Origin: Lachnospiraceae bacterium
GTDB lineage: Bacteria; Bacillota; Clostridia; Lachnospirales; Lachnospiraceae
Direction of reading: 5' to 3'
Assembly: GCA_017482205.1 (NCBI GenBank)
Contig: JAFUNK010000024.1
Coordinates: 186,001 to 250,000 of the forward strand
DNA length: 64,000 bases
Below are positions 1 through 64,000 of the stretch, in pieces; within the stretch, counting starts at the first letter, position 1, and every line of letters starts with the position of its first letter. The notes beneath the pieces are model-generated. The model made no database searches and had not been told where the DNA came from. It saw only the letters and a program-made list of their open reading frames with translations. A program made the translations under genes and the position numbers.

Positions 1-21
1 AGGACTTCCTGCTGTTTTACA

Positions 22-50
22 TTGTACTTATCTGTAAATTATGGTAAAAT
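22..50 (+). promoter_or_regulatory. Promoter candidate for the first gene pair
   Basis: TTGTAC (22-27) is followed after exactly 17 bases by TAAAAT (45-50), and TGG directly precedes the -10, giving an extended -10. The expected start of transcription is near 57, about 20 bases ahead of the first start codon. The same architecture recurs upstream of four other transcription-unit starts in this window. Nothing else is visible in bases 1-77. Confidence 0.6.
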
Positions 51-77
51 TGGGTAGGATTTATACTGGAGGTTATT

Positions 78-986
78 ATGCAAAAAAGCATTGCGGATAA
101 AATAATAATAAGCATCATATTGGTATTGGGCCTGGCTGAAGTGGCACACCTTGCAGCACTGTTTCTGCATCTGTCTTTTTCCATGTGTGCGGTTGTTTTT
201 ACAGTACTGCTTCTGGGACTGGCGTTATTTGGAATTGTGAAGTTTGTTTTAGAACATCGAAAAGTAAAGAATGTTAAGGGAAGTATTGCAGAAAAAACAG
301 GAACACCTGCTAAGACATTGCTGTATTTGTATCCGTTTTGGATTTTGCTGACCGGCGGATTAATTGTGTTTCAGATTATTTGGAATTATTGGATGCACAT
401 ACCGTATATCAGCAATGATATTACGGCAGAAACGGTACAGACAATGTTGTGCTCGGATAGCATTTATAATATCAATCCGCTGACGGGACAGGCATTTACG
501 GCAGGTATGCCTATGAGATTAAAAATATTGGTACTGCCTACTTTGTGTGCTGTATTCTGCAAGTGGACCGGATTGTCAGTGATAACGGTATGTTACAGTA
601 TTATACCCATGATAATACTGCTGCTTAGTTATCTGGTTTACAGCAGATGGGCAGTGTATTTGTTTCCCAATGAAGGCCGCAAGCAGGTGTTGTTTATGTT
701 TTTCGTGGCAGTAATTTATCAATTTGGCTGTTATAGTTCGGTGATGGACAGCTTTTTATTGTTTTTCAGAGGCGGTCATGGCGAAACTTTAAGAACCTGT
801 GTATTGTTGCCCTATGCACTCTTATGTTGTTTGCAAAAGGACTGGAAGAAAGCAGTGCTATGTGTACTGGCGGAAGCCTGTGTTGTCTGGACCTTTTACG
901 GACTGGGATGGACGGCGTTGACAATCGGTGTGGTCTGTGGAATCAGCCTTATAAAAACAATGATTGACAGGAGGAAAAAGGTATGA
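78..986 (+). CDS. Polytopic membrane protein of unknown function, upstream partner of a coupled pair
   Basis: The protein has 302 residues, and GGAGG (68-72) sits five bases before the ATG. It has about eight hydrophobic segments: two at the N-terminus, a basic loop around residues 55-75, one near 85-105, then several from 150 on. A polar stretch around residues 108-145, likely outside the membrane, contains ISNDITAETVQ and MPMRLKI. Such loops occur in GT-C type or polymerase-like membrane enzymes, but I do not recognise the family. It overlaps the next gene by four bases, so the two are translationally coupled. They may be two halves of one larger membrane protein. Its place ahead of a glycosyltransferase suggests a role in surface glycan assembly, which is inference. 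Confidence 0.75.
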   Translation: MQKSIADKIIISIILVLGLAEVAHLAALFLHLSFSMCAVVFTVLLLGLALFGIVKFVLEHRKVKNVKGSIAEKTGTPAKTLLYLYPFWILLTGGLIVFQIIWNYWMHIPYISNDITAETVQTMLCSDSIYNINPLTGQAFTAGMPMRLKILVLPTLCAVFCKWTGLSVITVCYSIIPMIILLLSYLVYSRWAVYLFPNEGRKQVLFMFFVAVIYQFGCYSSVMDSFLLFFRGGHGETLRTCVLLPYALLCCLQKDWKKAVLCVLAEACVVWTFYGLGWTALTIGVVCGISLIKTMIDRRKKV

Positions 987-1861
987 TGAAACTTTTGGAA
1001 TCCTGGGGAGCAGGAACAGGCAGTTTTGCTGAAAACGGACAATATCTGGCATTGTTTCTGGTGGTATTGTTATTTTTATGGCTGACAGGAAAAGAGGTAA
1101 AAAAAGAATTTGTTATTTTTTCGGGTGTTGTTGCGTTGCTGATATTGTGTCCGTTTACGGCAAAAGTTTTACTGATATATCAGACGACTTTTTTTGCTCA
1201 CGAAACAGTGTGGGAATTGCTGCCTATGACTGCTTTTCTGGCATATGGGGCGGTAATGGCTTTTGCAAAAATGACAGCGGCTTTGACAAAAGAGGACAGA
1301 GAATGGAAGGCAACGATTTCCGGCAAAAAAGGCAAGGCATATGAGGCGTTGGCGGTGTTGGCATTGGCAGCTTTATTGTTTTTGAGCGGTACGGTTTCTT
1401 TTACGGAGAATATTACTGAAAAAGCAGAGAGGGCGGACAGGATACCCGTAGAAATAGGTGAAGTACTGGATTTACTGGAAATTCCACAGGGTGAAACGGT
1501 ATTGTTGGCAGCCCCCGACGAGGTTGTTGAATGGGCACGTTTGTATAGCGGAAACATTATAATGCCTTACGGTAGGGACATGGATGAGCAGGGACTCACG
1601 GCGTATCTGTATGACAAATATACATCCGATATAGTGGGTCTGCATGATTGGATACAGGGAGCACTGCCGGCTCCGGAGTTTGTGGAAGATGCTTATTTGC
1701 AGGAAGAGGCGTATGCACAGCAATGTGCCTCGGCAGGATATGATTATCTGATATTTACTGTGGAGAGAGCCAATAACGATTTGCTGGCATATGCACTTGA
1801 AAGCTATGGCGGTTACCGGATTTTTGCACGGACGGATAATTATGTGATTTACAATCGGTAA
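983..1861 (+). CDS. Membrane protein with soluble C-terminal domain, downstream partner of a coupled pair
   Basis: The protein has 292 residues. It starts inside the stop of the preceding gene (ATGA overlap) but has its own GGAGG at 970-974, so it is probably translated as a separate protein. About four hydrophobic segments fill roughly residues 20-135. After that comes a soluble domain of about 150 residues beginning near FTENITEK, probably outside the cell. That domain carries no motif I recognise. The arrangement of membrane half then soluble half continues the topology of the upstream gene, so a single ancestral protein split into two is plausible. A GT-C type glycosyltransferase-like role would fit, but nothing in the sequence proves it. 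Confidence 0.7.
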   Translation: MMKLLESWGAGTGSFAENGQYLALFLVVLLFLWLTGKEVKKEFVIFSGVVALLILCPFTAKVLLIYQTTFFAHETVWELLPMTAFLAYGAVMAFAKMTAALTKEDREWKATISGKKGKAYEALAVLALAALLFLSGTVSFTENITEKAERADRIPVEIGEVLDLLEIPQGETVLLAAPDEVVEWARLYSGNIIMPYGRDMDEQGLTAYLYDKYTSDIVGLHDWIQGALPAPEFVEDAYLQEEAYAQQCASAGYDYLIFTVERANNDLLAYALESYGGYRIFARTDNYVIYNR

Positions 1862-1886
1862 TTTTTATCATGGAAGGATAAGGGGC

Positions 1887-2645
1887 ATGACGGAAAATAA
1901 GGTTAGTATTATTGTACCGGTATACAATGCGGAAAAGTATATAGAGGAAACGGTTGCAAGTGTAAAAGCACAAACCTATAAAAATTGGGAGCTTTTGCTT
2001 GTAGAGGACGGCTCCACGGACAATACGGCACAGGTGATGGCAGATATGCTGAAAAAAGAACCGGATGAGCGGATTCAGATATTGCCCAAGGAAAACGGCG
2101 GTGCCGCAAGAGCCAGGAATTACGGCCTTTCACATGCAACGGGGCAGTATATTGCCTATATAGATGCAGATGACTTGTGGAGTAATGACAAGTTGGAAAA
2201 GCAGCTTGCCTTTATGGGAGAGAAATCCGCAGCATTTTGCTTTACGGGCTATGAATTTGCTGATGAAAACGGCAAGGGCACAGGTAAAGTGGTAAAAGTG
2301 CCGGAAACGATTAACTACAAACAGGCATTGCAAAACACCACTATATTTACTTCTACGGTTATTTTTGACACCCGGAAGATACCAAAAGAAAACCTGGAAA
2401 TGCCTATTATAAAAAGTGAGGATACGGCACTTTGGTTTAAAGTACTGCGTACCGGCATTATTGCCTGCGGATTGAATGAAAATCTGGTACGTTACCGCCG
2501 GGTGGGCGGCTCTTTGTCTTCCAACAAATTGGAAGCATTGCGGCGTATCTGGAACTTGTACAGAAAATCCGAAAAGTTGTCCATACCATATAGTGCTTAC
2601 AATTTTTTCTTCTGGGCAATCCGGGCAGTACGTCGCCGCTTGTAG
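1887..2645 (+). CDS. Family 2 glycosyltransferase
   Basis: The protein has 252 residues with a GT-A fold. The nucleotide-binding N-terminus reads SIIVPVYNAEKYIEETV, followed by VEDGSTDNT, the RNYGLSHATG segment and the metal-binding D-x-D region YIDADDLW near residue 94. It is a cytosolic, probably membrane-associated inverting transferase that adds one sugar to a lipid-linked glycan. At about 250 residues it is short for the family, with little sequence after the catalytic domain. It ends directly in front of a promoter: the -35 of the next transcription unit begins one base after its stop. The donor and acceptor cannot be told from sequence. Confidence 0.9.
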   Translation: MTENKVSIIVPVYNAEKYIEETVASVKAQTYKNWELLLVEDGSTDNTAQVMADMLKKEPDERIQILPKENGGAARARNYGLSHATGQYIAYIDADDLWSNDKLEKQLAFMGEKSAAFCFTGYEFADENGKGTGKVVKVPETINYKQALQNTTIFTSTVIFDTRKIPKENLEMPIIKSEDTALWFKVLRTGIIACGLNENLVRYRRVGGSLSSNKLEALRRIWNLYRKSEKLSIPYSAYNFFFWAIRAVRRRL

Positions 2646-2674
2646 TTGCACCACGGGTGGGGACATGATATACT
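2646..2674 (+). promoter_or_regulatory. Promoter candidate for the first glycan operon
   Basis: TTGCAC (2646-2651), a 17-base spacer and a perfect TATACT (2669-2674), preceded by TGA, form a strong extended -10 promoter. Transcription should start near 2681, giving a leader of about 108 bases ahead of the priming glycosyltransferase. The leader contains a hairpin at 2713-2734 (TGAAAG/CTTTCA stem) and another at 2752-2775. Confidence 0.65.
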
Positions 2675-2751
2675 TAAATGATAAATATTTATAAAAAGAT
2701 ACAAGAGATGAGGGCTGAAAGAAAACTTTCAACCTTGATTTGAGGGTAAAT

Positions 2752-2775
2752 GGGCATGTGAATATGCACTTGCCC
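2752..2775 (+). promoter_or_regulatory. Leader hairpin next to the ribosome binding site
   Basis: GGGCA (2752-2756) pairs with TGCCC (2771-2775). After a T-T mismatch, GTG pairs with CAC, leaving a six-base loop. The hairpin ends three bases before the GGAGG (2779-2783) of the priming transferase and has no U-tract, so it is not a terminator. It could modulate ribosome access or be a target for an antitermination or RNA-binding factor. Confidence 0.4.
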
Positions 2776-2788
2776 CATGGAGGCAAAA

Positions 2789-4198
2789 TTGAAAAAGATA
2801 GAATCCTTTAAAAGACTGGTTTTGTTGCTTTTGTCCGGCATATGTCTGGCAGGACAGATAGGCATTTATGCGTATTACTGGTACAACATGTATTTCATAA
2901 AGATTAAACCATACCTGCCCCTGTGGGAAAAAGGACACTGGCTGATTATTGCCATTTATGGTGTGCTTTTGTTCTTCTTTTCCAATATGTATGGCGGTAT
3001 GCGTATCGGGTATCTGAAAAATCTGGAGGTTATTTTTTCCCAGCTTTTAGCGACATTGTTGGTCAATGTAATTACCTATGGGCAGATCTCCCTAATGATG
3101 TTGAAATTATATGATGTACGGGTATATCTGGGAATGATGCTGATTCAGTTTGTTTGGATTGTTATCTGGATTAATATTTCCAGCCTGATTTATAAAAATG
3201 TATTTCCGCCCAGGCAACTGTTGTTAGTGCATGGTGACCGTCCTATTGATGATATTCTTGCAAAGTTTGCAAAGCGCAAGGACAAATTTGAAGTCAGCAA
3301 ATGTATGCATATCAATACAGGCGTTGAAAAGATTGAAGAAGAAGTAATGGAACGCTATGATGCGGTGGTGCTCTGGGATATTTCCGAAGCGGACAGAAAC
3401 AGACTTTTGAAGTATTGTTACGGAAAATCTATCCGTACGTACATCATGCCCAAGATTCCCGATGTGATTGTAAAGGGAGCGGAAGAATTACATCTGTTTG
3501 ACACGCCGTTACTTTTGACAAGAGAATATGTTTTAACCATAGAGCAGCGTTTCGCAAAGCGTTTTATTGATTTGTTCTGTGCATTGATACTGTTTATTAT
3601 CGCATCACCTTTTATGCTTTTGACCGCAATAGCGGTTAAACTTTACGACAGGGGTCCCGTGCTTTACAAACAAGTGCGTTGTACTACGGATGGTAAAGAA
3701 TTTAATATTTTAAAGTTCCGTAGTATGCGTGTGGATGCAGAAAAAGACGGTGTGGCGAGACTGGCCTCTAAAAATGATTCACGCATTACGCCTATTGGTA
3801 AATTTATCCGTAAGGTACGTTTGGACGAGCTTCCCCAGCTGATTAACATTATCAGAGGGGATATGTCCTTTATCGGACCCAGACCGGAACGCCCTGAAAT
3901 TATCGCCCAGTATATGGAGATTATGCCGGAGTTTGCATATCGTATGAAGGTAAAGGCAGGTCTGGCAGGTTATGCACAGGTGTATGGTAAATATAACACT
4001 ACGCCTTATGATAAGCTGAAACTGGATTTGGCGTATATAGAGAATTATTCTGTATGGCTGGATTTGAAACTGATGCTTTTGACGGTAAAGGTGCTTTTGT
4101 GGCCTGATAGTACAGAGGGTGTGGAAACCAATCAGATTACCGCGTTGAAAGCGGAAAAGCAGTTGGCGGAAGAAAATGCGAAGTCTGATACAGAGTAA
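2789..4198 (+). CDS. Priming polyprenyl-phosphate phosphoglycosyltransferase (long, WbaP/EpsL-like type)
   Basis: This enzyme transfers a sugar phosphate from a UDP-sugar to undecaprenyl phosphate and so starts the first glycan. The protein has about 470 residues: four to five N-terminal membrane segments, a Rossmann-like middle region, then the catalytic PGT domain from about residue 255. The catalytic part shows RFIDLFCALIL (re-entrant helix region), ILKFRSMR, the LDELPQL acid dyad and GPRPERPE. I place the start at TTG 2789, because the only good ribosome binding site, GGAGG at 2779-2783, overlaps the in-frame ATG at 2777 and sits five bases before the TTG. The ATG at 2777 is the alternative and would add four residues. 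A second, shorter priming enzyme lies at 32521. Confidence 0.9.
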   Translation: MKKIESFKRLVLLLLSGICLAGQIGIYAYYWYNMYFIKIKPYLPLWEKGHWLIIAIYGVLLFFFSNMYGGMRIGYLKNLEVIFSQLLATLLVNVITYGQISLMMLKLYDVRVYLGMMLIQFVWIVIWINISSLIYKNVFPPRQLLLVHGDRPIDDILAKFAKRKDKFEVSKCMHINTGVEKIEEEVMERYDAVVLWDISEADRNRLLKYCYGKSIRTYIMPKIPDVIVKGAEELHLFDTPLLLTREYVLTIEQRFAKRFIDLFCALILFIIASPFMLLTAIAVKLYDRGPVLYKQVRCTTDGKEFNILKFRSMRVDAEKDGVARLASKNDSRITPIGKFIRKVRLDELPQLINIIRGDMSFIGPRPERPEIIAQYMEIMPEFAYRMKVKAGLAGYAQVYGKYNTTPYDKLKLDLAYIENYSVWLDLKLMLLTVKVLLWPDSTEGVETNQITALKAEKQLAEENAKSDTE

Positions 4199-4248
4199 AT
4201 GTGCAGATGAAATCTGAAAAGTCTCGGGAAAAAGGAAGGATAGTACCT

Positions 4249-5331
4249 ATGTGGAAGTGTAATTTCGCTGAGGAACCGGTGGATTTAAAATTGTTGTGCC
4301 TCAAAATGATAAGGAAAACAGGTATTATTTTGGTTGCCACAGCTTTGGGAGCCTTGGTTTTGGGTGGAATTTATTTTCTGAAAGAGACAATATTTTCTCC
4401 TGATACGGCATATCAGGTAGTGGGAGAAACCTTTATTGATTATATACCGGAAGAAGGATACGGTATTTCCAGAATATATATTACCGACGAAGCATGGGAC
4501 TCTTTAGCAAAATCCGATGCCTTTGTGGAATCCATTATAAGCGAAGTTTCTGCACAGGGATATGCCGTTTCCGAAAAATTGATTCGTGAAAGTATAGATG
4601 CATCGGTGGTTTCAGACAGTTTTGTGGTAACAACTACGGTGTATGCAAAAGAAGAGGGGCTGGCGGTAGCGATAAATGCCGCCTTGCAGAATGCAATCGT
4701 GGATTTTTGCTTACCCCGACAGGAAGTGGCAGAGAGTTTTATTATGACCTGTCCTACAGATGCTGAAAAAAGGGATGTAACCAAAGAAGTGCTGGTAGCG
4801 GCGCTTATTGGTGCACTTCTGGGCTTTGGCGGTGCTTTGGTTGCGTGTATGGTTTCTTTTTTGATGGATGATTCTGTGTATCTGCCGGTATCTTTTGAAA
4901 AGCGGTACGGACTTCCCATGCTTGGTACAATGGAGTCTGAGGAATTGCCTGCAAATGCAGAGAAGCTGTGTAAAGGGTTTCAAAAACTTGCGGTAGCAGG
5001 TGTTTGTGAGGCAGTTTCTACCGAAGAAGTGACGGAAAGATTACAGGATAAAGCAACCGGCGTATATTCTGCCGGTAGTGTTTCCATGACGAAAGAGTGG
5101 CTTTCAAATCTTGCCGGCGCAGACGGTATCATACTGGCGGTGGCAGCAGGTCGACGGGATGGAAAACAAATAGAGAGGATAATCGGTTTTCTGGAAAAAC
5201 AGGAAATTACGGTTGTTGCCGCAGTACTTTGTAACGCAGATGAAACTTTATTGGCACGGTATTACAGACCGGGCATATTTGCTAAATATAAAAAGAGTTC
5301 CGCTAAAAAGCAGGCAGGGGATAAAGCATGA
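4249..5331 (+). CDS. Wzz/CapA-like chain-length protein with a degenerate kinase-like tail
   Basis: This is a polysaccharide co-polymerase that sets chain length or coordinates export. Two membrane segments (about residues 24-44 and 182-206) flank an extracellular domain, as in Wzz/CapA proteins. After the second segment comes a cytoplasmic tail of about 150 residues. It begins RYGLPMLGTMES, as in the linker before a bacterial tyrosine kinase domain, and includes IILAVAAGRRDGKQ, but it has no Walker A (no GxGKS) and no tyrosine-rich end. It may be a decayed or regulatory kinase-like domain. The start is ATG 4249, preceded by GGAAGGA at 4234-4240. Upstream in-frame starts at 4201 (GTG) and 4207 lack a comparable site. 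Confidence 0.8.
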   Translation: MWKCNFAEEPVDLKLLCLKMIRKTGIILVATALGALVLGGIYFLKETIFSPDTAYQVVGETFIDYIPEEGYGISRIYITDEAWDSLAKSDAFVESIISEVSAQGYAVSEKLIRESIDASVVSDSFVVTTTVYAKEEGLAVAINAALQNAIVDFCLPRQEVAESFIMTCPTDAEKRDVTKEVLVAALIGALLGFGGALVACMVSFLMDDSVYLPVSFEKRYGLPMLGTMESEELPANAEKLCKGFQKLAVAGVCEAVSTEEVTERLQDKATGVYSAGSVSMTKEWLSNLAGADGIILAVAAGRRDGKQIERIIGFLEKQEITVVAAVLCNADETLLARYYRPGIFAKYKKSSAKKQAGDKA

Positions 5332-6413
5332 TTTTGTATTTGGGATTGACTGTTATGACAGTAGCCCTTGCCTACTTTGTAGACAATAAGGCTACCAATA
5401 TACAATCGAATAGGATTTCCAGACAGTGCATGTTGAACCGGGTGATGCTGGGGACCATGTTTTTTTTGCTTTTTTGCGTTTTGGCATTCCGTGTGGATGT
5501 AGGCAATGATTATGGAGAATATCTGGACATTTTTAATGATTTACATTTAGGAAATCATGTATCTACGGAATTTGGATTTAATATAGTAGTACGCATTGTA
5601 CAATTTTTCTTTGGCACAGGGGTGGTTTCTGCACGCATTATTTTTGCTCTTTTTGCGGCACCTACGGTCTCTTTTATGTTAAGGGGGATGCATGACCAAA
5701 GTGACTGGTTTGTGTTTTCCGTGTTTTTGTTTATGGCCAACGGCTATTATTTTTCCGCAATGACTTCCGTACGCTATTATTTTGTTCTGGCAATTGCTGT
5801 GTATGCCATGAAATATGTTTTGCAGGGAAAATGGTTGCCGTTTATTGCATGGATTGTATTTGCTGCCTGTTTCCATAAGTCCGTATTGTTAGTGATTCCG
5901 GTTTATTTCATTGCATCCCGTAACTGGAAAAAGTGGCATATGCTTTTACTTGTGGCACTTTGCGTATCATTTCTGCTTTTTGAAGATTTTTACCGCAGGA
6001 TTATTTTTACCTTTTATCCCTTTTATGAAAATTCGGTATTTGATAACGGTGAAACTTCCCTTATCAATATTTTAAAGAGTTTTGCTATTTTGGTGTTCTG
6101 CCTGTTGTATTATAAATCTGTGGTTGAGAAGGATAGAAAGATACAGTTTTGGTTTTATTTGAATCTGGGAAGTCTGGTGTTATATACCTGTTGCTCTTTT
6201 ATACCGGAAATATCCAGAGTGGCATATTACTTAAATGTATCTAATATCTTTTTGGTTCCGGCAGTGCTTTTTAAGATACCGGACAAGAAACAGAAGATTT
6301 TTTTCGGCGTCGTAATTGGGGCAGCATTCTTAGCGTATTTTGTAATGTTTTTATATAAGGCCTACAATGTAGAGGTAGGGCTGTTGCCATACAAGACGTG
6401 GTTGTTTGAGTAG
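5328..6413 (+). CDS. EpsG-family polysaccharide polymerase-like membrane protein
   Basis: The protein has 361 residues with about ten membrane segments. The N-terminal signature FRVDVGNDYGEYLDIF (around residues 46-61) is typical of EpsG, the Wzy-like polymerase family of Gram-positive exopolysaccharide clusters. It would join lipid-linked repeat units on the outer face of the membrane. It overlaps the chain-length gene by four bases, as expected for a polymerase and its co-polymerase made together. The basic, aromatic-rich loops after residue 120 (YYFSAMTSVRYY) fit the family. I see no anomaly. An alternative would be a membrane O-acyl or glycosyl transfer protein, which I consider less likely. 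Confidence 0.8.
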   Translation: MILYLGLTVMTVALAYFVDNKATNIQSNRISRQCMLNRVMLGTMFFLLFCVLAFRVDVGNDYGEYLDIFNDLHLGNHVSTEFGFNIVVRIVQFFFGTGVVSARIIFALFAAPTVSFMLRGMHDQSDWFVFSVFLFMANGYYFSAMTSVRYYFVLAIAVYAMKYVLQGKWLPFIAWIVFAACFHKSVLLVIPVYFIASRNWKKWHMLLLVALCVSFLLFEDFYRRIIFTFYPFYENSVFDNGETSLINILKSFAILVFCLLYYKSVVEKDRKIQFWFYLNLGSLVLYTCCSFIPEISRVAYYLNVSNIFLVPAVLFKIPDKKQKIFFGVVIGAAFLAYFVMFLYKAYNVEVGLLPYKTWLFE

Positions 6414-6424
6414 GAGGTATGTAA

Positions 6425-7696
6425 ATGAAAATATTATGGCTTTGCAATATTATGCTTCCTGCGATAGCGGAAGCGTTAGGAAAGAAAGCCAGCAATAAAG
6501 AAGGCTGGCTTACCGGATTATCCACGCAGTTATTACAGCGTGGCGGTGAAAATGATATTACGTTGGGTGTATGTTTTCCGGTAGGAAAAGAGGAAGAGCC
6601 GATAAAAGGTACTGTGAATGGCATGGATTACTTTGGATTTCCTGAAGATACGGCAGCACCGGACAAGTATGACGACAATATGGAGATGTATCTGACGGAT
6701 ATTTTGGAAGATTTTAAGCCGGATGTGGTACATGTATTTGGCACGGAATATCCGCATACTCTTGCTATGACCAGATGCATCAAGGACAAAAACAGGCTCT
6801 TAATAGGAATTCAGGGATTATGTGCTTTGTATGCGGAAGGGTATATGGCAGACTTGCCGGAGAAAGTGCAGAATCGTTTTTTGTTCAGAGATTTTTTGAA
6901 ACAGGATAATATCAGACAGCAACAGGAAAAATTCAGAAAGCGCGGTGCGATGGAAGTGGAGGCATTAAAAAATGCAAGCCATGTGACCGGCAGAACGGAC
7001 TGGGACAGAGAAGGGGTTTTGGAGATGAACCCTAATCTGAAGTATCATTTTATGAATGAAACCTTGCGGGCCAATTTTTATAATGTAAGGTGGCAGATGG
7101 AGGAGTGTGAACCTTACAGTGTTTTCCTGAGCCAGGGGAATTATCCTATAAAGGGGTTGCACTATGTGCTAGGGGCAATGCCGGATATTTTAAAGAGATT
7201 TCCTGAAACAAAAGTATATGTAGCAGGGGATGTAATTACTGCTTATGAAACCTTAAAACAAAAAATTAAGATTAGTTCTTACGGTAAGTATTGTCTGGAC
7301 TTAATTCGAGAGCATAAATTGCAGGAACATGTGGTTTTTCTGGGCCGACTGGACAGTAAAGCCATGTGCGAGAGATATTTGAAGAGTCATGTGTTTTTAT
7401 CTCCTTCTGTATTGGAAAATTCCTCTAATTCGGTGGGAGAGGCGATGCTTTTAGGTATGCCGGTTATCAGTTCTGAGGTAGGTGGTATTCCTTCCATTTT
7501 GACAGATAAAAAAGAGGGGCTTATGTATCCCTGTAATGATAAGTCGGCGTTGATAGAGGCTGTCTGTACTATGTTTGCAAACGAAGAGATGGCAATACAG
7601 TATGGACTCCGGGCACGGGAACGGGCATTGGTTACGCATGACCCTGAGAGAAATTATGAGAGATTATTAGAAATTTATAGAGGGATGAACAGTTAA
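6425..7696 (+). CDS. Family 4 glycosyltransferase
   Basis: The protein has 423 residues with a GT-B fold. The N-terminal half contains FKPDVVHVFGTEYPHT, typical of GT4 enzymes, and the C-terminal half holds the donor-binding region. There FLGRLDSK is followed by SPSVLENSSNSVGEAMLLG, which contains the E-x7-E motif, and then VISSEVGGIP. It is a retaining cytosolic transferase building the lipid-linked repeat. AGGAGG just upstream (6413-6418) serves as ribosome binding site. Its stop overlaps the start of the next GT4 by one base (TAATG). The donor sugar is not predictable. Confidence 0.9.
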   Translation: MKILWLCNIMLPAIAEALGKKASNKEGWLTGLSTQLLQRGGENDITLGVCFPVGKEEEPIKGTVNGMDYFGFPEDTAAPDKYDDNMEMYLTDILEDFKPDVVHVFGTEYPHTLAMTRCIKDKNRLLIGIQGLCALYAEGYMADLPEKVQNRFLFRDFLKQDNIRQQQEKFRKRGAMEVEALKNASHVTGRTDWDREGVLEMNPNLKYHFMNETLRANFYNVRWQMEECEPYSVFLSQGNYPIKGLHYVLGAMPDILKRFPETKVYVAGDVITAYETLKQKIKISSYGKYCLDLIREHKLQEHVVFLGRLDSKAMCERYLKSHVFLSPSVLENSSNSVGEAMLLGMPVISSEVGGIPSILTDKKEGLMYPCNDKSALIEAVCTMFANEEMAIQYGLRARERALVTHDPERNYERLLEIYRGMNS

Positions 7697-8892
7697 TGAA
7701 AGTAACTTTTGTGTCTAATTACATCAATCACCATCAGATTCCGCTTTGTGAGGCTATGTACCGACAACTTGGGGAAGAATATCGTTTTGTGCAGACAGAG
7801 CCTATGGAAGAAGAGCGGCTCCGCATGGGCTGGGGTGCTGAATTGGAAAAGTTGCCATGGCTACGTCTTTACTATGAGCAGACAGAAGAATGTAAAAAGC
7901 TGATTGCAGAAAGTGATGTAGTACTATTTGGTGGTGTGGAGGATGAGTCTTATATCGAAAAACGTCTGGAAGAAAGAAAGCTGGTAGTGCGTTTAAGTGA
8001 ACGTATTTATAAGGAAGGACAGTGGAAAGCCATTTCTCCCAGAGGACTTAGGAAAAAATATCATGACCATACCAGACATCGTAAGAATGAGGTCTATCTG
8101 CTTTGTTATGGCGGTTATGTGGCAAGTGATTTTCATATTGTAAGAGCCTATCCTGGTAAAATGTTTCAGTGGGGATATTTCCCTGAAAAGAAAACGTATG
8201 ATATCGAGACACTGCTTAAGGAAAAAGCAAACAGGAGGAAGGAAACAGGAAAAGTTTCGCTGTTGTGGGCAGGACGGTTTATTGATTGGAAGCATCCCGA
8301 ATATGCAGTGCGGGCTGCCACAAAACTGAAACAGGAAGGGTATGATTTTACGCTTACCATGGTAGGCGGTGGAGCCATGGAAGAAGAGCTGCGCCACATG
8401 GTACGGGCAGAAGAATTGGAAGATGTGGTAACTTTTGCAGGATTTCAAAAGCCTGAAAAGGTGCGGAAATATATGGAAGAAGCCGACATTTTCCTGTTTA
8501 CCAGTGATTACAAGGAAGGCTGGGGTGCGGTTTTAAACGAAGCCATGAACAGTGGTTGTGCGGTGGTAGCAAATGTGGCACTGGGTGCGGTTCCTTTTTT
8601 GATAAAACCGGAGGAAAACGGACTGATTTATCCTAATAAAAAATTTGCCAAATTTTATGAAAATGTTACAAAGTTGATACAGAATCCGAATATGATAGAT
8701 GCGTTAGGTAAAAAGGCGTATCGGACCATTACGGAAGAATGGAATGCAGAGATAGGTGCAAAAAGGTTGGTTCCTTTCTTGGAAAAACTGATGAAGGGGG
8801 AGGTTGTTCCGCAAAAGGAAGGTATCTTAAGCCCTGCATTTATCGTAAGTCCGAGAAGAATGTACAAATATCTGACCGGTAAGAGGAAATAA
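7696..8892 (+). CDS. Family 4 glycosyltransferase
   Basis: The protein has 398 residues with a GT-B fold. The N-terminus MKVTFVSNYINHHQIPL resembles GT4 enzymes acting on short cell-surface glycans. The C-terminal donor site shows LLWAGRFIDWKHPE, then LFTSDYKEGWGAVLNEAMNSG with the E-x7-E pair. The tail after residue 370 is basic (SPRRMYKYLTGKRK), suggesting peripheral membrane contact. It is translationally coupled to the preceding GT4 by a one-base overlap. The two probably act in sequence on the same repeat unit (inference). Confidence 0.9.
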   Translation: MKVTFVSNYINHHQIPLCEAMYRQLGEEYRFVQTEPMEEERLRMGWGAELEKLPWLRLYYEQTEECKKLIAESDVVLFGGVEDESYIEKRLEERKLVVRLSERIYKEGQWKAISPRGLRKKYHDHTRHRKNEVYLLCYGGYVASDFHIVRAYPGKMFQWGYFPEKKTYDIETLLKEKANRRKETGKVSLLWAGRFIDWKHPEYAVRAATKLKQEGYDFTLTMVGGGAMEEELRHMVRAEELEDVVTFAGFQKPEKVRKYMEEADIFLFTSDYKEGWGAVLNEAMNSGCAVVANVALGAVPFLIKPEENGLIYPNKKFAKFYENVTKLIQNPNMIDALGKKAYRTITEEWNAEIGAKRLVPFLEKLMKGEVVPQKEGILSPAFIVSPRRMYKYLTGKRK

Positions 8893-8893
8893 C

Positions 8894-9958
8894 ATGAAAG
8901 AACGTATCTACGTGTGTCATACCTATTATCATGTATATGTGACGTTGTTAAAAGAATTTGCCCTCCCCAAAGAAAAACAGGGTAAGGCAACTATGGTGCT
9001 CAGTAAGATGTCCACAGATTTTGAAAATCTGAAAAGACGTCTGGAAAAAATAAATGTATTTGAAGAAGTTATCGAGTTTGACGAAAAGAGGCATACCTTT
9101 TTCCCTGAACTGGAAGAGCTTCGAAAAGATAAGGGCAATATTATCAAAAATATGCTTGCCCGCATGAAGTACACCAAGCTTTATGCGAAACTGGAAGAAC
9201 CTTATGTGCCGGTGGATTTTAAGCAGTATAAAGATATTTATGTGTTCTGTGATTCAGACCCCATCGGTTACTATTTGAATTACAAGCATATTAAGTATCA
9301 TGCCATGGAGGACGGCTATAACTGCTTAAAGATTTTTGACGCGGCAAGATATGATAACAGAGGTTGCTTTAAACTGAAAGCCTTTTTGGCATCTTTAAAC
9401 CTGATATTTATTCAGAACGGTTATTCCAAGTATTGTATCGATATGGAGGTCAATGACCGCAGTTGTTTGAAATATGATTACCACAAATATGTAGAAGTCC
9501 CTAGAGCCGGTCTGGAAGAAAGACTGACCGCAGAAGAAAAGGAACTGATTGTCAGGGCCTTTATGGAGAATGCGGAACAGCTGATAAAAGAACTGGCAGA
9601 CAAAGGAGAAAAGAACGCCATTGTGCTGACGGAAGAACTTTGTGACGAGAGTGTCAGAAAGCAGATGTTTGCAGATTTGATTGCGGAATACTGTCAGGGG
9701 TACAAAGTATTTATAAAGCCTCATCCCAAGGATTTGCTGGATTATGAAAAGGCATTTCCTGAGCACATTGTATTGAAAGGCAGATATCCGTTAGAGGTTA
9801 TGAAATATATTCCCGGGGTACATTTCCACAGAGCAGTGGCGATTTTTACCCAGGCAATGGAAAATATGGATTTCGTAGAAGAAAAACTGTATCTGGGAGC
9901 AGATTTTATGGAGCGGTATCAGGAAGCAGGCAAGTACCGTTACAATGAAAAAATATAA
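8894..9958 (+). CDS. GT52-like glycosyltransferase (sialyltransferase/polysialyltransferase-related)
   Basis: The protein has 354 residues. Two signatures point to the GT52 and related sialyltransferase-like families. The first is the start YVCHTYYHVYVTLLKE, matching the C-H-T-x-Y-H type first strand. The second is VFIKPHPKDLLDYEKAFP near residue 275, the K-P-H-P element seen in bacterial sialyl- and polysialyltransferases. It has no membrane segment. Because a pseudaminic-acid-type CMP-sugar cassette lies about 4 kb downstream, this is the most natural candidate for the transferase of that sugar, although that assignment is inference. It follows the upstream GT4 after one base. GT52-like proteins of Gram-positives can also use other donors. 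Confidence 0.65.
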   Translation: MKERIYVCHTYYHVYVTLLKEFALPKEKQGKATMVLSKMSTDFENLKRRLEKINVFEEVIEFDEKRHTFFPELEELRKDKGNIIKNMLARMKYTKLYAKLEEPYVPVDFKQYKDIYVFCDSDPIGYYLNYKHIKYHAMEDGYNCLKIFDAARYDNRGCFKLKAFLASLNLIFIQNGYSKYCIDMEVNDRSCLKYDYHKYVEVPRAGLEERLTAEEKELIVRAFMENAEQLIKELADKGEKNAIVLTEELCDESVRKQMFADLIAEYCQGYKVFIKPHPKDLLDYEKAFPEHIVLKGRYPLEVMKYIPGVHFHRAVAIFTQAMENMDFVEEKLYLGADFMERYQEAGKYRYNEKI

Positions 9959-9971
9959 GAATGAGCCGCAA

Positions 9972-10022
9972 TACCGTGCAAAGAGATGTACGGTAAAAGT
10001 AAAAAACCGAAAAATATTTCGG
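9972..10022 (+). repeat. Two intergenic stem-loops
   Basis: The 77-base gap before the ABC flippase holds two hairpins. TACCGTGC (9972-9979) pairs with GTACGGTA (9988-9995), including one G-U pair. CCGAAA (10007-10012) pairs with TTTCGG (10017-10022) around a four-base loop. Neither has a U-tract, so these are probably mRNA processing or stability elements rather than terminators. Confidence 0.45.
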
Positions 10023-10035
10023 AAAAGAGGATTAC

Positions 10036-11778
10036 ATGGATATTATTAAAAAACTGTGGATTTTATTGGATAAAAAACAGAAAATTAAAATGATTGGGTT
10101 GGTATTCCTGATGCTAATCGGAGCAGTTTTAGAAACCTGCAGTATCGGTTTTCTGATTCCGGTGTTGACGGCAATTATGGATATTGACAGTCTGATGAAA
10201 TTTGAAATTGTGCAGAAGGTGTATGATGCCCTTGGTATGGAAAGTCCTCAACAGTTTATTATCACATTGTTGGTGGTACTGATTGTTTTGTTTGTGCTGA
10301 AAAATGTGTTTTTACAGGTACAGAGTGTGATACAGTACCGTTTTGTGTTCGGAAACCAGTTCCGTACCGCAAACCAGATGATGATTAGCTACTTAAAGCG
10401 TCCTTATGAATTTTATCTGAATGCGGATACGCCCAAGGTGCAGAGAAACATTACTTCTGATGTGATTAACATGTATGCATTAACCTTGTGTCTGTTACAG
10501 ATGATGTCAGAAATTATTGTCTTTATTTTCCTGGTAACGGCTACCTTGATTTTACAACCCACACTGACGTTGTTTATGATGGCAGTGATGTTGGTGTCCT
10601 TAATTTTAATTAAGACCCTGTTAAAGCCCATTATGAATAAGTCCGGTAAGGATAACAGAGAAAATTATGCAGGCTTGTTAAAGTGGATTCAGCAGGTGGT
10701 TACCGGTATCAAGGAAATCAAAATTGCCAACAGAGAAGAATTTTTTGCCGGAGAATATATGGATTGCAACGGTCGCTACATCAATGCCCTGCGCAGATAC
10801 AGTATTTATAAAAATGTACCCAGATTGTTTATAGAAAGTGTCTGCATCGCAAGTGTATTGATTTATATGATTGTGATGATTGCAGGCGGTAACGATATGC
10901 AGAATATGGTGCCTCTTTTGGGTGCCCTGTCCATGGCAGTGGTAAGACTGTTACCCAGTGCCAACCGTATCAGCAATTATCTGACGGAAATCGCTTATTA
11001 TAAGCCCTTTTTAATGGGTATCAGTGACAATCTGAGAGAAGAAATTGCAGATGCCGACAAGGTGCTGGAGTCTTTAAAGAGGGCTCCTAAGAAGTTGGAC
11101 ATCAAAGAAAAGGTGGAGTTAAAGGGTATTACCTATGCCTATCCCAATACAGATGTATTGATTTTTGATAAAGCGGATTTGGAAATTCCTATTGGTGCGG
11201 CAGTAGGTATCGTAGGAAGCTCCGGTTCCGGTAAGTCCACAGTGGTAGATATTTTGCTGGGACTTTTGCAATTAAAAGACGGACAGATTCTGGCAGACGG
11301 TGTAGATGTGTTGAGCAAAGAACACTACGGACAGTGGTTAAACAATGTAGGCTATATTCCCCAACAGATTTTTATGTTGGATGACAGCATCCGTAAAAAT
11401 GTAGCATTCGGCATTCCGGAAGATGAAATAGACGAAGAACGCCTCTGGGCAGTGTTAAAGGAAGCCCAGTTAGACGAGTTTGTAAAGGGACTTCCCGAAG
11501 GATTGGAAACCGGTATCGGAGAGCGTGGTGTCAGACTTTCCGGCGGACAGAGACAACGTATCGGCATTGCCAGAGCCTTGTATGATGATCCGGAGATTCT
11601 GATTTTGGACGAGGCTACTTCGGCATTGGATAACGATACCGAAGCAGCGATTATGGAATCTATCAATCGCCTGCACGGCAAGAAGACACTGGTGATTATT
11701 GCGCATAGACTTAACACGATTGAAAACTGTGAAGTGATTTACCGCGTGGAAAACGGAAAGGCAACCAGAGAAAGATAG
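10036..11778 (+). CDS. ABC transporter, lipid-linked oligosaccharide flippase (MsbA/PglK-like)
   Basis: The protein has 580 residues, a fused half-transporter that would act as a homodimer. Residues 1-320 form the six-helix exporter domain. The ATPase domain has Walker A IVGSSGSGKST, signature LSGGQRQR and Walker B ILILDEATSALD, followed by the switch histidine in IIAHRLN. MsbA/PglK proteins flip lipid-linked sugars across the membrane. No Wzx-type flippase is visible in the window, so this transporter most likely supplies the EpsG-like polymerase. The spacing to both neighbours (77 and 93 bases) is larger than usual here, and both gaps contain hairpins. Confidence 0.85.
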   Translation: MDIIKKLWILLDKKQKIKMIGLVFLMLIGAVLETCSIGFLIPVLTAIMDIDSLMKFEIVQKVYDALGMESPQQFIITLLVVLIVLFVLKNVFLQVQSVIQYRFVFGNQFRTANQMMISYLKRPYEFYLNADTPKVQRNITSDVINMYALTLCLLQMMSEIIVFIFLVTATLILQPTLTLFMMAVMLVSLILIKTLLKPIMNKSGKDNRENYAGLLKWIQQVVTGIKEIKIANREEFFAGEYMDCNGRYINALRRYSIYKNVPRLFIESVCIASVLIYMIVMIAGGNDMQNMVPLLGALSMAVVRLLPSANRISNYLTEIAYYKPFLMGISDNLREEIADADKVLESLKRAPKKLDIKEKVELKGITYAYPNTDVLIFDKADLEIPIGAAVGIVGSSGSGKSTVVDILLGLLQLKDGQILADGVDVLSKEHYGQWLNNVGYIPQQIFMLDDSIRKNVAFGIPEDEIDEERLWAVLKEAQLDEFVKGLPEGLETGIGERGVRLSGGQRQRIGIARALYDDPEILILDEATSALDNDTEAAIMESINRLHGKKTLVIIAHRLNTIENCEVIYRVENGKATRER

Positions 11779-11821
11779 TGATTGCCTGTGCCGGGTGGAC
11801 AAGGCATAAACGAACGACAGG

Positions 11822-11846
11822 TGCCTGTATGTGTCACATACAGGCA
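11822..11846 (+). repeat. Perfect 12-base inverted repeat
   Basis: TGCCTGTATGTG (11822-11833) is repeated exactly in reverse complement (11835-11846) around a single base. This is the strongest hairpin in the first half of the window and lies between the flippase gene and the next glycosyltransferase. No T-run follows, so intrinsic termination is unlikely. An RNA stability element or a protein-binding palindrome is possible. Confidence 0.55.
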
Positions 11847-11871
11847 GCAAAACAGGTAACGAGGAATAACG

Positions 11872-12897
11872 ATGAAACTAAGCATCATTGTGCCGGTCTA
11901 TAATATGGCGGCAGAGGGAAAATTAGAATATTGTATCAAATCCCTGTTCGCCCAGACATTTCGGGATTTGGAAATCATTGCGGTGGATGATGCTTCTACG
12001 GATAACTCCCTGGAAGTGTTACATGAACTGGCGAAACAGAATAACCGCTTGAAAGTAATTGCATCCCCGGTCAATCACCATCAGGGCGGTGCCAGAAATC
12101 TAGGTATCAGGGCGGCACAGGGCGAGTTTATCGGTATGATGGACAGTGATGACTGGGCAGCACCTGATATGTTTGAAAAACTGCTTGCAAAAGCGGAAGA
12201 AACCGGCGCCGATGTGGTGGGTTGTGATTACAATATGGTATACACCCATACCATGGAATGTGGCAAAGTATTTACCATGAATACCGCAGAACAGACCGGT
12301 ATACTCACCGAAGAAAAGAAGAAACTTCTGGTGCTGAAGCCGGGCAGTATGGTGGTGAAAATCTACCGCAGGGAAATTATTACTGACAATGAACTATGGT
12401 TTCCTGAGGATATTTTTTACGAAGACAACTGTATGTCCCCTTTGTGGCTATTGCACTGTACGCACTTTGAAAGAGTGAACGAGCCGCTTTATTATTATTA
12501 TCAGCACGAGGCGTCCACGGTGCATCGCATATCCCTGCAAAGAAGTCATGACCGCATGACCGCAATGGATTTGCTGATAGAGAAGAGTAAAGCATACGGT
12601 TTGTTTGAAACTTACAAAAAAGAATTGGAATTCAAATATGCAGAGCTTTATCTGGTGAATACCCTGTTTGGGCATCTGGCAGGCAAGGGTGAAAAGAAGT
12701 TTCAACTGGCAAAAGAGTTGGTGCGGGGTATGAAAAAGCAGTTTCCTGCTTTTATGGAAAATCAGTATTATCAGGAAAAAATCAATCCGGAAGAACAGAA
12801 ACTGATTCGATTGTTGATGAAGAGCCGGTTGGGATTTTTTGCGTATTATTATGCATTGCAGTATTATAGAGGTTTGCGAAAGAAACTGAAGAAATAA
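11872..12897 (+). CDS. Family 2 glycosyltransferase
   Basis: The protein has 341 residues with a GT-A fold. The motifs are LSIIVPVYNMAAEG, AVDDASTDNS, ARNLGIRAAQGEF and the metal site GMMDSDDWA (D-S-D-D). A second acidic cluster, EDIFYEDNCM, around residue 185 supplies the likely catalytic base region. The C-terminal 90 residues are aromatic and basic (FFAYYYALQYYRGLRKKLKK), consistent with membrane association. It is the last gene before the 620-base AT-rich gap, so it may end this transcription unit, although no intrinsic terminator follows. Confidence 0.9.
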   Translation: MKLSIIVPVYNMAAEGKLEYCIKSLFAQTFRDLEIIAVDDASTDNSLEVLHELAKQNNRLKVIASPVNHHQGGARNLGIRAAQGEFIGMMDSDDWAAPDMFEKLLAKAEETGADVVGCDYNMVYTHTMECGKVFTMNTAEQTGILTEEKKKLLVLKPGSMVVKIYRREIITDNELWFPEDIFYEDNCMSPLWLLHCTHFERVNEPLYYYYQHEASTVHRISLQRSHDRMTAMDLLIEKSKAYGLFETYKKELEFKYAELYLVNTLFGHLAGKGEKKFQLAKELVRGMKKQFPAFMENQYYQEKINPEEQKLIRLLMKSRLGFFAYYYALQYYRGLRKKLKK

Positions 12898-12901
12898 GGA
12901 A

Positions 12902-12943
12902 TTGGTGAGTAAATTCTAATTTCTCTCACCAACAAATTAGAAT
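12902..12943 (+). repeat. Two interleaved inverted repeats
   Basis: TTGGTGAG (12902-12909) is complementary to CTCACCAA (12925-12932). ATTCTAATTT (12913-12922) is complementary to AAATTAGAAT (12934-12943). Each left arm lies before the right arm of the other, so in RNA the two hairpins compete. Both stems are perfect. They begin four bases after the stop codon of the preceding gene. The connecting loops look too short for a stable pseudoknot. Confidence 0.6.
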
Positions 12944-13070
12944 ATATCGTTTCGACAAACTGGAATTGAGTGGGGGCTTTTGCAAGCGATGACAATTGAA
13001 CATAGTTTGATTATATGGACTAAAATTAAATAGAGTTGGAACGTTAGTATAAAGTGGTTTTAAAATATAA

Positions 13071-13326
13071 GATAGATTTCCATTTTCTAAGATTTCTATA
13101 TAAGAATTATTGGGGATAAAAATGCATTTTGATGGCTAGATTTCTAATTTTAGTAAAATATATACACTTAATAAGCAAATAGAATTGTATTTTTTAATTA
13201 CATTTGCAGATAATGTGCATTTTTTATAGGATAGAACGACACACATTTTGAAATCTATACTATATCAACACTATTTGGAACGGATTTTTAGTGGATAGAT
13301 TTTAGAATTTAACCATTTCTATATAA
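13071..13326 (+). repeat. Spaced direct repeat, two copies
   Basis: GATAGATTT, 12 bases, ATTTCTATATAA occurs at 13071-13103 and again at 13294-13326 with identical spacing. A weaker third match begins at 13135 (CTAGATTT). The conserved ends with a variable middle resemble paired half-sites of a binding protein, but in DNA this AT-rich, chance similarity is a serious alternative. Confidence 0.35.
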
Positions 13327-13517
13327 TTAAGGGCAACGTGTAGGCGGTTTTGGTGGAGCATACGGTTCCGGATTGTTTGTATATTGCATAGAGAATATTG
13401 TTATATACGAATTCCAATATGCAGAAATGTTTGTATGTTAGGAATACATTTTGCAGAGGGAGAAAATTTGGTGAAGTCATTATACATTAGAAACATTTTC
13501 TAAAAGGGAGAGAACAG

Positions 13518-14216
13518 ATGAAAGCACTGGCAGTGATTACCGCACGGGGCGGCAGTAAAAGAATTCCCCGGAAAAATATAAAAGAATTTTGCGGACAACC
13601 TATCATTACCTATTCTATCAAAGCGGCACTGGAATCCGGTGTGTTTGAAGAAGTGATGGTGTCTACCGATGATGCAGAAATTGCAGAGATTGCGAAAGGG
13701 GCAGGTGCACAGGTGCCCTTTATGCGAAGCAGTGATACTGCAAATGATTTTGCCACCACTGCAGATGTCATTGCAGAGGTTTTGGAAAGTTATAAGCAGT
13801 GTGGCAAAGAGTTTGATGCGGTTTGTTGCATTTATCCTACCGCACCTTTTGTGTCCGCTACGAAACTGAAAAATGCAATGAACCTGCTTGAGGAAAAAGA
13901 GGCGGACAGCGTGTTGCCTGTGGTGAAGTTTAGTTTTCCACCTCAGCGAAGCGTGATTATGGAAGACGGCTTTATGAAGTTTAAGTGGCCGGAGCACGCC
14001 CTGACAAGGTCTCAGGATTTAGAGCCTTTTTATCATGATGCAGGCCAGTTTTATTGTATCAAGGTAAACCGTTTTGCAGAGCAGAAAAAAATGGTCATGG
14101 AAAAGACCGTTCCCATAGAGATGCCGGAATTGGAAGTGCAGGATATTGATACCGAAGAAGACTGGCAGATTGCGGAAGTGAAGTATAAAGTGATGCAGGA
14201 AAAAGGCAGAAGCTAA
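13518..14216 (+). CDS. pseF: Pseudaminic acid cytidylyltransferase
   Basis: This enzyme activates a nonulosonic acid with CTP to give the CMP-sugar. The protein has 232 residues, the usual length. The nucleotide-binding N-terminus ITARGGSKRIPRKNIK, then VSTDDAEIAEIA, YPTAPF and DAGQFYCIK are the motifs of the NeuA/PseF family. The PFYHDAGQFY region and overall pattern fit PseF better than NeuA. It begins a four-gene cassette (13518-18107), and AAAGGGAGAGA at 13503-13513 is its ribosome binding site. The order PseF, PseI, PseG, PseC is self-consistent. Legionaminic acid is a less likely alternative product. Confidence 0.88.
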   Translation: MKALAVITARGGSKRIPRKNIKEFCGQPIITYSIKAALESGVFEEVMVSTDDAEIAEIAKGAGAQVPFMRSSDTANDFATTADVIAEVLESYKQCGKEFDAVCCIYPTAPFVSATKLKNAMNLLEEKEADSVLPVVKFSFPPQRSVIMEDGFMKFKWPEHALTRSQDLEPFYHDAGQFYCIKVNRFAEQKKMVMEKTVPIEMPELEVQDIDTEEDWQIAEVKYKVMQEKGRS

Positions 14217-14268
14217 GGCGAAGTTCCGGAATGAGAATGTTGCCTGAGGCAACAGATTGAGAGGTAGT

Positions 14269-15777
14269 ATGAAAACCATTAAAATAAAAGACCGCCTGAT
14301 TGGAGAAGGGCAACCGGCATATATTATTGCAGAAATGTCTGCCAATCATGCGGGCAGTATCGAGCGCGCCAAAGAAATTATCCGCATGGCCAAAGATTGC
14401 GGTGCGGACTGTGTGAAGATTCAGACCTATACCGCAGATACCATTACCATCGATTGTGACAACGAGTATTTCTTTATTGATAACGGTACATGGGAAGGGG
14501 AAAACCTGTATCAGCTTTACGGAAAGGCATATACCCCCTGGGAGTGGCAGAAAGAATTGAAGGAAGAAGCTGACAAAGTAGGCATTGATTTCTTTTCCAC
14601 GCCCTTTGATAGAACCGCAGTGGATTTTCTGGAAGAAATCGGGATAGAGTTTTATAAGATTGCTTCTTTTGAGTTGACGGATATTCCTTTAATCCGCTAT
14701 GTGGCAGAGAAGGGAAAGCCCATGATTCTGTCTACGGGTATGGCTTCTTATGAGGAAATTGCGGAAGCGGTGGAAACCATCCGTGCAACCGGTAACGAGC
14801 AGTTTGCACTGTTGCGTTGTGCCAGTGCCTATCCGGCTATTTCCGACGAGATGAATCTTGCTACCATGGTAGATATGCGTGAAGCATTTGATGCGCCTAC
14901 CGGACTTTCCGACCATTCTATGGGCGGGCTTGCGGCAGCAGCAGCGGTAGCCATGGGCGGCAGTATCATTGAAAAACATATTTGTATGAGCCGTGAGATT
15001 GAAAATCCCGATTCCTCTTTTTCCATGGAACCGGAAGAGTTTGCGGCAATGGTACGTGATATCCGTCAGGTGGAAAAAGCCAAAGGTTTAGTACGTTATG
15101 GTGCAACCAAGCAGGAAAAGAAAAGTTTGCAGTTCCGCCAGTCTGTGTTTGTGGTAAAAGACATTTCGGCAGGTGAAACGTTTACGGAAGAAAATATCCG
15201 GGTTATCAGACCGAGTTACGGGCTGCACCCCAGAGATTATGACCATGTACTGGGAAAGGTATGTACTGCGGATGTTAAATTCGGAACTCCACTTAAGGCA
15301 AATATGGTGGCAGATTACCTGGAGTTGAAAGAAGCAACCCCTGAGCAGACTAAGCTTACTTTTGAATGGGCCAATGATGAAGAAACCAGAAAGCAGTCCT
15401 TTACTACAGAACCTATTCCTTGGGAAACCCATGAAAAATGGTACAAGGACAGTCTGGCAGGGAATAAACGTAAATTGTTTGTAGCCTATTACGGAGAAGT
15501 ACCGGTGGGGCTGTTCCGTATAGATTTTGTGGGAGAAGAAGAGGCAGAAATCAGTTACAGTGTGGCCCGTGCTTATAGACGCAGGGGGTATGGTGCAGAA
15601 ATAATCCGTGCAGGAGAAAAACTGGTAAAGGATCGTTTCGCCGGGATAAAGACGTTGGTAGCTAAGGTGAAGCCGGAAAATGCAGCCTCCCGCAGGATTT
15701 TTACGGGTTTGGGATATGAGGAAAGTGCCTTGGAACAAGAAATACCGATGATGTTATATAAAAAGTTGACAATGTAG
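14269..15777 (+). CDS. Pseudaminic acid synthase fused to a GNAT acetyltransferase
   Basis: The protein has 502 residues, against about 345 for ordinary PseI. Residues 1-285 form the NeuB/PseI aldolase barrel that condenses a 6-deoxy-di-N-acetyl hexose with phosphoenolpyruvate. Residues about 290-345 form the SAF (antifreeze-like) domain, with FRQSVFVVKDISAGE and RPSYGLHPRD typical of PseI. From about 355 a GNAT domain follows, containing ISYSVARAYRRRGYG (the R/Q-x-x-G-x-G/A acetyl-CoA site) and VKPENAASRRIF. The pathway needs a 4-amino acetyltransferase (PseH), and no separate one is present, so this tail probably supplies that step. The start is ATG 14269 with GAGAGG upstream; a TTG at 14257 is less likely. 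Confidence 0.85.
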   Translation: MKTIKIKDRLIGEGQPAYIIAEMSANHAGSIERAKEIIRMAKDCGADCVKIQTYTADTITIDCDNEYFFIDNGTWEGENLYQLYGKAYTPWEWQKELKEEADKVGIDFFSTPFDRTAVDFLEEIGIEFYKIASFELTDIPLIRYVAEKGKPMILSTGMASYEEIAEAVETIRATGNEQFALLRCASAYPAISDEMNLATMVDMREAFDAPTGLSDHSMGGLAAAAAVAMGGSIIEKHICMSREIENPDSSFSMEPEEFAAMVRDIRQVEKAKGLVRYGATKQEKKSLQFRQSVFVVKDISAGETFTEENIRVIRPSYGLHPRDYDHVLGKVCTADVKFGTPLKANMVADYLELKEATPEQTKLTFEWANDEETRKQSFTTEPIPWETHEKWYKDSLAGNKRKLFVAYYGEVPVGLFRIDFVGEEEAEISYSVARAYRRRGYGAEIIRAGEKLVKDRFAGIKTLVAKVKPENAASRRIFTGLGYEESALEQEIPMMLYKKLTM

Positions 15778-15788
15778 GCGGAGAGACT

Positions 15789-16853
15789 ATGATTTGGATT
15801 CGGGCAGATGCCAATAAAGAAATCGGAAGCGGACATATGATGCGTTGCCTGTCAGTTGCGGCAGCGTTGGAAAAACGTGGCGAGCAGGTGCTTTTTGTAG
15901 TTGCAGATGAGGAAGCAACACAATTGTTAGCGCAACGAGAACAGGTATATCACGTGCTACATTCCGATTATCGGGATATGGAAGCAGAACTGCCAAAGCT
16001 ACGGGAACTGTTTATGCAGGAAAAGCCGGATGTGATTCTGGTGGACAGTTATTTTGCTACAAACAGGTATCTAGAACAGTTAAGTGCCTGGACGAAAACG
16101 GCTTACATGGATGATTTGTTCCGGGTTCCTTATCCGGTAGATATGGTGATAAATTATAATATTTACGGGGATTTGTTGCCTTATCAGGAACAGGCACATT
16201 CCCGGAATCAAGCGTTTCTTTTGGGATGTTCTTATGTACCCTTGCGGGAAGAGTTCCAAAATATTGCTTTACGGAAAGAAGCGGAGCAAGTGCCCCATCA
16301 TGTAAGGGAACAGGTACAAAATGTCCTGATTACCACCGGGGGTAGCGATAAATATAATCTGGCAGGGCAGATACTTGGTGCGGTTCTGGCAGAAGAAAAG
16401 ACGAAGGCATTACAGTATCATGTGGTGAGTGGTGCTTTTAACAGTCACTTACCGGAATTACAAAAGTTGGCAGCAGAGCACGAAAACGTGCACATCCACA
16501 TAAATGTGACAAATATGTCAGAATTGATACAAAGCTGTGATGTAGCAATTTCTGCGGCAGGATCTACCATGTACGAATTGTGTGCAGTGGGGGTCCCTAC
16601 ATTATGCTTCTCCTTTGTGGATAACCAGGAGAAAATGGTACAGACCTTTGTGGATAAAGGCGTGGTACATTTCGGTGGGGATTATGTAAGGGACGGCGAG
16701 GAGATGTTCGCAGGCTTGGTAACGAAACTATGTGAACTGATTTCTTCGAAGGAGTTGCGACAAACTTACAGTACAAAGGCAAGAAGTCTGGTGGACGGTA
16801 AGGGTGCTGAGAGGATTGCGGAAACTATACAAAAGATGGCAGAAGGCAATTAG
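15789..16853 (+). CDS. pseG: UDP-2,4-diacetamido-2,4,6-trideoxy-altropyranose hydrolase
   Basis: This enzyme removes UDP from the diacetamido trideoxy sugar before condensation by PseI. The protein has 354 residues with an MurG-like GT-B fold. The N-terminus RADANKEIGSGHMMRCLSVA carries the catalytic histidine of the G-x-G-H-x-x-R motif. The C-terminal half has VLITTGGSDKYN and ISAAGSTMYELCAVGVP, typical of PseG. It starts 11 bases after the PseI-GNAT fusion. Product specificity (Pse rather than another nonulosonic acid) rests on agreement with the neighbours. Confidence 0.88.
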   Translation: MIWIRADANKEIGSGHMMRCLSVAAALEKRGEQVLFVVADEEATQLLAQREQVYHVLHSDYRDMEAELPKLRELFMQEKPDVILVDSYFATNRYLEQLSAWTKTAYMDDLFRVPYPVDMVINYNIYGDLLPYQEQAHSRNQAFLLGCSYVPLREEFQNIALRKEAEQVPHHVREQVQNVLITTGGSDKYNLAGQILGAVLAEEKTKALQYHVVSGAFNSHLPELQKLAAEHENVHIHINVTNMSELIQSCDVAISAAGSTMYELCAVGVPTLCFSFVDNQEKMVQTFVDKGVVHFGGDYVRDGEEMFAGLVTKLCELISSKELRQTYSTKARSLVDGKGAERIAETIQKMAEGN

Positions 16854-16857
16854 ATAT

Positions 16858-16886
16858 TAGATAGATGATAGAGACTGTGATATACT
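16858..16886 (+). promoter_or_regulatory. Weak extended -10 promoter candidate
   Basis: A perfect TGA plus TATACT extended -10 (16878-16886) lies 17 bases after TAGATA (16858-16863), which matches the -35 consensus at four of six positions. It would give a short leader before the aminotransferase gene and could be an internal promoter of the sugar cassette. Confidence 0.4.
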
Positions 16887-16913
16887 AAAAACAGTTTGCA
16901 AGGAGAGGATAGT

Positions 16914-18107
16914 ATGCAAAAACTGGCAATTAACGGCGGTACCCCCGTCAGGGACACAAAATTATTTTACGGTCATCAATACATTGATGATGCGGATATC
17001 GCAGCAGTAGTAGATGTGTTAAAAAGCGACTACTTAACCTGCGGTCCTAAAATTACAGAATTGGAAAAACGACTGTGCGAAATTACCGGTGCAAAATACG
17101 CCGTTGCGGTAAGTAACGGGACAGCTGCACTGCATATCGCCTGCCAGGCAGCAGGAGTAAAAGAAGGGGACGAAGTGATTACCACTCCCATTACCTTTGC
17201 GGCATCTGCAAACTGTGCACTGTACTGCGGTGCAAAGCCGGTTTTTGCAGATATTAACGAGCGTACTTATAATATTGACCCTGCTTCTATTGCAGAAAAA
17301 ATGACAGAAAAGACCAAAGCGGTTGTGGCAGTGGATTTTACCGGACAGGCAGTGGAACTGGAACGTATTCAGCAGATTTGTAAAGAAAAAGGTGCAGTGC
17401 TGATTGAAGACGGTGCCCATTCCATTGGTACAAAATATAATGACAGAGGTGTCGGTTCTATTGCGGACATGACTACCTTTAGCTTCCATCCGGTAAAAAC
17501 CGTTACCGGCGGGGAAGGCGGCGCGGTCTTAACCAATAATGAAGAATACTACAAAAAACTGGTGCTTTACAGAGCCCATGGCATTACCAGAGATACTTCC
17601 CTTATGGAAAAAGAATGTGAGGGCGGCTGGTATTACGAGCAGGTTGCACTGGGTATGAATTACCGCATGACGGATATTCAGGCAGCGCTGGTAATAAGCC
17701 AGTTAGATAAACTGGAAATGTTCAGTAACCGCAGAAAAGAAATTGTAGCAAAATATAATGAGGCATTTGCAGAGATACCTGAGATTACCGTGCAGGAAGA
17801 AATTGCAGAGTCTGATACTACCAGACATTTATATATTCTGCGCATCAAACCGGAGCTTTTAAATGTGGACAGAAAAGGCTTCTATGATGCTATGGCGGCG
17901 GAAAATATCTGTTGCAATGTGCATTATATTCCGGTGTATTATCACCCCTATTATGAACATCTGGGATATAAAAAGGGACTTTGCCCCAAGGCTGAAAAGC
18001 TGTATGATGAAATGATGAGTCTGCCGTTGTATTACGGTATGACGGATAAAGATGCGGAAGACGTAATTGCAGCAGTGAAAAAGATTGTAGAGGCGTACAG
18101 AAAATAA
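16914..18107 (+). CDS. pseC: UDP-4-amino-4,6-dideoxy-N-acetyl-beta-L-altrosamine transaminase
   Basis: This is a PLP aminotransferase of the DegT/DnrJ/EryC1 family that adds the 4-amino group in pseudaminic acid synthesis. The protein has 397 residues. GDEVITTPITFAASANC, EDGAHSIG and the PLP lysine in FSFHPVKTVTGGEGG are clear. NYRMTDIQAALVISQLDKL and NVHYIPVYYHPYYEHLG match PseC. The start is ATG 16914, with AGGAGAGG at 16901-16908. Upstream in-frame codons to 16896 lack a site. Its 4-keto substrate normally comes from PseB, which is not in the window. It abuts the next gene with a one-base overlap. Confidence 0.88.
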   Translation: MQKLAINGGTPVRDTKLFYGHQYIDDADIAAVVDVLKSDYLTCGPKITELEKRLCEITGAKYAVAVSNGTAALHIACQAAGVKEGDEVITTPITFAASANCALYCGAKPVFADINERTYNIDPASIAEKMTEKTKAVVAVDFTGQAVELERIQQICKEKGAVLIEDGAHSIGTKYNDRGVGSIADMTTFSFHPVKTVTGGEGGAVLTNNEEYYKKLVLYRAHGITRDTSLMEKECEGGWYYEQVALGMNYRMTDIQAALVISQLDKLEMFSNRRKEIVAKYNEAFAEIPEITVQEEIAESDTTRHLYILRIKPELLNVDRKGFYDAMAAENICCNVHYIPVYYHPYYEHLGYKKGLCPKAEKLYDEMMSLPLYYGMTDKDAEDVIAAVKKIVEAYRK

Positions 18108-19873
18108 TGAAACTTGCAGAGAAACTGAGACAAAAGGAAAACTGCATATGGTCATTGGGCATCAGCGTGTTGTTGTGCACTGTTATCAGCATGTTCTTTG
18201 ATTACTATTATGATTTGAATGATGATGTGTTGATGAAGGATATTCTGGCAGGGGTTTACACCGGTACGCCGGAAGGCAATAATATACAGATGCTTTTTCC
18301 GATAAGTTTTCTTATCAGCTTGTTTTATCGTGTTGCAAGAGTTGTTCCGTGGTATGGAGTGTTTTTTAGTATATGCCATTTTGGCAGTATTTATCTGATT
18401 ACCAACAGACTGCTTACGTTTTTTGAGAGCAGACTGACAAAACTTGTGGCGGTATTTTTAGAGAGCGGTATTGTTGTAACCCTGCTTTTAAAAGATTTGG
18501 TTTTTGTACAGTATACCATTACCTGTACATTACTTGCATCATCAGCAGTATTTTTGTTTTATACTGCAGACAGTCACGTGCCAACAAAGCAATTTTTTAA
18601 AAAGAATATTCCAAGCATTCTGTTGGTGACATTGGCATATTGTATACGTTCGGAAATGTTGTTGTTGGTATTGCCGCTTATCTGTGTGACGGGACTTTGC
18701 AAGTGGGCAGGTGAAAAACCTTTCTTTACCAAAGCGAATGCAGCAAAGTACTTTTCGGTGTTTGGCGGCATTATGGCAGGAATTGTTTTAAGCCAGGGCA
18801 TTCATATGGTGGCAAACAGCGGAGAAGATTGGAAGCAGTTTACCACATTCTTTGATAACCGTACGGAACTGTATGACTTTCAGACCATACCGCCCTATGA
18901 AGGAAATGAAGCCTTTTATGAGAGTATCGGTATGACGGAAAGTGAGCAGGCACTGCTGATAAATTATAATTTTGGCTTGCAGGAAGAAATTGACGCAGAA
19001 TGCATGGGCAGAATTGCAGACTATGCGGCAGGTTTGAAAAAGGACAGAGTTTCATTTACGGAAAATTTAAAGATAGCCCTTAGTGAGTACAAGTATCGTA
19101 CATTCTATGACACGGACTATCCGTGGAATCTGTTTGTGATAACTATGTACGGTTTGGTATTGGTGGCAGCAGTTATGAATAAACGTTTCCGTTTTATCTG
19201 GGAACTGGCTTGTCTGGGGATTGTGCGTAGCGGATTGTGGCTTTTTATTTTGTACAGGGGCCGTGCACCGGAGCGTATTACACACTCGTTGTACTGGATG
19301 GAGTTAGTCATTCTGCTGGCGTTACTTGTGAAAGAGTGTAAAACCAAGACCGGGATTTTTTCTCTATTGAAGGTGATGGTTGCCGGTGTAATGTTGTTGG
19401 TGTGTATTTGGAGACTGGATAACAGTATTACCGCTACGAATACAGAGTATGCCCGTAGGGAAGAGGTCAATAAAGAACTGCAGGCGTTGCAGGCGTATGC
19501 AAGAGAACATGATGATAATTTTTATTTCTTTGATGTATATTCTTCGGTGAAATATTCCGAGAAACTGTTTGCGAATGTAGACAATTCCTTGTCCAATTAT
19601 GATATAATGGGTGGGTGGGCGTCTAAGAGCCCTTTGATGGAAAAGAAATATGCACAGTTTGGAATAGAAACCATGGAGCAGGCACTTTTAGAACAGGACA
19701 ATGTGTTTGTAATTGTGCGAATCGAAGAACCGGATACCTTGCCTTATGTAAAAGACTGGTTACCACAGTACTATGCAGACCAAGGTGTAATGGTACAGTT
19801 ACAAAAGGTGGATAGTATTGCAATTAACGAAAAAGAAATTTTTGCAATATATGCGGTGAACGAAGTGCAGTAA
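18107..19873 (+). CDS. Large polytopic membrane protein, GT-C-like
   Basis: The protein has 588 residues. About ten to eleven hydrophobic segments span residues 15-445, followed by a soluble domain of about 140 residues, probably outside the cell. The first outer loop contains YYYDLNDDVLMKDIL. An acidic D-D pair in that position is typical of GT-C transferases that use polyprenyl-phosphate sugars, and the overall shape fits. I cannot place it in a named family. It is coupled to pseC by a one-base overlap and followed by a GT2 of the type that makes polyprenyl-phosphate sugars. A matched pair of donor synthase and GT-C transferase is therefore a reasonable inference. Confidence 0.7.
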   Translation: MKLAEKLRQKENCIWSLGISVLLCTVISMFFDYYYDLNDDVLMKDILAGVYTGTPEGNNIQMLFPISFLISLFYRVARVVPWYGVFFSICHFGSIYLITNRLLTFFESRLTKLVAVFLESGIVVTLLLKDLVFVQYTITCTLLASSAVFLFYTADSHVPTKQFFKKNIPSILLVTLAYCIRSEMLLLVLPLICVTGLCKWAGEKPFFTKANAAKYFSVFGGIMAGIVLSQGIHMVANSGEDWKQFTTFFDNRTELYDFQTIPPYEGNEAFYESIGMTESEQALLINYNFGLQEEIDAECMGRIADYAAGLKKDRVSFTENLKIALSEYKYRTFYDTDYPWNLFVITMYGLVLVAAVMNKRFRFIWELACLGIVRSGLWLFILYRGRAPERITHSLYWMELVILLALLVKECKTKTGIFSLLKVMVAGVMLLVCIWRLDNSITATNTEYARREEVNKELQALQAYAREHDDNFYFFDVYSSVKYSEKLFANVDNSLSNYDIMGGWASKSPLMEKKYAQFGIETMEQALLEQDNVFVIVRIEEPDTLPYVKDWLPQYYADQGVMVQLQKVDSIAINEKEIFAIYAVNEVQ

Positions 19874-19942
19874 AAATAAAGTAAGGCTATTTTTTACCGG
19901 TGAAAATCAGAAACACCGATGGAAGACAGGAGAGAAGTGAAG

Positions 19943-20890
19943 ATGAGTCGATTAGTAAGTTTTGTGATTCCGTGTTATCGTTCAGCTTTGACACTTGAGA
20001 AAGTAATAGAAGAAGTAGATACGACTATGGCTGCAATGGATGAATATGACTATGAGATGGTGTTGGTAAATGACTGTTCACCGGACGATACATTTTCAGT
20101 TATCAGAAAGCTGTGTGCGGAGAATAACAAAATAAAGGGCATCAATTTGGCAAGAAATTTTGGACAACATGCGGCACTGATGGCGGGTTTTGCCCATGCA
20201 GCCGGCGAGGTGGTGGTATGCCTGGATGATGACGGACAAACTCCTGCTGACGAAGTTGGGAAGTTGCTTGCTGCTATTGAAGAAGGTGCTGATGTGGTTT
20301 ATGCAAAATATGAGAATAAAAAGCACTCCCTGTTTAGGAATTTCGGTAGCCGGCTCAATGACCTGATGACCAGAGTGATGTTAGGGAAACCCAAGGAATT
20401 GTATGTATCCAGTTACTTTGCTATGAAGCGTTTTGTGGCAGATGAAATTTGCCGATACGACAATGCATATCCTTATGTAATCGGATTGGTGCTTCGTACC
20501 ACTAAAAATATTGTGAACGTATCCGTAACACATAGGGAAAGGGAAGTAGGAACTTCAGGCTACACCCTGCGTAAGCTGATTAATTTATGGGTGAATGGAT
20601 TTACTTCTTTTTCCGTAAAGCCTCTTCGGATGGCAACCTTTATGGGGTCAATGTGTGCATTTGCAGGGTTTGCCTATGCGATTTATACCATTATTAAAAA
20701 GTTTATAAATCCGGCAGTACCGTTAGGATTTAGTTCCCTGATGTCGGCAATTTTATTTATTGGCGGTATGCTGATGCTGATGTTAGGTATGATAGGGGAA
20801 TATCTTGGCAGGATTTATGTCTGCATGAACCATTCGCCCCAGTATGTAATAAAAGAAACTATAAATGGACACTTGATAAATAAGAATTAA
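19943..20890 (+). CDS. Polyprenyl-phosphate sugar synthase-like GT2 (GtrB/DPM1 type)
   Basis: The protein has 315 residues. The catalytic domain has VSFVIPCYRSALTLEKVI, LVNDCSPDDTF, NLARNFGQHAALMAGF and LDDDGQTP. The ARNFGQ-x-x-A motif is characteristic of GtrB and dolichol-phosphate-mannose-type enzymes. Two C-terminal membrane segments lie at about residues 227-252 and 262-288. It probably makes an undecaprenyl-phosphate hexose used on the outer face by a GT-C enzyme, for which the neighbour at 18107 is a candidate. I take ATG 19943, with AGGAGAG at 19928-19934, rather than the upstream in-frame ATG at 19919. Confidence 0.85.
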   Translation: MSRLVSFVIPCYRSALTLEKVIEEVDTTMAAMDEYDYEMVLVNDCSPDDTFSVIRKLCAENNKIKGINLARNFGQHAALMAGFAHAAGEVVVCLDDDGQTPADEVGKLLAAIEEGADVVYAKYENKKHSLFRNFGSRLNDLMTRVMLGKPKELYVSSYFAMKRFVADEICRYDNAYPYVIGLVLRTTKNIVNVSVTHREREVGTSGYTLRKLINLWVNGFTSFSVKPLRMATFMGSMCAFAGFAYAIYTIIKKFINPAVPLGFSSLMSAILFIGGMLMLMLGMIGEYLGRIYVCMNHSPQYVIKETINGHLINKN

Positions 20891-20899
20891 TGATAAAAT
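20873..20899 (+). promoter_or_regulatory. Extended -10 promoter candidate
   Basis: TTGATA (20873-20878), a short 15-base spacer and TGA plus TAAAAT (20894-20899) precede the acyltransferase gene. The spacer is below the optimum of 17, so this is weaker than the other candidates. It overlaps the end of the preceding gene. Confidence 0.35.
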
Positions 20900-20935
20900 G
20901 GAACAGTCCATCCGGGCTTTTGAGGGGGATGATGT

Positions 20936-22042
20936 ATGAATAAAGTAGCAAGATATAATAATATTGATTTGATGAAATTTTTGGGAATGCTATTTGTTGT
21001 TATATATCATTCAACGACTGTAAAGTGTAATATATTGGACAATTCGTCCATATATACATATATAAACTACCTTGTTCGACCTATTTTATCAACTTGTGTG
21101 CCGATTTTCTTTTTTTGTAATGGATTTCTTTTGATTCAAAAGAAATTTGACTTGAAACAACACATAATAAAGATGATTAGGCTAACGTTGCTTACGGGAA
21201 TATGGGGCGTGATAGCATTATTGTTTTTGATGCCAATTAAAGGAGAATGGTTTTCTTTAAAGGAATTTATAGTATCACTGTTGACGTGGAAGCAAGGGTG
21301 GATAAATTATTTGTGGTTTATGGGAGCACTTGTATGTGTCTATATAGTGTTTCCGCTAATTAAGAGTACATTTGATTATAACAAGAATATTTTTAATTAT
21401 TGTTTAGTAATTTGTATGATATTTGTATTTGGAAATGTTCTTTTATGCATGATTGCCACGGCGGTAAAATGGTATAGAAACGGTGGGGGAGAATATGTAT
21501 CGTACAACTTTTTTAATATGTTCAATCCATTTAGAGGGATTTATGGATTTGCGTTTGCGTATTTTGGAATAGGATGCTTTTTTGGTGGAAATCAGAAGAT
21601 AATACAAGAGCGTATAAATAAGTGTAAACTGCTAAATGGCTGTTCAATAACATTTTGCTTGTTAGTGTCGGCTTTACTGTTAGGTGGATGGGGAGTGTTG
21701 AGTACAAAATGCACAGGTGAATTTTGGGATGTTGTGTGGAACGGGTATGATACTATATTTACGCTTATTAATGTCTTGGCTATTTATGTATTATGTGTGC
21801 AATATAATTATGTGGGAGGCAAATTAAATAGGTTTATACGAATTGTTTCTCAAAATACGTTGGGGATATATTTTGTACACTATATATTAATACATGTTTT
21901 CAACAAATATGGAATTAAAGAGTTGGCTTTTGCACAGAACTATCTGTTTAATGTGTTATATGCAGTGATAGTGATGGTATTAAGTTTATGTATTGTTCTA
22001 TTGCTTAAGCACATACCGATTTTTAAGAAATTGGTGATGTAG
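20936..22042 (+). CDS. Acyltransferase family 3 membrane protein
   Basis: The protein has 368 residues with about ten membrane segments. The opening RYNNIDLMKFLGMLFVVIYH carries the catalytic-type histidine of the acyltransferase-3 (OafA/YiaH) family, and CVPIFFFCNGFLL follows in the second segment. Members O-acetylate or otherwise acylate surface sugars from the membrane. The gene and the 170 bases after it are noticeably more AT-rich than the flanking genes and use many A/T-ending codons. This suggests later acquisition. The ribosome binding site AGGGGGATG precedes the ATG. The acyl donor and target are not predictable. Confidence 0.88.
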   Translation: MNKVARYNNIDLMKFLGMLFVVIYHSTTVKCNILDNSSIYTYINYLVRPILSTCVPIFFFCNGFLLIQKKFDLKQHIIKMIRLTLLTGIWGVIALLFLMPIKGEWFSLKEFIVSLLTWKQGWINYLWFMGALVCVYIVFPLIKSTFDYNKNIFNYCLVICMIFVFGNVLLCMIATAVKWYRNGGGEYVSYNFFNMFNPFRGIYGFAFAYFGIGCFFGGNQKIIQERINKCKLLNGCSITFCLLVSALLLGGWGVLSTKCTGEFWDVVWNGYDTIFTLINVLAIYVLCVQYNYVGGKLNRFIRIVSQNTLGIYFVHYILIHVFNKYGIKELAFAQNYLFNVLYAVIVMVLSLCIVLLLKHIPIFKKLVM

Positions 22043-22080
22043 ATGCAGGAGTAAGCATTAAAACTACGAATTGGTTTCGA

Positions 22081-22109
22081 TTGAAAGAGATACTTGTTTG
22101 TGATATGAT
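22081..22109 (+). promoter_or_regulatory. Promoter candidate for the acyl cassette
   Basis: TTGAAA (22081-22086), a 17-base spacer and TGA plus TATGAT (22104-22109) form a strong extended -10 promoter. Transcription would start near 22116, leaving a leader of about 100 bases before the FkbH-like gene. Nothing else is recognisable in the 172-base gap. Confidence 0.6.
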
Positions 22110-22214
22110 GAAATTGATATTTTGTGGTTGCTACGATGTTATATAAGATTGTGTTGCATAAGAAACAGAGAGGTTTAAAATTTTTATGTAGCATAAAATA
22201 GAGGATGAAACAAA

Positions 22215-23996
22215 ATGCGGGAACTGGAATATCCTTTTGACAGTGAATATATCTTAAAAAAGGCAAAGAGCATAAAGAAAGCCCTTCTGGCAGACGGTAG
22301 TAACCGTATGCCTAAGAAGATTGCGGTTTTGGGAGGCAGTACTACACATGATATCATCAAGGTGCTGGAGCTCTTTTTGCTGCATTACGGTATAGAGCCG
22401 TCTTTTTATGAATCTGAATATGCACAGTACTGGCAGGATGCCATGTTTGATAATGAAGAACTTTTGGCATTTGCACCGGATATTATTTATATTCATACCA
22501 GTAACCGTAACATTGTAGAGTATCCTGTGGCGGCGGATTCTGCGGCAGATGTGGAAGATTTACTGGATAAAAGCTATGAGCATTTCAGGGTTATGTGGGA
22601 CAAGTTAAGGGAAACCTATCACTGCCCCGTTATCCAAAACAATTTTGAATACCCTTATTACAGACTTTTGGGCAACAAAGAGGCCTCCGATATTCACGGA
22701 CGGATTTCTTTCTTAAACCGCTTAAATGAAAAGTTTTACGGTTATGCCAGAGAGAATGCAAATTTTTATATCAATGATATTCAATATTTGTCAGCCTGCT
22801 ACGGCTTGGATAGGTGGGGAGACCCTTTTTACTGGCATATGTATAAGTATGCCTTATGTCTGCCGGCTATTCCGGATTTAAGTTTTAATGTAGCAAACAT
22901 TATCAAGTCCATTTATGGCAAGAATAAAAAGGCGTTGGTACTGGATTTAGATAATACCCTTTGGGGCGGTATCGTAGGGGATGACGGTGTGGAAAATCTG
23001 GAAATTGGACAGGAAACCTCCATGGGACAGGTGTTCTCGGAATTCCAGACTTATATCAAACAGCAAAAAGATATTGGAATTATGTTAAATGTCAGTTCCA
23101 AAAACGAAGAAGAAAATGCACTGGCTGGCTTACAGCACCCGGACGGCACATTAAAGCCGGAGGATTTTGTTATCATCAAAGCCAACTGGGAGCCTAAGAG
23201 CAAGAATGTGGCAGATATTGCCACTGAGTTAAATATTATGCAGGATGCGTTGGTATTTGTAGATGACAATCCTGCGGAGCGGGAAATTATCCGTACCGGG
23301 TTAAACGGTGTGGCAGTGCCGGAAATCGGTAGCCCTGAACAATATATCCGCGTGCTGGATCGTTCGGGATATTTTGAAGTAACCAATCTGTCAGAGGATG
23401 ACAAAAATCGAAGCGATATGTACAAAGCAAACTTGGAACGTAAAAAGCAGCAGGAAAGCTTTGGGGACTATAAAGAGTATCTGAAATCACTGGAAATGCA
23501 AGGGACAATCAAGCCCTTTGAACCTATGTATATGGCACGCATTGCCCAGCTTACCAACAAGAGCAATCAGTTTAATCTGACTACTAAACGTTATACGCAG
23601 GCAGAGATTGAACAGGCGGCGGCAGATGATTCCGTGATTACCCTCTACGGCAAGCTGGAGGACAAGTTTGGTGATAACGGTGTGGTATCCGTAGTTATCG
23701 GGCACAAGGAAGAAAATGCGTTGCACATGGACTTATGGTTAATGAGTTGCAGAGTTTTAAAACGAGACATGGAATTTGCTATGATGGATACTTTGGTAGC
23801 TGCTTGTAAAGCGGCCGGTATCACAGAGATAAAGGGATATTATTATCCTACCGCCAAAAACAAAATGGTGGAGAAATTCTATGAATTACAGGGCTTTGCG
23901 TTAGAGTCGGCAGACGAGCAGGGAAATACGGTATGGAGATATCCGATACCGGAAAATTATGAAAATAAGAATCAGGTTATTATGGTGAATGCATAG
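22215..23996 (+). CDS. FkbH-like HAD-IIIC protein with C-terminal GNAT-like domain
   Basis: The protein has 593 residues. It has an N-terminal SGNH-like region (residues about 1-190, starting IAVLGGSTTHDI). The HAD phosphatase domain has the nucleophile motif LVLDLDNTLWGG (Asp244, Asp246), with VFVDDNPAERE as a later HAD motif. A GNAT-like C-terminus of about 150 residues contains LTNKSNQFNLTTKRY. In FkbH relatives this protein takes the three-carbon unit from 1,3-bisphosphoglycerate, removes phosphate and loads a glyceryl group onto an acyl carrier protein. An ACP gene follows directly. It heads the cassette at 22215-28154. Whether the unit is glyceryl, lactyl or another acyl here is open. 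Confidence 0.88.
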   Translation: MRELEYPFDSEYILKKAKSIKKALLADGSNRMPKKIAVLGGSTTHDIIKVLELFLLHYGIEPSFYESEYAQYWQDAMFDNEELLAFAPDIIYIHTSNRNIVEYPVAADSAADVEDLLDKSYEHFRVMWDKLRETYHCPVIQNNFEYPYYRLLGNKEASDIHGRISFLNRLNEKFYGYARENANFYINDIQYLSACYGLDRWGDPFYWHMYKYALCLPAIPDLSFNVANIIKSIYGKNKKALVLDLDNTLWGGIVGDDGVENLEIGQETSMGQVFSEFQTYIKQQKDIGIMLNVSSKNEEENALAGLQHPDGTLKPEDFVIIKANWEPKSKNVADIATELNIMQDALVFVDDNPAEREIIRTGLNGVAVPEIGSPEQYIRVLDRSGYFEVTNLSEDDKNRSDMYKANLERKKQQESFGDYKEYLKSLEMQGTIKPFEPMYMARIAQLTNKSNQFNLTTKRYTQAEIEQAAADDSVITLYGKLEDKFGDNGVVSVVIGHKEENALHMDLWLMSCRVLKRDMEFAMMDTLVAACKAAGITEIKGYYYPTAKNKMVEKFYELQGFALESADEQGNTVWRYPIPENYENKNQVIMVNA

Positions 23997-24051
23997 TTGG
24001 ATGGTTAAAAAATAAAATTGATAGCCGCATGGCGGCAGGAGGAAAATAAAA

Positions 24052-24294
24052 ATGACAAGAGAAGCACTTTATGAACGTTTAAATGCAGTATTTCAGGATG
24101 TTTTTGACGATGAAGATATTACGGTAAATGATGCAACCACCTCTGCAGATATTGAAGATTGGGATTCTTTGGAACACATCAATCTGGTATCTGCGGTAGA
24201 AAAAGAATTCGGTGTAAAATTTACCATGGGTCAGGTTGTGACCATGAAAAACGTGGGAGAAATGGTAGATATTATTTTAGCTGCCATTGGTTAA
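24052..24294 (+). CDS. Acyl carrier protein
   Basis: The protein has 80 residues, the usual ACP length. It is acidic and helical, with the phosphopantetheine site D-S-L in EDWDSLEHINL (Ser39). VEKEFGVKFTMGQV and NVGEMVDII match the last two helices. It would hold the acyl unit made by the FkbH-like protein and present it to the modification enzymes of the cassette. AGGAGGAAA upstream is a strong ribosome binding site. A D-alanine carrier (DltC) is unlikely because no DltA-type ligase is near. Confidence 0.93.
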   Translation: MTREALYERLNAVFQDVFDDEDITVNDATTSADIEDWDSLEHINLVSAVEKEFGVKFTMGQVVTMKNVGEMVDIILAAIG

Positions 24295-24299
24295 GGGCA

Positions 24300-24355
24300 G
24301 TGTGAAAAATACTTTTTCATACACAAATTTGCACTTGCACAAAGTTTGCAGGTGC
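24300..24355 (+). repeat. Two stem-loops between ACP and MBOAT genes
   Basis: TGAAAAA (24303-24309) pairs with TTTTTCA (24313-24319), extended by three outer pairs to 24300-24322. GCACTTGC (24331-24338) pairs with GCAGGTGC (24348-24355), including one G-U pair. The first stem ends in a short T-run on its 3' arm but lacks a G-C core, so it is at best a partial attenuator. Either could set the level of downstream genes relative to the abundant ACP. Confidence 0.45.
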
Positions 24356-24374
24356 CGGAAAGGCATATTTCTAG

Positions 24375-25904
24375 ATGAGTATTACTTCGTTTGCATTCCT
24401 ATGCTGTTACGCAGTGTTGCTCCTGCTATATTATGTAGTACCTAAAAAAATGCAGTGGGGTCTTTTACTTATAGCAAGCATAGGATATTTTCTGACGGCG
24501 GGGGAATTGTGGCTGATATTATACCCGATAGCCGCCATTATAATAGTATATTGCGGAGCCTTGTATATTGACAGAGTGAAAGAGCAGAAAAAGAGAAAAA
24601 CTGCCCTTTCACTTATTGTTGTTTTTTGCCTTCTTGTGTTAGCAGTGCTCAAATACTGTAATTTTGGTGTATATACATACAATGCACTGGCAAGCAAACT
24701 GCACTTCACAAGTAATTATCTAAAAGAGTTTTCTTTTCTGGTTCCGTTGGGCATCTCTTTTTATACACTTGCCCTGCTGGGATATGTGTATGATGTTTAC
24801 TATGAGATTAGTAAGCCTCAGAGGAATTTTTTAAAATTTGCATTATTTGGATTATATTTTCCGGTAATTATATCGGGACCGATAGTACGTTACCGCGATG
24901 TAGAGAACCAGTTGTATGAAAAACATACATTTGATTACAAACAGGTTACTTTTGGATTGCAGCGAATCCTATGGGGCTTTTTTAAAAAACTTGTTATAGC
25001 TGAGAGAATGGCAGTGGTTGTAAATACGGTCTATGGAGAGTATGCAGTTTATCCCGGTGTGTATATAGTGTTGGCAACCATTTGTTTTGCATTTCAGCTT
25101 TATGCAGATTTTTCCGGAGGCATAGATATAGTTATTGGTATTTCAGAGACCTTTGGTATAAAAGTCACTGAGAATTTTAATACACCGTTTTTTTCCCGCT
25201 CCATGCAGGAGTTTTGGAGAAGATGGCATATTACATTGGGCGGATGGCTGAAGGATTATTTGTTTTACCCGTTGCTTCGTACCCGTATGATTGCAGCATT
25301 ACAGGAAATGGCTAAAAATAAGTTTGGTAAAAAGGCGGGAAAGCGGATTGCTACCTATACGGCAATGTTTGTGTTGTGGTTTGCGGTGGGTATGTGGCAT
25401 GGTGGCTCTTGGAAATTTATTGTAGGCTCAGGACTTTTGCATTGGTGCTATATTGTTCTGGGAGAACTTCTGGAACCCGTATGGGACAAGTTAAGAACGT
25501 CCTTGAAGGTGAAGAAAGAAAATAAATTGTTTTGTTTCTTCCAGCAGACCAGAACCTTTTTGTTAGTTTGTAGTGGCTTTTTATTCTTTCGTTCCAATAG
25601 TCTGACTTCTGCATGTGAAATGTATAAGAGTGTATTTACAACATGGAATCCAGAAGTGTTGTGGAATGGCAGTGTACTGGCTTTGGGGTTGGATGCGGTC
25701 GAATTGACCATTGCAATAGTTTCGTTATTAATATTGCTGGTAGTATCTGTGTTACAACAAAAAAAATCTGTGCGCGAAAGACTGGCAAATAAAAATATTG
25801 TGGTTAGATGGATTGCTTTGTACGCGTTATTATTCTATGTGATTTTATTTGGATATTATGGACCCGGATATAGCGCTACGGAGTTTATTTATCAAGGATT
25901 TTAG
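24375..25904 (+). CDS. MBOAT-family O-acyltransferase (AlgI/DltB-like)
   Basis: The protein has 509 residues with about eleven membrane segments. The diagnostic MBOAT motifs are SRSMQEFWRRWHITLGGWL with LKDYLFYPL, and the invariant histidine in FAVGMWHGGSW. AlgI and DltB pass acyl groups through the membrane for attachment to extracellular polymers. Here the donor is probably the acyl-ACP made by the two preceding genes. The following SGNH-like protein is the expected outer-face partner, as AlgX/AlgJ is for AlgI and DltD is for DltB. The ribosome binding site is weak (AAGG, 11 bases before the ATG). Confidence 0.92.
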   Translation: MSITSFAFLCCYAVLLLLYYVVPKKMQWGLLLIASIGYFLTAGELWLILYPIAAIIIVYCGALYIDRVKEQKKRKTALSLIVVFCLLVLAVLKYCNFGVYTYNALASKLHFTSNYLKEFSFLVPLGISFYTLALLGYVYDVYYEISKPQRNFLKFALFGLYFPVIISGPIVRYRDVENQLYEKHTFDYKQVTFGLQRILWGFFKKLVIAERMAVVVNTVYGEYAVYPGVYIVLATICFAFQLYADFSGGIDIVIGISETFGIKVTENFNTPFFSRSMQEFWRRWHITLGGWLKDYLFYPLLRTRMIAALQEMAKNKFGKKAGKRIATYTAMFVLWFAVGMWHGGSWKFIVGSGLLHWCYIVLGELLEPVWDKLRTSLKVKKENKLFCFFQQTRTFLLVCSGFLFFRSNSLTSACEMYKSVFTTWNPEVLWNGSVLALGLDAVELTIAIVSLLILLVVSVLQQKKSVRERLANKNIVVRWIALYALLFYVILFGYYGPGYSATEFIYQGF

Positions 25905-25913
25905 GAGGCAGTC

Positions 25914-26990
25914 ATGAAGGTAAAGCAGGTCATAAAAGCAATTCTGTTTGTGATTATCTTTTTGTTTTTGCTACAATCAGTGACTTATATGCTGCGGACA
26001 AACGGTAATATTAAAGAGATTTTTGTGGGCTTTTACGCAGAACCGGAAGATACTGTTGATGTGATTTTGATTGGTTCCAGTCCGGTTTACCCTTATTATA
26101 TTGCTCCGCAAATATGGGGAGAATACGGAATTGCCTGTTATCCTCTTTCCAGTAACCAGCAACGTCCGCGTGCAGCAACGTATCTGGTAGAAGAAGCGTT
26201 AAAAACACAAACTCCGGAATTGTTTGTGTTTGAAATGCGCCAATATATATATCCGGAAAGTACTATGATGGAAAACATGGCATTTACGCGAGGTGCTACA
26301 GATAATCTCAAATATTCATGGAACCGTTTTGCGATGATTAATGATATGGTTCCGGAGGTGTCGGAACGATATACCTATTATTTTGATATTTTTAAATATC
26401 ATTCCAACTGGAAAACCATCATATTGCCTGACCAGTATACGGCTTTTTCATATGAGAGGTTACATCCTTTAAAAGGGTATACTGTTAATACCACAGTAGT
26501 GCCTTCCGAAGGAAAAGACCGGTCTGAGATAACGGAGGTAATGGAAATACCTGAAGAACAAGAAGAACAGTTGTACAGGTTGTTGGATTATGTGAAAGAA
26601 AATGAATTGAATGCGTTATTTATAGTTTCACCGATGAAGTTAGCATCCGAAGAGCAGATGAAGTTCAATTATATAAAATCCATAGTGGAGTCATATGGTT
26701 ATGATTTTGTGAATTTTAATGACTATTATGAAGAAATCGGTATCGATTTTGCTACGGACTTTTACGATGACGGGACACATACTAACACATTAGGAGCAGA
26801 GAAGTGCACGGCATTTTTTGGAGCATATCTGGATCAGAACTATGAGTTTGAGGATAAGCGGGACGATGAACGGTACGAAACATGGAATGCAGCGTATAAA
26901 TACTGGCAGACATGCAGGGAAGAGGCGTTGCAGGCTATAAATGACAAGATTGTGCGTGAGGAATATGGAGAAATTGAGGTGGCAGAATGA
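25914..26990 (+). CDS. SGNH/DltD-like membrane-anchored acyl-transfer partner
   Basis: The protein has 358 residues. A single N-terminal membrane anchor (about residues 5-25) is followed by an extracellular domain. The domain begins with VILIGSSPVYPYY, in which the serine of GSS is the likely nucleophile, and ends with FYDDGTHTNTLGAEK, the D-x-x-H block of SGNH hydrolases. This layout matches DltD and AlgJ-type partners of MBOAT proteins. It probably completes O-acylation of the glycan on the outer face. It lies nine bases after the MBOAT gene and overlaps the next gene by four bases. The assignment to SGNH is by motif only. Confidence 0.8.
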   Translation: MKVKQVIKAILFVIIFLFLLQSVTYMLRTNGNIKEIFVGFYAEPEDTVDVILIGSSPVYPYYIAPQIWGEYGIACYPLSSNQQRPRAATYLVEEALKTQTPELFVFEMRQYIYPESTMMENMAFTRGATDNLKYSWNRFAMINDMVPEVSERYTYYFDIFKYHSNWKTIILPDQYTAFSYERLHPLKGYTVNTTVVPSEGKDRSEITEVMEIPEEQEEQLYRLLDYVKENELNALFIVSPMKLASEEQMKFNYIKSIVESYGYDFVNFNDYYEEIGIDFATDFYDDGTHTNTLGAEKCTAFFGAYLDQNYEFEDKRDDERYETWNAAYKYWQTCREEALQAINDKIVREEYGEIEVAE

Positions 26991-27412
26991 ATTATTATGG
27001 TTTTGATGAAATAGTAGAGGGAATGGAAGAATCCTTTACAGTTAAGGTAACACATGAAATGATGGAAGCTTTTCTGGGGATTACGGGCGATGTAAATCCT
27101 TTGCATACAGATGTTTCGTTTGCGAAAGAAAAAGGATATGACAGTTGTGTTGTATATGGTATGCTTACCGCTTCTTTCCTTTCTACTCTGGCAGGCGTTT
27201 ATCTGCCGGGAAAAAACAGTCTCATCCATAGTGTGGAAACAAAATTTGTCAAACCGGTTTTTGAAGGGGATGTGCTGACAGTGAGCGGTAAGGTGACCGA
27301 GAAAAGAGAACTGTTTTCAGCCTTTGTGGTGAAAGTTGAAATCAGAAACCAAAATAATGAAAAGGTGTTGCGCGGTAATATGCAGATTGGAGTTATGAAA
27401 GATGGAGAATAA
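26987..27412 (+). CDS. MaoC-family (R)-specific enoyl hydratase/dehydratase
   Basis: The protein has 141 residues with a single hot-dog domain. The hydratase-2 signature GDVNPLHTDVSFA holds the catalytic Asp and His, and MLTASFLSTLAGVYLPG is typical of PhaJ-like enzymes. It would interconvert an enoyl thioester and an (R)-3-hydroxyacyl thioester. Placed between the SGNH partner and a short-chain dehydrogenase, and close to an ACP, it suggests the cassette makes or edits its own short acyl group, for example 3-hydroxybutyryl or crotonyl. That product is inference. It overlaps the SGNH gene by four bases and the SDR by eleven. Confidence 0.88.
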   Translation: MNYYGFDEIVEGMEESFTVKVTHEMMEAFLGITGDVNPLHTDVSFAKEKGYDSCVVYGMLTASFLSTLAGVYLPGKNSLIHSVETKFVKPVFEGDVLTVSGKVTEKRELFSAFVVKVEIRNQNNEKVLRGNMQIGVMKDGE

Positions 27413-28154
27413 GGTTTATCTGGTTTTGGGAGCTTCTTCAGATGTGGGCGTGGCTTTTATAAAGGGGCTGGAAGAAAAGTTAAAAAAAGCAGGAGAGCAG
27501 GCAACCGTAATTGCACATTATGCTTCCAGTGCAGTGGGGCTGGAAGCTTTGCGGGAAGAAGTGCAGGCACTGCAATTAGTGGTATTAGGGGCAGACTTTG
27601 GCAAAAGTGAAGAAATTGACAGTTTTGTGGAAAAGGTAAAAGCAGAGTGTGATTGTCCGGATTATATTGTGCATCTTCCGGCATCTAAGTTTGAATATAA
27701 CCGTATTAAGCAGTTTGACTGGCAGCAGGTTTTGCGGGAACTGGAAATACAAGTACATTCCCTGGGAGAGATTGCCAAAGCATTTATGCCGAAAATGGCA
27801 AAGAGAAAGAGCGGTAAAGTGGCAGTTATGCTCACGGCGTATACGATTGGAATGCCGCCGAAATTCATGTCCCAGTATGTGATTGCAAAATATGCACTGT
27901 TGGGACTTATGAAGAGTATGGCAATTGAATATGCGGACAAGGGAATCAATGTTAATGGTATTTCTCCAAATATGATGGAAACCAAGTTCTTGGAAAAGGT
28001 TGATGAAAAAATTGTGGGAATGACCAGAGAAAACAGTACCATGAAAAGAAATGTTAATCTGTCAGAAGTGGTGCAGGGGATTTTGTTCCTTTTGTCAGAA
28101 GGTTCCGATTATATGAATGGTGTTAATTTAAACATGACAGGCGGAGACCGGTAG
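27402..28154 (+). CDS. Short-chain dehydrogenase/reductase
   Basis: The protein has 250 residues of the FabG-like classical SDR type. The cofactor motif is LVLGASSDVGVAF (G-x-x-x-G-x-G variant), and the active site is YVIAKYALLGLMKSMA with Tyr-x3-Lys. INVNGISPNMMETKF and MNGVNLNMTGG are typical of 3-ketoacyl-ACP reductases. With the overlapping MaoC gene it forms a reductase/hydratase pair on a thioester-bound acyl chain. The first glycine motif is slightly unusual (SSDVG instead of SRGIG). It is the last gene of the cassette, and no terminator follows. Confidence 0.88.
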   Translation: MENKVYLVLGASSDVGVAFIKGLEEKLKKAGEQATVIAHYASSAVGLEALREEVQALQLVVLGADFGKSEEIDSFVEKVKAECDCPDYIVHLPASKFEYNRIKQFDWQQVLRELEIQVHSLGEIAKAFMPKMAKRKSGKVAVMLTAYTIGMPPKFMSQYVIAKYALLGLMKSMAIEYADKGINVNGISPNMMETKFLEKVDEKIVGMTRENSTMKRNVNLSEVVQGILFLLSEGSDYMNGVNLNMTGGDR

Positions 28155-28218
28155 TTATTTCTATGACAGATAACCGGATGTAACGGTTTAGAATTGGGCA
28201 TCGAATACTATCGAAAAG

Positions 28219-28247
28219 TTGTAAAGAAAAGGCAGATATGGTATACT
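28219..28247 (+). promoter_or_regulatory. Promoter candidate for the second glycan transcription unit
   Basis: TTGTAA (28219-28224), 17 bases, then TGG plus TATACT (28242-28247). Transcription would begin near 28254. This supports ATG 28278, not the upstream in-frame codon at 28194, as the start of the next gene, since the upstream codon lies ahead of the promoter. Confidence 0.6.
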
Positions 28248-28277
28248 AATAAGATTGAAAGGAAGCATGAAACCGAT

Positions 28278-30656
28278 ATGGATAAATCAATTCAGACGAC
28301 AATCAGTTTAAAACGGGCTATGCAATCGGCAGTTCTGCTTTTAACCCTGCTTTTTCTGCTGGCAATGTGGCCTTTTTCGTGGATAAAGCATACCCAGATA
28401 TTTGGCAATCTGGATACGGGCACCATGGAAATTGTGTACAATGAAGGTCAGCTCATGCAGAAATTTATTCCGCGAACTACGGGGCTTTCCTATCTGACGA
28501 TATATTTGGGTAATGAGGAAGTTGAAGCGGATGACTATTTTATGTTCCGGCTGTATGACGAGAGCATGAAATTATTGGATGAAAAAGAGATTTTTCTGGG
28601 AAAATTATCATTACCGGGAGAATGCAGGATTACCATTGGTGAAGAGTTGATGCCGGGCAGTGTATATTATTATACCATTGACAATGCAGATGGTCTGGAA
28701 CTACAGGTGGGTGTGCGGGATTCCGGTGAGATACCGGAGGAAGCAAAAGAAGCCTATTTTTACGGTGTGCCGGACCCGTGGGTAATATTGGATACAGAGT
28801 ATGAGTATCAAAATCTGTTAAGTATTAAACGCCTGCTTTTTTATAGTGCGTGCACACTGGTAACAGGTGTGGCACTGGTTTTCCTGATAGAGAAGACCAT
28901 GCGTAAGGATGCTATGCCTGTGCGCATAGATGCCGGAGTCAGAATGGCAGGAGCGATATTGGTACTGGGGGCAGCATTGTGGGCAGCATGGCAGGTATTT
29001 CCTGCAAGACGTTTTTCTATGGCTGCAATCGATATTGTTTTTTATGAAACCGGTATTTTATTGTTCGCAGTCTTTGCTTTGTATGGACTGCTGCATAAAA
29101 GGGAAGTTGTAAAGACCAGTATACAGATACGGGAAATCACAGCTAAAATTCCGGGCTTGTTACAAACTCTGGCATTTGCGGTTGTATTACAGGGAACCAC
29201 CAGATATGCCAATGCACTTGTCAATCATGATCAGGCAATGGGCAGAGGAATTCTGCTGATAGGCTTTGCACTGGTACTTATCTGCAGTTTTGAAAAGAAA
29301 GAAGTCCTTAACTGGTACAATGCGGTGTATCTGCTGCCGGCAGGCTTTTTTGCATGGCGGTATGCAACACAGGTGTTTGAAACGGTGGAACAGGCAGAGG
29401 AAGCACCTATATATGCATGGGCATACTTTTTATGGGGCTTTGTGGTACTGAATACAATAAGAATTCTGTTTACAAAAGGTAAGCAAAAAATATCCATCGT
29501 GTACGGAGTGGTGATGGTTTTACTGTTTGCAGAATTTATCCGCAGCAGAAATACCAGAACATGGCCCATAGAAATGGCAATTTTCTGGGGCTTGTTTGCC
29601 ATCAGGGTTATTTGTAAAGGCAATGTATCGGCATACCTGTATCGTTTTTCAAACGGTGCCTTTATCCAATATATATGGATTAGTATTTATGCTATGCTTT
29701 ACAGACCATTCCATTATTATGTATATATCCGTTATCCGGGAGTTTTTCATACGGTTACAATGGCATCAATATATTTTATGTTAGTTTTAGGACTGGCACT
29801 GGTGCGTTTCTTAAAGAGGTACAAAACAACCGGAAGTTTGAAGAAATGTTGGAAGGAAATCGGTGTTTTGGGTATGATTACGGCACAGGAACTGCTGACA
29901 TTGTCACGTACAGGATTACTGGCAATGATAGTCGTAATTCCTTTTATGCTGGTACTGACTACCGTCATGGAATACAAGGACGGTATAAAAGGTCTTATTA
30001 AGAGAATGCTTATTTATGTAGGGATGGGCATTGGTTCTTTTGTAATCATGTTTACTGCATATCGTATTGTACCGGCAGTGGTAAGTGAGCCTTTTTCCTA
30101 TGATATAGAACACTTCAGGGGTTCGGTAAAGGCCGGTGAGGAATGGGACTCCTTATGGTTTGCCACGGTGCCCAGATTTTTCGGTATGACGGAAAGAATT
30201 TCTTATATAGGCGGCACTGCTGACGGGAATGCGACACAGACAGATACAGAAGCTGTCAGTGCACTTTCTCAATATAGTAACGGAAGAATGGACATTTTTA
30301 AAGCATACATTGCGGAGTTGGACTGGAAAGGTCATGAAAGTCTAAGCCTTCAGATAGAAGGCGGGGAACTGATAAGCCATGCGCACAATTCGTTTTTACA
30401 GACGGCTTATGATTATGGCTTGGGAGCAGGTATTTTCTTTTTGGTATTTTGCATTTTTGCAGGAATACGGAGCGTTGTTTATTATAAGCAACGTAAAGAA
30501 GAAGAATCAAGTCTGATACCCATGGTAATACTGTTGAGTTTTGGTATCTGTGGTATGGTGGAAAGGGTATTTTTCCCTTATTATGCTATCGGTTTTGCTT
30601 TTTTGTTTATATTGGCATTGCTTTTGCCAAAGTGTGTACAAGAACCTGTAAAGTAG
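28278..30656 (+). CDS. O-antigen ligase/polymerase-like membrane protein (Wzy_C type)
   Basis: The protein has 792 residues with about twelve membrane segments. An unusually large N-terminal outer loop (about residues 40-180) lies between the first and second segments. The long outer loop near the C-terminus contains SHAHNSFLQTAYDYG, the H-N-x-F/Y-L signature of O-antigen ligases and Wzy_C polymerases. It would polymerise or attach a lipid-linked glycan outside the membrane. The start is ATG 28278, since a promoter lies at 28219-28247, though GGAAG is 12 bases upstream. The extra N-terminal domain looks beta-rich and may bind glycan (inference). Confidence 0.82.
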   Translation: MDKSIQTTISLKRAMQSAVLLLTLLFLLAMWPFSWIKHTQIFGNLDTGTMEIVYNEGQLMQKFIPRTTGLSYLTIYLGNEEVEADDYFMFRLYDESMKLLDEKEIFLGKLSLPGECRITIGEELMPGSVYYYTIDNADGLELQVGVRDSGEIPEEAKEAYFYGVPDPWVILDTEYEYQNLLSIKRLLFYSACTLVTGVALVFLIEKTMRKDAMPVRIDAGVRMAGAILVLGAALWAAWQVFPARRFSMAAIDIVFYETGILLFAVFALYGLLHKREVVKTSIQIREITAKIPGLLQTLAFAVVLQGTTRYANALVNHDQAMGRGILLIGFALVLICSFEKKEVLNWYNAVYLLPAGFFAWRYATQVFETVEQAEEAPIYAWAYFLWGFVVLNTIRILFTKGKQKISIVYGVVMVLLFAEFIRSRNTRTWPIEMAIFWGLFAIRVICKGNVSAYLYRFSNGAFIQYIWISIYAMLYRPFHYYVYIRYPGVFHTVTMASIYFMLVLGLALVRFLKRYKTTGSLKKCWKEIGVLGMITAQELLTLSRTGLLAMIVVIPFMLVLTTVMEYKDGIKGLIKRMLIYVGMGIGSFVIMFTAYRIVPAVVSEPFSYDIEHFRGSVKAGEEWDSLWFATVPRFFGMTERISYIGGTADGNATQTDTEAVSALSQYSNGRMDIFKAYIAELDWKGHESLSLQIEGGELISHAHNSFLQTAYDYGLGAGIFFLVFCIFAGIRSVVYYKQRKEEESSLIPMVILLSFGICGMVERVFFPYYAIGFAFLFILALLLPKCVQEPVK

Positions 30657-30666
30657 GAAGGTTAAG

Positions 30667-32517
30667 ATGAAAAAGATAAATACAGCATTGTTGTACAGAA
30701 GAATATTTTTAATCGTGTATGATGTTCTGGCGGTAGTGGCATCTTCGGTGCTGGCACTGCTTCTTCGCTATGAACTTGTTTACAGGGATATAGACGAAAA
30801 GTTTCTGGAGTCCATATATTCATTTATGCCGGTTACGATTATATTGATGTTGGTGGTGTTTACCCTGCTCAGGCTCTATAACAGTCTGTGGGCATTTGCC
30901 GGTGTCAATGAAATGCAGAACATTGTAGCTGCCTGCGGTATTATCACGGTGTTGAACACGCTGGGACTCATGGTTTTTGATAAACCTGTCCCCAGAAGCT
31001 ATGGTTTCATGTTTGTATTTCTTTTGATATTTTTCACTTTAGCCAGCCGATTCAGTTATCGGTTTCTGCGTGGGCTTAAGCAGAAAAATGTAAAGAAGGA
31101 AAAAGGAACCAACATTATGATTATTGGAGCCGGTGAGGCTGCCAATATGATTATTAAAGAAATTTTGAGCAGCAGATACACCAGTATGTGTATCCGCTGT
31201 GTAATAGATGATAATGCAAATAAGCATGGCAGATATATTCAGGGAATTAAGATTGTCGGGGGCAGAGACAAGATTAAAGAAGCGGTGGATACCTTTGATA
31301 TTGATGAAATCTTTATTGCCATGCCCTCTGTATCCAAATCGGTAATCAGTGGTATTATAGATATTTGCAAGGATACCAACTGTAAACTGCGGACACTCCC
31401 CGGCATGTATCAGCTGGTAAACGGGGAAGTAAATGTCAGTCAGTTAAAAGATGTAGAAGTAGAAGATTTACTGGGCAGAGATCCCATTGTAGTAGATTTG
31501 GAATCCATTTTGGGTTATGTGCAGGATAGCTGTGTATTGGTAACCGGCGGCGGTGGTTCTATCGGAAGCGAACTTTGCAGACAGATAGCGTCCCACAAAC
31601 CCTCCAAACTGATTATTGTAGATATTTATGAAAACAATGCTTACGATATTCAGCAGGAGTTAAAGCAGAACTATCCTAATTTAACATTAGTGGTGCTGAT
31701 TGCTTCGGTTAGAAATACCAACCGTATGAACAGTATTTTTGAAGAACACAAGCCGGATATCGTATACCATGCGGCAGCTCATAAGCATGTACCGCTTATG
31801 GAGGACAGTCCTAACGAGGCAATTAAGAATAATGTATTCGGAACTTTTAAAACTGCGCAGGCAGCAGCGATGCACGGTGCAAAGAAGTTTGTGCTGATAT
31901 CCACGGATAAGGCGGTGAACCCTACCAACATCATGGGTGCATCCAAACGTATCTGTGAAATGATTATTCAGACGTTTAACAGACATTATGACACAGAGTT
32001 TGTTGCAGTCCGTTTCGGTAATGTGTTGGGTAGTAACGGCAGTGTAATTCCCCTGTTTAAACGTCAGATTGAAATGGGCGGGCCCGTTACGGTAACCCAT
32101 CCTGATATTATTCGATATTTTATGACTATACCGGAAGCTGTATCTTTGGTGTTACAGGCAGGTGCTTACGCAAAAGGTGGAGAAATCTTTGTACTGGATA
32201 TGGGAGCACCGGTAAAAATTCTGGATTTAGCAAAGAATTTAATCCGTTTGTCCGGTTACAAGGTAGATGAAGATATTAAGATTGAGTTTACGGGTCTTCG
32301 CCCCGGAGAAAAACTTTACGAGGAACTTTTGATGGACGAAGAAGGTTTGCAGGATACGGAAAATAAGCTGATTCACATCGGCAAGCCTATTGAATTTGAT
32401 GAAAGACAGTTCTTCAAGCAGTTGGACGAACTGAATAAAGCAACCAAGTCAGAATGTGGAGACATCAAGGGTATGATTAAAGAAATTGTACCCACATATG
32501 TACCGAAAGAGGAGTGA
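30667..32517 (+). CDS. Membrane-anchored UDP-GlcNAc 4,6-dehydratase (PglF/WbpM/CapD type)
   Basis: The protein has 616 residues. Four N-terminal membrane helices come first, then a Rossmann domain (IMIIGAGEAANMI) and the catalytic SDR domain from about residue 290 with VTGGGGSIGSEL. The active site reads ISTDKAVNPTNIMGASKR: methionine replaces the usual tyrosine of Tyr-x3-Lys, as in PglF and WbpM. Such enzymes keep the C5 configuration and make UDP-4-keto-6-deoxy-GlcNAc, so this is not a PseB. Placed next to a small priming transferase and a 4-ketoreductase, it probably supplies UDP-QuiNAc or UDP-FucNAc as first sugar. AGGAAGG precedes the ATG. Confidence 0.9.
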   Translation: MKKINTALLYRRIFLIVYDVLAVVASSVLALLLRYELVYRDIDEKFLESIYSFMPVTIILMLVVFTLLRLYNSLWAFAGVNEMQNIVAACGIITVLNTLGLMVFDKPVPRSYGFMFVFLLIFFTLASRFSYRFLRGLKQKNVKKEKGTNIMIIGAGEAANMIIKEILSSRYTSMCIRCVIDDNANKHGRYIQGIKIVGGRDKIKEAVDTFDIDEIFIAMPSVSKSVISGIIDICKDTNCKLRTLPGMYQLVNGEVNVSQLKDVEVEDLLGRDPIVVDLESILGYVQDSCVLVTGGGGSIGSELCRQIASHKPSKLIIVDIYENNAYDIQQELKQNYPNLTLVVLIASVRNTNRMNSIFEEHKPDIVYHAAAHKHVPLMEDSPNEAIKNNVFGTFKTAQAAAMHGAKKFVLISTDKAVNPTNIMGASKRICEMIIQTFNRHYDTEFVAVRFGNVLGSNGSVIPLFKRQIEMGGPVTVTHPDIIRYFMTIPEAVSLVLQAGAYAKGGEIFVLDMGAPVKILDLAKNLIRLSGYKVDEDIKIEFTGLRPGEKLYEELLMDEEGLQDTENKLIHIGKPIEFDERQFFKQLDELNKATKSECGDIKGMIKEIVPTYVPKEE

Positions 32518-32520
32518 CAT

Positions 32521-33141
32521 ATGGTATATCAGAGCATAAAAAGAGGAATAGATTTTTTTGTGTCATTATTGGCACTCGTCGTATTGTTTCCTGTGTTTTT
32601 GGTTCTCGTAATTGCGATTAAAACAGAATCCAAAGGTCCCGTATTTTTCAAGCAGAAGAGGGTAGGAATTCATAAAAAACATTTTATGATATACAAATTC
32701 CGTACCATGCGGACGGACACACCTAAGGATGTGCCGACCCATTTGTTGGAAAATCCGGACCAGTATATTACCAAGACCGGAAAATTTTTAAGAAAGACAA
32801 GTCTGGACGAGCTGCCGCAGCTTATCAATATTGTCAAAGGTGATATGGCTATTGTGGGACCCAGACCTGCACTCTGGAACCAGTATGATTTGATAGCAGA
32901 AAGAGATAAATATAAGGCGAATGACATATTGCCCGGACTTACCGGCTGGGCACAGATTAACGGCAGGGACGAATTGGAAATCCCCGTAAAAGCTAAATTG
33001 GACGGTGAATATGTACGGAAAATGAGTTTCTTTTTTGACTTAAAATGTTTATTCGGAACAGTTTTCAGTGTGTTAAAAAGTGACGGTGTGGTAGAAGGTG
33101 GAACCGGGACTCTCAAAAAGGAAAAAACAAAGGGAAAATAA
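32521..33141 (+). CDS. Priming phosphoglycosyltransferase, small PglC-like type
   Basis: The protein has 206 residues, the minimal catalytic form. One N-terminal re-entrant membrane helix (residues about 12-34) is followed by FKQKRVGIHKKHF, IYKFRTMRTD, the SLDELPQL Asp-Glu dyad and GPRPALWNQ. Such enzymes transfer a phospho-sugar, often a 6-deoxy-HexNAc, to undecaprenyl phosphate. It lies three bases after the dehydratase. It is a second initiating enzyme besides the one at 2789, which argues that the window builds two separate glycans. The C-terminus is basic. Confidence 0.92.
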   Translation: MVYQSIKRGIDFFVSLLALVVLFPVFLVLVIAIKTESKGPVFFKQKRVGIHKKHFMIYKFRTMRTDTPKDVPTHLLENPDQYITKTGKFLRKTSLDELPQLINIVKGDMAIVGPRPALWNQYDLIAERDKYKANDILPGLTGWAQINGRDELEIPVKAKLDGEYVRKMSFFFDLKCLFGTVFSVLKSDGVVEGGTGTLKKEKTKGK

Positions 33142-33149
33142 GCAGGCGA

Positions 33150-34016
33150 ATGAAACGGATATTGATTACGGGTGCAGACAGTTATATTGGCTGCAGTGTA
33201 GAGAAGTGGCTTAAAAGTAGTACAGGTGCATATCAGATAGATACTGTGGATATGAGGGGAGAGGCATGGAAAGAAAAGTCTTTTTCGGGGTATGATGTTG
33301 TTTTTCATGTGGCAGGAATTGCCCATGTTTCCGCAGACCCGAAGCTACAGGATTTATATTTTTCGGTGAACAGAAACCTTACCATTGCTACTGCAAAGAA
33401 GGCAAAGGCAGACGGTGTAAAGCAGTTTATCTTTATGAGCAGTATTATTGTGTACGGTAATAGTGCAAAAGTAGGGAAAGAAAAGTGGATTTCTGAGGAA
33501 ACCAAGGCTGTACCTGCGGATTTTTACGGGCAGAGCAAATTAGAGGCAGAGCAGGGAATTAAGCCTTTGGAAAGCGATACCTTTAAGGTGGCAATTATCA
33601 GACCACCTATGATATATGGAAAAGGTTCTAAAGGAAACTATGTACGCCTTTCCAAGCTGGCAAAAAGGATACCCTTTTTCCCTGATGTAAAAAATACCCG
33701 AAGTATGTTGCATATAGATAATCTTTGTGAGTTTGTCCGGCTGTTGATTGAACATGAAGAGGGCGGTACTTTTTATCCCCAGAACAGAGAATATGTGACT
33801 ACGGGAGAAATGGTCAAAGCAATTGCAAAATACCACAATAAGAAAATGCATCTTACAAAGGTGTTTAATCCGTTTTTGTATCTGGGAAGTAAACTTGTGG
33901 GGATGATAAATAAAGTGTTTGGCAGCATGGCATATGAAAAGGATTTATCCAATCATTGGAATTATGCCTATTGTGTAGTTGATTTTGAGGAGTCCATTAA
34001 GCGTACAGAAGGATAA
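33150..34016 (+). CDS. NAD(P)-dependent 4-ketoreductase/epimerase (WbpV-like)
   Basis: The protein has 288 residues, an extended SDR. ITGADSYIG is the cofactor loop, FMSSIIVYG holds the catalytic Ser, and FYGQSKLEAE gives Tyr-x3-Lys. The arrangement of dehydratase, small priming transferase and this reductase is seen in clusters that make UDP-QuiNAc or UDP-FucNAc, where the last step reduces the 4-keto group. That is the most likely reaction. A general UDP-sugar 4-epimerase is the alternative. RSMLHIDNLCEFV fits sugar-nucleotide SDRs. Confidence 0.78.
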   Translation: MKRILITGADSYIGCSVEKWLKSSTGAYQIDTVDMRGEAWKEKSFSGYDVVFHVAGIAHVSADPKLQDLYFSVNRNLTIATAKKAKADGVKQFIFMSSIIVYGNSAKVGKEKWISEETKAVPADFYGQSKLEAEQGIKPLESDTFKVAIIRPPMIYGKGSKGNYVRLSKLAKRIPFFPDVKNTRSMLHIDNLCEFVRLLIEHEEGGTFYPQNREYVTTGEMVKAIAKYHNKKMHLTKVFNPFLYLGSKLVGMINKVFGSMAYEKDLSNHWNYAYCVVDFEESIKRTEG

Positions 34017-34021
34017 GTACA

Positions 34022-35125
34022 ATGGAAAAGAAAAAAGTAGTTCTGATAGGAAATCATCATATTGTAATTTATAATTTCCGCAGAGAGTTTGTGCAGAGAC
34101 TGGTAAAAGAAGGACATGAAGTCATTGTGTTTCTTCCGGTAACCGAGGAAGCTGAGAAAATCAGAGAATTGGGTTGTGAACTGGTGGATATACCGGTCGA
34201 CAGGCGAGGTATCAACCCGATTAAGGATGCAAGATTATTTTTGCAGTATAAGAAAAAATTGAAGGAAATTCGTCCTGACATGGTATTTACGTATACCATA
34301 AAACCCAATATATATGCGGGATATGCCTGCAGATTGTTGAAAATTCCCTATGCCTGCACCATAACCGGATTAGGAAAAGGGATTGAAAACGGCGGAATTA
34401 TCAGAGGCATTATTATGCGGCTGTATAAAACTGCATTGAAAAAAGTAAAGAGAATCTTCTTTCAAAATGAAGATAACAAGAAGTTGTTTGTGGAGCGGAA
34501 TATAGGGCAGGGGCGTTACGGAATGGTAAACGGTTCCGGTGTAAATCTGAATGTTTTTGTGCCAAAAGCATTTCCGGCAGAAACAGAACCGATTCGGTTT
34601 GCGTTTGTGGCAAGAATTGCGAAGATAAAGGGAATAGAAACTTTTCTTCCTATGGTGGAACATATTAAACAAAAGTATCCTGCTGTGGAGTTCCATATGT
34701 TGGGTTTCTGGGAAGAGGACTACAAGGAGATTATCACGCAGTTTGTGGAACGAGGGTTTATTCAATACCACGGAATGCAGGCAGATGTAGTTCCTTATTT
34801 AGAGAAATGTCAATGTCTGGTGCATCCGTCCCAGTCAGAAGGAATGTCCAATGCCTGTTTGGAAATGGCAGCTATAGGCAGGGCGGTTATTGCCTCTGAT
34901 ATTCCGGGATGTCGGGAATGTGTAGAAGAAGGCGTAACCGGTTATTTGCATGAAATGGATAACACACAGGATTTGATAGAAAAAATTGAAAAATTTATCT
35001 TATTACCGTATAATGAGAGAAAACGCATGGGTGAACTGGGAAGAAAAAAGATGGAAAAAGAGTTTTCCCGTGAACTGGTAGTAGATGCTTATATGAAAGA
35101 GCTATATGAGACGGGTTCTAACTAA
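34022..35125 (+). CDS. Family 4 glycosyltransferase, second-sugar type (PglA/CapM-like)
   Basis: The protein has 367 residues with a GT-B fold. VFTYTIKPNIYAGYACR and CTITGLGKGIENGG in the N-terminal half are typical of the GT4 enzymes that add the second sugar to a lipid-linked 6-deoxy-HexNAc. The C-terminal half carries FVARIAKIKGIETF and HPSQSEGMSNACLEMAAIG, with the E-x7-E motif. Its location right after dehydratase, priming enzyme and reductase matches that role. It starts five bases after the reductase gene. The donor is unknown, perhaps UDP-GalNAc or UDP-GalNAcA given the neighbours. Confidence 0.85.
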   Translation: MEKKKVVLIGNHHIVIYNFRREFVQRLVKEGHEVIVFLPVTEEAEKIRELGCELVDIPVDRRGINPIKDARLFLQYKKKLKEIRPDMVFTYTIKPNIYAGYACRLLKIPYACTITGLGKGIENGGIIRGIIMRLYKTALKKVKRIFFQNEDNKKLFVERNIGQGRYGMVNGSGVNLNVFVPKAFPAETEPIRFAFVARIAKIKGIETFLPMVEHIKQKYPAVEFHMLGFWEEDYKEIITQFVERGFIQYHGMQADVVPYLEKCQCLVHPSQSEGMSNACLEMAAIGRAVIASDIPGCRECVEEGVTGYLHEMDNTQDLIEKIEKFILLPYNERKRMGELGRKKMEKEFSRELVVDAYMKELYETGSN

Positions 35126-35157
35126 CTATACAAATAAACAGAGAGGGATGGAATACA

Positions 35158-36471
35158 ATGAGCTTGTATGAAAAACTTGTAAGTGGAGAAGAAAAATTAT
35201 CACTGGTAGGTTTAGGTTATGTAGGTATGCCAATTGCCGTAGCCTTTGCGAAGAAGATTAAGGTAGTAGGTTTTGATTTAAATGAGAAGAAAATCGAACT
35301 TTACAAAAACGGTATCGACCCTACTAACGAAGTTGGTAATGAAGTTATCAAAAATACCACAGTAGAATTTACGGCAGATGCATCTAAACTGAAGGAGGCA
35401 AAATTCCATATTGTAGCAGTGCCTACTCCCGTAAATGATGACCATACACCAGACTTGACACCGGTAGAAGGTGCCAGCAGACTTTTGGGACAGAACCTGA
35501 CTAAGGGTTCTATTGTTGTATTTGAATCCACGGTATATCCCGGTGTGACCGAAGATATCTGTGTGCCGATTCTGGAAAAAGAATCCGGCTTAAAATGTGG
35601 CGTGGATTTCAAAATCGGTTACTCTCCGGAAAGAATTAACCCCGGTGACAAAGTTCACCGTTTAGAAACCATTACCAAGATTGTATCAGGTATGGACGAA
35701 GAATCTTTGGATGAAATTGCAAAGGTTTACGAACTGGTAGTAGATGCCGGTGTTTATCGTGCAGAATCCATCAAAGTAGCAGAAGCTGCAAAGGTAATCG
35801 AGAACAGCCAGCGTGATATTAATATCGCATTTATGAACGAATTATCTATTATCTTTAACAGAATGGGTATTGATACCCAGGCGGTATTAAAGGCGGCAGG
35901 CACTAAGTGGAACTTCCTTAAGTTCTATCCCGGTCTGGTAGGCGGACACTGTATCGGTGTTGACCCTTATTATTTGACCTACAAGGCAGAGCAGTTGGGT
36001 TATCACTCCCAGATTATCTTATCCGGTCGTCGTATTAATGACGATATGGGTAAATATGTGGCAGAGAGCCTTGTAAAGAACCTGATTAAAGCAGATTTAT
36101 CTGTTAAGAATGCCAAGGTGGCTATCTTAGGCTTTACCTTCAAGGAGAATTGTCCTGATACCAGAAATACCAAGATTATTGATATTTATAATGAATTAGT
36201 AGAATATGGAATTACTCCGTTGGTAGTAGACCCTGCGGCTGATGCAGAAGAGGCATTGCGCTTGTATGGTATTACTTTTGGTAAGATGGAAGATATTAAG
36301 GATATGGATGCGGTTGTAATTGCAGTAGCACATGAAGAATTCTTAAAGCTTACCAAAGAAGAGATTGCAGCATTTTATAACCCTGCCCACAATCAGAAAG
36401 TATTGCTGGATATAAAGGGATTGTTGGATAGGAAAGAATATCAGGAGGGATATTCATATTGGAGATTATAA
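35158..36471 (+). CDS. UDP-N-acetylglucosamine 6-dehydrogenase (TviB/WbpA family)
   Basis: The protein has 437 residues and oxidises C6 of a UDP-HexNAc to a uronic acid in two NAD-linked steps. LVGLGYVGMPIAVAF is the NAD site, VPTPVNDDHTPDL the substrate loop, GGHCIGVDPYYLTYKA contains the catalytic cysteine, and FTFKENCPDTRNTK is the C-terminal signature typical of TviB/WbpO. With the TviC-like epimerase at 37907 it should give UDP-GalNAcA. GAGAGGGATGG precedes the ATG. Codon use here is smoother than in its neighbours, suggesting high expression (impression only). Confidence 0.92.
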   Translation: MSLYEKLVSGEEKLSLVGLGYVGMPIAVAFAKKIKVVGFDLNEKKIELYKNGIDPTNEVGNEVIKNTTVEFTADASKLKEAKFHIVAVPTPVNDDHTPDLTPVEGASRLLGQNLTKGSIVVFESTVYPGVTEDICVPILEKESGLKCGVDFKIGYSPERINPGDKVHRLETITKIVSGMDEESLDEIAKVYELVVDAGVYRAESIKVAEAAKVIENSQRDINIAFMNELSIIFNRMGIDTQAVLKAAGTKWNFLKFYPGLVGGHCIGVDPYYLTYKAEQLGYHSQIILSGRRINDDMGKYVAESLVKNLIKADLSVKNAKVAILGFTFKENCPDTRNTKIIDIYNELVEYGITPLVVDPAADAEEALRLYGITFGKMEDIKDMDAVVIAVAHEEFLKLTKEEIAAFYNPAHNQKVLLDIKGLLDRKEYQEGYSYWRL

Positions 36472-37850
36472 AAAAGGATAAAAAGTCCTTATGGATATTG
36501 GTAGTTCTGGTAATAGCTTTTGTTGGCTGCTTTTTGATATTGGGTCCCGATATAAGTAGTGATTCTCATCAATATGTGGACATGCATATTCATAGAGAGC
36601 CGATGTATCCGTTATTTCTGGCACTGCTCAGGTTGGTGTTTGGGGAGTACTGGCTGACTGCGATGGGAATATTGCAGAATCTTTTTCTGACATTCAGCAT
36701 CTGGTATTTTGCAGAATATATAGCACAAAAGTTTGAACTGCGTTTTTGGGAAAAACTCATAGTGTTAGCTTTAGAATTAATGCCTCATATTGTAACACCA
36801 CTGGTTGCTGAAACAAATGTAGTTTTGGCGAATGCGGTCATGAGTGAGGGTATCAGCATGCCGCTGTTTACACTGTTTGTTGTGGCATGTCTGGAAATGC
36901 TTACGCAGACAGAACCCCAAAAGGCAAAGAAGGCGGCACTTATTGCACTGGGACTGGCGTTTGTATTAGCTTTGACGCGCGGACAAATGATGAGCAATAT
37001 TTTAGTATGGATGGTTGCATTGTGCGTCAAACTGATTTTACAGAAGAATTCCTTAAAAAAGAAATTGGTGCAGTTGGGAATAGTGTTTTTAATGGTTGCA
37101 GCAACATTTGCTGTACGGTCGGTATGTGTAAAAACCTATATGTATGCGGTGCACGGTCACTATATCGGTAATACCAACGGTACGGTGCACATGCTGGCAA
37201 ATATTTTGTATGCTTCTGATCGCGAAGATGGCGAAAATATTGAAGATGATGCGGCACGGGAAATGTTTTATTATGTATACGATATGGCGGAAGAGTACGG
37301 AGCCAATTATAAGTATGCGGGTGAAACTTTAACAGAGAAAGTAGCACATCTTGAGAAATGGCACAACACTATTAATTTTGAAATGTTGGAAGCACCCATG
37401 CGTCAGTATTTCAAGGAAAATGTCAGTGATGATTATATTATACAGGATATCTATTCTGATGAAATGGCAGGACAAATCATTGCAGGCATTTTGCCGAAGT
37501 GTCTGGGACAGTGGTTTGTCAACTATTTATTGCTTGCATGCTACGGACTGGTTCGCAGTATTGCAGTAGTACATCCACTGATCAATTGGATTGCCGGTGG
37601 ATTTTATGCGTTTGCAGTGATATTGACCGGATATGCGGTACGACAGAGCTGGAAAAAGGCAAAGAAGATTGACAGTATCGGCTGGTTTATGGGACTGACA
37701 TTACTTTGTATTCTGGCAAATGCCTTTTCGGTATCTTTGATTATCATGCCGATTTCGAGATATATGATATATAATTTTCCTATGTTTTATACAGCATTGG
37801 GAGTTTTGCTACTCATGCTGTTTAGAAAGAAAAAGCATAATAAGAGATAG
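36459..37850 (+). CDS. Polytopic membrane protein, GT-C-like
   Basis: The protein has 463 residues and about ten membrane segments. The first outer loop reads GPDISSDSHQYVDMHIHREP, followed by MYPLFLALLRLVFG. The acidic first loop and the E-P-x-Y-P-L-F motif are typical of GT39/GT-C-like glycosyltransferases that use polyprenyl-linked donors. Another outer region of about 110 residues lies between segments near residues 225-335. The start is TTG 36459, supported by AGGAGGG at 36443-36449; no upstream ATG is available. It overlaps the dehydrogenase gene by 13 bases. Donor and acceptor are unknown. Confidence 0.72.
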   Translation: MEIIKKDKKSLWILVVLVIAFVGCFLILGPDISSDSHQYVDMHIHREPMYPLFLALLRLVFGEYWLTAMGILQNLFLTFSIWYFAEYIAQKFELRFWEKLIVLALELMPHIVTPLVAETNVVLANAVMSEGISMPLFTLFVVACLEMLTQTEPQKAKKAALIALGLAFVLALTRGQMMSNILVWMVALCVKLILQKNSLKKKLVQLGIVFLMVAATFAVRSVCVKTYMYAVHGHYIGNTNGTVHMLANILYASDREDGENIEDDAAREMFYYVYDMAEEYGANYKYAGETLTEKVAHLEKWHNTINFEMLEAPMRQYFKENVSDDYIIQDIYSDEMAGQIIAGILPKCLGQWFVNYLLLACYGLVRSIAVVHPLINWIAGGFYAFAVILTGYAVRQSWKKAKKIDSIGWFMGLTLLCILANAFSVSLIIMPISRYMIYNFPMFYTALGVLLLMLFRKKKHNKR

Positions 37851-37906
37851 AAACAAGGTTTTATTCTAAGAACAGACTGCTGTTCGGCAGTAGAAAGAGG
37901 AAAATC

Positions 37907-38881
37907 ATGGGATATAAGAATTTGAAATTTAATGATAACAGTGTATTTTTAGTAACCGGTGGTGCCGGATTTATTGGTTCTAATCTGTGTGAAGCCATTA
38001 TTGAGATGGGATATACCGTAAGATGTCTGGACAACCTTTCCACCGGTAACTATGACAATATTGCACATCTGGAAGGGAATGACAGATTTACCTTTATCAA
38101 GGGCGATATCAGGGATTTGGATACCTGTATGGATGCCTGCAAGGGTGTGGACTATGTGTTAAACCAGGCTGCATGGGGCAGTGTACCCAGAAGTATTGAA
38201 ATGCCTCTTCTTTACGAGGAAATCAATATTCGCGGTACTTTAAACATGATGGAAGCTGCAAGACAGAACGGTGTAAAGAAATTTGTATATGCTTCCAGTT
38301 CCTCTGTATACGGTGACCATCCCGTGCTTCCCAAAAAAGAAGGTCAGGAAGGAAATCTCCTTTCTCCTTATGCACTGACCAAGAGAGTAGATGAAGAATA
38401 CGGTAAACTCTACAAGAAGCTGTATGGATTGGATACCTATGGCCTGAGATATTTTAATGTATTCGGCAGAAGACAGAATCCTGAAGGTATGTATGCAGCA
38501 GTTATTCCCAAATTTATCAAGTTATTATTAAACGAAGAAGTGCCTACTATTAATGGTGATGGTAGACAGTCCCGCGATTTTACTTATATTGACAATGTAA
38601 TTGAAGCAAACTTAAAGGCTTGTCTGGCATCAAGCGAGGCAGGCGGAGAAGCTTTCAATATTGGTGCAGGCGGCAGAGAATTTTTAATTGATATTTACAA
38701 TGCCCTGTGTAAAGCGCTGGATAAAGATATTGAACCCATTTATGGTCCTGCACGTGCAGGTGACATTAGGGATTCCAATGCAGATATTACCAAGGCAAGA
38801 GAGTTGTTGGGTTATGATCCGGAGTATGATTTCGCAAAGGGGATTGCACTGGCGATTGACTGGTACAAGGAAAATCTGTAA
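37907..38881 (+). CDS. UDP-GlcNAc/GlcNAcA C4-epimerase (TviC/WbpP-like)
   Basis: The protein has 324 residues, an extended SDR. VTGGAGFIGSNLCEAI binds NAD, ASSSSVYGDHP carries the catalytic Ser, YALTKRVDEEY gives Tyr-x3-Lys, and RYFNVFGRRQNPEG is the family C-terminal motif. LNQAAWGSVPRSIEMP matches TviC/WbpP, enzymes that epimerise N-acetylated UDP-sugars. Together with the TviB-like enzyme it forms the two-step route to UDP-GalNAcA known from Vi antigen synthesis. The membrane protein gene lies between the two. AGAGGAAAA is the ribosome binding site. Confidence 0.92.
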   Translation: MGYKNLKFNDNSVFLVTGGAGFIGSNLCEAIIEMGYTVRCLDNLSTGNYDNIAHLEGNDRFTFIKGDIRDLDTCMDACKGVDYVLNQAAWGSVPRSIEMPLLYEEINIRGTLNMMEAARQNGVKKFVYASSSSVYGDHPVLPKKEGQEGNLLSPYALTKRVDEEYGKLYKKLYGLDTYGLRYFNVFGRRQNPEGMYAAVIPKFIKLLLNEEVPTINGDGRQSRDFTYIDNVIEANLKACLASSEAGGEAFNIGAGGREFLIDIYNALCKALDKDIEPIYGPARAGDIRDSNADITKARELLGYDPEYDFAKGIALAIDWYKENL

Positions 38882-38940
38882 TGAGCGGAAGATAAGGGAC
38901 TGACTTTATATGTCGGGTTAATTTGGCGTGGAGGAACTTT

Positions 38941-39861
38941 ATGCGATATAAGGTTGTAGTATTTGGGGTCAAAGATACCTCAGAAAATATAGTATCTTTC
39001 ATACAGGAAAATATCTGTCCGGTGGATTTAGTGATTACCATCAGTTCTGAGGTAACCAAGAAAAATCAGATATCCGGATATAAAGGATTATCTGTTTTAA
39101 CCGAAAAATATGGCATTCCCGTGCACGAAGCAGACAGTTATTTCCTGACAGATGAAAAAACGCAGAAGTTCCTGGCGGAAAATGAATTTGAAATCGGTAT
39201 TTCCATGGGATGGCAGAGACTGATTCCTACTTCCGTACTGGATAAGTTTAAATACGGTATTTATGGATTTCACGGTAATTGTGGCTACTTACCTTTCGGC
39301 AGAGGCCGTTCTCCACTGAACTGGTCCATTATTTTGGGCGATACCCGATTTAATTTAAATATGTTCCGTTATGATGAAAAAGCGGACAGCCCTAATGTAT
39401 TTGCAACGGAGATGTTTTCTATTACACCCCATGACGATATTCGGACTGCACAGTACAAAAACATGATTTGCTCCAAAAATCTGATTCGAAAGCTACTGAA
39501 AGCATATGAAACCGGCAGTATTGAAATAAGAACCGAATCCAAGGATTTTGATTCATGGTATGAGAAACGTACGGCGGCGGATGGAAAAGTAGATTTCCAT
39601 GCAAGAACCAGAGAAATTTACAATCTGATTCGCGGTGTGGCTGCACCTTTTCCGGGAGCATTTGCTTTTGCAGGTGATAGAAAAGTGGTTATTTGGGAAG
39701 CAGTTCCTTTCGATGAAATGATAGACTTTTCAAAGTATGCACCGGGGGAAGTCATAGATGTATTTGACGGACATCCTATTGTGCGTACAGTGGACGGTTC
39801 CCTGCTTATCCGCAAATACGAGGCAGAAGAGGTTTTGCAGACGGGAGATATTTTGAAATAA
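38941..39861 (+). CDS. Formyltransferase-like protein acting on a sugar (putative)
   Basis: The protein has 306 residues. The middle region IYGFHGNCGYLPFGRGRSPL followed by NWSIILGD resembles the catalytic stretch of 10-formyl-THF transferases (x-x-H-x-x-x-L-P-x-x-R-G-x-x-P), and YDEKADSP supplies the acidic residue. The asparagine that usually sits two residues before the histidine is glycine here, a variant also seen in some sugar formyltransferases. A C-terminal OB-like part follows (VIDVFDGHPIVRTVDGS). In this setting it probably N-formylates an amino sugar nucleotide. The start is ATG 38941 with GGAGG at 38930-38934; an upstream in-frame codon at 38923 lies ahead of that site. Confidence 0.78.
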   Translation: MRYKVVVFGVKDTSENIVSFIQENICPVDLVITISSEVTKKNQISGYKGLSVLTEKYGIPVHEADSYFLTDEKTQKFLAENEFEIGISMGWQRLIPTSVLDKFKYGIYGFHGNCGYLPFGRGRSPLNWSIILGDTRFNLNMFRYDEKADSPNVFATEMFSITPHDDIRTAQYKNMICSKNLIRKLLKAYETGSIEIRTESKDFDSWYEKRTAADGKVDFHARTREIYNLIRGVAAPFPGAFAFAGDRKVVIWEAVPFDEMIDFSKYAPGEVIDVFDGHPIVRTVDGSLLIRKYEAEEVLQTGDILK

Positions 39862-39933
39862 GTGCATGATTGCGGGTACAAGAATTTAGAGCGTACAAAC
39901 GCTGGCGGGTTTGGATGAAGAGGAAATATAGTT

Positions 39934-40677
39934 ATGAAAATTGCAGTTCGTATGGATGATATTACGCCGGATATGGATTGGGAAAGATTTCTGGCTTTTA
40001 AAGAAATTCTGGATGCCCACGGTATCAAACCCTTGATTGGAGTGGTGCCGGACAACCGGGATGAAAATCTGCACAGAGCAAAAGAAGCCGGCGATTTCTG
40101 GGAATACATAAAGGAATTGCAGGAAAACGGCTGGAGCATTGCACTCCATGGCTGGCAGCATATTTATACGACTAAAAAAGGTGGCTTGTTTCCTTTAAAC
40201 CGCTTTTCCGAGTTTGCAGGGGTATCTTATGAAAAACAAAAGGAAATGCTGCAAAACGGAACAGAAATTTTAAAACAGCATGGTATCCATACGGATATGT
40301 TTATGGCACCGGCACATTCCTATGACAAAAACACTCTGAGGGCATTGATAGAGTTGGGATATACCTGTATGACGGACGGATTCGGCAAAACGCCTTATGT
40401 CAGGGAGGGACTGACTTTTTATCCCATATCCTTTATGATGGGACAAAGCCTGAAAAAGAGAAAGGGTTATACCACGATGGTAGTACATGCCAATGAAATC
40501 AGTGTTGAGGGCATGGCACGTTATCAAAAGATGTTTGAGGAACATAAGGATAAGTTTATTTCCTACCAAGAATATCTGCAACAGAAAAGTGTCAAAAGAG
40601 GTGCATTGGGACGTTGCAGGGAATATATACTGGCAAATGCAAAGAGATTGCTGGTAAAGTTAAAGGACACGATGTGA
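39934..40677 (+). CDS. DUF2334-like polysaccharide deacetylase-fold protein
   Basis: The protein has 247 residues. It has the NodB-type metal site: MDDITPD near the N-terminus (Asp-Asp) and IALHGWQHIY (His-x3-His), followed by FMAPAHSYDKNT. Such proteins hydrolyse N-acetyl groups on sugars, and the DUF2334 group is the closest pattern I recognise. No signal peptide or membrane anchor is visible, so it probably acts inside the cell on a sugar nucleotide or lipid-linked intermediate. That would free an amine for the formyltransferase just upstream (inference). A small hairpin AGCGT/ACGCT lies in the gap at 39889-39902. Confidence 0.75.
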   Translation: MKIAVRMDDITPDMDWERFLAFKEILDAHGIKPLIGVVPDNRDENLHRAKEAGDFWEYIKELQENGWSIALHGWQHIYTTKKGGLFPLNRFSEFAGVSYEKQKEMLQNGTEILKQHGIHTDMFMAPAHSYDKNTLRALIELGYTCMTDGFGKTPYVREGLTFYPISFMMGQSLKKRKGYTTMVVHANEISVEGMARYQKMFEEHKDKFISYQEYLQQKSVKRGALGRCREYILANAKRLLVKLKDTM

Positions 40678-40735
40678 CAATGGTGTCATGTTGTGTAATG
40701 CATTGCATGCGACTGATAAGAAAGGGAGCAACAAT

Positions 40736-42994
40736 ATGAGTGAACCTATCAGAGTCCTCCATGTATTAGGGGGCCTAAGTTTGGGCGGTGCGGAAAGCCG
40801 CATTATGGACTTGTACCGCAATATTAACAGGGAAGAATTGCAGTTTGATTTTTTGGTGCATTCCGCCAAAGAAGAACATTTTGATAAAGAAATTTTAGCT
40901 TTGGGAGGGAATGTGTATCGCATTCCCCGTTTTAAAATCTACAACTGGTTTCATTACAAAAAAGCTCTAAAGCATTTTTTTGCAGAACACAAAGAGTTCA
41001 GGGCAGTGCACGGACATATGACCAGTACGGCCTCTATTTATTTGCCGATAGCCAAAAAAGCAGGGGTGCCCATTACCCTTGCACATGCCAGAAGCGCAGG
41101 CGTACCCGGCGGGTTAAAGGGAATTTTGACAAAGTGGCTCAGAAGTTCCTTAAAGAAAAAAACAGATTATTGTCTGGCGTGCTCCAAAGAAGCCGGAGAG
41201 GCCGTGTTTGGAAAAAAATGGTCTGATAAAGGCAGGGTAGAAGTAATACCCAATGCGATTGCTGCAAAGAAATATGTTTATGACGAGAGTATCAGAAATG
41301 CAATGCGGGCGGAGCTGGGCGTAGAAGACAAATTGGTTATCGGTCATGTGGGTAGCTTTAGAGAGCCTAAGAATCATGTGTTCCTGATACAGATATTTGC
41401 AGAAATTTATAAAAAAAGACCGGATGCGGTACTTCTTCTTTTGGGAGAAGGGGCACTGATGGAACAGATAAAGAAGCAGGTGGAAGATGTCGGACTGAAG
41501 GACGTTGTAAAATTCTTGGGTAATCAGGGAAATGTAAGTCCGTATTATCAGGCGATGGATTATCTGGTATTTCCATCCCTGTTTGAAGGCCTGCCGGGGA
41601 CGGTTGTGGAGGCACAAACAGCAGGGCTTCGTTGTCTGATTTCAGATACCATTACCAAAGAAGTGCAGATAACAGAACTGGTAGAAAGTTATAGCCTGGA
41701 CAGGTCTGCCACGGAGTGGGCAGAACAGGTTCTGTCCCATTGTGGATATGAACGGGAAAGCCGGCTTAGTGATGTGGAAAAAGCCGGGTTTGATATTGGT
41801 GCACAGATAGAGAGATACAAGGAAATCTATCGTAAAAATGTATTGCTGATGGTGCCGCTTCTGCATCAGGGCGGATTTGAGCGTATCTGTGCCATGACAG
41901 CACATCTGATTAAAGATATGTGCAATGTGAGGATTGCAGTCTTTAGTTCGAAGAATATGTTTTATGATGTAACCGGGCTGGAGGTCATAGACTTAAATCT
42001 GGGAAGTACGCCGGGAATAGTGGGGAAGGTGCTCAATGTTTTTAAAAGAAGAGTACGTGTCCGTAAATTGAAGAGAGAGAAGAACATTCATATCACATAC
42101 AGTTTCGGTATGACTGCCAACTTGGTGAATTCTATTTCAAAAGTAAATGATGAAATATGGATTGGTATCCGTAGTTATGGTGATTTGGAAAATAAAAAGC
42201 AGATGAAGCTTTTTTGCAAGAATGCAGACAGGGTGATTTGTTGTACTAAGGTAATGAAAGACGAACTGGCAGAGATGTATCATCCAAAACAGGTGGATAT
42301 CCTGTACAATCCCTGTGATACCCAGAAGATAAAGTTACTGGCAGCAGAAGCTGTTTGTAAAGAACATGAAGACTTTTTCGCTGATGGCGGACAGGTGATT
42401 GCTTCTATGAGCCGTGAGGATGATGTAAAGGGGTTCTGGCATTTGATTAAGGCATTTTCACTGGTAAAGAAAGAACTGCCTGCCGCGAAACTGATGATAG
42501 TAGGAGACGGTACTTTTATAGAGTATAAGAAATTGGCAGAGGACCTTGGTATACAGGAGAGTGTTTTATTTACTGGAGTGCAGAAAAATCCGTTTTCTTA
42601 TTTACACAAAGTATCTTTATACATTATGACTTCTGTACTGGAAGGGTTCCCTAATGCATTGGTAGAAGCAATGGCGGTGGGAGTACCGGTTATGTCGGTA
42701 AACTGTAAAACCGGACCTGCGGAAATTTTCGTGGAAGAGTATAAAAAAGCTGATGACCAGCACGCGGTATATGAAGGGGAGTACGGAGTATTATTGCCGG
42801 TTATCAATCCGGTGAAAAATCTGAATGCCGGGGAGATTGAGGAAGAAGAAAAAATAATGGCAGAACAAGCTTTGCGGATATTGCAGGATAAAGATAAAAT
42901 TGATGCAATGAAGGAGGCTGCGGCAAAGAGAAGTGAAGTATATTCTGTAGCCAGCTATTTGAAGCAGGTGACAGACTGGATAAACCAAGCGTAG
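40736..42994 (+). CDS. Double GT4 glycosyltransferase
   Basis: The protein has 752 residues, two complete GT-B glycosyltransferase modules in one chain. Module 1 (about 1-365) starts RVLHVLGGLSLGGAESRIMD and has FPSLFEGLPGTVVEAQTAG. Module 2 (about 370-752) starts LLMVPLLHQGGFERICAM and has MTSVLEGFPNALVEAMAVG. Both keep the E-x7-E motif, so both could be active. It probably adds two successive sugars. The start is ATG 40736 with GGGAG at 40724-40728; in-frame codons back to 40688 lack a site. It is the last gene before the terminator at 43000. A fusion of two once-separate genes is the simplest origin. Confidence 0.88.
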   Translation: MSEPIRVLHVLGGLSLGGAESRIMDLYRNINREELQFDFLVHSAKEEHFDKEILALGGNVYRIPRFKIYNWFHYKKALKHFFAEHKEFRAVHGHMTSTASIYLPIAKKAGVPITLAHARSAGVPGGLKGILTKWLRSSLKKKTDYCLACSKEAGEAVFGKKWSDKGRVEVIPNAIAAKKYVYDESIRNAMRAELGVEDKLVIGHVGSFREPKNHVFLIQIFAEIYKKRPDAVLLLLGEGALMEQIKKQVEDVGLKDVVKFLGNQGNVSPYYQAMDYLVFPSLFEGLPGTVVEAQTAGLRCLISDTITKEVQITELVESYSLDRSATEWAEQVLSHCGYERESRLSDVEKAGFDIGAQIERYKEIYRKNVLLMVPLLHQGGFERICAMTAHLIKDMCNVRIAVFSSKNMFYDVTGLEVIDLNLGSTPGIVGKVLNVFKRRVRVRKLKREKNIHITYSFGMTANLVNSISKVNDEIWIGIRSYGDLENKKQMKLFCKNADRVICCTKVMKDELAEMYHPKQVDILYNPCDTQKIKLLAAEAVCKEHEDFFADGGQVIASMSREDDVKGFWHLIKAFSLVKKELPAAKLMIVGDGTFIEYKKLAEDLGIQESVLFTGVQKNPFSYLHKVSLYIMTSVLEGFPNALVEAMAVGVPVMSVNCKTGPAEIFVEEYKKADDQHAVYEGEYGVLLPVINPVKNLNAGEIEEEEKIMAEQALRILQDKDKIDAMKEAAAKRSEVYSVASYLKQVTDWINQA

Positions 42995-42999
42995 AAAAG

Positions 43000-43043
43000 A
43001 AAGACTGTTATGGAGAAAAGATGTGCCCATAGCGGTCTTTTTT
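43000..43043 (+). terminator. Intrinsic terminator
   Basis: AAAGACTGTTATGG (43000-43013) pairs over all 14 positions (two G-U pairs) with 43027-43040. A 13-base loop separates the arms, and six Ts occupy 43038-43043. It begins six bases after the stop of the double GT4 gene and ends 47 bases before a strong promoter, so it divides the locus into two transcription units. It is the only convincing intrinsic terminator I see in the window. Confidence 0.88.
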
Positions 43044-43090
43044 GATTGGGAAAAGGTCTGCCGGACAAGTATAGGTTTCCAGTTCTTTGT

Positions 43091-43119
43091 TTGACTGGAA
43101 TTGACTATTGTGATATAGT
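43091..43119 (+). promoter_or_regulatory. Promoter candidate for the third glycan transcription unit
   Basis: TTGACT (43091-43096), a 17-base spacer and TGA plus TATAGT (43114-43119) form the best -35 and extended -10 pair in the window. A second TTGACT at 43101-43106 is too close to serve this -10. Transcription would start near 43126, with ATG at 43170. Confidence 0.7.
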
Positions 43120-43169
43120 ATTCTAGAAGAAAAATGGGTGGATTTTGCTCAAAACAGGGTGGCTGTAAA

Positions 43170-44273
43170 ATGATGCGAAAAATAGTATTTCATCTAAATT
43201 GTCTGGAACAGGGCGGTGCAGAACGTGTGGTAACAACATTGGCCAACCGCTTTGTAAAAGAAGGGTATCAGGTATATATTGCAACAGAGTGGACTGCGGA
43301 AAATGAGTTTGCCATAGATGAGCGGATAAAAAGAGTACATGTGGGGCTTACTGAGAATCAGGAAAAGAAATCCAGAAAAATTCAGTTTTTCATCAGAATT
43401 AAAAACCTGCGTAAATTTCTGAAACAGGAAAAGCCGGATATGGTAATTGCTTTTGCGCAGAAGGCTAATTACCGGGCATTGATGGCAACGCGGTTTACAA
43501 GGATTCCCGTAATTGTATCAGTCAGAACCGACCCTTATCTGCATTACGTGAACAGGTCGGATAAACTGTTAATTCCTCTGTTATATCCTAAGGCGGCAGG
43601 GAATGTATTCCAGACAGTGGGGGCAAAGGAGTTTTTTGCAGAGAAGATACAGAAAAAATCAAGGATTATTTTAAACCCCATCAATGATAAATATATAGGA
43701 GTATCAAAACCGGCAAGCCGCAGAAAAGCAGTGGTGCAGTCCGGCAGACTGGTAGACTTCAAAAACCAGTTAATGTTAATTGAAGCATTTATGCTGGTAT
43801 ATGAAAAACATCCGGATTATGTATTGGAAATCTACGGTGGAGATTCTTATGACGGTACAAAGGAACTGCTGGAAGAAAGTATTGCAAGAAATAAAGCAGA
43901 AGATTTTATAAGACTTATGGGTGCCAGCGACAGTCTGGAGAAGGATTTGGCGGATGCGGCAGTATTTGCTTTTTCATCAGACTGGGAAGGATTGCCCAAT
44001 GCGTTGATGGAGGCTATGGCACTGGGGCTGCCTATTGTAGCAACGGATTGTCCCTGTGGTGGTCCCGCGACGTTGATAGAGGATGGTGAGAACGGTCTGT
44101 TAGTACCGATTAAGGATCCCGAGGCGTTGGCAGTCGGCATTAATCGTCTGATAGAAGAACCGCAACTGGCAGAAAAGTTGGGAGACAATGCCCGTAAAAT
44201 AGCGGAGATTGCAAACACAGATGCGATTTGCGGACAGTGGAGAGACTATATAGAGGAACTTTGCAGAAAATAA
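43170..44273 (+). CDS. Family 4 glycosyltransferase
   Basis: The protein has 367 residues with a GT-B fold. It opens IVFHLNCLEQGGAERVVTTLA, typical of GT4 enzymes with a G-G-A-E-R loop, and ends with SSDWEGLPNALMEAMALG (E-x7-E) and ATDCPCGGPATLI. It is a sibling of the GT4 at 46960, with which it shares the start and end motifs. The start is ATG 43170 (or 43173), with AGGGTGG just upstream. The in-frame codon at 43134 falls within a few bases of the expected transcription start and is unlikely. It is the first gene of the third transcription unit. Confidence 0.9.
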   Translation: MMRKIVFHLNCLEQGGAERVVTTLANRFVKEGYQVYIATEWTAENEFAIDERIKRVHVGLTENQEKKSRKIQFFIRIKNLRKFLKQEKPDMVIAFAQKANYRALMATRFTRIPVIVSVRTDPYLHYVNRSDKLLIPLLYPKAAGNVFQTVGAKEFFAEKIQKKSRIILNPINDKYIGVSKPASRRKAVVQSGRLVDFKNQLMLIEAFMLVYEKHPDYVLEIYGGDSYDGTKELLEESIARNKAEDFIRLMGASDSLEKDLADAAVFAFSSDWEGLPNALMEAMALGLPIVATDCPCGGPATLIEDGENGLLVPIKDPEALAVGINRLIEEPQLAEKLGDNARKIAEIANTDAICGQWRDYIEELCRK

Positions 44274-44286
44274 GTGAGGAAAGAAT

Positions 44287-45051
44287 ATGTTTTCATTTGA
44301 GGATTACAAAGAGATAATCAGGATTATTAAATCTACCGGCAGATATGCAAACTATAAAGAGGCACTTAACAGGGATAAATTTATTCTGATGCGTCATGAT
44401 GTAGAGTACAGTGTGGAGCGTGCCTATAATCTGTCCAAGGTGGAAGCGAGTATGGATTTTACTTCTACTTATTTTTTTCAGTGGACCAACAACTCCTACA
44501 ATATCCTGTCCCGCAAGAATATGGATATGGTAAAGGATATGCATGAGAGGGGCCATGAAATTGGTCTGCACTATGCATTAAACGGCATGACGGATATGGA
44601 GCAGGCTCGTAAGCAGATTGTAAAGGAAATCAATATTATAAGTGAAATGTTTGGGTTTAAAGTAGATACTTTTTCGGTACACAGACCTTCTAAAGATATT
44701 CTGCGGGAAAATATCAAACTGCCCGGCATTATCAACGCCTATCAGGATGAATTCTTTACTTTTGCGGAGAATGTGACGGCAGATACACAGATAGCAGTAA
44801 AATATATGTCTGATTCCAACCACACATGGCGTTACGGCTATCCTGACGAAAAGAATATACTGGGACATGGTAAGGTACAGATTCTGACACATCCCTTTGC
44901 ATGGACCAAAGAAGGTTACGATAATTTTGACAATTATAAAACATTGGTAACAGAAAAAACAGAAGAGGTTATCCATAGTATCAATAACGAATGTAAAGAC
45001 TTTGTGGAATATAAAGACTGGTTTATGGAACATGCGGTTTTACATGAATAG
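44287..45051 (+). CDS. Divergent polysaccharide deacetylase-fold protein
   Basis: The protein has 254 residues. LMRHDVEYSVERAYNL near residue 35 gives the R-H-D-V motif, and MHERGHEIGLHYALNG near 88 gives His-x-x-x-His, together a NodB-like metal site. TFSVHRPSKD and VQILTHPFAWT are later motifs of this deacetylase-like group. No signal peptide is present. It may deacetylate a sugar precursor inside the cell. Its neighbour, an AsnB-like amidotransferase, acts on carboxyl groups, so together they could tailor an amino uronic acid (inference). Confidence 0.72.
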   Translation: MFSFEDYKEIIRIIKSTGRYANYKEALNRDKFILMRHDVEYSVERAYNLSKVEASMDFTSTYFFQWTNNSYNILSRKNMDMVKDMHERGHEIGLHYALNGMTDMEQARKQIVKEINIISEMFGFKVDTFSVHRPSKDILRENIKLPGIINAYQDEFFTFAENVTADTQIAVKYMSDSNHTWRYGYPDEKNILGHGKVQILTHPFAWTKEGYDNFDNYKTLVTEKTEEVIHSINNECKDFVEYKDWFMEHAVLHE

Positions 45052-45065
45052 ACTGGAGGACGGTT

Positions 45066-46946
45066 ATGTGCGGCATCTGCGGATTTGTCAGTAAGGATAC
45101 AATTACCATAGAACAATTAAAAGAAATGAATGATACTATGTATCACAGAGGACCGGATGACAGTGGCGAGGAAATTTATCCGGCGGCGGAGGGTTATACG
45201 GTAGGTTTCGCCCAGCGCAGATTATCCATTCTGGATTTGTCTCCTTTGGGGCATCAGCCCATGCATTCCAAGGATAAAAGAATTTCTGTGGTATATAACG
45301 GAGAAATTTATAATTTTCAGGAATTAAAAGAAGAACTGCGGGATTATGCATTCACATCTACCTGTGATACGGAGGTAATTATCGCAGCTTATTTAAAGTG
45401 GGGCATTGACTGCATCAATAAGTTTAACGGTATGTTTGCTATTGCACTGTTTGACCGAGAGACACAGGATGTATATCTGGTACGTGACAGAATTGGTAAA
45501 AAGCCTCTTTATTATTGGTCGGAGGCGGGCAATCTGGTATTTGCTTCTGAAATGAAGCCCATTATGGCTTGTCCCGGATTTGAGAAAAAAATTCGTACTG
45601 AGGTTATTTCCAGATACCTTTATCATCAATATATCAATGCACCGGATACCATCTTTGAAAATGTATATAAACTGGAGCCGGGAAGTGTACTTAAGTTTCA
45701 TGCAGGAGAGATTAAGTGCTGGAAATACTGGGATGTAAAAGAGGTTTACCATGCACAGAAGGCAAATCCTGTCAAGGATTACAATCAGGCAAAGGAAGAG
45801 TTAAAGGCTTTGTTAAACCGTTCTGTAGCATTAAGAATGATTGCAGATGTACCTTTAGGAACATTCTTAAGCGGTGGTTACGATTCTTCACTGATGACAG
45901 CTATTGCACAGAGTCAGTCAGACCAGCCGGTGAAAACCTATTCTATTGGTTTTAATGAAGAAAAATATAATGAGGCAAAATTTGCTAAGGAAGTAGCCAA
46001 TTATCTGGGAACCAATCATACGGAAGTGTATATCGGTGAAAAGGAAATGTTTGACTTAGTGGACAGTATCCCTGCCTACTATGATGAGCCTTTTGCGGAC
46101 AGTTCACAGATTCCTTCCATGCTGGTGGCAGAGCTGGCACGAAAGGATGTAACGGTTGTGCTTTCCGGTGATGGCGGTGATGAGTTTTTCTGCGGTTACA
46201 ATGCATATGACAAAGTGGGACAGGCACAGAAACTGGATTTCCTGGGGGGCCTGACTTATGGGGCATGCAATCTGCCGGGAATCAAACAAGCAAAGATTTT
46301 AGATAAGATGCCCTTCAAGGTGCGCATTATTGCTGGTAACCGGAATAAGGAGACTAAGACCCAGTTTGGTGCCAGCAGTTATCATGAAACGGCACTGGGT
46401 ATGGTAAAAGGAGAAGCTATACCTATTCTTTATGAGATAGAAAGCGGTTATGCAGAGAAAAACTGGCAGGAGCGCAGGATGCTTCTGGATATGGATACCT
46501 ATTTGCCGGGAGATATTTTGTGTAAGGTAGACAGAGCTACCATGAAATATTCACTGGAAGCCCGGTGTCCCATTCTGGATAAGGACGTAATGGAGTATTC
46601 TTACAGACTGCCACATTCCTTTAAGTACGGAAGCAATATCAAGAAGCGTATATTGAAAGATATTGCTTATGATTATATCCCCAGAGAGTTGCTGGACAGA
46701 CCCAAGGTAGGATTTGGCGTGCCTCTTGATAAGTGGTTAAGAGGTCCGTTAAAAGAAAAACTGTTGGCAATGGCAGACAGGGATTTCCTGATAAAACAGG
46801 ATATTTTTGATGCGGACTTTGTATGTAAAATGATGCAGACTTATATGGAGCATGGGGATGGCGGACCTGCAACGGGTGCCAACTATTCCAAACTGATGTG
46901 GTCCTATTTTGTGTTCCAGCAGTGGTATAGTGTGTACATGAAATAA
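45066..46946 (+). CDS. Asparagine synthetase-like glutamine amidotransferase
   Basis: The protein has 626 residues with two domains. The N-terminal class II glutaminase (residues 1-200) begins MCGICGFVSKD with Cys2 as nucleophile, and MYHRGPDDSGEE and YNGEIYNFQEL follow. The C-terminal synthetase has the PP-loop LGTFLSGGYDSSLMTAIA and LSGDGGDEFFCGYN. In polysaccharide clusters AsnB-like enzymes such as WbpS amidate sugar uronic acids. As the window also encodes a route to UDP-GalNAcA, formation of GalNAcA amide is more likely than asparagine synthesis here, though true AsnB activity cannot be excluded. CTGGAGGACGGTT contains the ribosome binding site. Confidence 0.88.
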   Translation: MCGICGFVSKDTITIEQLKEMNDTMYHRGPDDSGEEIYPAAEGYTVGFAQRRLSILDLSPLGHQPMHSKDKRISVVYNGEIYNFQELKEELRDYAFTSTCDTEVIIAAYLKWGIDCINKFNGMFAIALFDRETQDVYLVRDRIGKKPLYYWSEAGNLVFASEMKPIMACPGFEKKIRTEVISRYLYHQYINAPDTIFENVYKLEPGSVLKFHAGEIKCWKYWDVKEVYHAQKANPVKDYNQAKEELKALLNRSVALRMIADVPLGTFLSGGYDSSLMTAIAQSQSDQPVKTYSIGFNEEKYNEAKFAKEVANYLGTNHTEVYIGEKEMFDLVDSIPAYYDEPFADSSQIPSMLVAELARKDVTVVLSGDGGDEFFCGYNAYDKVGQAQKLDFLGGLTYGACNLPGIKQAKILDKMPFKVRIIAGNRNKETKTQFGASSYHETALGMVKGEAIPILYEIESGYAEKNWQERRMLLDMDTYLPGDILCKVDRATMKYSLEARCPILDKDVMEYSYRLPHSFKYGSNIKKRILKDIAYDYIPRELLDRPKVGFGVPLDKWLRGPLKEKLLAMADRDFLIKQDIFDADFVCKMMQTYMEHGDGGPATGANYSKLMWSYFVFQQWYSVYMK

Positions 46947-46959
46947 GCGGTGGTATTGT

Positions 46960-48066
46960 ATGGACAAAAAAGAAAAGCATATTGTGCTGTTTATAAGCAG
47001 TCTGGCAAGGGGCGGAGCTGAAAGAGTAGTCATAAATCTTGCCCAGTATATGCTGGCTAAGGGGATGAAAGTTACCATAGTCACACAGTACAAGAATAAA
47101 GACGAATATGAACTGCCCAAAGGTGCACAACGCATTTTTAGTGAAATCACGGAAGCGGAACAAAAAGGCGGACGAATTGGAAATTTTATTGCACGGTATA
47201 AAAAGCTGCGAAGGATATGGAAAGAGCAGAATCCGGATTGTATTTTGTCCTTTATCGGCAAAAACAATTTTATGGCAGTTCTGGCTGCCGCATTTACAAA
47301 GATTCCGGTTGTGGTATCGATTTGCGGAGAGCCGTTGCAGGAGTATGATTCCAAAATGAGCCGGTTGTTGGTAAAGGTACTGTTTGCGTGGGCTGAAGGT
47401 GCCATCGTGATAACCAGACCGGCACTGGATTTTCTTCCGTCCTATGTAAAGAAAAAAGCAGTTTTATTAAAAAATCCGTTGGATCCGACTTTTATCCGGC
47501 CGGTTTATGAAGGACAGCGTGATGGCAGGATTGTTTCGGTAGGCCGGATGGATACGAATAAAAACCATGAGATGATTGTCCGTGCCTTTGCAGAGATTGC
47601 GGAAGAGTATCCTAAGGTATCGCTGGCCATTTACGGAGAGGGAGAGTGCAGACCTAAATTGCAACAGATGGCAGAACAGTTGGGAATTGCAGAACGGGTA
47701 GAACTGCCGGGAGCGGTATCGGATGTTGCAGAACGGATATGTCAGAGCAGTATCTTTGTATTGTCTTCTTTTTTTGAAGGTGGCGGTCCCAATGTATTGA
47801 CGGAAGCTATGTGTCTGGGCATTCCCTGTATCTCTACAGATTGTCCCAGCGGCGGTCCCGGAGAGCAGATACAAGACGGCGAAAACGGCTTGCTTATTCC
47901 GGTTGGTGATGAGGCGGCGTTGGTTAAAAAACTGCGCTTTTTGCTGGATAACGAAGAGATTGCAAACAAAATCGGAGAAAATGCCGCAAAGGTACAGGAG
48001 AAGTATAAGGATGGAACCGTAATTGGAGAATGGGTTGATTTTTTGCTTCTAAAAGGACGTAAGTAG
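46960..48066 (+). CDS. Family 4 glycosyltransferase
   Basis: The protein has 368 residues with a GT-B fold. It opens HIVLFISSLARGGAERVVINLA and contains VSVGRMDTNKNHE and LSSFFEGGGPNVLTEAMCLG (E-x7-E with one extra glycine), then STDCPSGGPGEQI. It is closely similar in plan to the GT4 at 43170, so the pair probably arose by duplication and may use related donors. It starts 13 bases after the amidotransferase gene. Confidence 0.9.
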   Translation: MDKKEKHIVLFISSLARGGAERVVINLAQYMLAKGMKVTIVTQYKNKDEYELPKGAQRIFSEITEAEQKGGRIGNFIARYKKLRRIWKEQNPDCILSFIGKNNFMAVLAAAFTKIPVVVSICGEPLQEYDSKMSRLLVKVLFAWAEGAIVITRPALDFLPSYVKKKAVLLKNPLDPTFIRPVYEGQRDGRIVSVGRMDTNKNHEMIVRAFAEIAEEYPKVSLAIYGEGECRPKLQQMAEQLGIAERVELPGAVSDVAERICQSSIFVLSSFFEGGGPNVLTEAMCLGIPCISTDCPSGGPGEQIQDGENGLLIPVGDEAALVKKLRFLLDNEEIANKIGENAAKVQEKYKDGTVIGEWVDFLLLKGRK

Positions 48067-48077
48067 GAGGAAGGAAT

Positions 48078-49097
48078 TTGATATCTGTAATTGTTGCAGT
48101 TTATAATATCCGGGAATATATATCGCGTTGTATAGAGTCCATTCTTGCACAGAGTTATAAGGATTTGGAAATTTTGCTGATTGACGACGGGTCTACAGAT
48201 GATTCCGGCAAAATATGTGATGCGTATGCTGGGAAAGATGCAAGAATAAAGGTCGTTCATCAGAAAAATCAGGGTCTTGGAGCTGCAAGGAATACCGGCA
48301 TGAGCATTGCGGCGGGCGAATTTATTGCTTTTGTGGATGGCGATGACTGGATTGAGCCGGATATGTATGCGGAAATGGTAAAAAATGCCGAACTGCATGG
48401 CGCAGATTTGGTAGTGTGCAGAAATAAGCGTATTTATCCTGACCGGGTAGTAGATGGTTCTACAGACAGGGTTGTTGTGTATAGAAAACCCTTGGAGATG
48501 TTAATTCAGTGTCTGAAAGATGAAGAAGAAATTTTAATTCAACAGGCGGCGTGGAATAAATTGTATGCAAAAGAACTTTTGGAGGATGAGAGCTTTCCGG
48601 TAGGAAAATGGTATGAGGATGTTGCTTTCTCTGCCCGGATATTAAGCAAAACAAAAGTCGGGGTATATGTGGATAAAGCATTATATGACTATGTGTGTGT
48701 GCGGGAAGGCAGTATTATGAATCAGGGAATAACCATGAGGACTTTTACTGACTGGATTCCTGCCTATATGGAAAAAGAGGCATATCTGGAGACTCTGCCT
48801 GATAAAAGACCGCTTAATGTGCACAGATATCATTTCTGTAAGAGGCTTTTGGAACTATACCGGGAGGTATGTGACAGCCCGGATAAGGAAGTCAGAAAAC
48901 AAAAGAAAACAATAGTTAATATTTTAAAAACACAACGGACCAACTTTAAGGAAACATATAGCGTAGATATAGCAAGAAAGACAGAACGGGTTAAAATGCG
49001 AATGTTTTCTGTTTCGCCTACGCTCTATAGATGGTTCATGAATTTTAACGATAGATTTATACTGCCTTACAGGTTGAGGAGGCTGGAGAAAAAATGA
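48078..49097 (+). CDS. Family 2 glycosyltransferase
   Basis: The protein has 339 residues with a GT-A fold. Motifs are ISVIVAVYNIREYISRCI, LIDDGSTDDSGK, GLGAARNTGMSIAAGEF and AFVDGDDWIEP, with WYEDVAFSARI as the second acidic block. The start is TTG 48078, fixed by the strong AGGAGG at 48065-48070 seven bases ahead. No ATG is suitably placed. It overlaps the fucosyltransferase gene by four bases, so the two are co-translated and probably act in sequence. Confidence 0.9.
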   Translation: MISVIVAVYNIREYISRCIESILAQSYKDLEILLIDDGSTDDSGKICDAYAGKDARIKVVHQKNQGLGAARNTGMSIAAGEFIAFVDGDDWIEPDMYAEMVKNAELHGADLVVCRNKRIYPDRVVDGSTDRVVVYRKPLEMLIQCLKDEEEILIQQAAWNKLYAKELLEDESFPVGKWYEDVAFSARILSKTKVGVYVDKALYDYVCVREGSIMNQGITMRTFTDWIPAYMEKEAYLETLPDKRPLNVHRYHFCKRLLELYREVCDSPDKEVRKQKKTIVNILKTQRTNFKETYSVDIARKTERVKMRMFSVSPTLYRWFMNFNDRFILPYRLRRLEKK

Positions 49098-49990
49098 TAA
49101 TGCTGCAGATGTCCGGCGGATTGGGCAATCAGATGTTTTTCTATGCTTTGTATAAGGAACTGCAAAAAGAAGGGAAAGATGTCTGTATAGAGGACTTTAC
49201 CCACTATGAGGACATTGGCCGGAAGGATAAATGTCTGGAAGAAATTTTTGAACTGACATATGAAAAGGCTGACAGAAAGGTTTATGAGCGGATTACGGAT
49301 TCTTCCATGCAGCCTTGGAAAAGACTGCGTAGAAAGCTGCTTGGAAGAAAAGGTAAGGTTTATAAAGAAAAAGATGCTATTACCTTTGAACCTGAAATTT
49401 TTGTACAGACCGATTGCTATGCGGAAGGCTACTGGCAGAGCCAGCGATATTTTGAAAAAGTACAAGACGAGTTAAGAAAAGATTTTGACTTTGACTGGGA
49501 GAAGTTTCCCGCAAAGGCAAAAGAATACAGAAAGCAGATGGAGCAGACAACGTCCGTCAGTCTGCATATCAGGCGGGGGGATTATCTGAATGATAAATTC
49601 GCTCCCATATATGGCGGTATCTGTACCGATGCTTACTATGAAGGTGCCAAGGCATATTTGCAGAAAAAGTATCCGGACTGTGTTTTCTACCTGTTTACCA
49701 ATGACCCTGAATGGGGACGTAGTCAGGAGGGCGACAATGTAGTATTTGTGGACTGCACCGGTCCCGATAATGCTTACGTGGATATGGCACTGATGAGTTG
49801 CTGTAAGCATCATATTATTGCAAATAGCAGTTTCAGCTGGTGGGGTGCATGGCTGAATATAAGTAAGGATAAAACTGTAATTGCGCCTGCAAAGTGGTTA
49901 AACACTTCTGAAGGTCAGGATATTTATTCCGGACTTTGTAACGTGAAGGTGGATGCGACAGGTGTGGTGACAGAAGAGAATATTCGGTAA
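49094..49990 (+). CDS. GT11 alpha-1,2-fucosyltransferase
   Basis: The protein has 298 residues. The family signatures are plain: LQMSGGLGNQMFFYALYKEL at the N-terminus, SLHIRRGDYLND (H-x-R-R-G-D-Y, GDP-fucose binding) near residue 155, and IANSSFSWWGAWLN near 245. GT11 enzymes put alpha-1,2-fucose on galactose, giving an H-antigen-like tip. The next gene is a GT6 family member, whose known acceptors are such fucosylated galactosides. No GDP-fucose synthesis genes (gmd, fcl, fkp) are in this window, so the donor must come from elsewhere. Confidence 0.93.
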   Translation: MIMLQMSGGLGNQMFFYALYKELQKEGKDVCIEDFTHYEDIGRKDKCLEEIFELTYEKADRKVYERITDSSMQPWKRLRRKLLGRKGKVYKEKDAITFEPEIFVQTDCYAEGYWQSQRYFEKVQDELRKDFDFDWEKFPAKAKEYRKQMEQTTSVSLHIRRGDYLNDKFAPIYGGICTDAYYEGAKAYLQKKYPDCVFYLFTNDPEWGRSQEGDNVVFVDCTGPDNAYVDMALMSCCKHHIIANSSFSWWGAWLNISKDKTVIAPAKWLNTSEGQDIYSGLCNVKVDATGVVTEENIR

Positions 49991-50053
49991 GAGGTCTGAT
50001 TAATGTGTGTAAAACATGAATGACAAGTTGCCGTATACGATGAGAGGTGGAGC

Positions 50054-50872
50054 ATGAAAGCAGCCATTTTGTATATATGCACAGGGAAATATACTGTGTT
50101 CTGGAAAGAGTTCTATGAGAGCTTTGAAAAAAACTTTTTACCTCAAACAGAGAAAACCTATTTTGTATATACCGACGATAAGAAGTTACCTTATGCGGAA
50201 AGAGAGAATGTTTGTATAATCCCTCAGAAAAATCTAGGGTGGCCGGATAATACTCTGCAAAGGTTTTCTTTATTTGTCAGAGAAGAAGACCGTTTCAAGG
50301 ATTATGACTATACATTTTTTATAAATGCAAATTTTTTATGCGTAAAAACAGTAAGCGAAGAAGAGTTTCTGCCGGTTGCAGAAGACCTGCTGGTGGCAGA
50401 GCATGCCAGTGCACATGGCAAAAATCCGGATGATATGACCTATGACAGAAATCCCAAGAGTCTTGCTTATGTACCCTTTGGAGAAGGACAGTATTATGTA
50501 ATGGGTGGCTTAAACGGTGGAAAAACCCAAGCGTATCTGGATATGGTGCACAAGTTGAAAGCAAACGTGGATACCGATACTGCAAACGGTGTTGTGGCGA
50601 CGTGGCATGATGAGTCTCATTTAAATCGTTTTATTATAGGCAGAACAGATATTAAAGTATTACCGCCCTGTTTCGGTTTCCCGGAAGGTTGGGATTTGCC
50701 TTACGAAGCTACTATGTTTATCCGGGATAAGAGCCGGTATTTTGATGTGGAAGCAGTAAAAGTAGGGAACTTTCCCGGCAGAATAAAACTGTATCTGGGA
50801 AGGCTTAAGAGTAAAATTGCTATTCGGGTAAGAATCCGTAAACTGATAAATTTCTTTAAAAAAGGAGCGTAA
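50054..50872 (+). CDS. GT6 glycosyltransferase (histo-blood-group A/B type)
   Basis: The protein has 272 residues. It follows the pattern of bacterial GT6 enzymes: CTGKYTVFWKEFYESFEKNF at the start, FFINANFLC at residues 88-96, VMGGLNGGKTQAYLDM, and ATWHDESHLNRF. The mammalian ABO enzymes have D-x-D where this protein has N-A-N (residues 91-93), the substitution typical of metal-independent bacterial GT6 proteins. These transfer alpha-1,3-GalNAc or Gal to Fuc-alpha-1,2-Gal. A GT11 fucosyltransferase lies directly upstream. The C-terminus is basic, suggesting membrane contact. Whether the donor is GalNAc or Gal is not clear. Confidence 0.88.
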   Translation: MKAAILYICTGKYTVFWKEFYESFEKNFLPQTEKTYFVYTDDKKLPYAERENVCIIPQKNLGWPDNTLQRFSLFVREEDRFKDYDYTFFINANFLCVKTVSEEEFLPVAEDLLVAEHASAHGKNPDDMTYDRNPKSLAYVPFGEGQYYVMGGLNGGKTQAYLDMVHKLKANVDTDTANGVVATWHDESHLNRFIIGRTDIKVLPPCFGFPEGWDLPYEATMFIRDKSRYFDVEAVKVGNFPGRIKLYLGRLKSKIAIRVRIRKLINFFKKGA

Positions 50873-50874
50873 AA

Positions 50875-51876
50875 GTGCCATATATCAGCGTAGTTGTACC
50901 AGTGTACAATGCAGAAAATTCCATAGAGAGATGTGTGTCCAGTATTATCGGTCAGGGATATTTGAATATGGAAATTTTGCTGATTGATGATGGCTCCCAA
51001 GATGAAAGCGGTGTTCTTTGCGAAAAACTGGCAGAAGATGACAAACGTGTCAGGGTAATACACAAAGAGAACGCAGGAGTATCTGCGGCCAGAAATACAG
51101 GTATGGATCAGGCGACAGGCAAATACATTCTGTTTGTAGACAGTGATGATTACCTGCCTGAGAATTATGTGAATGAACTGCTACGGGCACAGAAAGTATT
51201 TGGAGAAAAGGTTTTCTACTGGACAACCATGCAAGTAGTCAGTGACAATAACAGTGTAAAAGAAGAAAAGAATTTTTATAGTGAAGAACAATATTCAAAA
51301 GTTGGCAGGAAGGATGTACTAAAGCTTTCCGCAAAGTATCTGTTGAATGCCCCATGGAACAAAATGTATTTAAGAGAGGTGCTTCAAAAGAACGGACTTC
51401 GTATGAAACAGGATATCAGTATTGCAGAAGATTTGTTATTCAACCTACAATATCTGGATGCGATAGGAGAAAATCCCATAGTGATACTCAATCATACGGC
51501 GTATTGTTATGTGCGCAATGGGCAGACGTCCTTAGATAATGGTTATCGTAAAAACTATTATAAAATTCACAAGGATGTTCTGAGACAGTTGTGGCAGTAT
51601 ACAAAAAAATGGCAGGTGCCAAAAGAGGATATGCCCTTATTTTATAAGCGTTACTGGGAATATATGCAGAATGCTTTTTCTAATTTGGAGTATAAAAACT
51701 GTTCTTTAAGCGGATTTCAGAAATTTGTGGAAAAGAGCAGGATAACTGCCGATGGATACTTTCAAAAAAGTCTTGTGCAAAGGAAAGATACCATGGGTCG
51801 GGGCAGTTATCTGATGTGGAGAAGCCGAATATATTTATTGGTTTGGCTGTATGAAAAAATCATGAAACGAGGCTAA
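50875..51876 (+). CDS. Family 2 glycosyltransferase
   Basis: The protein has 333 residues with a GT-A fold. Motifs are ISVVVPVYNAENSIERCV, LIDDGSQDESGV, GVSAARNTGMDQATGKY and LFVDSDDYLPE, with DISIAEDLLFNLQ as second acidic block. The start is GTG 50875, with AAAGGAG a few bases ahead. It lies two bases after the GT6 gene. The C-terminal 80 residues are rich in aromatic and basic residues. The gene is similar in length and plan to the next one. Confidence 0.9.
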   Translation: MPYISVVVPVYNAENSIERCVSSIIGQGYLNMEILLIDDGSQDESGVLCEKLAEDDKRVRVIHKENAGVSAARNTGMDQATGKYILFVDSDDYLPENYVNELLRAQKVFGEKVFYWTTMQVVSDNNSVKEEKNFYSEEQYSKVGRKDVLKLSAKYLLNAPWNKMYLREVLQKNGLRMKQDISIAEDLLFNLQYLDAIGENPIVILNHTAYCYVRNGQTSLDNGYRKNYYKIHKDVLRQLWQYTKKWQVPKEDMPLFYKRYWEYMQNAFSNLEYKNCSLSGFQKFVEKSRITADGYFQKSLVQRKDTMGRGSYLMWRSRIYLLVWLYEKIMKRG

Positions 51877-51879
51877 GGA

Positions 51880-52926
51880 ATGGTCAGCATTATTGTACCG
51901 ATTTACAAGGTTGAGGCATATCTGGAAAAGTGCATACAGTCTATACAGAACCAGACATATAAAGAGGTGGAAATTATATTGGTGGATGACGGTTCACCGG
52001 ATGGATGCGGAAAAATTTGCGATGCATATGCAGAAGAAGATGCTCGTATTAAAGTAATACACAAGGAAAACGGCGGGTTGTCGGATGCTCGCAATAAGGG
52101 GCTTGATATTGCCGTCGGAGATTATATTCTTTTTGTGGACAGTGACGATTATATTCACCCGCAGATGGTTGAAATATTACTTACGAACCTGCAGTATACA
52201 GATGCCGATATGGTGGTATGTGGTTTTAAACAGGTTTGGGAAAAGGATGAAGTGGTCTTTCCGGAGTTTACAAGCAATGCAGTGGTAGAGGGTATAGAAG
52301 GAGAGGCCGGGAAAACAGTCGAAGTTTTTAGGGGACAGGATGTAATGAATAACCTGCAATATAAAAATCTTTTGACTGTAGTTGCGTGGAATAAGTTGTA
52401 TAAAGCAGAATTGTTTCAGGAGATACGCTATCCTAAAGGACGTATCCATGAGGATGAATTCCTGACGCATCACATTTTGCATTTATGTAAAAAGACGGCA
52501 TATATAAAAGAGGAATTATATTATTATTTGCAACGGTCCGATAGCATTATGGGAGAAGTGAAATATATCGGTGTCAGAGATGGCTGGATAGCCTATGAGG
52601 AACGTTTGGCATTTTTGCGGGAACATGGATATGAGCAGATGGTGCTTTTTACCAAATTGCATATGCTACATTATATCTGCAAATTTTATTGCCGGCTGGA
52701 AAACAGACCGGAGGCAGAAGCATTTCTTAACGGATGGCGTGAAAAATTTGCGGAACTGTATGAACAAAAGGCTGTGCAGGAAATTCTTACAAAAGAGCAG
52801 TTACAGCAGTATAAATACTTTGTAATCAGGCCGCAATTGTATTATAATAAAAAGATAAGGTCAGAAAAAAGAGAAGCGCGTGTGCAAAAGATAAAGCAGA
52901 CGCTTAAAAATTGTGTAAGACGTTAA
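51880..52926 (+). CDS. Family 2 glycosyltransferase
   Basis: The protein has 348 residues with a GT-A fold. Motifs are VSIIVPIYKVEAYLEKCI, LVDDGSPDGCGK, GLSDARNKGLDIAVGDY and LFVDSDDYIHP, then RIHEDEFLTHHI. CGAGG at 51868-51872 gives the ribosome binding site, inside the end of the preceding gene. It closes the run of glycosyltransferases before the ABC exporter genes. The donor is unknown. Confidence 0.9.
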   Translation: MVSIIVPIYKVEAYLEKCIQSIQNQTYKEVEIILVDDGSPDGCGKICDAYAEEDARIKVIHKENGGLSDARNKGLDIAVGDYILFVDSDDYIHPQMVEILLTNLQYTDADMVVCGFKQVWEKDEVVFPEFTSNAVVEGIEGEAGKTVEVFRGQDVMNNLQYKNLLTVVAWNKLYKAELFQEIRYPKGRIHEDEFLTHHILHLCKKTAYIKEELYYYLQRSDSIMGEVKYIGVRDGWIAYEERLAFLREHGYEQMVLFTKLHMLHYICKFYCRLENRPEAEAFLNGWREKFAELYEQKAVQEILTKEQLQQYKYFVIRPQLYYNKKIRSEKREARVQKIKQTLKNCVRR

Positions 52927-52942
52927 AGGAAACGGATACGAT

Positions 52943-53785
52943 ATGGAAGAAAAATGGACAACCGTGTTAAAGCCCAGAAACAAGTGGCTGGATATTAATT
53001 TGAAAGAATTGTTTTCTTATAAAGATTTAGTATTTTTGTTTGTAAAACGTAATTATGTTACAAAATATAAGCAGACGATATTGGGACCTTTATGGATGAT
53101 TATCAGTCCGCTTTTAACAACATTGATGCATGCACTGGTATTTGGTGGCATTGCGGGAATTTCTACGGACGGAGCACCGCAGCTTGCATTCTACATGGCA
53201 GGTAATGTGATATGGACTTATTTTGCAGCCTGTGTTAATCAGACTTCCAATACCTTTGTAACCAATGCAAATGTTTTCGGAAAAGTATATTTTCCCCGTA
53301 TGGTAGTACCTGTTTCTACGGTCTTGACCGGTTTGCTGGACTTTTTGATACAGTTTGTATTGTTCTTGATTATACTGCTTATATACGGAATAAGCGGGGC
53401 AGAGATTGTTATCAGTCCGTGGGTATTGGCTACGCCGTTGTTAGTATTGCAGTTGGCACTTTTGGGAATGGGTGTAGGTATTATTGTGTCGTCCCTGACT
53501 ACCAAATACAGGGATCTTACGATTCTGGTGACCTTTGGAGTACAGCTCTGGATGTATGCGAGCCCGGTAGTATATTCTATTAACCAGATTCCGGAGCGTT
53601 ATCAGTTCCTTTATCTGTTGAATCCGGTATCTCCCATCATAACCATATTCCGATATGCGTTTTTGGGTTCGGGATATGTGCCGATGGTTTCATGGGGCAT
53701 CAGCTGGATTGTGACATTGGTAATAGTGGCAGTCGGCGTTATATTATTCAGCAGAATTGAAAAGACCTTTATGGATACTGTTTAG
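52943..53785 (+). CDS. ABC-2 type polysaccharide export permease (Wzm/TagG-like)
   Basis: The protein has 280 residues with six membrane segments. The N-terminal amphipathic part LKELFSYKDLVFLFVKRNY and YKQTILGPLWMIISPLL are characteristic of Wzm/TagG/RfbA permeases. YASPVVYSINQIPERY and YLLNPVSPIITIFRYAFLG match the C-terminal half. With the next gene it forms the exporter of a completed lipid-linked polymer. The ribosome binding site is weak, so translation may be coupled to the upstream gene. This is a route independent of the flippase at 10036. Confidence 0.92.
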   Translation: MEEKWTTVLKPRNKWLDINLKELFSYKDLVFLFVKRNYVTKYKQTILGPLWMIISPLLTTLMHALVFGGIAGISTDGAPQLAFYMAGNVIWTYFAACVNQTSNTFVTNANVFGKVYFPRMVVPVSTVLTGLLDFLIQFVLFLIILLIYGISGAEIVISPWVLATPLLVLQLALLGMGVGIIVSSLTTKYRDLTILVTFGVQLWMYASPVVYSINQIPERYQFLYLLNPVSPIITIFRYAFLGSGYVPMVSWGISWIVTLVIVAVGVILFSRIEKTFMDTV

Positions 53786-53799
53786 TCGGGAGAATAGGC

Positions 53800-55077
53800 A
53801 TGCAGGATACAGTAATTAAAATAGACAATCTGAAAAAGAAATACAGACTGGGGTTGATTGGCGGCGGCACACTGACTGCGGATTTGCAGAGCTGGTGGGC
53901 GAAAGTACGCAAAAAGGAAGACCCCAATCTGAAAATAGGGGAAGAGGCAGTAGAGAAAAAAGAATTCTGGGCGTTGAACGGTATTAATCTGGAAGTTAAA
54001 AAAGGAGAAACGTTAGGTATTATCGGTGCCAATGGTGCCGGAAAGTCCACACTCTTAAAAGTCCTTTCCAGAGTTACCGCTCCTACGGATGGTGAAGTGA
54101 AAATCAAAGGCCGTATTTCCAGTATGCTGGAAGTGGGTACAGGCTTTCACGGAGAATTGACGGGACGTGAAAATATTTATTTAAACGGTGCTATCTTGGG
54201 AATGAGCCGTAAGGAAGTAGATGCCAAGATGGAAGATATTATAGAGTTCTCTGAGTGCCGTAAATTTATTGACACTCCGGTTAAGAGATATTCTTCCGGT
54301 ATGTATGTAAAACTGGCATTTGCGGTGGCAGCACACTTAGATTCCGAGATTCTGGTTATGGATGAAGTGCTGGCTGTAGGCGATATGAAGTTTCAGGAAA
54401 AATGTCTTGGAAAGATGGGGGATGTGGCAGACAAAGAAGGACGTACTGTTCTGTATGTAAGCCACAATATGAATACAATCCAGCAGCTTTGCAGCCGATG
54501 CATAGTATTGGATAAAGGCAGAATTATTTATGACGGAGATGTAGAAGAGGCTATCCGCATTTATATGGGAACGGTTAAGGAATCTCCTACGGTTGTGGAC
54601 TTGCGGGAACTGCCGCGTGCGGAGGAGCATGCAAGCGGTATCGTGAAGATGAGAACACTGGAAGTACTGGATACGCAGAACAGCGTATTTGAAATGGATA
54701 GTAAGCTGCGGTTTAAACTGACATATTTTACCGAATTTGATGATTTGGAACTGCATATCAGGATATCGTTCCAATATGCAGACGGCAGTCCGGTTACAAT
54801 GATTATGACGGAAAAACCGTTCCGCAGCCACAAGGATAGAGAAGAGTCGGTTATTTTTGAAGTGGATACTAAAAAAATAGTTCCCGGAAAATATACGATG
54901 AACATTATTTTATACGAGATTAACCAGTTTGGCACCTATAGAAACTGTGACGGGGTCAAGGATGCGTATTGCTTTGAAATCGCAAAGAACCCTCAGCGTA
55001 TGAAAAACATTGAGTGGAGCCACAGATACTGGGGACATGTTATGATGGATGCGGTGGAAATTATTTCCGAGCCGTAG
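53800..55077 (+). CDS. ABC export ATPase with carbohydrate-binding C-terminus (Wzt/TagH-like)
   Basis: The protein has 425 residues. Residues about 1-250 form the ATPase: Walker A GIIGANGAGKST, VGTGFHGELTGRENIYLNG, the signature RYSSGMYVKLAFA and Walker B EILVMDEVLAVGD. Residues about 270-425 form a beta-sandwich-like domain as in Wzt, where it recognises the modified end of the polymer before export. Such proteins usually go with a chain-terminating enzyme. Candidates are the two unfamiliar proteins just downstream. Its end overlaps the start region of the next open frame. Confidence 0.92.
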   Translation: MQDTVIKIDNLKKKYRLGLIGGGTLTADLQSWWAKVRKKEDPNLKIGEEAVEKKEFWALNGINLEVKKGETLGIIGANGAGKSTLLKVLSRVTAPTDGEVKIKGRISSMLEVGTGFHGELTGRENIYLNGAILGMSRKEVDAKMEDIIEFSECRKFIDTPVKRYSSGMYVKLAFAVAAHLDSEILVMDEVLAVGDMKFQEKCLGKMGDVADKEGRTVLYVSHNMNTIQQLCSRCIVLDKGRIIYDGDVEEAIRIYMGTVKESPTVVDLRELPRAEEHASGIVKMRTLEVLDTQNSVFEMDSKLRFKLTYFTEFDDLELHIRISFQYADGSPVTMIMTEKPFRSHKDREESVIFEVDTKKIVPGKYTMNIILYEINQFGTYRNCDGVKDAYCFEIAKNPQRMKNIEWSHRYWGHVMMDAVEIISEP

Positions 55078-55147
55078 AAAGAAATCGATTGGGAAGAATA
55101 TTATAATTCCCGCAAGCATGGCAGACACAAAAAAGAGGAAGAGATAT

Positions 55148-56248
55148 ATGGACAGGATTCATCCTGGAAAAGTAAAACTTTTTTTTGAACAATTAAATAA
55201 TGCGCCGATTCGCTATTTGTTGGTTAAAAATATAGATGATTATCTGCCGGACAATTTGTATGCAGGACAGGATATCGATATTATGGTACATCCCGAAGAC
55301 AGGGAATGCCTGCAGGCATTGTTAGCTGACGAGGGATTTGAACGCAACATTCATCTGGAAAAAAGCAGGACAACCGGATATACCCTGGAGGGAGAGATGG
55401 ATGAAACACACTGCTTTCAAAAAGAAGGCATGATTATAGACGTGTGTTATCAGCTATATGTCAATGGGTTACAACGGGGAAGTGTTTTTTCCTTGCATCA
55501 GGATATACAGAAGGATATCTGGGAGAAACGTCAGTGGAATGCAGAAAAAGGCTGGTATCAGCTGGATGAGGAAAATCTGCTTGCCTATTGCATTGCAAGA
55601 TGTGTATTTGATAAAAAGAGTTTCCCACTCGGGTATCTGACGGAAATAGAGAAAAGAAGCGGACTGTTGGAAAAAGAAAGTGTACAAAAAAAACTATATA
55701 CGGTTTTCTCTGATTTTACGCCTAATTTGTTTGGATTGCTTGAAACAAAGCAATACGAAAATATTAGGGAAGCATATGTAAATAACTGGTATTCCGGTTT
55801 ACAGAAGGGAAAGAATGGTAATCCCGGAGCGGGTGGACTGGAAAAATTGTTTGCCAAAGCCCCCTTTTTTACGGCAGAAGAGTTGCTGCAACTGCCGGCG
55901 GAATTTCTGGGGAAAATCAATGTCATGTTACCGGACTTAAGAAGTGCACAGCGAGAAGAGGTAGAACTGGGGAGCCTGTTAATCAGGGAAAAAAACGTTC
56001 TGCGAATTCCTCATTATGTACAGATTAGAAAATCCCGGGCACTCTTAAAGAACAGGGAAAGTGATTTGCCCAAAGATAGTACGGATATGATGATAGTATT
56101 TAACAATCAGACAATTATCCGGGAAGGCGTACAAAGTGCAGTCAGAAAATACCGGGAGTGCGGAGAATGTAAAGTATCCGTAGTGCATTTTTATTTTAAA
56201 GACAATAAATATAATATGTCAAAGCAGCCGAGATGGTTTTTTGGTTAA
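55148..56248 (+). CDS. Nucleotidyltransferase-fold protein of unknown function
   Basis: The protein has 366 residues. Near the N-terminus RYLLVKNIDDYLP is followed by YAGQDIDIMVHPEDREC. The D-I-D-I-M pair in this position is typical of the nucleotidyltransferase superfamily (family of minimal and LicD-like folds). The rest, with MDETHCFQKEGMIIDVCYQL supplying a possible third acidic residue, is unfamiliar. The start is ATG 55148, since AGAGGAAGAG lies just ahead. The longer frame from 55049 overlaps the ATPase gene and has no site. Next to a Wzt with terminal-recognition domain, a role in capping or phospho-modifying the chain is possible (inference). Confidence 0.6.
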   Translation: MDRIHPGKVKLFFEQLNNAPIRYLLVKNIDDYLPDNLYAGQDIDIMVHPEDRECLQALLADEGFERNIHLEKSRTTGYTLEGEMDETHCFQKEGMIIDVCYQLYVNGLQRGSVFSLHQDIQKDIWEKRQWNAEKGWYQLDEENLLAYCIARCVFDKKSFPLGYLTEIEKRSGLLEKESVQKKLYTVFSDFTPNLFGLLETKQYENIREAYVNNWYSGLQKGKNGNPGAGGLEKLFAKAPFFTAEELLQLPAEFLGKINVMLPDLRSAQREEVELGSLLIREKNVLRIPHYVQIRKSRALLKNRESDLPKDSTDMMIVFNNQTIIREGVQSAVRKYRECGECKVSVVHFYFKDNKYNMSKQPRWFFG

Positions 56249-56290
56249 AAAGGCACGCCCATTAATAGATTAGGAAAGGGAAGCGGAGTC

Positions 56291-57799
56291 ATGGATAAGC
56301 AGGATGTAAGCTGGCAGGATAAATTCCCCTATTGTTTGTTGACAAAATACTTTATTCAGGAAAACGGCATTACAGAAGATACACCTTATGAAGTAAAAGA
56401 AATGTCTGCCCGTGAGCTGCTTGTACCTGAACGTATTGATTTAATGGCAAAGTGGTTATATATCGCGGCTGTCGAAAACAATATGGATATGCAGGGATTG
56501 AAACAACTCTACAAAAGGCATATTGAAGCTTTTTCGATGGGAACATTTACCGAACCGGGAACAGATACAAAAAATACGATTGAAAAATATTTTGAAGAAT
56601 TTGAAGAGATTATTTCCGGTATTAAAACAGAAGGGTTTAATGCGGATGTGTCCATGGTTCCCATGGGGAGGGATAATGTGATACTGGACGGCGCACACAG
56701 GTGTGCCAGTGCAGCGTATTTTGACAAAAAGGTTACGGTTATTTATTTTAAAGATTTATATAGAGATTATGGAACGGATTTTTTTAGAAAGAGACTTCTG
56801 GATGAAGAATATCTGGATCAGATGGTGTTACAGTATTGCGGTCTGAAAGAAAATTTGTTTTTTGCGTGCCTTTGGCCGGCGGGAAACAGGGAATTGAAGG
56901 AACGGGCAATCGATGTGATTTCCGATAAATGCGGTAAGATTGTGTATCAACGGGAAATTAGGCTTACCTATCCGGCAATGCGAAACTTTATGATTCAGAT
57001 ATACGGACATCAGGCGTGGGTAGGAACGGTAGAAAACCGGCACGCAGGAGTGGATGAAAAGGTAAGAAATTGTTATGGGGACAATCCGATGACGATTGTG
57101 TTGTTCCATTGTGACAGTTTGGATAAGGTTTTGGAAACCAAGCAGAAAATCAGGGATATTTACCGGATAGAAAATCATTCCGTGCATATTACGGACAATG
57201 ATGAAGAAACAAGGATGCTGGCAAATATTCTGCTCAATAAAAATTCATTGCATTTGATTAAATCAGGGGATCTGGATTATTCGGGTGAAGTGAATGCATT
57301 GGTCAAACGTGTCAATGCGGAGAATGCAGGGATAGTGGATGATGTTATTGTGGAACCGGAAGGCACAAAAGCAATTTACGGACTTGCACCGGTGGGTGGT
57401 GATATAAAGGTACTGACACTGGCTGAACTGGCAGAAAGAGCGGATATACAGAAACTGGGAAAATCTGCCTATGACTTATTGTACAATCCGCAGAATTACC
57501 TGGTGTTTAACGGAGTTAAGTTTTTTAGTCTGGAAAATGCAAAGAAATGGGAAAAGGTGACAAAGTCGTGGAACGAGAGAATAAGTTTCCAAAGAATTGG
57601 ATACCGGATTAAGTTTTCTTTGTTAAATATAAATGTAGTGCAAAAGATAAAAGGTAGTTTGGGCAGACGACGGAAACGCCGCTATACAGAAAAGAAAAAA
57701 TTTACTGTATGGGCAAAAGAAAAAATAATCCGTATTCTGGAAAAATTACATCTGCTCAATCCGGCTCTTAAAGTGTTGCACTTTATAAAAAGACAATAA
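56291..57799 (+). CDS. Unknown protein with ParB/sulfiredoxin-like segment
   Basis: The protein has 502 residues, soluble, with a very basic C-terminus (GRRRKRRYTEKKK). The only motif I can read is PMGRDNVILDGAHRCASAAY near residues 128-147. Its D-G-x-H-R core is the signature loop of ParB/sulfiredoxin-fold domains, a fold that also includes small-molecule kinases such as SerK and SbnI. The remaining 350 residues are unfamiliar. It follows the nucleotidyltransferase-like gene after 42 bases. One possibility is an ATP-dependent kinase acting on the glycan or on a precursor, paired with that gene. I would not name it. Confidence 0.6.
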   Translation: MDKQDVSWQDKFPYCLLTKYFIQENGITEDTPYEVKEMSARELLVPERIDLMAKWLYIAAVENNMDMQGLKQLYKRHIEAFSMGTFTEPGTDTKNTIEKYFEEFEEIISGIKTEGFNADVSMVPMGRDNVILDGAHRCASAAYFDKKVTVIYFKDLYRDYGTDFFRKRLLDEEYLDQMVLQYCGLKENLFFACLWPAGNRELKERAIDVISDKCGKIVYQREIRLTYPAMRNFMIQIYGHQAWVGTVENRHAGVDEKVRNCYGDNPMTIVLFHCDSLDKVLETKQKIRDIYRIENHSVHITDNDEETRMLANILLNKNSLHLIKSGDLDYSGEVNALVKRVNAENAGIVDDVIVEPEGTKAIYGLAPVGGDIKVLTLAELAERADIQKLGKSAYDLLYNPQNYLVFNGVKFFSLENAKKWEKVTKSWNERISFQRIGYRIKFSLLNINVVQKIKGSLGRRRKRRYTEKKKFTVWAKEKIIRILEKLHLLNPALKVLHFIKRQ

Positions 57800-57819
57800 G
57801 AGAGGCTGGAGGTAAAGGC

Positions 57820-59526
57820 GTGCTGAAGAAAAAGAATTTTTTTGTTGCGATGTTAATAACATTTTTAATTACTTTTATGTGGTTGGTTTTTGGACCTGCA
57901 GAAATCTTTTTTGCAAATGTGACAGAGTTTGATTTTATATACGGTGAATTTTTCTGGCACATGGCAGTGATTACTATTGTCGTAACGCTTGTAGTATCTT
58001 TACTGGTGCTGATTTTACCCGAAAAAGTTTCGAGAGCTTTGTTGTCGGTCATGTTTGCACTTGCCGTAATGAGTTATATTCAGGTGATGTTTTTTAACCA
58101 AAAGCTGGACCTTTTGGGAGAAAGTGCGGAAGGATATGAATTGCAGACCGGTAAAGCGGTTTTCAATCTGATTATATGGATTGTGATTTGTCTGGCGGTT
58201 ATTGTATTGGCGTATCTTAAAAAAGATATCTGGAAAAAACTTGTGCTGGGAGCATCCGGATTTTTGCTTGCGATTCAGGCCGTGGCATATGTTTCCCTTC
58301 TCTTGACCGCAGATGAGGAAGCGTACAAGCGTCCGGACGGATTTTGGATGCTGTCGGGAGAAGAACAATATGTGGTTTCAGGGGAAGAAAATATTATTAT
58401 TTTTGTCTTAGACTGCTTTAATAACCAATATGTAGATATCATGAATGAAGCATATCCGGGATCAACGGACTTCCTGCATGATTTTACCTATTATAACAAT
58501 GCGGATTGTACCTATTATGGAACATTTCCATCCCTGCCGCATATGTTGACCGGCTGTGAAGTGAGGGAGGATATGACGGTAAATGATTGGTGCAGTTGGA
58601 TATGGGACAATGAAAAAACGAACAGTTTTTACGAGGGTTTACAGACCAATAACTATATCACGAATATTTATACTGCAGATGCACAGGTTTTGGTGGGGAC
58701 GAACCCCAAAGGGATTCTTAGCGGTAAGATTAACAATGCAGTGAATTCCTCCGCAGAGATGGAAGTGGACTATGAATTGTTAATTCAGACTTTGATGAAA
58801 ATGTCCGGATATCGGTTAGTGCCCGACCTGTTCAAAGGATATCTGTATACGGATATTGATGAATATGAAAGTATTGTGCGTTTAAAAGAAAATCCTATCA
58901 ATTACAATAACTATGATTATTATGAGAGATTGGTAGAGCAAAAATTATCTATAAATGAAGAACATAATTATTTTATTGTGGAGCATTTAGTGGGAACGCA
59001 CAGTTATTCCACAGACGAGTTTGGACATTATAGCGAAGATGCGGTGCTGGCGGATACTGCAAAGGGCTGTATGGTAATTGTGGAGGAATATCTGAACCAG
59101 TTAAAGGAACTGGGAGTTTATGACAATTCAACCATCATAATTACCTCAGATCATGGTGTGGAGGATGAATCTCAGGTGATCTTCTTTGTGAAGCAACCGG
59201 GAGAGAGCCATGAGGAATCACCGATAACCAGTGCACCTATTGCACATACAGAACTTCTGCCTACGATAGCACAGGCAGCAGGTATGAATCCCGGTGAATA
59301 TGGTCAGACCATCTATGATTTTGGGGACGGAGAAGAAAGAGAGCGAACCGTTTGGGTAAGAACTTTTGATGATGCTTATCCGTCCGTACCCTGTTATACG
59401 GGGGATAAAGAGGGAAGTTCCAATGTATATTACGGATATAGTTATGTTGGTAACCTGCAGGATTTACTGGAACAAATCGGTTCCGGTCCCGCCCAGATTA
59501 TGGAAATGAAAGATTCTCATTATTAA
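57820..59526 (+). CDS. Sulfatase/LtaS-superfamily membrane enzyme
   Basis: The protein has 568 residues. Four to five N-terminal membrane helices (to about residue 160) are followed by a large extracellular alkaline-phosphatase-superfamily domain. IIIFVLDCFNNQYVD gives the first metal ligand (Asp198), CTYYGTFPSLPHMLTG places Thr235 at the nucleophile position (T-x-P-S, where sulfatases have C/S-x-P-S), and IITSDHGVEDE gives the metal D-H. A threonine nucleophile points to phosphotransfer or phosphodiester chemistry rather than sulfate. It may add phospho-groups such as glycerol phosphate or phosphoethanolamine outside the cell. The start is GTG 57820 with GGAGG seven bases ahead. Confidence 0.8.
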   Translation: MLKKKNFFVAMLITFLITFMWLVFGPAEIFFANVTEFDFIYGEFFWHMAVITIVVTLVVSLLVLILPEKVSRALLSVMFALAVMSYIQVMFFNQKLDLLGESAEGYELQTGKAVFNLIIWIVICLAVIVLAYLKKDIWKKLVLGASGFLLAIQAVAYVSLLLTADEEAYKRPDGFWMLSGEEQYVVSGEENIIIFVLDCFNNQYVDIMNEAYPGSTDFLHDFTYYNNADCTYYGTFPSLPHMLTGCEVREDMTVNDWCSWIWDNEKTNSFYEGLQTNNYITNIYTADAQVLVGTNPKGILSGKINNAVNSSAEMEVDYELLIQTLMKMSGYRLVPDLFKGYLYTDIDEYESIVRLKENPINYNNYDYYERLVEQKLSINEEHNYFIVEHLVGTHSYSTDEFGHYSEDAVLADTAKGCMVIVEEYLNQLKELGVYDNSTIIITSDHGVEDESQVIFFVKQPGESHEESPITSAPIAHTELLPTIAQAAGMNPGEYGQTIYDFGDGEERERTVWVRTFDDAYPSVPCYTGDKEGSSNVYYGYSYVGNLQDLLEQIGSGPAQIMEMKDSHY

Positions 59527-59569
59527 ATACGACAGAGGATTAAAATCAAGTAACTTTTGGAGATATTAT

Positions 59570-59588
59570 ATAAAAATACAATTTTTAT
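59570..59588 (+). repeat. A/T stem-loop in a short gap
   Basis: ATAAAAAT (59570-59577) pairs with ATTTTTAT (59581-59588) around a three-base loop. It has no G-C pairs, so it is weak and not a reliable terminator. It lies just before the AAAGGAG ribosome binding site of the next small gene. Confidence 0.3.
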
Positions 59589-59606
59589 TAAAGGAGATAA
59601 ATTGCT

Positions 59607-59864
59607 ATGAGAAAAATTATTGGTTGGACATTTTCGTTTTTGTATTTCTTTTCCTGTTTCTTTATGTTGTTTTCTGTTCCGGTGCATGCGTATATTGACC
59701 CTTCAGCAGTAACATACATTATTCAGGGTGTTGCAGGTGTGTTGATTGCCTTGGGAGCAGCTTTTGCAATCTTCCGTCACAAAATAGCAGCTCTGTTTAA
59801 AAAGAAGAAGACCGAAGAGGAAGAAGAAAATAAGATTGAATTTAAGGATGTAGAAGAAGAGTAA
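59607..59864 (+). CDS. Small membrane protein with signal-like N-terminus
   Basis: The protein has 85 residues. A hydrophobic signal-like stretch (residues 5-27) ends with PVHAYIDPSAVTYIIQG, and a second membrane helix runs from about 34 to 54. The tail is strongly charged: lysine-rich (FKKKKTEEEEE) then acidic. The Y-I-D-P-S motif recurs in small membrane proteins that I associate with sulfatase/phosphotransferase genes in polysaccharide clusters, so it is probably an accessory subunit of its neighbours. The strong AAAGGAG site and conserved context argue that it is real. Confidence 0.75.
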   Translation: MRKIIGWTFSFLYFFSCFFMLFSVPVHAYIDPSAVTYIIQGVAGVLIALGAAFAIFRHKIAALFKKKKTEEEEENKIEFKDVEEE

Positions 59865-59873
59865 GAGGAAAAT

Positions 59874-61742
59874 ATGAGTGCGATTATGAATGCCATAGTT
59901 GATGGGCTGGTCTGGCTGATTAACGGTTGTTATGCAGTGTGCCATAATTACTGGATAGCGATTTTGATTTTTACATTTTTGACAAAAGTGATTTTACTGC
60001 CACTGTCTGTATGGGTACAGAAGAATTCTATCAAAACTGTACGGATGCAGCCTGAAATCAATCGGATTAAGGCGAAGTACTGGGGGAATAATGATAAAAT
60101 TTCAGAGGAGCAGTACAAATTATTTAAAAGAGAAAAATACAGTCCTTTTGTGGATTTGATTCCGTTATTTGTACAACTTGCTCTTTTGATGGGTGTTGTA
60201 GAGGCTGTAAAAAAGGGCACCGATTTGACAGCAGTTCCTATTGAGGTTTTGGGAATTACGCTTCTGGTGCCGGTTATTGCGGCTTTATCAGCTTTTTTTA
60301 TGTGTTATGTGCAGAATAAGATAAATGTATTGCAGGCAGAGCAGGGGGCATTTAACAAGTACGGTACTCTGATATTTTCTGTGGCATTATCTTTGTATCT
60401 GGGCTTTTTTGTATCAATAGGAGTTGGTGTATATTGGATATACAGCAATGTCCTTTCAGTAGTACAGCTTGTCCTTTTGAATATTTGGATTAATCCCAAA
60501 AAGTATATTGATTATGAGGCATTAGAGGCAAGTAAAGAAGAACTAAAAAAAGCCAAACAGTTTATGACTCCTAAGAAAAAGGAAGAGCGCAGTAAAGAGT
60601 GCCGCAAGAAGGAGAAAGAAGATTACAAGAAATTTCTTTCAGGACCGAAGAAACGGTTGGTATTTTACTCCGAGAGAAATGGTTTTTATAAATACTACAA
60701 AAACATTATCGAGGAAATTATCCGTCGGACCAATATTGTAGTGCATTATATTACCAGTGACCCGGAAGATGCGGTTTTTGCTTTGGAAAGTGAACAGTTT
60801 AAGCCCTATTATATCGGCGACAACAAGATGATTGTTCTTATGATGAAAATGGAAACGGATATCATGGTCATGACGACCCCCGACCTGGAGAATTTTCAGC
60901 TTAAGCGTTCCTATGTTAAAAAAGATATAGAATATATATATGTGCCGCATGATGTAAACAGTTCGAATCTGACTTTCCACAAAAATGCGCTGGATCATTT
61001 TGATACGATATTTGCTTCCGGCTACAAGAATAAAGAGGAAATTCAGGAGAGAGAAAAGCAGTATAATCTTCCTGCCAAAAATATTGTGGAATGGGGATCC
61101 TGTGTAATTGATGATATGACAGAAGCTTATGCTAAAATGCAGGAGGAAGAACAGCAGGTACAGGATAAAAAGACTATATTGATAGCACCTTCATGGCAGA
61201 AGGACAATATTATGGACTCCTGTATTGAAAATTTGCTGGATTCTTTAAAAGGACTGAATTATCGGATTGTTGTACGTCCACATCCACAGTATGTCCGCCA
61301 TTTTGAGGCAAGAATAGACTCCTTGATACAAAAATACGGACCGGGCGTGGAGATACAGAAAGATTTTTCTTCCAACCGTACGGTATACATGGCAGATTTA
61401 CTGGTGACGGACTGGTCCAGTATTGCTTTTGAGTATGCATTTTCTACCTTGAAGCCGGTATTGTTTATCAATACCCCTATGAAGGTTGTCAATGAAGATT
61501 ACAAGGAATTGAAAACAGTCCCCATTGATATTGAACTCAGGGATAAAGTGGGTATTTCAATAGAAGAAGATGAAACAGCGAAATTACCTGAAGCGGTGGA
61601 AGAACTTTTGTATGCAGAGAAGTTTTCCAAAGAGGCTATGAAGCAGCTGCGGGATTCTTATATTTATAATGTGGGTAACAGTGGAAAAATCGGTGCGAAG
61701 TATATTATACAGAGACTGGTTGAAAAAACACATAAAAAATAA
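59874..61742 (+). CDS. YidC/Oxa1-like domain fused to TagF-like glycerophosphotransferase
   Basis: The protein has 622 residues in two parts. Residues about 1-215 match the YidC/Oxa1 core: FLTKVILLPLSVWVQKNS, then MQPEINRIKAKY, with Lys replacing the usual Arg in the first conserved helix. A lysine/glutamate-rich linker (about 215-260) follows. Residues about 262-615 match CDP-glycerol glycerophosphotransferases (TagB/TagF): RLVFYSERNGFYKYY, YIYVPHDV, VVRPHPQYVRHF and VTDWSSIAFEYAF. It would transfer a phospho-alcohol from a CDP- or CMP-linked donor to a membrane-bound glycan. The fusion is unusual, since TagF enzymes normally need no insertase domain. The next genes make an aminophosphonate. 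Confidence 0.85.
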   Translation: MSAIMNAIVDGLVWLINGCYAVCHNYWIAILIFTFLTKVILLPLSVWVQKNSIKTVRMQPEINRIKAKYWGNNDKISEEQYKLFKREKYSPFVDLIPLFVQLALLMGVVEAVKKGTDLTAVPIEVLGITLLVPVIAALSAFFMCYVQNKINVLQAEQGAFNKYGTLIFSVALSLYLGFFVSIGVGVYWIYSNVLSVVQLVLLNIWINPKKYIDYEALEASKEELKKAKQFMTPKKKEERSKECRKKEKEDYKKFLSGPKKRLVFYSERNGFYKYYKNIIEEIIRRTNIVVHYITSDPEDAVFALESEQFKPYYIGDNKMIVLMMKMETDIMVMTTPDLENFQLKRSYVKKDIEYIYVPHDVNSSNLTFHKNALDHFDTIFASGYKNKEEIQEREKQYNLPAKNIVEWGSCVIDDMTEAYAKMQEEEQQVQDKKTILIAPSWQKDNIMDSCIENLLDSLKGLNYRIVVRPHPQYVRHFEARIDSLIQKYGPGVEIQKDFSSNRTVYMADLLVTDWSSIAFEYAFSTLKPVLFINTPMKVVNEDYKELKTVPIDIELRDKVGISIEEDETAKLPEAVEELLYAEKFSKEAMKQLRDSYIYNVGNSGKIGAKYIIQRLVEKTHKK

Positions 61743-61757
61743 AAAGGTGATTGGAAA

Positions 61758-62879
61758 ATGGTGAAAAGAAACATTTTATTAAATCCGGGGCCGGCAACGA
61801 CTACTGATACGGTAAAGATGGCCCAGATTGTACCGGATATTTGTCCCAGAGAGAAAGAATTTGTGGGTATTATGCGTGAACTGGAAAGTGATCTGGTGAA
61901 GATTGTGCATGGTGACCCCGAAGTTTATACGGCAGTACTTTTCTGTGGTTCAGGAACGATCAATATGGATATCTGCTTAAATTCTTTATTGCCGGAAAAT
62001 AAAAAAATTCTTGTCATCAATAATGGGGCTTATAGTAGCAGAGCCGTGGAAATCTGCGAATATTATCAGTTGCCTCACATCAATTTGCGCCTTCCGGTAG
62101 ACAGACAGCCTGATCTGAAAGTGGTGGAAGAGGTATTGGAAAGTAATCCGGATATTGCCTTGGTATACACAACACACCATGAGACAGGAACAGGTCTTTT
62201 GAATCCGGTTAGGGAAATCGGTGCACTGGTACATAAATACCAGGCAGTATTTGTGGTGGATACCACTTCTACCTATGCAATGCGTCCTATTCATATCGCA
62301 GAAGATAATATTGATTTTTGCATGGCTTCTGCGCAGAAGGGTATTATGGGAATGACAGGACTTTCTTATATTGTCGGAAGAAAAGCTGTGATTGAAGCAT
62401 CAGCAGCATATCCGAAGCGTTCCTACTATTGTAACTTATATTTACAGTATGATTACTTTAAACAGCATGGAGAAATGCATTTTACGCCGCCTGTACAGGT
62501 TATTTATGCGGCAAAACAGGCGTTAAAGGAATATTTTGCAGAGGGCGAACAGGCAAAGTGGGAAAGACATACCCGTGTCTTTTCAGCCATTCGTACCGGG
62601 TTGGAAAAACTGGGATTTCGGATTTTTATTTCCGAAGATATACAGGCGGGTCTGGTAGCGGCTGCACTTTATCCCAATGATCCTAACTGGGAATTTGAAA
62701 AAATCCATGATTATTGCTATGAAAGAGGCTTTACGATTTATCCGGGAAAAGTAGAAAAGATGGGAATGTTCCGCCTGTGTGCTTTAGGAGCGATTGATGA
62801 GAAAGACATTCAGGACTTTTTCGTAGTGTTTGAGGAGGCATTAAGAACGTATGGCGTGAAGGTGCCGGTAGAGTACTAA
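61758..62879 (+). CDS. 2-Aminoethylphosphonate transaminase-like enzyme (PhnW family)
   Basis: The protein has 373 residues, a fold-type I PLP aminotransferase. LLNPGPATTTDTVKMAQ at the start, VYTTHHETGTGLLNP, VDTTSTYAM and the PLP lysine in MASAQKGIMGMTG are the PhnW pattern. In a biosynthetic setting it aminates phosphonoacetaldehyde to 2-aminoethylphosphonate. The next gene encodes phosphoenolpyruvate mutase, the first enzyme of that pathway, so synthesis rather than breakdown is likely. The decarboxylase (Ppd) that joins the two steps is not in the window and would be expected just beyond the right edge. Confidence 0.85.
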   Translation: MVKRNILLNPGPATTTDTVKMAQIVPDICPREKEFVGIMRELESDLVKIVHGDPEVYTAVLFCGSGTINMDICLNSLLPENKKILVINNGAYSSRAVEICEYYQLPHINLRLPVDRQPDLKVVEEVLESNPDIALVYTTHHETGTGLLNPVREIGALVHKYQAVFVVDTTSTYAMRPIHIAEDNIDFCMASAQKGIMGMTGLSYIVGRKAVIEASAAYPKRSYYCNLYLQYDYFKQHGEMHFTPPVQVIYAAKQALKEYFAEGEQAKWERHTRVFSAIRTGLEKLGFRIFISEDIQAGLVAAALYPNDPNWEFEKIHDYCYERGFTIYPGKVEKMGMFRLCALGAIDEKDIQDFFVVFEEALRTYGVKVPVEY

Positions 62880-62905
62880 ATATTGACTGCAAAGGGGATA
62901 TACGG

Positions 62906-64000
62906 ATGAAAAAAGTATATACATGCTTTTGTACAGATGTAATTCACGAAGGACATTTGAATATATTACGGGAAGCCGCAAAATACGGAGAAGTTATTGT
63001 AGGAGTATTGGCAGATGCTGCCATGGTTCGTTTTAACCGTTTTCCTACTATTTCACTGGAGCAAAGAATAGAAATTGTAAAAGCTACAGGACTGGCAGCC
63101 GAAGTGCTGGTGCAGAAAGATGTTATGTACGATGATATTCTTGGTGAGATAAAGCCAGACTATGTCATTCATGGGGATAACTGGAAAGAAGGTCCCGAAA
63201 AGGCAATCCGTGAGAATGTGATTAAAAATCTGGCGGAGTATGGCGGAACATTGTTGGAGATACCGTATACTTACAATGAAGAAGTAAAAAAGATAGATGA
63301 TCGCATGAAAGAGAAACTGGCAATGCCGGAGTTTCGTCGTAAACGTTTGCGCCAGTTACTTACCATGCGCCCCATTGTTAAGACATTGGAGGTGCATTCT
63401 GGTTTAACCGGACTGATTGCAGAGAAGACTATTGTAGAGAGCAATGGAGAACTTGACCAGTTTGACGCTATGTGGATATCCAGTCTTTGTGATTCCACGG
63501 CAAAAGGAAAACCGGATATAGAACTGGTGGACATGTCTTCACGTATTCGTACAATTGATGATGTTATGGATGTGACGACCAAGCCCATTATTCTGGATGG
63601 GGATACGGGCGGACTGATAGAGCATTTTGTATACAATGTACGCACCTTGGAGAGAATGGGCGTTTCGGCTGTTATTATAGAGGACAAGACGGGACTGAAG
63701 AAAAACTCTCTGTTTGGAACGGAAGTAGAGCAGACTCAGGACAGCATAGAGAATTTTTCTGCAAAAATCCGTGCAGGAAAGCAGGCGTTGCGTACAGAAG
63801 AATTTATGATAATAGCCAGAATTGAAAGTCTGATTCTGGAAAGAGGCATGGAAGATGCATTGCAGCGTGCTTTTGCCTATGTAGAAGCCGGTGCGGACGG
63901 CATTATGATTCATTCCCGAAAAAAAGAACCGGATGAAATTATAAAGTTTTGTGAAGAGTTCAGAAAGAAAGATAAGAACACTCCGATAGTAGTGGTTCCG
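62906..64000 (+). CDS. Cytidylyltransferase-like domain fused to phosphoenolpyruvate mutase (partial, runs off the edge)
   Basis: The frame is open from ATG 62906 (AAAGGGG ahead) to the last base, 365 codons without a stop. Residues 1-135 form a TagD-like nucleotidyltransferase domain with the H-x-G-H motif CTDVIHEGHLNIL (His14, His17) and IHGDNWKEG; the usual I-S-x-T motif is absent. From about residue 155 comes phosphoenolpyruvate mutase. FDAMWISSLCDS, ILDGDTGG (Asp231, Asp233) and IEDKTGLKKNS (Glu259, Lys265, Asn267) are the metal, catalytic and lid motifs of PepM. It converts phosphoenolpyruvate to phosphonopyruvate. The N-terminal part may activate the aminophosphonate as a CMP derivative (inference). 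Confidence 0.9.
   Translation, partial: MKKVYTCFCTDVIHEGHLNILREAAKYGEVIVGVLADAAMVRFNRFPTISLEQRIEIVKATGLAAEVLVQKDVMYDDILGEIKPDYVIHGDNWKEGPEKAIRENVIKNLAEYGGTLLEIPYTYNEEVKKIDDRMKEKLAMPEFRRKRLRQLLTMRPIVKTLEVHSGLTGLIAEKTIVESNGELDQFDAMWISSLCDSTAKGKPDIELVDMSSRIRTIDDVMDVTTKPIILDGDTGGLIEHFVYNVRTLERMGVSAVIIEDKTGLKKNSLFGTEVEQTQDSIENFSAKIRAGKQALRTEEFMIIARIESLILERGMEDALQRAFAYVEAGADGIMIHSRKKEPDEIIKFCEEFRKKDKNTPIVVVP

Follow-up and report, generated by a model that had tools for sequence, protein, structure and literature searches.

A modular FkbH–ACP–MBOAT–SGNH cassette proposed to acylate a Lachnospiraceae surface polysaccharide

Which acyl group would a surface-polysaccharide locus export when its MBOAT acyltransferase and SGNH-like partner lie among genes for an FkbH-type loader, an acyl carrier protein (ACP), a MaoC-type dehydratase, and an SDR reductase? 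We address this question for six genes in the window, by which we mean the whole 64,000-nucleotide stretch of DNA that was analyzed. The cassette is part of an extended surface-polysaccharide locus, read in one direction, in the genome of a gut-type bacterium of the Lachnospiraceae; pseudaminic-acid (Pse) genes lie nearby.

Results

Six genes within a longer locus

ORF calls and Pfam and NCBIfam family matches confirm that the six genes exist and were named correctly in an earlier note on this DNA (Table 1). That note also described several overlapping ends; overlaps do occur, at two of the five junctions (4 bp for SGNH/MaoC and 11 bp for MaoC/SDR, the remaining gaps being 55, 80, and 9 bp), so that "several" was too strong. 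Its descriptions of the cassette as self-contained and under one promoter candidate are unsupported because long ORFs (those not overlapping a longer one) extend along the + strand between 78 and 62879. A promoter-like site is present at 22081–22109, and such sites are no more frequent between 18000 and 31000 than chance predicts (48 observed versus 41.8 ± 7.7 in shuffles), on which count a special promoter was rejected. The AT3-family protein encoded upstream is predicted to provide a separate O-acylation route beside the cassette.

Table 1. Features of the locus (positions in the window)
Feature	Position	Strand	Description
PseF, PseI-GNAT fusion, PseG, PseC	13518–18107	+	TIGR03584, TIGR03586, TIGR03590, TIGR03588, all above cut-off
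AT3-family acyltransferase	20936–22042	+	PF01757, 100 bits; directly upstream of cassette
FkbH	22215–23996	+	593 aa HAD-IIIC loader; TIGR01686, PF21211
ACP	24052–24294	+	80 aa; PF00550; DSL phosphopantetheine site
MBOAT acyltransferase	24375–25904	+	509 aa, DltB-related; PF03062; C-terminal FIYQGF
SGNH-like acyltransferase partner	25914–26990	+	358 aa; GxS motif, weak GDSL_2
MaoC / R-specific enoyl hydratase-type dehydratase	26987–27412	+	141 aa; PF01575
SDR reductase, FabG/YmfI-like, putative keto-acyl-ACP reductase	27402–28154	+	250 aa; PF13561/PF00106

FkbH and ACP form a putative glyceryl loader

FkbH scored 291.7 bits against TIGR01686 (cut-off 146.65) and also matched PF21211. All 85 aligned rows, some of which may duplicate one protein, share its DxD aspartates (D244 and D246) and C512; C512 is the sole cysteine conserved at ≥95% in this alignment. 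A PDB sequence search returned 3slr as the only solved relative (E 3.5e-53). The ACP passed the PF00550 cut-off (26.4 versus 20.8 bits) with its DSL site intact, and a D[ST][LMI] motif is present in 76 of 83 distinct ACP relatives. A 4′-phosphopantetheinyl transferase gene comes after the SDR gene in one related locus (L106). According to the available text of PMC8949500, FkbH loads glyceryl from 1,3-bisphosphoglycerate onto carrier domains. We propose from these family matches that the cassette FkbH is a glyceryl-ACP loader that uses 1,3-bisphosphoglycerate, and the conservation of C512 suggests that this residue carries the acyl group.

The HMMs behind our locus counts were built from loci of our own collection, at thresholds that we chose. 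Two FkbH samples were counted. The less biased sample comprised 31 of the 33 best long matches in the order, with one partial match at 47% excluded; within 8 kb of FkbH we found MBOAT at 16 loci, MaoC-SDR at 8, both at 4, and none of the partners at 4. The larger sample of 84 is biased because many of its loci entered through their SDR. The FkbH tree was a quick build with no shuffle control.

FkbH might instead load another phosphorylated C3 or C4 acid, or its product might be C2-extended, in which case the group would be neither glyceryl nor lactyl. This idea draws on the transketolase N and C halves encoded between FkbH and ACP in L043, L055, and L138, and after FkbH in L105. However, a transketolase N half lies near just 5 of the 84 FkbH proteins and is absent from the window, and the DxD and Cys motifs of FkbH are uniform throughout; we consider this alternative improbable.

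MaoC and SDR travel as a pair, and the pair travels with FkbH

MaoC matched PF01575 (65 bits), and all 11 aligned rows share its catalytic Asp and His (D35 and H40); its nearest solved relatives in the PDB are 3-hydroxyacyl-thioester dehydratase 2 and (R)-specific enoyl-CoA hydratases. Such MaoC enzymes are known to hydrate trans-2-enoyl thioesters to 3-hydroxyacyl thioesters and are not known to act on glyceryl. The SDR matched PF13561 (113 bits), with YmfI as its top NCBIfam model (109 bits, under the cut-off of 238). All 12 aligned rows have Y159 and K163, and the N-terminal GASSDVG is present; Thr145-Ala146 stands where Ser is usual, and the usual Asn site lacks Asn at a position unconserved in this 12-row alignment.

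We kept 80 of 210 confirmed SDR relatives and counted 74 loci after dropping L146–L151 (26–29% identity). Several of the 74 are contigs that also appear elsewhere in our collection under another handle (e.g. L090/L016, L129/L055, and L137/L043), and linkage counts are lowered because several of the contigs are short. In a named-genome scan, MaoC lies ≤1 kb from 69 of the 74 SDR relatives and FkbH ≤10 kb from 54. FkbH, ACP, MaoC, and SDR occur as successive labeled ORFs (same strand, gaps ≤1.2 kb) at 30 of the 74 loci, in eight phyla, and MaoC and SDR are fused as one 384-aa protein in L144. Across the order, SDR matches at E ≤1e-40 occur in 13 of 295 genomes (window included), every one adjoining a MaoC match. 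FkbH (E ≤1e-20) is encoded in all 14 genomes with an adjacent MaoC-SDR pair (window included) versus 49 of 295 overall (p 2e-12, kinship uncorrected); one of the 14 (G051) is counted by a weaker SDR match, and in G188 and G241 FkbH identity is just 37% and 30%. The genome in which MaoC stands alone (G121) lacks FkbH in the same scan. Three genomes (Pseudobutyrivibrio and another that shares its genus code) have ACP-MaoC-SDR at a distance of 60–171 kb from their closest FkbH, and the SDR relative of L133 (34% identity) has an ACP and an AMP-binding ligase next to it and neither MaoC nor FkbH within 10 kb. We conclude that MaoC and SDR travel as a pair and that the pair travels with FkbH.

These associations bear on a different division of labor, in which two supplies share one ACP: glyceryl-ACP would come from FkbH, and MaoC and SDR would convert crotonyl or acetoacetyl thioesters, drawn from central or fatty-acid metabolism, to 3-hydroxybutyryl-ACP or -CoA; either group could then be exported. 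MaoC and FabG-type enzymes are the textbook pair for 3-hydroxyacyl thioesters, and FabG is the nearest relative of the cassette SDR as (R)-specific enoyl-CoA hydratases/dehydratases are of MaoC. The same direction is indicated by 8 of the 74 loci that have ACP-MaoC-SDR, and 7 more that have MaoC-SDR alone, where FkbH is absent from the surrounding 10 kb (several on short contigs); by the ligase beside the SDR relative of L133; and by the flagellin islands of Enterobacteriaceae and Aeromonas, which carry an ACP and FabG-type reductases in the available text of PMC4875605 and PMC7874193. However, the six genes include neither a condensing enzyme nor an acyl ligase, the presence of FkbH in all 14 adjacent-pair genomes and its absence from the lone-MaoC genome tie the pair to FkbH, and the gene swap described below fits alternative processing of a single FkbH product better. 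We regard two separate supplies as unlikely.

The cassette is modular, and a VOC gene can replace MaoC-SDR

The co-occurrence check proposed earlier shows that the six genes are associated beyond the window: the other five lie ≤10 kb from the SDR at 15 of the 74 SDR-anchored loci. The set is not fixed, because MaoC-SDR and MBOAT-SGNH each occur without the other. MaoC-SDR accompanies FkbH-ACP without MBOAT or SGNH at 21 of the 74 loci (some on short contigs), and L013, L015, L017, and L020 have FkbH-ACP-MBOAT-SGNH but lack MaoC-SDR. Separation of MaoC and SDR from other genes of the set in related clusters is the case that the earlier note had named against itself, and it does occur; a fixed six-gene unit was rejected on these partial sets. 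A better reading is three modules: an FkbH-ACP loader, a swappable MaoC-SDR tailoring pair, and MBOAT-SGNH as one of several outlets. In another locus (L019), ACP, MBOAT, and SGNH are kept together and the 20 kb covered contain no FkbH, which this genome encodes on a different contig.

The exchange is seen directly in L015 and L016, whose flanks are 88.6% and 89.8% identical over 1,567 and 11,541 bp. Both retain FkbH, ACP, MBOAT, and SGNH; between ACP and a glycosyltransferase gene, L015 has a VOC gene whereas L016 has MaoC-SDR. The VOC gene thus naturally replaces MaoC-SDR. Its best curated model, under cut-off, is methylmalonyl-CoA epimerase, a class that works at the alpha carbon of acyl thioesters; its closest solved relatives bear the names glyoxalase I and lactoylglutathione lyase (E about 1e-37), and the epimerase ranks behind them (7.8e-9). 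Mutual exclusion of MaoC and VOC is weakly indicated: the two occur together at 0 of the 31 FkbH loci and singly at 8 and 9 (p 0.04), while in the larger set both lie near 2 of 84 FkbH proteins (L121 and L127), the L127 VOC match being doubtful, inside a 370-aa ORF.

The outlet resembles several MBOAT–SGNH pairs and is not Dlt

The MBOAT (PF03062) scored 161 bits against the DltB model TIGR04091, below its cut-off of 375, and the solved relatives found were DltB structures only (8jem, E 7.7e-23; 6bug, E 2.3e-22). Its RWH and WHG motifs align to DltB, including the catalytic His; among 45 MBOATs near ACP or FkbH, WHG is present in 44 and R.WH in 29. The protein ends in the hexapeptide FIYQGF, whose tyrosine (Tyr506) corresponds to the acyl shuttle of MBOAT–SGNH pairs described in the available text of PMC12148441. 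The pattern F[IVLM]Y..F occurs in 38 of these 45 MBOATs, with Y..F still present in 6 of the 7 exceptions, versus 11 of 12 others; being equally common away from ACP and FkbH, it offers no argument for ACP use. By its sequence and neighbors, the MBOAT combines a PatA-like feature (FIYQGF) with a Dlt-like one (a carrier protein beside it), and the gene neighborhood suggests that it draws its acyl group from the ACP.

The SGNH protein passed no Pfam cut-off (GDSL_2 E 0.014), and GDSL_2 was matched at E ≤1 by 6 of 17 family members (best 1.9e-5). GxS stands at residues 54–56, and G54, D282, H289, and N291 are invariant in 17 aligned relatives, residue 56 being Cys in 2 of the 17 rows. An MBOAT lies within about 150 bp at 17 of 20 loci fetched with an SGNH relative. 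PDB sequence searches, one of them with the SGNH profile, reached E-values no lower than 0.55 and 0.1, and the profile gave chance-level matches only. A related set is found on Sinorhizobium meliloti pSymB; the role of its SGNH-like protein is guessed from position and short motifs because BLAST found no meaningful similarity to the window SGNH.

The earlier view that the cassette lacks a DltA ligase and is not a Dlt system holds: no AMP-binding domain was found among 20 window proteins scanned with Pfam, which included the six cassette proteins. DltD (PF04914) has no match in the SGNH protein or in the window's genome (74% complete), and one genome of the 96 scanned in the order has a match above its cut-off; a distant SGNH relative (G084:C195) matches it weakly (E 4.2e-4). 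With DltA not beside the cassette and both MBOAT and SGNH failing the Dlt models, a Dlt system was rejected.

Pseudaminic acid is a possible acceptor sugar, and its genes also raise the alternative that the acyl group is made cytoplasmically and destined for an amide bond with an amino sugar, be it pseudaminic acid or a different one, the MBOAT–SGNH pair being an ordinary acetyl-CoA-type O-acetyltransferase and a mere neighbor. The Pse genes lie 4–9 kb upstream of the cassette; two genomes of the window's genus (L067 and L069) have another FkbH (32–34% identity) between PseF and PseI/PseG, together with a short ORF of weak ACP similarity (24% and 19%); and a PglD-like hexapeptide protein follows ACP-MaoC-SDR in L091, as a hexapeptide protein follows the SDR in L089. 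The available text of PMC7099621 likewise places an fkbH-domain gene, cj1302, in the flagellar glycosylation locus of C. jejuni. However, the window PseI already carries a fused GNAT domain (Pfam), the cassette has no free hexapeptide or GNAT protein, and ACP lies directly between FkbH and MBOAT. MBOAT is found ≤8 kb from FkbH at about half (16) of the 31 loci in the order, and L019 retains ACP-MBOAT-SGNH away from any FkbH. We regard amide linkage as unlikely.

Discussion

From gene content we conclude that the cassette is real and modular and is probably a form of MBOAT–SGNH glycan acylation. We propose that a three-carbon acyl group is assembled on a dedicated ACP and then transferred outward, in ester linkage, to the surface polysaccharide of the locus, with lactyl as the proposed group; we give this reading a probability of about 0.47. 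The earlier note had left the group open as a short hydroxyacyl; its theme of ACP-linked decoration stands, and lactyl is now put forward. The motifs are intact apart from the SDR Ser and Asn sites and, in two relatives, SGNH residue 56; we predict the substrates, the direction in which MaoC and SDR work, the ACP as donor for the MBOAT, and the acceptor.

FkbH would take glyceryl from 1,3-bisphosphoglycerate, strip its phosphate, and load holo-ACP through a Cys512 thioester, a step for which an ATP-using ligase is unnecessary because the acyl phosphate is already activated. MaoC would then eliminate the 3-hydroxyl of glyceryl-ACP to give an enol and hence pyruvyl-ACP, and the SDR would reduce the 2-keto group to yield lactyl-ACP, which would be the hydroxy counterpart of D-alanyl-DltC. 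The DltB-like MBOAT would transfer lactyl to its own Tyr506 at the outer face, from which the SGNH protein would accept it on Ser56 and esterify a sugar hydroxyl. A bryostatin-type route of FkbH, dehydratase, and ketoreductase leads to a lactyl starter; literature searches on that route found no text describing it among the matches listed. Glyceryl and lactyl are listed among exopolysaccharide substituents in the available text of PMC4432689.

Each known system shares part of this design. Like Dlt, the cassette would use a carrier-protein-bound C3 acyl donor, a DltB-related MBOAT, and a putative SGNH-type partner, as judged here from genes; unlike Dlt, it has FkbH where Dlt relies on DltA, an ATP-using ligase, and it has an MBOAT below the DltB cut-off, a partner that is not DltD by Pfam, and a shuttle hexapeptide inside the MBOAT where Dlt has a separate DltX. 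PatA/PatB and AlgI/AlgJ/AlgX also pair an MBOAT bearing a C-terminal FIYxxF-type motif with a separate SGNH-type protein, whereas the cassette has an ACP and a loader as conserved neighbors; in the available text, the PatA donor is acetyl-CoA and such pathways are said to have no carrier protein (PMC12148441), and the AlgI donor is called unidentified (PMC4432689). FkbH and a carrier protein are shared with polyketide and peptide pathways, bryostatin adding a dehydratase and ketoreductase, but no polyketide synthase or peptide synthetase was found among the window proteins scanned and the predicted destination is a glycan. FkbH-type glyceryl loading is described for vioprolide (available text of PMC8949500) and for tetronates (reference cited in the available text of PMC4552970). 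Flagellin glycosylation islands likewise assemble acyl groups on carrier proteins, beside Pse genes in Aeromonas and C. jejuni, but an MBOAT–SGNH outlet is not named in the available text of PMC4875605, PMC7874193, and PMC7099621, the first two of which name LuxE, CaiC, or an AMP-dependent synthetase, whereas cj1302 is an FkbH.

Our searches of the literature available to us found no description of FkbH/ACP-fed MBOAT–SGNH glycan acylation. Matches for FkbH with MBOAT concerned cyanobacterial peptides only, searches on gellan glyceryl transfer and on an S. meliloti MBOAT with ACP returned nothing, lactyl and glyceryl ester terms found no such system, and broad FkbH, glycan, or MBOAT queries gave none among the matches listed.

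More tentatively, a general glycan decoration is possible, extending from Lachnospiraceae to Spirochaetota and Sinorhizobium, in which FkbH would charge a carrier protein, exchangeable cartridges would tailor the group, and MBOAT–SGNH would export it as an ester; MaoC-SDR would give lactyl, VOC probably L-glyceryl, and transketolase or other cartridges further groups. If so, a swap of tailoring genes would predict the acyl group of each strain, and the pSymB set would let the idea be tested in a plant symbiont that is experimentally tractable. The MBOAT would be fed by a carrier protein and also contain its shuttle peptide, features that neither of the two mechanisms in the available text of PMC12148441 combines. 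If the proposal is correct, the cassette would provide a genetic basis for glyceryl- and lactyl-type polysaccharide substituents and would tie glycolysis directly to surface-polymer chemistry without ligase or ATP, an ATP-independent counterpart of D-alanylation in which surface lactylation or glycerylation would be linked to glycolytic flux.

Cassette genes and surrounding locus

The six genes were confirmed by ORF calls, Pfam, and NCBIfam, with the positions and names that the earlier note had given them. Against the NCBIfam FkbH model, FkbH reached twice the required score, ACP and MBOAT exceeded the cut-offs of PF00550 and PF03062, respectively, and MaoC and SDR each exceeded their own Pfam cut-offs. 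DltB proteins, the MBOATs of the D-alanylation (Dlt) system, were the sole solved relatives found for the MBOAT, which scored 161 bits against the DltB equivalog model, under the cut-off of 375. The product of the fourth gene fell under every Pfam cut-off, and its assignment as SGNH-like rests on a GxS motif, on Asp and His residues that are conserved, on the adjoining MBOAT, and on GDSL_2, which 6 of 17 relatives match weakly. A distant relative on contig C195 of genome G084 matches this protein (E 5.9e-27), while its C-terminal end matches the DltD model at E 4.2e-4, under the DltD cut-off; this relative forms a bridge between the two. Overlapping gene ends, earlier described as several, occur at two of the five junctions. 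A promoter-like site does lie at 22081, but such sites occur at chance frequency, and the proposed promoter is not upheld.

The cassette lies within a long plus-strand gene run for surface polysaccharide (see table). The GNAT domain fused to the pseudaminic acid synthase PseI probably supplies the missing PseH function. Two loci from the window's genus (L067 and L069) carry a different FkbH (32-34%) between PseF and PseI/PseG, together with a small, weakly ACP-like ORF, inside the pseudaminic-acid locus.

Features of the window and of loci fetched from other genomes (L numbers)
Source	Position	Strand	Feature	Basis
Window	22215-28154	+	FkbH, ACP, MBOAT, SGNH-like, MaoC, SDR	ORF calls, Pfam, NCBIfam
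Window	13518-18107	+	PseF, PseI-GNAT fusion, PseG, PseC	family matches
Window	14257-15777		Pseudaminic acid synthase with fused C-terminal GNAT domain	
Window	cassette surroundings	+	PglK-like ABC transporter	family match
Window	cassette surroundings	+	Glycosyltransferases	family matches
Window	directly upstream of cassette	+	AT3 acyltransferase	family match
Window	downstream of cassette	+	PglF/PseB-like dehydratase and sugar-nucleotide genes	family matches
Window	40688-42994		768-aa ORF, two GT4-type glycosyltransferase regions in tandem	
L014	8362-10542		SGNH relative (50%) behind a GT4-type-looking glycosyltransferase, one 726-aa ORF	glycosyltransferase by eye
L019	7662-10595		ACP-MBOAT-SGNH, 70%, 49%, and 49% identity to window	
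L043 (= L137)	7251-9037		Transketolase N and C halves near FkbH	
L133	4969-11030		SDR relative (34%) beside AMP-binding ligase, hexapeptide protein, and ACP, without MaoC or FkbH	
L144 (Candidatus Eremiobacterota contig)	9278-10432		Natural MaoC-SDR fusion, 384 aa, directly before FkbH	
L157 (Niveispirillum plasmid)	8785-13265		FkbH-ACP-WcbI-type acetyltransferase, then a protein annotated SDR	
L159 (Sinorhizobium meliloti pSymB)	5510-11389		VOC, MBOAT, 409-aa protein, ACP, FkbH	

Linkage of the modules within the order

With the SGNH of the window as query, we searched 295 genomes of the order. Among the nearest SGNH loci, L013, L015, L016, L017, and L020 hold ACP, FkbH, MBOAT, and SGNH, some of them together with MaoC-SDR, and L012, L014, and L019 hold parts of the set only. 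Judged by eye from its sequence, the L019 trio has helicase/nuclease addAB-like genes on one side and amylomaltase-like genes on the other, and the FkbH of that genome is on another contig. Remoter SGNH relatives were MBOAT-SGNH pairs, at which the window ACP and FkbH queries found no match.

FkbH is present in 49 of the 295 genomes (E ≤ 1e-20). Taking 31 of the 33 top-ranked long matches (identity of at least 41%), we looked for partners within 8 kb and found ACP in 26, MBOAT in 16, SGNH in 9, VOC in 9, MaoC plus SDR in 8, and MaoC together with MBOAT in 4; four of the 31 had none of these partners within that distance. MaoC occurs in 15 genomes (E ≤ 1e-25) and SDR in 13 (E ≤ 1e-40), each of the 13 having a MaoC match adjoining the SDR, and a fourteenth pair with a weaker SDR is found in G051. 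FkbH lies within 10 kb of 10 of the 15 MaoC matches, the window among them. For three matches in Pseudobutyrivibrio (genus code g9) the nearest FkbH is 60-171 kb off on the same contig, in G249 it is on contigs other than that of MaoC, and in G121 the same searches returned MaoC with neither an SDR match nor an FkbH in the genome. Thus, all 14 genomes with a MaoC-SDR pair contain FkbH (p 2e-12, uncorrected for kinship).

Distribution across phyla

An SDR subfamily profile run against named genomes gave 80 loci, of which 74 (L072-L145) were counted and L146-L151 were left out because their similarity was too remote. At 69 of the 74, a MaoC gene is no more than 1 kb from the SDR; within 10 kb are ACP (59), FkbH (54), MBOAT (33), and the SGNH subfamily (18), and all five other genes are near in 15. 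FkbH, ACP, MaoC, and SDR follow one another as successive labelled ORFs in 30 loci: 12 in Bacillota, 9 in Pseudomonadota (Enterovibrio, Vibrio, Nitrosomonas, Rubrivivax, Propionivibrio, and others), 3 in Spirochaetota, 2 in Campylobacterota, and 1 each in Acidobacteriota, Myxococcota, Bacteroidota, and Omnitrophota. One Elusimicrobiota and one Woesearchaeota contig carry the set rearranged; many of the loci are metagenome bins, so that single odd phylum placements could be binning errors. On a quick tree of 84 FkbH proteins, the presence of MaoC required at least 19 changes and that of MBOAT at least 9, counts that are inflated by contig ends and that suggest repeated gain and loss of both genes. 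The gene set at L133 indicates that the SDR can pair with another loader. At L157, the N-terminal part of the protein annotated SDR weakly resembles MaoC (29 bits), and the SDR profile does not match this protein.

Exchange of the tailoring genes

L015 and L016 hold the same cassette in two versions, with flanking DNA identity of 88.6% over 1,567 bp and 89.8% over 11,541 bp; the interval from ACP to the glycosyltransferase contains a VOC gene in one and MaoC-SDR in the other. The best curated model for the VOC protein is methylmalonyl-CoA epimerase, at 58 of 115 bits and hence below the cut-off. Its nearest solved relatives are 3hdp and 2qh0, deposited as glyoxalase I and lactoylglutathione lyase, with methylmalonyl-CoA epimerase ranking next. 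An epimerase of acyl thioesters works at their alpha carbon, so our reading is that both cartridges process one and the same FkbH product on ACP.

The S. meliloti set is probably a VOC-type version of the core cassette, and its MBOAT ends FLYQGF. The 409-aa protein is annotated as a TonB-dependent receptor, a name that looks wrong because GGST and, at the C-terminal end, DPGH motifs are present and a Pfam scan gave no match. It does not resemble the window SGNH to any meaningful degree; from its position and the two motifs, our guess is an SGNH role.

Transketolase N and C halves also occur near FkbH at L055 (= L129), L138, and L105; in L043, L055, and L138 they lie between FkbH and ACP, and a C2-transfer step on the ACP-bound acyl group is possible. 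The L106 variant includes a 4'-phosphopantetheinyl transferase. In the Butyrivibrio-type loci, two asparagine-synthetase-like genes, recognized by Pfam in L016 and L017 and by sequence likeness in L015 and L020, flank the ACP-to-FkbH stretch.

Proposed chemistry and acyl transfer

FkbH domains are described in PMC8949500 as loading glyceryl from 1,3-bisphosphoglycerate. The hotdog dehydratase MaoC would strip the 3-hydroxyl off the glyceryl thioester, giving an enol and then pyruvyl, which the ketoreductase (SDR) would convert to lactyl. The loading module of bryostatin synthase reportedly has the same activity set; supporting text on a bryostatin lactyl starter route was not found in the literature searched. 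Lactyl-ACP would be the hydroxy analogue of D-alanyl-DltC and would thus fit a DltB-like MBOAT.

Two modes are distinguished in PMC12148441. The Dlt mode has a carrier protein, with DltX as a peptide of its own; the PatA mode has acyl-CoA, and a hexapeptide forms the C terminus of the MBOAT. In the window, the MBOAT terminates in FIYQGF, as in the PatA mode, but has an ACP in the same gene order, as in the Dlt mode. Of 45 MBOATs that have ACP or FkbH nearby, 38 show the strict hexapeptide pattern and 44 retain its Tyr and last Phe; the pattern is just as frequent away from both (11 of 12), and it therefore marks the MBOAT class rather than ACP use. The case for ACP as MBOAT donor rests on gene neighbourhood.

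Other outlet candidates, found at scanned neighbours only, were hexapeptide proteins and GNAT: ACP-MaoC-SDR is followed by a PglD-like hexapeptide protein in Pseudobutyrivibrio (L091), the SDR by a hexapeptide protein in Propionivibrio (L089), and a GNAT stands beside ACP at L045. One acyl-ACP is therefore probably usable for cytoplasmic acylation too.

Among the matches listed for queries of the open-access literature, we found no account of MBOAT-SGNH glycan acylation that is loaded by FkbH and fed by ACP. The individual parts are known; as far as we have seen, the combination and the exchange of VOC for MaoC-SDR are undescribed. We file the cassette as a variant of MBOAT-SGNH glycan acylation supplied by FkbH-loaded ACP.
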